Shown here: positions 1 to 16,831 of the stretch, in pieces
Numbering within the stretch: the first letter of the stretch is position 1
Layout: every line of letters starts with the position of its first letter
Assembly (NCBI GenBank): GCA_946480055.1
Contig: CAMLID010000070.1
Span: forward strand, 1 to 16,831
Source of the DNA: an uncultured Lysobacter sp.
GTDB taxonomy: Bacteria; Pseudomonadota; Gammaproteobacteria; Xanthomonadales; Xanthomonadaceae
Reading direction: 5' to 3'
DNA length: 16,831 nt
Position numbers and translations under genes: made by a program
The notes under the pieces: model-generated
The model's database searches: none
What the model saw: the letters and a program-made list of their open reading frames with translations, nothing else
What the model was told of the DNA's origin: nothing

Positions 1-869
1 CGGGCGAAGCGTGCGATCGCCGAGTTGTGCAGGATCTGCCCGACCACCGGGATCTTCAACATCATGCGGTCGAGGAAGTGCGCGAACGCGGGCGAGCGGT
101 TCTTGGCCATGATGAAGCCCACGCCGATGCCTATCACCAGCAGCAGCACCGCCCACCAGTACGCGATCATGAAATCGCTGGCGCCGATGATCATCAGGGT
201 GAACGCCGGAAGTTCGGCGCCGAAGCTCTCGAAAGTCTTCTGGAACTGCGGCACCACGAAGATCAGCAGGATCGCGCTGACCAGGATCGCTACGGCTACG
301 ACCGTGGCCGGGTAGAACAGCGCCTTCTTGATCTTGCCCTTCAGGCTTTCGATGTTTTCTTTGTAGCTGGCGACGGTGTCGAGCACCGTTTCCAGCACAC
401 CCGCCGATTCGCCGGCCTTGACCAGGTTGCGGTAGAGCTCGTCGAACTGGACCGGGTGCTTGCTCAGCGCCTCGTGCATCGAAGAACCGCTTTCCAGATC
501 GGCGCGGACCGTATTGATCAGCGTCTTCATTTTCTGGTTCTTCTGGCCGCCGGCCATGATCTCCAGCGAGGTCACGATCGGCACACCGGATTTCATCATG
601 GTGGCGATCTGGCGGCTGAAGATGGCGATGTCGCGCGGCGTGATGCGCTTGCCGGCGCCGCCGAACAAGGGCTTGCCCTTGGGCTTGACCGTGCCGGGCG
701 TGATGCCCTGACGGCGCAGCTCGGCGCGCAGCATGTTGGCGTTCTTCGCCGACTGCTCGCCTTTCATGACGACGCCGCGCTTGTCCTTGCCTTCCCAGAC
801 AAAGGTTTCGAGCGGATTGGGGCGGCGGACGGGGGTCTGCTGCTTGGTCGCGGTGCGGGTCGCGGACAT
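1..869 (-). CDS. pilC: PilC, type IV pilus inner-membrane platform protein (C-terminus cut by window edge)
   Basis: PilC is the polytopic inner-membrane platform on which the PilB and PilT ATPases act to assemble and retract pili. Reading leftward from the ATG at 869, the first 289 residues are visible; family members have about 400-420, so the C-terminal third lies outside the window. The fragment begins MSATRTATKQQ and has a basic cytoplasmic N-terminal region. The first T2SSF domain follows, with FSRQIATMMKSGVPI, then ESGSSMHEALSKHP and YRNLVKAGESAGVLE. Two hydrophobic stretches come next, one after KIKKALFYPA (AILVSAILLIFVVPQF) and one around AYWWAVLLLVIGIGVGFIM. The visible part ends at the start of the second repeat. 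Its ATG lies only 3 nt after the pilB stop, so the two genes are surely co-transcribed and probably translationally coupled. The prepilin peptidase pilD often follows pilC in this family of bacteria and may lie beyond the edge. Confidence 0.96.
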   Translation of the reverse strand, partial: MSATRTATKQQTPVRRPNPLETFVWEGKDKRGVVMKGEQSAKNANMLRAELRRQGITPGTVKPKGKPLFGGAGKRITPRDIAIFSRQIATMMKSGVPIVTSLEIMAGGQKNQKMKTLINTVRADLESGSSMHEALSKHPVQFDELYRNLVKAGESAGVLETVLDTVASYKENIESLKGKIKKALFYPATVVAVAILVSAILLIFVVPQFQKTFESFGAELPAFTLMIIGASDFMIAYWWAVLLLVIGIGVGFIMAKNRSPAFAHFLDRMMLKIPVVGQILHNSAIARFA

Positions 870-872
870 GGT

Positions 873-2600
873 TTAGTCCTTGGTAACGCGGTTGATTTCG
901 GAGAGGCTGGTGACGCCGTTCCTGACCTTCATTAACGCCGATTGGCGCAGGTCGCGGACGCCGGACTTCAATGCGGCGGCGGCGATCTGCATCGCGTTGC
1001 CGCCTTCGAGCACGATCGCCTGGATCTGTTCGGTCATGGGCATGACCTGGTAGATGCCGGTACGACCCTTATAGCCCTCGGTGCAGTCCGGGCAGCCGGC
1101 GGGCTCGTAGATCTTGAGGCCGCCGACGATCTCGTCGTGGCTGAAGCCCTCGGCCAGCAGCGCGTGCTCGGGCAGGTGAACCTCGCGCTTGCAGTCGTGC
1201 AGGCGTCGGGCCAGGCGCTGGGCGATGACCAGGGTCACCGACGAGGTGATGTTGTACGGCGCCACGCCCATGTTCATCAGGCGCGCGATGGTCTGCGGCG
1301 CGTCGTTGGTGTGCAGGGTCGATAGCACCATATGGCCGGTCTGGGCGGCCTTGATCGCGATTTCGGCGGTTTCGAGGTCGCGGATTTCGCCGACCATGAT
1401 CACGTCCGGATCCTGGCGCAGGAAGCTGCGCAGCGCGGCGGCGAAGGTCATGCCGCGCTTCACGTTCATCTGCACCTGGTTGATGCCCGGCACGCGGATT
1501 TCGACCGGATCCTCGACGGTGGAGATATTGCGCATATCGTCGTTGAGGATATTGAGCGCGGTGTACAGCGACACCGTCTTGCCCGAGCCGGTCGGACCGG
1601 TGACCAGGACCATGCCGTAAGGCTTGACCACCGCGCCGACGAACAGTTCTTTCTGATCTTCCTCGTAGCCGAGCTTGTCCACGCCCAGGCGCGCGGCGCT
1701 GCCGTCGAGGATACGCAGCACGATCTTCTCGCCGAACAGGGTCGGCAGGGTGCTGACGCGGAAGTCGATCTGCTTGGTCTTGGACAGGTTGAGCTTGATG
1801 CGGCCGTCCTGCGGCACGCGCTTTTCGGCGATGTCCAACTGCGCCATCACCTTCAGACGCGCGGCGATGCGCGGGCTGAGCTTGATCGGCACCTTGGCGA
1901 CCTGCTTGAGGATGCCGTCGATGCGCAGTCGCACCCGGTATTCAATTTCGTAGGGCTCGAAGTGGATGTCCGAGGCGCCGCGTCGGATCGCGTCGACCAG
2001 CACCTTGTTGACGAACTTCACCACCGGGGTGTCGTCGCCCTTGGCGTCGACGCCGCTGTCGCCGGCGGCGGTCAGGTCGTCGTCGCCGCTGCCGACGTCG
2101 AGCGTCTCCAGCCCTTCCTCGTTGACGCCGTCGCCGAGCGCGTCGGCCGATTCCAGCCACTGGTCCAGGCTGCGACGGATCGTGTCCTCGTCGACCAGGA
2201 TGGCCTCGACCACCAGGTTGGTCTGGAACTTGACCTCGTCCAGGGCACGGGTGTTGGTCGGATCGGCCAGGCCCACGAACAGCTTGTTGCCGCGCTTGAA
2301 CAGCGGCAGCACGGCATGCTTGCGGACCAGTTCCTCGCTGACCAGCTTGATCGCCGATTGCGAGGAGTCGAGCGTGGAGGCATCGAACAGCGGCACGCCG
2401 AACTCGATCGAGTTGGCGGCGGCGAGCTGGCCGGCCGAAACCAGGCGCTTGTCGGACAGGTAGGTCGCGATCGGCTTGCGTTCGCCGCTGGCGGCAGCCA
2501 TGGCCTCGCGGGCCGCGGTCTCTTCCAGAGCGCCGTCCAGCACCAGACGCCGGGCAATGCCGGTGATCCCCACCAAGTTGGCGGTAGCGACGCTAGACAT
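873..2600 (-). CDS. pilB: PilB, type IV pilus extension ATPase
   Basis: PilB is the cytoplasmic hexameric ATPase that powers pilus extension through PilC. At 575 residues it has the usual length. The N-terminal MshEN-like region (about 1-150) is followed by an acidic linker (about 152-190, rich in D/E/G) and the ATPase core. Seen in order are Walker A GPTGSGKT (335-342), the Asp box TVEDPVEIR (361-369), Walker B DVIMVGEIRD (399-408) and the His box TGHMVLSTLHTND (421-433). The C-terminal zinc-binding region has C470 followed by C503-P-D-C506. Only one Cys is visible in the first half, with His468 next to it, whereas many homologues have CxxC there. The ATG at 2600 has an upstream GAGGA on the coding strand. 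The 148-bp gap upstream suggests it may have its own promoter or be read through from the upstream glycosyltransferase gene. Confidence 0.97.
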   Translation of the reverse strand: MSSVATANLVGITGIARRLVLDGALEETAAREAMAAASGERKPIATYLSDKRLVSAGQLAAANSIEFGVPLFDASTLDSSQSAIKLVSEELVRKHAVLPLFKRGNKLFVGLADPTNTRALDEVKFQTNLVVEAILVDEDTIRRSLDQWLESADALGDGVNEEGLETLDVGSGDDDLTAAGDSGVDAKGDDTPVVKFVNKVLVDAIRRGASDIHFEPYEIEYRVRLRIDGILKQVAKVPIKLSPRIAARLKVMAQLDIAEKRVPQDGRIKLNLSKTKQIDFRVSTLPTLFGEKIVLRILDGSAARLGVDKLGYEEDQKELFVGAVVKPYGMVLVTGPTGSGKTVSLYTALNILNDDMRNISTVEDPVEIRVPGINQVQMNVKRGMTFAAALRSFLRQDPDVIMVGEIRDLETAEIAIKAAQTGHMVLSTLHTNDAPQTIARLMNMGVAPYNITSSVTLVIAQRLARRLHDCKREVHLPEHALLAEGFSHDEIVGGLKIYEPAGCPDCTEGYKGRTGIYQVMPMTEQIQAIVLEGGNAMQIAAAALKSGVRDLRQSALMKVRNGVTSLSEINRVTKD

Positions 2601-2748
2601 CGCAGTCCTCGGTTTTTCCCCAGGCCGACTTTACCCCAATCCGTGGGCCACGCGAGCGGACAGCGGTCGCCTTTTTGCTCGCCGGAGGCCTGTACAGGCC
2701 ATATTGCAGGGATTCCACTGGCGTTGGACCTCGCCGTCGCTGAAGGGT
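2601..2748 (-). promoter_or_regulatory. pilB leader / GT-C gene 3' junction with palindrome
   Basis: This 148-bp non-coding gap lies between a GT-C gene and pilB. It holds a perfect 14-bp palindrome, GGCCTGTACAGGCC (2687-2700). On the coding strand the sequence TAAAGT near 2628-2636 could be a -10 element for pilB, but I cannot see a convincing -35. A ribosome-binding GAGGA lies just before the pilB ATG. Whether the palindrome is an operator or an RNA hairpin cannot be told from the sequence. Confidence 0.35.
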
Positions 2749-2755
2749 TCAGCGA
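2737..2755 (-). terminator. Hairpin overlapping the stop of the GT-C gene
   Basis: Perfect inverted repeat TCGCTGAA / TTCAGCGA with a 3-nt spacer, spanning the stop codon of the 2749-4683 gene. There is no U-run after it on the minus strand, so it is at best a weak terminator or an mRNA-end stem. Confidence 0.3.
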
Positions 2756-4683
2756 TCCGCGATCAGTGTCTCAAGCCGCGCCAGGCGGGCCTGGCCGGCG
2801 CGGTCGTAGGAACGCGTGCGTTCAGCCAACTGACTCAGCACGCGTCGAGCGCAGCCCATCTGGCCGTTCTTGACGCAGGCTTGGACCAGCAGATCGCCGA
2901 TATCGGCCGAAGCCTGCGGCGACCAGGCCCGTTCGGCCTGCGCCTGGGCCTGCGGCCAGCGCTCGGCACGGGCGTAAAGCAAGGCCGCTACGAAGCGCAG
3001 TTGGCGTTTGGGCGTGGCCCGATCGGGCTGGGCCGAGGCCGCATCGAGCAAGGCAGTGACCGTGGCGATGGCCTGCGGGTTGCCGATCCGCGGGCAGCGG
3101 CCCGGCGCCGAAGCTTGGGCGAGCAGGTCGGCGACCAGCACTTCGTCCAGGGTGATTTGCGGCTGACGGTCGGCCAGCGCGCGTTGCAGCTCGGCGGGAT
3201 CGGGGTCGCGACCGCCGAGACAGGCGATAGAGACCAGGTCGATACCGGCCAGCATGCGTCGCCGCGGCAGCGGGCTACGGCTCAGGTAGCGCATCTGCGC
3301 CGTGGCCTCGTCGTAGCGATTCGCGCTCAAGTCGATGAACGCCTGGGTCTGTCGCGCCCGCAGCGAGTCGGGATGATAGGCCAGGGCATTGGCGACGATC
3401 TGGGGCTTGCTGCGCCAGGTCGCCACCCGGCCCTGTGTCGACCAGGCCAGCGCGGCGCACACCGCGACCACGGCCAGCACAGCGCTGCGAAGGCGTCGTG
3501 GGCTCGCTGCGCGTGTCGGCAGCAGCGCGCACAGACCGATCACGGCCAGAGCCAGGCCTATCGACGGCAGGTAGTTGCGATGTTCGTAATACATCTCCAG
3601 CGGCAGCAGGCCCGATTCCACGGAGTGCGCGGCTAGAAAGAAGAACCAGCCGGCGAAGACGCTGGGCGCGCGCTTGCGCAGCGCCACGGCGATAGCGCTT
3701 ACGGCCAGCAGCAGCACGATCGCCGCGGCCGTGGTCGACGGCGAGAACAGGCCGGTGGAGGTCGCGACGTCGTCGCGGAACAGCGTCATCTGTTCGCCGC
3801 GCGGTAGCAGCAGGTAGCCGAGGTACTCGCACAGCACCCGAGTCTGGGTCAGCAGGCGCTGGATCGGGCTGAAGTCCCATTCGGCGTAGCCGCTCAGCAG
3901 CGTGTCGGGCGCGAATGCGAGCGCCGCGAGCACGGCAGCGGCCGGCAGTGCCACAAACAGGCCGAAGAAGGCCTTGATCGCCGCTGGGCGCTGGCCGTGG
4001 AAATAAGCCAGCTCCAGCGCCAGGCACAGCAAGGGCGCGACTGCCGCGTTCTGCTTGCTGAGCACGCCGGCAACGAGCAGCAGCGGAAACGCCAGGAACA
4101 GCAACAGCCAGGCCGAGCGTTGGTGCCGGCCGGCGAGGCGCTGGCGCGCGACGAAGTAGGCAAGAGTCGCGCCCAGCGCGAACAGCGCGCTGAGTTGGGC
4201 CATGCGCTGCACCGCATACAGCACGGTGCTGACCTGAATCGGATGCAGCAGCCACAGCGCGACCGCGGCGGCGGCCAGGAAACGCGCCCGCGGCGCCAGC
4301 GCCGCGTCTTCGCCCAGAGCCCGGCGCAGCAGCCGGAATGCGATCAGGCCGCAGAGCAGGTGCAGCAGCACGTTGCCGATCTTGTAGGACAGCGGGCCGG
4401 GGCCGCCGAGCCCTGCGCTGAGCAGGAAACTGAGCATGGACACCGGGCGCGAGTCGATCAGCCCGTCCTGGCCCAGCACGACCTGTCGCCAGTCGAGCTG
4501 GCCGTTGTACCAGGGCCGCAGCGCCGCCAGGTTGGCCGCGTCGTCGAACAGGAAGGGGCCGTTCAGGCCACTCCAGTACAAGGCGACCGTGGCCACGGCC
4601 GCGCACAGCAGCAGCCAGCGCGCGGTGTCCCATCGCGCTGCGGTGCCGCCGATGTCGGCGCTCAGAGCCTTACGCAGGGACAT
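2749..4683 (-). CDS. GT-C-fold membrane protein with C-terminal TPR region, probable pilin O-glycosyltransferase (copy nearest pilB)
   Basis: A 644-residue polytopic membrane protein with roughly ten to twelve hydrophobic segments between residues 22 and 415, then a soluble Arg/Ala-rich C-terminal part (about 430-644) that looks like TPR helices. The first predicted periplasmic loop carries GPFLFDDAANL, with D47-D48 in the position of the catalytic acidic motif of GT-C enzymes. Other shared motifs are SRPVSML (78-84), LWLLHPIQVSTVLYAVQRMA (143-162), LSKQNAAVAPL (208-218) and YYEHRNYLPSIG (365-376). This set resembles the eukaryotic TMTC O-mannosyltransferase family and bacterial relatives that take sugar from a polyprenyl-phosphate donor in the periplasm. 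With two paralogues beside pilin genes here, transfer to PilA is the likely role; the substrate is inferred. It lies 212 bp after the 4896-6884 gene and 148 bp before pilB, and it is the only copy with no pilin directly upstream. No strong ribosome-binding site precedes the ATG at 4683. Automatic annotation may call it just a TPR protein. Confidence 0.75.
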   Translation of the reverse strand: MSLRKALSADIGGTAARWDTARWLLLCAAVATVALYWSGLNGPFLFDDAANLAALRPWYNGQLDWRQVVLGQDGLIDSRPVSMLSFLLSAGLGGPGPLSYKIGNVLLHLLCGLIAFRLLRRALGEDAALAPRARFLAAAAVALWLLHPIQVSTVLYAVQRMAQLSALFALGATLAYFVARQRLAGRHQRSAWLLLFLAFPLLLVAGVLSKQNAAVAPLLCLALELAYFHGQRPAAIKAFFGLFVALPAAAVLAALAFAPDTLLSGYAEWDFSPIQRLLTQTRVLCEYLGYLLLPRGEQMTLFRDDVATSTGLFSPSTTAAAIVLLLAVSAIAVALRKRAPSVFAGWFFFLAAHSVESGLLPLEMYYEHRNYLPSIGLALAVIGLCALLPTRAASPRRLRSAVLAVVAVCAALAWSTQGRVATWRSKPQIVANALAYHPDSLRARQTQAFIDLSANRYDEATAQMRYLSRSPLPRRRMLAGIDLVSIACLGGRDPDPAELQRALADRQPQITLDEVLVADLLAQASAPGRCPRIGNPQAIATVTALLDAASAQPDRATPKRQLRFVAALLYARAERWPQAQAQAERAWSPQASADIGDLLVQACVKNGQMGCARRVLSQLAERTRSYDRAGQARLARLETLIADR

Positions 4684-4895
4684 GGTGCGCTACCGTCGAT
4701 GGCTGTTCGCAGCGGCGGCCCGGGCTCGTCGTCGCGACGGCGAGTTCAAGAGTGGTCGCCACCGTTGCGGCGGTCGTTGCAGCGGTCATGGTGCGCTCGG
4801 TCGTGTCCCCGCGGAGACTGTAGCGCATAGGCGCGAGCCACCCGTAGCCTACGAATCGTGATCTGTGCCGGCATACACTGCCGCGCGCGTAGGTC
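4684..4895. other. Intergenic gap between two GT-C genes, no gene seen
   Basis: These 212 bp separate two paralogous GT-C genes. A minus-strand reading frame (4912-4670) crosses it, but its product is low-complexity Ala/Thr-rich and overlaps both neighbours, so I do not call it a gene. A coding-strand GGCTCGCGCCTATGC resembles a -24/-12 promoter but has an 11-nt instead of a 10-nt spacing. I see no convincing promoter or terminator, so the downstream gene may depend on read-through. Confidence 0.4.
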
Positions 4896-6884
4896 TCATC
4901 GCGCGGGCGCATTCGGCGCAGGCGTGGCCAGCATCCGACGTATCGCCCCGAGCTCGGATTGGCCGAGGCTGTCGTAAGGCTTCATGCGCCGCTCGAGTTC
5001 GGCCAGCACCCGGATCGCGTCGTCGCTGGAACCTCGTGCGGCTAGAACCTTGGCCAGCAGGATGCCCGTCGGCAGGTCGCCGCTCGCGGCCCAGGCGAGT
5101 TGCGCCTGGGTTTGCGCGGCGGCGAGATCGCCGATGCTGGCGTAGATCTCGGCGGCGAGCAGGCGGGTCAGCCATTTCGGTCGCGACGATTCGGGCTGTG
5201 CTCGTGTGGCGTCGAGCGTCCGCACGATGGTGTCGGCGAGCTCATGCGATTCGAAGCCGCAGCCCTGGGCGGCGTTGAACCGGGCCAACAATCGTAGCGC
5301 CTGGACTTCGAAGACGGTGGCGCTGGGCGGCGCCTGGGTCGCGATCGCGTCGAGCGCGGCGCGATCTGAAGCCAGGCCCGCGCGACAACGCGCCGTGATC
5401 AGGTTGATGCGGCCCAGCCAGCGCCGCCGCGGATCCTGGCTGGCAGCCAGCGACTTCATCAGCGCGATATTGCCGCGCAGATCGCCACGACCCAGCAGCA
5501 CGCCGCTCTGGTCGTAGAGCGCACGCAGCGAATGCGGATGTTCGCGCATTCCTTCCGCTGCGATCGTGTCTATGCGTTGCCAGACCGATACACGCGAGGA
5601 CGTGATCGCAGCAAGCGTCACGACAGCCAGTGCCGCCACGCCCAACAGCTGGATCGGATAGCCGGGACGCGACAGCAGGCGCGCCGGCAGCAGCGCCGTG
5701 AGCCCCACCAAGGTCAAGGTCAGGCCGACCAGGGGCAGGTAGTTGCGGTGTTCGTAATACAGCTCGACCGGCAGGAAGGTCGACTCCACCGCGTGCGCGG
5801 CGAGAAAGAAGAACCAGCCCAGGCAGGCGCTGGGCGCCGATGCCCGCCAAGCCCAGGCCGCGACGCTGATCGCGACCAGGGCGACGATCGAGGTCGCGGT
5901 TGAGATCGGCGACAACAGGCCTGTGGAGATCGCGAAATCGTCCGTGTACAAGCCCAGGCCGGAGCCGTGCGGGAGGACGATATTGCCCAGGTAGGCCATC
6001 AGCGCGCGCGGTTCGCTCAGCAGTCGCTGTGTCAGTGTGAAATCCCATTCCGAGTAGCCGCCGAGCAACCATTGCGGAGTGAGCACCAGCGACGCCAGGA
6101 CCACGGCCGCCGGTGCGAACAGGAATACGCCGAAAAACGCCCGCACCGGCCGCGCCGCGACGCCGTCGCGTTTGAAGCAGGTCCACTCGATAACCGCGCA
6201 GATCAGCGGCGCAACGGCCGCGTTCTGCTTGCTCAGCAAGCCCAGCAGCACCAGCAGCGGGAAGGTCAGGAACAGCTTCGACTGCGTGGGACGCGATTGT
6301 CCCGCGGCGAGTTCCTGGCGTGCGAGCACATAGACCAGCACCGCGGCCAGCACCAGCAGCGTGCTCAGCTGTGCCATGCGCTGCACCGAATACAGCACGG
6401 TGCTGACCTGGATCGGGTGCAGCAGCCAGAGCCCGCTGGCGATCGTCGCCAGCAGCCGCGCCTGTCCGCTCAGGCGCGGGTCGAGCGCGAGCAGGCGGCG
6501 TAGCACCTGCCAGACCAGCAGGCCGCACAGCAGATGGACGATCAGGTTGCCCAGCTTGAACGAAAAAGGCTCGAAACCGCCCAGGGCGGCGCTCAGGACG
6601 AAGCTGCCCATCGCCACCGGTCGTCCTGTCAGCGCAGCGCCGCGACCGAGCACCGTTTCTGCGAAGGTCGCCTGGCCGGCCAGCCAGCGCTCGATGATCG
6701 GGAAAGTGACGCCGTCGTCGAGCAGAAAGGGACCGCTCAGTCCGCGCCAGTAGACCGCCAGCGTAACCAGCGCGAGTAGGGCCAGGCCGATCGTGGCGAT
6801 GCGCGCGTAACGGGCTTCGATCGGCGACGAGGCTGAGGAGGCGGGCTGTGCGGAGGAAGCGTCGAATCGCATGATCGGCTGCAC
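4896..6884 (-). CDS. GT-C-fold membrane protein with C-terminal TPR region, probable pilin O-glycosyltransferase (paired with the divergent pilin)
   Basis: A 662-residue paralogue of the flanking GT-C proteins. It has a Ser/Ala-rich cytoplasmic N-terminal extension (about 6-25) that the other two lack. Then come the first membrane helix, GPFLLDDGVTF with D56-D57 in the first periplasmic loop, GRPVAM, LWLLHPIQVSTVLYSVQRMA, LLSKQNAAVAPL and YYEHRNYLPLVG (376-387). The soluble C-terminal part (about 440-662) contains helical repeat-like segments ending in a Pro/Ala tail. Family knowledge suggests transfer of a sugar from a polyprenyl-phosphate carrier to a periplasmic protein. It follows the pilin gene at 7081-7509 by about 196 bp in the same direction, so that pilin is the obvious candidate acceptor. 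The start is uncertain: a GTG at 6884 gives the longest form and an ATG at 6872 (MRFDASS) would shorten it by four residues. Neither has a strong ribosome-binding site. Confidence 0.75.
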   Translation of the reverse strand: MQPIMRFDASSAQPASSASSPIEARYARIATIGLALLALVTLAVYWRGLSGPFLLDDGVTFPIIERWLAGQATFAETVLGRGAALTGRPVAMGSFVLSAALGGFEPFSFKLGNLIVHLLCGLLVWQVLRRLLALDPRLSGQARLLATIASGLWLLHPIQVSTVLYSVQRMAQLSTLLVLAAVLVYVLARQELAAGQSRPTQSKLFLTFPLLVLLGLLSKQNAAVAPLICAVIEWTCFKRDGVAARPVRAFFGVFLFAPAAVVLASLVLTPQWLLGGYSEWDFTLTQRLLSEPRALMAYLGNIVLPHGSGLGLYTDDFAISTGLLSPISTATSIVALVAISVAAWAWRASAPSACLGWFFFLAAHAVESTFLPVELYYEHRNYLPLVGLTLTLVGLTALLPARLLSRPGYPIQLLGVAALAVVTLAAITSSRVSVWQRIDTIAAEGMREHPHSLRALYDQSGVLLGRGDLRGNIALMKSLAASQDPRRRWLGRINLITARCRAGLASDRAALDAIATQAPPSATVFEVQALRLLARFNAAQGCGFESHELADTIVRTLDATRAQPESSRPKWLTRLLAAEIYASIGDLAAAQTQAQLAWAASGDLPTGILLAKVLAARGSSDDAIRVLAELERRMKPYDSLGQSELGAIRRMLATPAPNAPAR

Positions 6885-7080
6885 CGAGGTGGCCGACCCG
6901 TCGCCGGAGGCGCGTAGTGGGCGTTGATGAGGAGCGCCTAGGTGAGGCGGCGAAGCGATCCTGCGTCATCGTCGCTCGCGCTGTCCAGCGCGGCGGTCTG
7001 GTTGCGGAACGTCGGCCTCATTCGCGCCGACGGCCGCATTGAGCGGCCGTCGGGTAATGCCTGAATCGCGGGGCGATGCT
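6885..7080. other. Gap between the divergent pilin and its GT-C neighbour
   Basis: These 196 bp hold one strong stem-loop near the pilin stop (7027-7053, listed separately) and otherwise no gene or clear promoter. A minus-strand frame opens at 6969, but it runs antiparallel to none of the conserved motifs and continues in the wrong frame through the GT-C gene, so it is a shadow. Confidence 0.4.
7027..7053 (-). terminator. Stem-loop after the divergent pilA (terminator-like, no U-run)
   Basis: Perfect 11-bp stem CCGACGGCCGC / GCGGCCGTCGG with a 5-nt loop, about 28 bp after the pilin stop on the minus strand. No T-run follows, so it may stabilise the 3' end of a short pilin mRNA or attenuate read-through into the GT-C gene rather than stop transcription fully. 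Confidence 0.5.
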
Positions 7081-7509
7081 TTAACCGCGGCACTCGGCCG
7101 GCAGCTGCGAATCGTTGTCCTGGCCGGAGGCCGTGCAGGTCCACTCGATACGGCCGCTGTTCTGCGTGCTTTCCGGATCCAGTTCGAAGGTCGTCGCCGG
7201 GCCGCCGGTGCTGCGCGTCACCGAACGCACAGTGCCGCCCGCCAGGACTTCCACGCTCGCGCAGTAGTCGCTGCCGGTGAAGGAAAAGCCGGTGCTGGTC
7301 GCGGTGATGTTGTTTATGCCTTCGGCCGAATGCGCGGTTTCGGCGACGGCGAGCTTGGCGCCGGCCGAAATGTGCAGGCACTCGGTGTTCTTGGTGCGGA
7401 TCGAGTAGTCCTGATAGGCCGGCAGAGCGATGGCGATCAGGATGCCCAGGATGGCGATCACGATCATGAGTTCGATGAGGGTGAAACCCTCGGCGTGGCG
7501 CTTGTTCAT
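7081..7509 (-). CDS. pilA: Type IVa major pilin (divergent third copy)
   Basis: Prepilin of 142 residues. It has a short class III leader, MNKRHAEG, cleaved after Gly8 by the prepilin peptidase, and then the canonical mature N-terminus [20 protein letters not shown] with Glu at mature position 5. The globular part has Cys at 44, 83, 125 and 140; the last two frame the C-terminal disulfide loop (IEWTCT...PAECRG). It shares the helix and the C-terminal loop region with the other two pilins but differs strongly between residues 46 and 118. It ends in CRG where the others end in CR. The ATG at 7509 has a good ribosome-binding sequence (GGAGAGGG) 4-5 nt upstream. A sigma-54 promoter lies about 90 bp upstream and a strong hairpin follows the stop, so it is probably expressed as its own short mRNA. 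The mature region is rich in Ser/Thr (66-81, 93-107), offering possible O-glycosylation sites. Confidence 0.95.
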
Positions 7510-7596
7510 GGACCCTCTCCAGTGAGCTCGATTCGGGTCGGCCTCACCGGAACCGAGTTCCGGAGCGGCGGCGATCCCCCCTGAACCAATATCAGT

Positions 7597-7611
7597 GCAA
7601 AGAGCATGCCA
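7597..7611 (-). promoter_or_regulatory. Sigma-54 (-24/-12) promoter of the divergent pilA
   Basis: The minus strand reads TGGCATGCTCTTTGC, with GG and GC separated by exactly 10 nt and a full TTGC at -12, a near-consensus RpoN site. A start about 12 nt downstream would give a leader of about 75 nt before the pilin ATG. PilR, encoded in this window, is the expected activator. Confidence 0.85.
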
Positions 7612-7780
7612 AGCCCGCACTTGTGACGGCGGTCATGATCGTGCCGTCGTTTGGCTCGCTCCGACGGCGGCGCAGTGCCTGCAGCGTCGGCATATGACGC
7701 TGCCTGGCAACTTCCTGCGGCCGCTCGTCGCGGACGAACGGAAAGCGGCCGCGGCGCACTACCGCGGGACCGGCGGCGAC
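7612..7780. promoter_or_regulatory. Upstream region of the divergent pilA / 3' region of a GT-C gene, with stem-loops
   Basis: Between the GT-C stop (7781) and the pilin promoter lie two inverted repeats. One is GCAGCGTC / GACGCTGC with a 7-nt loop (7681-7703); the other is GCGGCCGCT / AGCGGCCGC with an 18-nt loop (7717-7752). Neither has a T-run on the minus strand. They may end the GT-C transcript, or the region may hold the PilR and IHF sites for the pilin promoter; the sequence does not decide. Confidence 0.35.
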
Positions 7781-9691
7781 TTATGGTGTGCGCTGGGCGG
7801 CGCTGCGCTGGCGCCGATCGTCGATGGCCTTGCGTAGCTCGCGCAGGTACTTCTGTCCGGTGCCGTCGTAAGGCCGAGTCTGCGCCTTCAAGCGGGCGTA
7901 GGTGCGCTCGGCTTCAGGCAGTTTGCCGTTCTGCACGTACAAGCGCACCAACATCTCACCCACCGCGAAGTCCGCGCCGGGTTGCCAGGCCAAGGCGGCC
8001 TGCGCTTCGGCCTGCTGCCAATGCCGTGCTCGCGCGTAGAACTCTGCCGCGATCGCGCGCGTCACCCATTTGGAGCGCAGGTTATCGGGTTGCGCATGCG
8101 CGGCGTCCAGCAGTTTTTCGGTGGTCTGCGCCATGTCCAACAAACTGACGTCGCCGCAGCCCTTGCCGGCGATCTTGGCCATCTGCATCAGGGTCTGCGA
8201 TTCGAAGATCGTCAACTGCGGTTGTGCGTCGGCGAGCGCGCGCTGCAGCAGTGCGCGTTCGGGCTTGCCGCTGCGCAGGCATTGCGTCGTGATCAGATTC
8301 AAATTGGCCATCAAACGGTTGCGCGGGGTCGGGCTCTTCGCCAACTGCGACAACAGGCGCTCGCTTTCGTCGTACTTGCCGCCCAACAGCGCCAGCGTCG
8401 ACAGGTCGAGGTGGGCGCGCATCGAATCCGGATGGAACCGCAAGGCCTGCATCACAATGGTGTCGTAGTGACGCCAGACCAGGGCGCGCCCGAGGGTGGC
8501 GAAAGCCAGCACCGCGGCCAGGCCGGCGACGGCGACCAGGGCCAGCCGGTTCGGGCCCTGTGCCGGTTCGGCGCGGCGCGGCGCCAGCGCGCCCAGCCCG
8601 GCCACCGCCAGCAGGATTCCGATCGAGGGCAGGTAGTTGCGATGCTCGTAATACATCTCGATCGGCAGGAAGCTGGATTCGACGCCGTGCGCGACCAGGA
8701 AGAAGAACCAGCCCGCGAACAGGCTGGGTGCGCGCTTGCGCAGCGCGATCGCGGCGACGCTGATCGCGGCCAGCAGCAACAGGGCGAACAACGTCGACGG
8801 TGGCGACAGCAGGCCGGTCGAGGTCGTGAAGTCGTCGGTGTACAGGCCCATGCGCGGCGCGTACGGCAGCAGCAGGGTGCCGAGATAGTCGACCAGGACC
8901 CGGGCCTGGGTCAGCAGGCGCTCGCCCAGGCTGAAATCCCATTCGGCATAGCCATCGAGCAGACGCTCGGGCGCCAGCGTCAGCAAGGCGACGGCGCCGA
9001 GCAGAGGCAGGGCCAGGAACAGGCCGAAGAATGCGAGTACGGGCTTGGAGCGTGGGCGGCCGAAATACGCCAGCTCCAGCACCAGGCACAAGGCCGGCGC
9101 GACCGCCCCGTTCTGCTTGCTGAGCAGGCCGGCCAGCATCAGCAGCGGACACAGCACGAACAGCAGCGCGAGCGCCGGACGAATCCGACCTTCGTCGATC
9201 TGGCGGCGCGCCTGTAGGTAGGTCCACAGCGCCGCGAGCACGAACAGGGTGCTGAGCTGGGCCATACGCTGCACGGCGTAGAGCACGGTACTGGCGTGCA
9301 GCGGATGCAGTAGCCAGAGCGCGGCAAGGATTCCGGCGATCAGTTCGGCGTGCGGCGCCAGGCGTTCGTCGCGGGCGAGCGCGCGGCGCAGGACCTGCCA
9401 GCCGAGCAGGCCGCAGATCAGGTGGGTGATGAGATTGCCCAGCTTGTACGAGAACGGCACGTCGCCGCCGAGCCAGCCGCTGAGCATGAAGCTGAGCATC
9501 GAGACCGGTCGCGCGTACAGCCAGGACGCGTTGCCTGGTACCACTTCCTGCCAGGAGGCCTGGCCGGCCAGCCAGCCGTGCAGGGCGCCGAAGGCGGCGC
9601 CGTCGTCGAGCACGAACGGCCCGGCCAGCCCCGGCCAGTAGATTGCGGCGGTGACCAGCATCGCTGCGAGTAACAACAATCGAACACGCAT
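7781..9691 (-). CDS. GT-C-fold membrane protein with C-terminal TPR region, probable pilin O-glycosyltransferase (paired with the twin pilins)
   Basis: A 636-residue paralogue of the two GT-C proteins downstream. A membrane helix at residues 5-20 leads to GPFVLDDGAAF, with D29-D30 in the first periplasmic loop. RPVSML (61-66), LWLLHPLHASTVLYAVQRMA (125-144), LLSKQNGAVAP (189-199) and YYEHRNYLPSIG (347-358) follow among roughly ten to twelve hydrophobic segments. The C-terminal 200 residues are soluble and helical-repeat-like. It is most similar to the copy next to pilB, including near-identical stretches such as GYAEWDFS and ALRKRAPS. It lies 129 bp after the second of the two near-identical pilins, but a strong terminator sits in that gap, so it would be transcribed by read-through or from an unseen promoter. 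The ATG at 9691 lacks a good ribosome-binding site, which suits low expression of an enzyme next to a very abundant structural protein. Acceptor and sugar are not known. Confidence 0.75.
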   Translation of the reverse strand: MRVRLLLLAAMLVTAAIYWPGLAGPFVLDDGAAFGALHGWLAGQASWQEVVPGNASWLYARPVSMLSFMLSGWLGGDVPFSYKLGNLITHLICGLLGWQVLRRALARDERLAPHAELIAGILAALWLLHPLHASTVLYAVQRMAQLSTLFVLAALWTYLQARRQIDEGRIRPALALLFVLCPLLMLAGLLSKQNGAVAPALCLVLELAYFGRPRSKPVLAFFGLFLALPLLGAVALLTLAPERLLDGYAEWDFSLGERLLTQARVLVDYLGTLLLPYAPRMGLYTDDFTTSTGLLSPPSTLFALLLLAAISVAAIALRKRAPSLFAGWFFFLVAHGVESSFLPIEMYYEHRNYLPSIGILLAVAGLGALAPRRAEPAQGPNRLALVAVAGLAAVLAFATLGRALVWRHYDTIVMQALRFHPDSMRAHLDLSTLALLGGKYDESERLLSQLAKSPTPRNRLMANLNLITTQCLRSGKPERALLQRALADAQPQLTIFESQTLMQMAKIAGKGCGDVSLLDMAQTTEKLLDAAHAQPDNLRSKWVTRAIAAEFYARARHWQQAEAQAALAWQPGADFAVGEMLVRLYVQNGKLPEAERTYARLKAQTRPYDGTGQKYLRELRKAIDDRRQRSAAQRTP

Positions 9692-9764
9692 GCAGGGGCT
9701 GGCCTTTGCTAGGGGTTGCTGAGGCTAATGGCGCCGACCTGAGGTACGCAATGACCGAGCGCGC

Positions 9765-9799
9765 AAAAAAAACGAAACCCCGGCGAGCCGGGGTTTCGT
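9765..9799 (-). terminator. Rho-independent terminator of the second pilA
   Basis: The minus strand forms a long GC-rich stem (CGAAACCCCGGC / GCCGGGGTTTCG) followed by eight T residues, a textbook intrinsic terminator, about 22 bp after the pilin stop. Part of it is carried in the long direct repeat and occurs again at 10488-10519. Confidence 0.92.
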
Positions 9800-10240
9800 G
9801 TGTAGCACTTACGGTAAGGCTTAGCGGCACTCGGCCGGGATCTGCGAATCCGGAGCGTTCGAGGTGCAGGTCCACTCGATGCGGCCCGAACCAGCCGGCA
9901 TGGCCGGGGTCAGGGTGTGCACGGCGTTGGCGGTCGCGCCGGTGCTGCGGGTGGTCATGCCGATCACGCCGTTGGCGCCGACGACGACGCTGGCGCAGTA
10001 GTCGCTCTGGGCGAACGAGTAGCCGGTGTTGGTCGAGGTGACCAGGCTCAGCGAACCACGGTCCTGAGCGGTCTCGGACACGGCCAGCTTGGCGGCGGCG
10101 GCGACGTTCAGGCACTCGGTGTTCTTGGTGCGGATCGTGTAGTCCTGGTACGCCGGCAGAGCGATGGCGATCAGGATGCCGAGGATCGCGATCACGATCA
10201 TCAGTTCGATCAGGGTGAAGCCTTGCTGGTTGTTCTTCAT
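9768..10240. repeat. Direct repeat copy 1: pilA plus terminator
   Basis: Matches 10488-10960 at an offset of exactly 720 bp with 8 substitutions and no indels. The identity starts in the terminator A-run and ends sharply at the pilin start codon; upstream leaders are only partly similar. Two of the changes alter the protein. This indicates a tandem duplication kept similar by recent origin, selection or gene conversion. Confidence 0.95.
9821..10240 (-). CDS. pilA: Type IVa major pilin (second of the twin copies)
   Basis: Prepilin of 139 residues with leader MKNNQQG, cleavage after Gly7 and mature start [20 protein letters not shown] (Glu5 present). Cysteines at 43, 82, 125 and 138; C125-C138 frames the C-terminal disulfide loop and the protein ends PAECR. 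It differs from the neighbouring copy only at residue 77 (Ala instead of Thr) and 86 (Val instead of Asp). I start it at the ATG at 10240 because the upstream in-frame extension has no homology and the ribosome-binding sequence AGGGGA lies about 8 nt before this ATG. It has its own sigma-54 promoter and its own terminator, so it should be an independent, highly expressed transcript. There is no C-terminal Ser like the one modified by TfpO in some Pseudomonas pilins; any glycan would be on internal Ser/Thr residues. Confidence 0.96.
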
Positions 10241-10327
10241 GGTGTAGTCCCCTTTGGTGAGTTCACGTGTCCGCGGCTTGGAATCCGGCGGTAGCCGTGC
10301 GGAGTGCACGTGCCTGGTAAATGCTAC

Positions 10328-10342
10328 GCATAAAGCATGCCA
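10328..10342 (-). promoter_or_regulatory. Sigma-54 (-24/-12) promoter of the second pilA
   Basis: The minus strand reads TGGCATGCTTTATGC with GG-N10-GC spacing, preceded by T as in the other two pilin promoters. The -12 box is ATGC rather than TTGC. The predicted leader is about 75 nt. It lies about 110 bp past the terminators of the upstream pilin gene. Confidence 0.8.
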
Positions 10343-10455
10343 ATTCGGCCTTATGGGATCTCAAAACGGCACCTTGCATACCTGCGCCGTGCCGAGAGGA
10401 AGCGGAGGCTTGGCGCTGGGCTGGCGGGCACGCTGGGCTTGCAAGGCACATAAGC

Positions 10456-10478
10456 AAAGACCCCGGCAAGCCGGGGTC
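10456..10478 (-). terminator. Second, tandem hairpin terminator after the first pilA
   Basis: Stem GACCCCGG / CCGGGGTC with a 4-nt loop (10459-10478) followed on the minus strand by TTT. It lies just beyond the stronger terminator at 10488-10519, so the twin pilin genes are separated by two stop signals. The copy after the second pilA does not have this extra hairpin. Confidence 0.75.
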
Positions 10479-10487
10479 CTGAGGCAC

Positions 10488-10519
10488 AAAAACGAAACCC
10501 CGGCGAGCCGGGGTTTCGT
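10488..10519 (-). terminator. Rho-independent terminator of the first pilA
   Basis: Same stem as at 9765-9799 (CGAAACCCCGGC / GCCGGGGTTTCG), here followed on the minus strand by five T residues. About 21 bp after the pilin stop. It is part of the 473-bp repeat. Confidence 0.9.
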
Positions 10520-10540
10520 GTGTAGCACTTACGGCAAGGC

Positions 10541-10960
10541 TTAGCGGCACTCGGCCGGAATCTGCGAATCCGGAGCGTTCGAGGTGCAGGTCCACTCGAT
10601 GCGACCCGAACCAGCCGGCATGGCCGGGGTCAGGGTGTGCACGGCGTTAGCGGTCGCGCCGGTGCTGCGGGTGGTCATGCCGATCACGCCGTTGGCGCCG
10701 ACGTCGACGCTGGCGCAGTAGTCGCTCTGGGTGAACGAGTAGCCGGTGTTGGTCGAGGTGACCAGGCTCAGCGAACCACGGTCCTGGGCGGTCTCGGACA
10801 CGGCCAGCTTGGCAGCGGCGGCGACGTTCAGGCACTCGGTGTTCTTGGTGCGGATCGTGTAGTCCTGGTACGCCGGCAGAGCGATGGCGATCAGGATGCC
10901 GAGGATCGCGATCACGATCATCAGTTCGATCAGGGTGAAGCCTTGCTGGTTGTTCTTCAT
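10541..10960 (-). CDS. pilA: Type IVa major pilin (first of the twin copies, next to the divergent control region)
   Basis: Prepilin of 139 residues: leader MKNNQQG, mature N-terminus [20 protein letters not shown] with Glu5, Cys at 43, 82, 125 and 138, C-terminal disulfide loop between 125 and 138. Thr77 and Asp86 distinguish it from the second copy. The ATG at 10960 is supported by AGGGGA about 7-8 nt upstream and by the prepilin motif; an upstream in-frame ATG at 11104 would add 48 residues before the leader and would place the -24/-12 promoter inside the gene, so I reject it. It is preceded by a sigma-54 promoter and by a 300-bp region with inverted repeats, the richest control region of the three pilins, and is followed by two terminators. 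It is a good candidate for the main structural subunit of the pilus. Confidence 0.96.
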
Positions 10961-11059
10961 TGTGTTTCCCCTAGGAGTGGTGAACTTCACGTGCCTGCTG
11001 GCCCGGCTTTGCGGTCCTTCGGCTGCCGTGCGGAACTGCACGTGCGCTACAAAGCATAC

Positions 11060-11074
11060 GCATAACCCATGCCA
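11060..11074 (-). promoter_or_regulatory. Sigma-54 (-24/-12) promoter of the first pilA
   Basis: The minus strand reads TGGCATGGGTTATGC with GG-N10-GC spacing. It gives a leader of about 88 nt. The -24 half TTGGCATG is identical in all three pilin promoters of this window. Confidence 0.8.
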
Positions 11075-11160
11075 ATAGCGGCCATCGCCATTCCGAAATT
11101 CCAAACTGGCAAGCCGATCACGCTAACCGGGGCGGCACCTAAAAAAGAGGTGACGCGAAT

Positions 11161-11174
11161 TGTCAGTCGCGACA
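11161..11174 (-). promoter_or_regulatory. Possible PilR-type upstream site
   Basis: TGTCAGTCGCGACA contains inverted TGTC/GACA half-sites about 90-100 bp upstream of the -24/-12 promoter of the first pilA. The place is right for an enhancer site of an NtrC-type activator, and PilR sites in Pseudomonas contain TGTC cores; the assignment is an inference. Confidence 0.35.
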
Positions 11175-11178
11175 GATT

Positions 11179-11201
11179 GATGTGACGCTTTGCGTCACAT
11201 C
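11179..11201. promoter_or_regulatory. Perfect 10-bp-arm inverted repeat in the divergent control region
   Basis: Arms GATGTGACGC and GCGTCACATC around a TTT spacer, with no mismatch. It sits about 105 bp upstream of the pilin promoter and about 175 bp before the divergent operon, so it could be an operator for either or both. It contains TGTGA and TCACA but 9 nt apart, not the 6 nt of CRP/Clp sites. Confidence 0.6.
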
Positions 11202-11376
11202 GCGTTTCGGTGAGCCGGCCATGGCCGCGCTGTGCGTGGTGCGGACGCTCTTGCGCAGAGGTCCTTGCAGCGGTGACGGCGATCCCAGCTCGGCCGCCCG
11301 CCGCGTCGCAGGCGCGGGGCGAAATGCATACTAAGCGTGTAGCGCGAGCGCGGGAGACATCCCTGCCGAGCCGCGC
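11202..11376 (+). promoter_or_regulatory. Leader region of the rightward glycosylation-type operon
   Basis: About 175 bp with no supported gene. A sequence GCATACTAAG near 11326-11335 might serve as a -10 region for the rightward operon, but I cannot assign a -35. The short frames here are shadows. Confidence 0.25.
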
Positions 11377-11778
11377 ATGCATAAGCTGGGGGCTTGGGTG
11401 ATCCGCGAAATCCTGATGATCGTATTTGTGGCCTGCTCGACCCTGGGCAGCCAGTTGTTGATCAAGCGTTCGTTGCTGCATCTGGCCGCGCGCAGTCCCG
11501 ACTTGAAGGGTTTCGACTGGCTGATGGCCGCCGTGTTGTCGCCGGGCGTGCTGACCGCAGTCGCGATCCAGGGCCTGGGCTTCGTGATCTGGGTGGTGGT
11601 GGTCAGCAAGGTCAAGCTCGGCATGGCCTTCGCGATCAATGGCGCGTCCTTTTATATATTGATGGCGGCAGTGAGCTGGTGGCTCTACGGCGAGCGCCTG
11701 ACGCCGGTGCAGTGGGGCGGGATCGTGCTGGTGTCGGCGGGCGTGCTGATGCTGTCGAGCATGGGGCAGAACGCCTGA
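11377..11778 (+). CDS. Small four-helix EamA/SMR-like membrane protein, possible lipid-linked sugar flippase
   Basis: A 133-residue hydrophobic protein with four predicted helices (about 10-30, 52-77, 83-103 and 109-129). The ending YGERLTPVQWGGIVLVSAGVLML is typical of EamA/DMT-superfamily half-length members, a group that includes the ArnE/ArnF flippase subunits; GSQLLIKRS in the first part fits too. Small proteins of this kind beside polyprenyl-phosphate glycosyltransferases often move the lipid-linked sugar across the inner membrane; that is the role I infer. It is the first gene of a four-gene rightward operon, with only 11 nt before the next start. The start is uncertain: ATG at 11377 has no clear ribosome-binding site, while a GTG at 11398 has GGGGG a few bases upstream and would remove seven residues. 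Confidence 0.7.
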   Translation: MHKLGAWVIREILMIVFVACSTLGSQLLIKRSLLHLAARSPDLKGFDWLMAAVLSPGVLTAVAIQGLGFVIWVVVVSKVKLGMAFAINGASFYILMAAVSWWLYGERLTPVQWGGIVLVSAGVLMLSSMGQNA

Positions 11779-11789
11779 GTCCCGCACCC

Positions 11790-12587
11790 GTGTCCGACCT
11801 GCTCCATTCCTTCGTAGTCCCGGCTTACGGCCGTTCGCCGCACCTGCGCGAGTGTCTGGAGTCGCTGCGGCGCCAGAGCCTGCCTTCGCGTCTGTTCATC
11901 GCGACCTCCACGCCGTACGACGGCCTGGCCGAAGTCGCTCGCGAGTACGGGGCCACACTGGCCGTGCATGCACCGAACGCCGGTATCGGTCGCGACTGGA
12001 ACTACGCCCTGGCCCAGGCCGACACGCCCTGGCTCACGGTGGCGCACCAGGACGATATCTATCTGCCCGAGTTCACCCGCCGCACGCTGGACGCCGCCGC
12101 GGCGCGACCGGATGCGGCGCTGTTGTTCACCGGCTATGCCGAACTGCTGGCCGACAGCGATGCGGTCCGCGACGCCACCGCGATGCTGCGGATCAAGCGC
12201 CTGCTGCTGGAGCTGGCGTTCCTGGGCCGAGACGCCGTCGCGCGGCCGGGCGCGAAGCTGCGTGCCTTGCGCTTCGGCTGCCCGATCCCGTGCCCTTCGG
12301 TGACCCTGGCCCGGCGTTCGCCGCCGTTCCGCTTCCGCGAAGACCTGCGCGTCAACCTGGACTGGGATGCCTGGGTGCGTTGCGCGCGGGAGCCGGGCGC
12401 GTTCGTGTACATTCGCGAGTCGTTGATGCTGCATCGCATCCATCCGGGTAGCGAGACCAGCGCGGGCGTGCGCGACGGGGTGCGCGCGGCGGAGGACCAG
12501 ATGATGTTCGATTCCCTGTGGCCGAAGCCGATCGCGCGCATGCTCGCGCGGGCCTACCGCCTGTCCTACGCGGGCGCGGAGCGATGA
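11790..12587 (+). CDS. Family 2 (GT-A) glycosyltransferase, soluble
   Basis: A 265-residue protein starting at a GTG. The N-terminus HSFVVPAYGRSPHLRECLES is the first strand and helix of a GT2 nucleotide-sugar domain. AHQDDIYLPEF (85-95) carries the acidic metal/nucleotide-binding motif, and NLDWDAWVR (189-197) is in the place of the usual acceptor-side acidic motif. No membrane helix is seen. The frame is open upstream into the preceding gene, but homology begins only here and the preceding stop lies 11 nt earlier, so the GTG at 11790 is the sensible start. It overlaps the next gene by 4 bp (ATGA), indicating translational coupling. It probably adds a sugar to a lipid-linked precursor or to a glycan; donor and acceptor cannot be read from sequence. 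Confidence 0.85.
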   Translation: MSDLLHSFVVPAYGRSPHLRECLESLRRQSLPSRLFIATSTPYDGLAEVAREYGATLAVHAPNAGIGRDWNYALAQADTPWLTVAHQDDIYLPEFTRRTLDAAAARPDAALLFTGYAELLADSDAVRDATAMLRIKRLLLELAFLGRDAVARPGAKLRALRFGCPIPCPSVTLARRSPPFRFREDLRVNLDWDAWVRCAREPGAFVYIRESLMLHRIHPGSETSAGVRDGVRAAEDQMMFDSLWPKPIARMLARAYRLSYAGAER

Positions 12588-13609
12588 GCCAGGTCGCCGA
12601 CCGGATCGGCTTGAATGCGCTACCGCAGGCGCTGGCCGAGGACGCGCCGCGGATCGCGGTGGTCGTGCCCTGCCATCGTGTGCGCCAGCACATCCTGGAC
12701 GTGATCGACGACGTGCCTGCCGTGGTCTGGCGCATCTACGTGGTCGACGACGCCTGCCCCGAGCAGTCCGGCCGCTACGTCGAACAGGAGTGCCGCGACC
12801 CACGCGTGCAGGTGCTGTTCAACGAGGTCAACCTGGGCGTCGGCGGTGCGGTGATGGCCGGTTACCAGCGCGCGGTCGCCGACGGCGCCGATGTGGTGGT
12901 GAAGATGGACGGCGACGGTCAGATGGCCGGCGCGGCGCTGCCGCAGCTGGTCGGGCCGATCCTGCGCGGCGACGCCGACTACACCAAGGGCAATCGTTTC
13001 TACGACCTGGCCCAGATCGGGCGCATGCCGAAGCTGCGCATCTTCGGCAACGCGATGCTGTCGTTCATGACCAAGATATCGTCCGGCTATTGGGACGTGT
13101 TCGATCCGACCAACGGCTACACCGCGATCCATGCCAAGGTCGTGGCCAAGCTGCCGCTGCACAAGATCAGCCGGCGCTATTTCTTCGAGACCGACATGCT
13201 GTTCCGGCTCAACATCGTCCGCGCCGTGGTCGTGGATGTGCCGATGGACGCGCGCTACGGTGCCGAGACCAGCAACCTGCGCATCTCCAAGATCCTGTTC
13301 GATTTCCTGTTCAAGCACCTGCGCAACACCTTCAAGCGCGTGTTCTACAACTATTTCCTGCGCGATCTGTCGCTGGCTTCGATCGAGCTCGCGTTCGGAG
13401 CGCTGTTCATGCTGGTCGGCACCGCGCTCGGCGCCAAGTTCTGGTTCGACTCCTACCTGACCGGCGTCACCGCATCGGCCGGTAGCGTCATGCTGGCGGC
13501 TTTGCAGGTGATCGTGGGTATCCAACTGGTGCTGGGTTTCCTGGCCTACGACATCGCCTCGGTGCCCAAGCGCACCCTGCATCCCTTGTTGCCGTCCGAC
13601 GAGGAATGA
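12584..13609 (+). CDS. Membrane-anchored GT2 glycosyltransferase, polyprenyl-phosphate sugar synthase type
   Basis: A 341-residue protein. The GT-A domain begins PRIAVVVPCHRVRQHI, has VVDDACPE (53-60), NLGVGGAVMAGYQRA (83-97) and the DxD motif KMDGDGQM (D109 and D111), then FETDMLFRLN (201-210). Two hydrophobic helices close the protein (about 262-287 and 297-323). This layout matches dolichol/undecaprenyl-phosphate sugar synthases (DPM1/GtrB-like enzymes), which load a sugar onto the polyprenyl carrier on the cytoplasmic side. It starts at the ATG that overlaps the previous stop (ATGA) and has GGAG upstream. A following methyltransferase gene starts 1 nt after its stop. In context it is the likely maker of the donor used by the GT-C proteins of this locus; the sugar is unknown. 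Confidence 0.85.
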   Translation: MSQVADRIGLNALPQALAEDAPRIAVVVPCHRVRQHILDVIDDVPAVVWRIYVVDDACPEQSGRYVEQECRDPRVQVLFNEVNLGVGGAVMAGYQRAVADGADVVVKMDGDGQMAGAALPQLVGPILRGDADYTKGNRFYDLAQIGRMPKLRIFGNAMLSFMTKISSGYWDVFDPTNGYTAIHAKVVAKLPLHKISRRYFFETDMLFRLNIVRAVVVDVPMDARYGAETSNLRISKILFDFLFKHLRNTFKRVFYNYFLRDLSLASIELAFGALFMLVGTALGAKFWFDSYLTGVTASAGSVMLAALQVIVGIQLVLGFLAYDIASVPKRTLHPLLPSDEE

Positions 13610-13610
13610 G

Positions 13611-14210
13611 ATGAGCGGCGAATTCGACCAGCGCTACACCGCCTACCAGACCGATCGCAGCGCGCTGCGGCGCCTGGTCCGGCGCGTCTACCTGCGCAGC
13701 GCGGCCGCGCAGTTGCAGGGGCCGACCTTGGATTTCGGTTGCGGCGTCGGCGAACTGCTGGAACGTCTGCCGGCCGGGTCCAAGGGGCTGGAGTACAACC
13801 GCGCCACCGTCGACCATTGCCGTTCGCGCGGGCTGGACGTGGACTGGTACGACGGCTACGCCGACGACTGGAGCCTGACGCCGCTGCGCGGCCAGCGCTA
13901 CGAGTCGATGGTGATCAGCCACGTGCTGGAGCACTTCATCGGCCCCGAGGCGATCCTGTCGAGGTTGTTGCGTTCGGCGGGCGAACTCGGCGTGCGGCGC
14001 GTGCTGGCGATCGTGCCCGGCCGCGCCGGTTACCGCATCGACGACACCCATCGCACCTTCGTCGATCGCGCGATGCTGGCCGATCCGGCGATCGTCGCCG
14101 ACAGCGGCTTCGCACTGCAGCGCGCACGCTACTTCCCGGGCAATATCCGCAAGATCGGCGACTGGTTCCCGCATCACGAACTGCAGGCGCTGTTCGTCCG
14201 CCGCGATTGA
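13611..14210 (+). CDS. Class I SAM-dependent methyltransferase
   Basis: A 199-residue protein with the SAM-binding motif TLDFGCGVGEL (39-49), an acidic residue ending strand 2 (GLEYN, E61) and HVLEH (104-108), typical of small-molecule or sugar methyltransferases of the Methyltransf_11/23 type. The ATG is 1 nt past the preceding stop, and GAGGAA, its ribosome-binding site, lies inside the end of that gene, so it is tightly coupled to the polyprenyl-sugar synthase. It ends 30 bp from the convergent pilR. The placement suggests O- or N-methylation of the sugar or lipid-linked precursor, but the acceptor is inferred from context only. Confidence 0.85.
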   Translation: MSGEFDQRYTAYQTDRSALRRLVRRVYLRSAAAQLQGPTLDFGCGVGELLERLPAGSKGLEYNRATVDHCRSRGLDVDWYDGYADDWSLTPLRGQRYESMVISHVLEHFIGPEAILSRLLRSAGELGVRRVLAIVPGRAGYRIDDTHRTFVDRAMLADPAIVADSGFALQRARYFPGNIRKIGDWFPHHELQALFVRRD

Positions 14211-14213
14211 ATG

Positions 14214-14233
14214 CGCCGCGCCTGCGCGCGGCG
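14214..14233. terminator. Hairpin between the convergent methyltransferase and pilR genes
   Basis: An 8-bp stem, CGCCGCGC / GCGCGGCG, with a 4-nt loop in the 30-bp gap between two convergent stops. There is no T-run in either direction, so its terminator role is only suggested by position. Confidence 0.4.
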
Positions 14234-14240
14234 GCAGGGC

Positions 14241-15644
14241 TCAGTCGATCCCGAGCTTCTTGAGCTTGTAGCGCAGCGCGCGGAAGGTGATGCCCAGCGC
14301 GGCGGCGGTGCGGGTCTTGTTGTAGCGGTTTTCCTGCAGCGCCTGCTGGATCGCGGCGCGCTCGATTTCCTCGATGTACGAGGGCAGGGCGCTGGTCGAG
14401 GTGTCGCGCGGGTTGAGCGTGCGCGGGTCGGCGCCCGCGGACGGGGCGGCCGCCGCAGCGGGGGCGCCGGCGACCGGCGCGGAAGGCTGGGTCGACAGGC
14501 GCGGCAGGCGCAGGTCGCTGGCGTTGAGCAGTTCGCCTTCGGCCAGGGCCAGGGCGCGTTCGAGGATGTTTTCCAGCTCGCGCACGTTGCCCGGGAAGGC
14601 GTAGGCGCGCAGCGCTTCGAGGGCGTCGTCGCCCAGGCGCGGAATCGGGCGGCCCTGGGCGTTGGCGAGGCGCTCGAGCACCTTGCTGGCCAGGCCGGGC
14701 AGGTCGTCCAGGCGCTCGCGCAGCGGCGGCACGCGCAGCTCGATCACGTTGATGCGGTAGTACAAGTCCTGGCGGAAGCGGCCGTCGGCGACCAGTGCGG
14801 CCAGGTCCTTGTGGGTGGCCGAGAGAATGCGCACGTCGACCACGACTTCGGCCTGGGCGCCGACCGGGCGGATCGACTTCTCCTGGATCGCGCGCAGCAG
14901 CTTGACCTGCATCGGCAGAGGCAGCTCGGCGACTTCGTCCAGGAACAGGGTGCCGCCGTCGGCGGCCTGGAACAGGCCGGGCTTGTCGGCATGGGCACCG
15001 GTGAAGCTGCCCTTCTTATGGCCGAAGAACTCGCTTTCCATCAGCTCGGCCGGGATCGCGCCGCAGTTGACCGGCACGAACGGGCCGCTGGCGCGGCCGC
15101 CCTCGGCGTGAATGGTGCGGGCGACCAGCTCCTTGCCCACGCCGGACTCACCGGCGATGTAGACCGGGGCCTGGCTGCGCGCGACCTTGCCGATGGTCTG
15201 GCGCAGTTTCGCCATCGCCGGCGACTCGCCGTACAGGCGCGAGGCGACGGTTTCGGCGGTGCTGCGGCGGCCCTCGTTCAGTTCCAGGGCGTGGCGGACC
15301 AGGTCGCGCAGCACGGTCAGCTCGACCGGCTTGGCGACGAAATCGAAGGCGCCGGCCTTGAGCGCCTCGACCGCGGCTTCGACGTTGCCGAAGGCGGTGA
15401 TCATGGCGACCGGGGTGTCCGGGTACTTATGGCTGATCTCGGCGATCAGCTCCAGGCCCGAGCCGTCGGGCAGGCGCATGTCGGTCAGGCACAGATCGTA
15501 GCGATTGCGGGACAGCTGGCTGCGCGCCTCCGAAACGCTGGAGGCGGTGTCGCAACGCAGGCCCATGCGGCCCAAGGTCATGACCAACAACTCGCGAATA
15601 TCGCGTTCGTCGTCGATCACCAGTGCACTACGAGTTTCAGCCAT
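14241..15644 (-). CDS. pilR: PilR, sigma-54-dependent response regulator of pilin genes
   Basis: NtrC-family activator of 467 residues. The receiver domain (1-120) has acidic D11/D12, the phosphoacceptor D55 (LCLTDMRLPD), T83 and K105. The AAA+ domain has Walker A GESGVGKE (165-172), the sigma-54 contact loop GSFTGA (212-217; the canonical form is GAFTGA), Walker B GGTLFLDEVAE (230-240) and the arginine-containing FPGNVRELEN region (350-359). A Pro/Ala-rich linker (381-420) leads to a FIS-type helix-turn-helix (about 423-465). The ATG has GGAGG 5 nt upstream. It follows pilS by 65 bp. It is the expected activator of the three -24/-12 pilin promoters found in this window. The position next to pilS and the T4P locus decides PilR over other NtrC-family members. 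Confidence 0.95.
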   Translation of the reverse strand: MAETRSALVIDDERDIRELLVMTLGRMGLRCDTASSVSEARSQLSRNRYDLCLTDMRLPDGSGLELIAEISHKYPDTPVAMITAFGNVEAAVEALKAGAFDFVAKPVELTVLRDLVRHALELNEGRRSTAETVASRLYGESPAMAKLRQTIGKVARSQAPVYIAGESGVGKELVARTIHAEGGRASGPFVPVNCGAIPAELMESEFFGHKKGSFTGAHADKPGLFQAADGGTLFLDEVAELPLPMQVKLLRAIQEKSIRPVGAQAEVVVDVRILSATHKDLAALVADGRFRQDLYYRINVIELRVPPLRERLDDLPGLASKVLERLANAQGRPIPRLGDDALEALRAYAFPGNVRELENILERALALAEGELLNASDLRLPRLSTQPSAPVAGAPAAAAAPSAGADPRTLNPRDTSTSALPSYIEEIERAAIQQALQENRYNKTRTAAALGITFRALRYKLKKLGID

Positions 15645-15709
15645 TGCGTCCTCCGCCCGACACGATAGCTTAAGGGTGCGTCACGGCCAAGCCGAAAGCG
15701 TGCTTCAGG
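15645..15709 (-). other. pilS-pilR spacer
   Basis: 65 bp between the pilS stop and the pilR start, with only the pilR ribosome-binding site recognised. No terminator is seen, so co-transcription is likely. Confidence 0.5.
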
Positions 15710-16831
15710 TCACGCTGGCAGCATGGCGTTGGTGCCGGAGAGGTGGATCCGGAAGCAGCCGCCGCCGCCGGGCATGGGTACGTAGTCGAGCGAGGCCTGG
15801 TTCGCCCGGCACAGTTCGCGTGCGATATACAGCCCCAATCCGGTGCCATGGCTGGAGGTGGTGAAGAACGGCCGGAACAGCCGCGTGGCCACCGATTCCG
15901 GGATGCCGGGGCCGCGGTCGAGCACGTCGATCACCGGCACCGCGTTCGCGTCCAGGTACGCATGCACGGTCACTCGCGCCGGTTCGCCGGGCATGCGGCC
16001 GTAGGTCAGGGCGTTGTGCACCAGCACGGTCAGGGCCTGGTGCAGCTGGCGCGGGTCGACCAGGGCCGCGATCCGCGGCTGGGTCGAGGTCGCGCGCAGG
16101 CTGTCGAGTTCGATCGGGTGGCTGCTGTTGTATTCGTCGACGAACTGGCGATTGAAGGCGACCAACTCCAGGTGCTCGGGCTTGGCCGGTTCGCGCCGGG
16201 CCATGCCGAGCACGTTCTCGACGATGCCGTTCATGCGCGTGCCCTGCTGGCGCACGATCTCAAGCAGGCGGCGGTCGGCCACCGCGATGTCGCGCGACTC
16301 CTCCAATAGCTGCACGGCATAGCTGATCGCCGCCAGCGGGTTGCGGATCTCATGGGCCAGGCTGGCCGAGAACCGGCCCAGCGCGGCCAGGGTGATCGAT
16401 TCGGCGCGGCGCGAGACCAGCGAGGTGTCGTCGAGGAAGATCAGGGTCTGGTCGCTGCCGGCGAGCAGCCGGGTGAAGCGCGGCACCACCTCGGGCTGGT
16501 CGGCCGCCATCTGCAGCGGGGTCTCGTCGGGGATCGCGTCGGCGCGCCAGCGGCCTAGCCGGCGTGCCAGCTCCGGGGACGCGATCGCCAGGTTGCGGTG
16601 ACTGTGCTCGGAGTGCTCGCCGGGGTCGCCCAGCAGCAGCATCGCGGCCTCGTTGGCCAGGCGCAGGCGGCCTTCGCCGTCCACCAGCAGCACGCCGGTG
16701 CGCATGCGGCGGATGATCAGTTCGTTGATTTCGGCGTAATTGGCGGCCTCGGCGCCGCGGCGTTCGGCCAGGGCCGAGCTGGCGCGCATCTCGCGCCCGA
16801 GCAGGCTGGTCAGGGTGGCGATGGCCATGAA
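15710..16831 (-). CDS. pilS: PilS, sensor histidine kinase (N-terminus cut by window edge)
   Basis: The visible fragment (about 373 residues) is the cytoplasmic part of a PilS-type kinase. A linker (LLGREMRASSALAERRGAEA) is followed by a PAS-like domain (INELIIRRMRTGVLLVDGEG and onward) and the H-box SASLAHEIRNPLAA with the phosphorylated His. The ATPase domain has the N-box region LVHNALTYG, G1 DRGPGIP, F-box FRPFFTT and G2 GTGLGLYIAR. The reading frame stays open to the right edge, and the six-helix N-terminal membrane domain expected of PilS lies beyond it; the internal ATG at 16828 is not the real start. PilS senses pilin in the membrane and phosphorylates or dephosphorylates PilR. Confidence 0.94.
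   Translation of the reverse strand, partial: FMAIATLTSLLGREMRASSALAERRGAEAANYAEINELIIRRMRTGVLLVDGEGRLRLANEAAMLLLGDPGEHSEHSHRNLAIASPELARRLGRWRADAIPDETPLQMAADQPEVVPRFTRLLAGSDQTLIFLDDTSLVSRRAESITLAALGRFSASLAHEIRNPLAAISYAVQLLEESRDIAVADRRLLEIVRQQGTRMNGIVENVLGMARREPAKPEHLELVAFNRQFVDEYNSSHPIELDSLRATSTQPRIAALVDPRQLHQALTVLVHNALTYGRMPGEPARVTVHAYLDANAVPVIDVLDRGPGIPESVATRLFRPFFTTSSHGTGLGLYIARELCRANQASLDYVPMPGGGGCFRIHLSGTNAMLPA

Follow-up and report, generated by a model that had tools for sequence, protein, structure and literature searches.

Several described systems resemble the locus analysed here. TfpW of Pseudomonas is a pilin-linked D-Araf glycosyltransferase, pilin glycosylation shields Pseudomonas from pilus-specific phages, and in Pseudomonas and others a terminator lies between the pilin gene and the accessory gene, as described in PMC11841053. 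TMTC1-4 are animal O-mannosyltransferases with cadherins as acceptors and dolichol monophosphate mannose (DPM) synthase as partner, according to PMC7801869. Three-component systems of the Gtr/GT136 type, described in PMC11127046 as acting on O-antigen, combine a polyprenyl-phosphate-sugar synthase, a flippase and a GT-C enzyme. TfpO/PilO, TfpM, PglS and PglL O-glycosylate pilins or pilin-like proteins in the periplasm, in several classes, and contain domains of the O-antigen ligase type (PMC12645811). Caulobacter FlmG joins a TPR module, reported to bind flagellins, to a cytoplasmic GT-B glycosyltransferase that serves several filament paralogues (PMC7591256).

The window, by which we mean the whole stretch of 16,831 nucleotides, encodes three paralogues, GTC1-3, that are probably pilin O-glycosyltransferases of a family with a GT-C core and a TPR tail. 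PglL-type O-oligosaccharyltransferases (TfpO/PilO, TfpM, PglS, PglL) use pyrophosphate-linked donors, and the donor of FlmG is a nucleotide sugar; TfpW is not known to have a TPR tail and is present in a single copy. The window shares with the TfpW arrangement a glycosyltransferase gene that follows a pilin gene with a terminator in between, a match that holds after pilins A and B, and presumably periplasmic pilin glycosylation; the partner genes differ, and the two are set side by side by description (PMC11841053). Likeness to the TMTCs, judged by eye, covers DD in EL1, RP after it, K(E/Q) in EL3, an acidic EL4 and ERxxY in EL5, which reads E-H-R-N-Y-LP here; both also have a C-terminal TPR array, and in place of DPM synthase there is a DPM-synthase-like GT2 (PMC7801869). 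The Gtr/GT136-type components all have candidate counterparts, whereas the acceptor here would be a pilin and the enzyme is TPR-tailed (PMC11127046). Periplasmic O-glycosylation would be common to the window enzymes and the TfpO/PilO, TfpM, PglS and PglL group (PMC12645811), whose domain type finds no Pfam match in them; with FlmG they share the pairing of TPR module and glycosyltransferase, and not the cytoplasmic GT-B catalytic part (PMC7591256). Pilin glycosyltransferases and three-component systems are already known; apparently new are the TPR-tailed pilin-linked family and a residue pair coupled to the synthase, on which a title and abstract search of the open-licence literature found no paper.

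The pilin locus and its three enzymes

Read along the minus strand, the genes follow the order pilS, pilR, (a plus-strand cassette), pilin A, pilin B, GTC3, pilin C, GTC2, GTC1, pilB and pilC (Table 1). The three proteins of 636-662 residues that the earlier note placed among three pilin genes between pilR/pilS and pilB/pilC correspond to real reading frames, all on the minus strand; the pilins are identified by Pfam, with N_methyl and Pilin domains in all three, and the flanking genes are named from their translations. GTC2 starts at GTG, an in-frame ATG four codons further in being an alternative; it is 45% and GTC3 52% identical to GTC1. Two positions distinguish pilin A from pilin B, and pilin C is 64-65% identical to both. 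A terminator scan called 9 sites in the window versus 4.7 in shuffled sequence, none of them 3' of pilin C. The cassette at 11377-14210 (SMR/EamA, GT2a, GT2b, methyltransferase), which sits between the pilins and pilR and was absent from the earlier note, proved central to the interpretation. With it, a small flippase-type protein, a polyprenyl-phosphate-sugar synthase-like GT2 and a GT-C enzyme are all present as families in the window, their NCBIfam matches being sub-cut-off; the only PDB sequence match of GT2b is DPM synthase (E 3.9e-11). Of the loci compared, those closest to the window come from Lysobacter sp. Root76, at 96% DNA identity across two stretches (4.9 and 6.0 kb) and 92% across another 3.0 kb, and from G239, which has the layout of the window.

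Table 1. Features of the window, in order of position
Feature	Position	Strand	Remarks
pilC	3..869	-	extends past window edge; named from translation
pilB	873..2600	-	named from translation
GTC1, TPR-tailed GT-C glycosyltransferase	2749..4683	-	644 aa; Lysobacter 'second copy' lineage
GTC2, TPR-tailed GT-C glycosyltransferase	4896..6884	-	662 aa from GTG start
Pilin C, type IV pilin	7081..7509	-	Pfam
GTC3, TPR-tailed GT-C glycosyltransferase	7781..9691	-	636 aa; structure modelled
Terminator-like hairpin between pilin B and GTC3	9772..9799	-	12-pair stem and T-run
Pilin B	9821..10240	-	Pfam
Terminator-like hairpin 3' of pilin A	10492..10519	-	same stem as 3' of pilin B
Pilin A, near-copy of pilin B	10541..10960	-	Pfam
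EamA/SMR-type small membrane protein, candidate lipid-linked sugar flippase	11377..11778	+	weak ArnE/ArnF and SMR matches
GT2a, family-2 glycosyltransferase	11793..12587	+	start approximate
GT2b, polyprenyl-phosphate-sugar synthase-like GT2	12590..13609	+	PDB sequence match; ORF start possibly 12518
Cassette methyltransferase	13611..14210	+	
pilR	14241..15644	-	named from translation
pilS	15710..16828	-	named from translation

The motifs DD, RPV(S/A)M, LWLLHP, SKQN and YYEHRNYLP are present in all three enzymes, as the earlier note had read them, and both the predicted structure and its comparison with known folds back the note's proposal of a GT-C core with a TPR-like soluble tail. In the GTC3 model a GT-C core (~1-405) is followed by a TPR region (~406-636) that forms a run of helix pairs; VIA-align shows the core as GT-C, with ArnT and OST among its matches, and Foldseek ranked TPR proteins first, with nothing at E<=0.001. 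Apart from TPR in GTC3, Pfam and NCBIfam gave for GTC1-3 nothing or matches far under cut-off, phmmer of GTC3 against the PDB returned a single weak TPR match (E 0.28), and sequence searches of Pfam, NCBIfam and the PDB found no relative of known function for the core. The tail, recognised at the Pfam level in GTC3 only, is corroborated by the model, by a profile of 93 relatives, which among the best 60 of 156 PDB matches hit TPR proteins, and other repeat proteins too, over positions ~415-640, and by at least 11 of 15 diverse relatives that match TPR models in Pfam at E<=0.5, among the 25 of 30 families listed; a rescan of the 15 at E<=0.01, with all 11 families listed, again gave TPR matches. 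Neither the Pfam TMTC_DUF1736 domain (PF08409) nor an O-antigen ligase type domain was matched by GTC1-3 (E<=1) or by the 15 relatives (E<=0.01). A Pfam TMTC search of 249 genomes gave no match anywhere and is uninformative, its controls being equally silent; TfpO and TfpM are themselves poorly covered by O-antigen ligase domain models (PMC12645811). In an alignment of 129 enzymes the acids of the first periplasmic loop are retained (D29 in 129/129, D30 in 126/129) and K192, D286 and E349/H350/R351/Y353 are conserved; D29, K192, H350 and R351 presumably lie in the active site.

Pilin linkage and the partner synthase

A first genome scan found 59 loci in Lysobacter, Halieaceae, Woeseiaceae, Chromatiaceae and others. 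Pilins were called from an N-terminal motif and counted as adjacent when they immediately preceded the enzyme gene on its own strand, with a gap of less than 600 bases; this rule overlooks pilins found by phmmer in two loci (L035, L044). Such a pilin adjoins the enzyme in 45 of the 58 first-scan loci with an enzyme ORF longer than 900 bases (none was called directly upstream in the other 13); for the Lysobacter family sample the figure is 53 of 55 loci, for the class-wide sample 17 of 20. All 36 copies found at E<=1e-15 in 21 genomes searched whole lie within a type IV pilus (T4P) locus. Neither pilin nor T4P gene was found within 20 kb in L045, L165 and L170, nor in the shorter loci L020, L022 and L023. 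None of the six Woeseiaceae-named loci has an adjacent pilin: L018, L025, L026 and L028 adjoin pilC-pilB, and L022 and L045 are without any T4P gene. The family occurs in 103 of 369 genomes of the class-wide sample (E<=1e-60), more than a quarter, where it is tied to pilins and one sugar-lipid synthase. In the family of G001, 150 of 297 genomes have an enzyme at E<=1e-15, with one match in 103, two in 38 and three in 9, fragments included. Three enzymes in one locus, which the earlier note rightly called unusual, were seen in L001, L002, L070 and L074, plus L076 with a weak partial third (eight of the nine three-match genomes were examined), and two matches are common.

The usual partner is another GT2 gene, GT2c, which adjoins the enzyme or stands near pilB and was found in 17 of the 20 class-wide loci. 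Among solved structures GT2c is closest to dolichol monophosphate mannose synthase (E 7.6e-17), followed by ArnC; the best NCBIfam model, AglJ, scores 123 of 325 bits, far under the model cut-off. Among 297 genomes, with both searched at E<=1e-60, enzyme and GT2c are found together in 130, the enzyme alone in 13, GT2c alone in 2 and neither in 152 (Fisher p about 6e-66, genomes being counted regardless of kinship); relaxing the enzyme threshold to E<=1e-15 gives 130, 20, 2 and 145 in the same order. In the two GT2c-only genomes GT2c lies beside pilB-pilC on contigs of 14 and 15 kb. The 13 genomes with an enzyme and no GT2c comprise ten in which GT2b accompanies enzymes with Q193 and W251 (Q/W, see below), together with G263, whose enzyme has E193/Y251, G136, in which a diverged GT2c-like gene adjoins the enzyme, and G211, whose enzyme is on a contig of 3.3 kb. 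The case that the enzymes use polyprenyl-phosphate sugars draws its main strength from this partnership. The links to pilins and to such a donor, both put forward in the earlier note, are thus supported by gene order in Gammaproteobacteria and by a nearly perfect co-occurrence with a DPM-synthase-like GT2.

In other Lysobacter loci variable cargo lies between the enzyme and pilB, or beyond the enzyme, at L005:11970-16578, L008:12147-16977, L014:12366-18701 and L015:13011-17443; it includes methyltransferases, a group-1 glycosyltransferase, a DegT aminotransferase, an epimerase and an LPG-synthase-like membrane protein, a variety as expected for variable glycan genes.

Residues 193 and 251 and the choice of synthase

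Eleven loci lack GT2c (the window, Root916, cf310, L070, L072, L084, L085, L091, L092, L186 and L187), genome-wide in ten of them and, for the window, within the locus; all carry GT2b, GT2a and the SMR gene, and eight have the methyltransferase within the stretch examined. In the 129-enzyme alignment exactly two of 632 columns separate the GT2b and GT2c groups without exception: column 193 is Q in 19/19 enzymes of the former and E (103), A (6) or P (1) in the rest, and column 251 is W in 19/19 and R in 106 of the other 110. In a larger set of 198 enzymes, 174 of them with known GT2c status, residue 251 is aromatic in all 19 enzymes of the 11 GT2c-lacking loci (18 W, 1 Y) and in none of 155 from 106 GT2c-bearing loci, where R251 is found in 151; mutual information over all columns ranks 251 first and 193 second. 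The GT2c-bearing exceptions at 251 are L in the second copies of L071 and G905, K in L172 and A in the second copy of L174; the remote first copy of L076, also GT2c-bearing, has E, and L166 combines Q193 with R251 and GT2c. The 240 database relatives listed divide into E/R (169), Q/W (68), Q/Y (2) and Q/L (1). Among genomes added later, G928 and G963, with GT2b and without GT2c, are Q/W and both resemble known L084-type loci, and G905, with GT2c and with GT2b elsewhere, has E/R and E/L enzymes. All three window enzymes carry the Q/W signature, in GTC3 as Q193 (EL3) and W251 (EL4).

GT2b homologues occur in 73 of the 297 genomes of the family of G001, mostly elsewhere in the genome and without the residue switch, and only 10 of these genomes are Q/W; the switch is predicted by GT2b without GT2c, not by GT2b alone. 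The Q/W genomes G003 and G004, both without GT2c, own the cassette too; in G003 it ends a different contig, and in G004 it is 104 kb off. L090 (G081) carries GT2b, GT2a, the SMR gene and GT2c in one locus with a single E/R enzyme, possibly an intermediate of a donor swap. Three further loci, L109, L188 and L190, have GT2b-GT2a-SMR cassettes, in L109 with the methyltransferase too, in genomes without a TPR GT-C enzyme match, so that the cassette probably serves another transferase there.

The switch was seen in three lineages (GTC3/GTC2, GTC1 and L084-L092). In an IQ-TREE phylogeny of 49 enzymes from which the columns around 193 and 251 had been removed, Q/W needs four changes, three of them forced by well-supported branches; this yields 3-4 independent pairs for residues versus synthase, none opposite, a number with which a sign test cannot reach 0.05. 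Gene conversion between neighbouring paralogues may link the GTC3/GTC2 and GTC1 switches, which would lower the number of independent events. Residues 193 and 251, which presumably face each other in the active site, would contact the donor: 193 is the acidic member of a motif that touches metal and phosphate in TMTC models, and 251 opens EL4; in those models the EL3 and EL4 motifs touch the donor phosphate and the metal (PMC7801869), the placement of our columns beside them being made by eye. Pilin type was considered as a driver of the switch and set aside, the window-type pilins and those of E/R loci such as L005 being alike by eye. Alanine at 193 is found in 15 enzymes (L074, L076-L080, L110-L113, L115, L118 and L120, and the single copies L093 and L117); in the multi-copy loci (n=13) the following copy keeps E193/R251, and the A193 enzymes are a possible further functional split.

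Copy history, proposed mechanism and alternatives

The closest kin of GTC1 in the tree are the second copies, and some single copies, from other Lysobacter loci (support 98/95), and those of GTC3 and GTC2 are first copies (90/92). Most simply, an old Lysobacter pair was later joined by the duplicate of a pilin-enzyme unit, pilin C-GTC2. Root76 cleanly lacks GTC2 and retains pilin C; GTC2 is therefore dispensable there, and pilin C has no strict need of it. A wider, midpoint-rooted FastTree of 129 enzymes splits deeply into clades A and B. Among 44 multi-copy loci, 30 (in Halieaceae and several genomes of the family of G001) pair one A with one B, which points to a division of labour there; the window enzymes are all clade B. 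Halieaceae loci mostly have two enzymes behind a single upstream pilin, some with further pilins downstream. The ratio of TPR tail to core divergence is ~1.4 for the window paralogues, 1.0-1.4 for orthologues and 1.7 in the L. antibioticus comparison, which lends weak support to acceptor diversification. The separate acceptors inferred in the earlier note are not established, given pilin C without GTC2 in Root76, two enzymes per upstream pilin in Halieaceae and a tail divergence matched by some orthologues; a pilin of its own for each enzyme was dropped on the first two of these grounds.

We consider it likely that the locus is a three-component system for pilin O-glycosylation. In the cytoplasm GT2b would charge polyprenyl phosphate with a sugar that GT2a and the methyltransferase possibly extend or decorate, and the SMR-type protein would flip the lipid-linked sugar; on the periplasmic side GTC1-3, through D29, K192, H350 and R351 of their GT-C cores, would transfer it to pilin Ser/Thr, while the TPR tail, by analogy with that of FlmG, would recognise and hold the pilin. 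The donor would be read by 193 in EL3 and 251 in EL4, Q/W denoting the donor of the GT2b cassette and, mostly, E/R the commoner GT2c donor. Since Q/W is found in all three window enzymes, we propose that a single donor serves them all and that the acceptor pilin or site sets them apart. Fold, gene linkage, synthase co-occurrence and the coupled residues come from computation; the donor chemistry, the flipping, the periplasmic side, pilin as acceptor, the reading of the acceptor by the TPR tail and the donor contact of 193 and 251 are inferred.

The paralogues might instead act in turn on one pilin site: a first enzyme would prime Ser/Thr, and the rest would lengthen the glycan, drawing on the same lipid-linked sugar or on a different one. 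This is possible if rather unlikely: the Halieaceae pairs behind one pilin, the A and B pairing and the arabinofuranose homopolymers added by TfpW (PMC11841053) agree with it, and the uniform clade and Q/W signature of the window enzymes, the loss of GTC2 in Root76 and the appearance of pilin C-GTC2 as a duplicated unit do not. Nor does it seem probable that the 193/251 difference is a lineage marker, spread with the whole locus and coincidentally associated with GT2b. The few independent pairs, with both traits in the same lineages, would fit such a marker; however, L090 and G905, with both GT2b and GT2c, have R or L and never W, G004 is Q/W despite the distance of its cassette, and the columns adjoin, by eye, the EL3 and EL4 motifs that TMTC models place in contact with donor phosphate and metal (PMC7801869).

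Another acceptor, such as lipid A, O-antigen or other periplasmic proteins, with pilin linkage reflecting co-regulation, is improbable. The same-fold enzymes ArnT and OST from the fold comparison act on non-pilin acceptors, GT-C enzymes serve O-antigen systems (PMC11127046), and L045, L165 and L170 have no pilin gene nearby; against this, most loci examined have a pilin directly upstream, one copy was apparently duplicated with its pilin, and the TPR tail recalls the acceptor-binding TPR region of the flagellin glycosyltransferase FlmG (PMC7591256). Pilin accessory proteins that function in assembly, as TfpY-like proteins do (PMC11841053), would be a precedent for enzymes that have lost catalysis, a reading made very improbable by the invariant catalytic-type residues and the close partnership with a sugar-lipid synthase.

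Returning to the three-component reading, we tentatively extend it, with somewhat less than even confidence, to the TPR-tailed family as the standard pilin O-glycosyltransferase of many Gammaproteobacteria, part of an exchangeable pilin/GT-C/synthase module in which a donor code, E193-R251 versus Q193-W251, flips upon synthase exchange. If so, the sugar class of a pilus would be predictable from the enzyme sequence, and all copies of the expanded enzyme set of the window would have switched together. Donor choice by GT-C enzymes is an open question, since the fold is common to enzymes with very different donors, and the coupled pair would offer a direct and testable handle on it. Known pilin glycosylation enzymes span few lineages, and the modification may shape surface behaviour elsewhere. 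The pilins themselves occur in tandem, as a near-identical pair in the window (9821-10960) and as three similar genes in L070:8729-10652, which suggests gene conversion between pilins within a genome.
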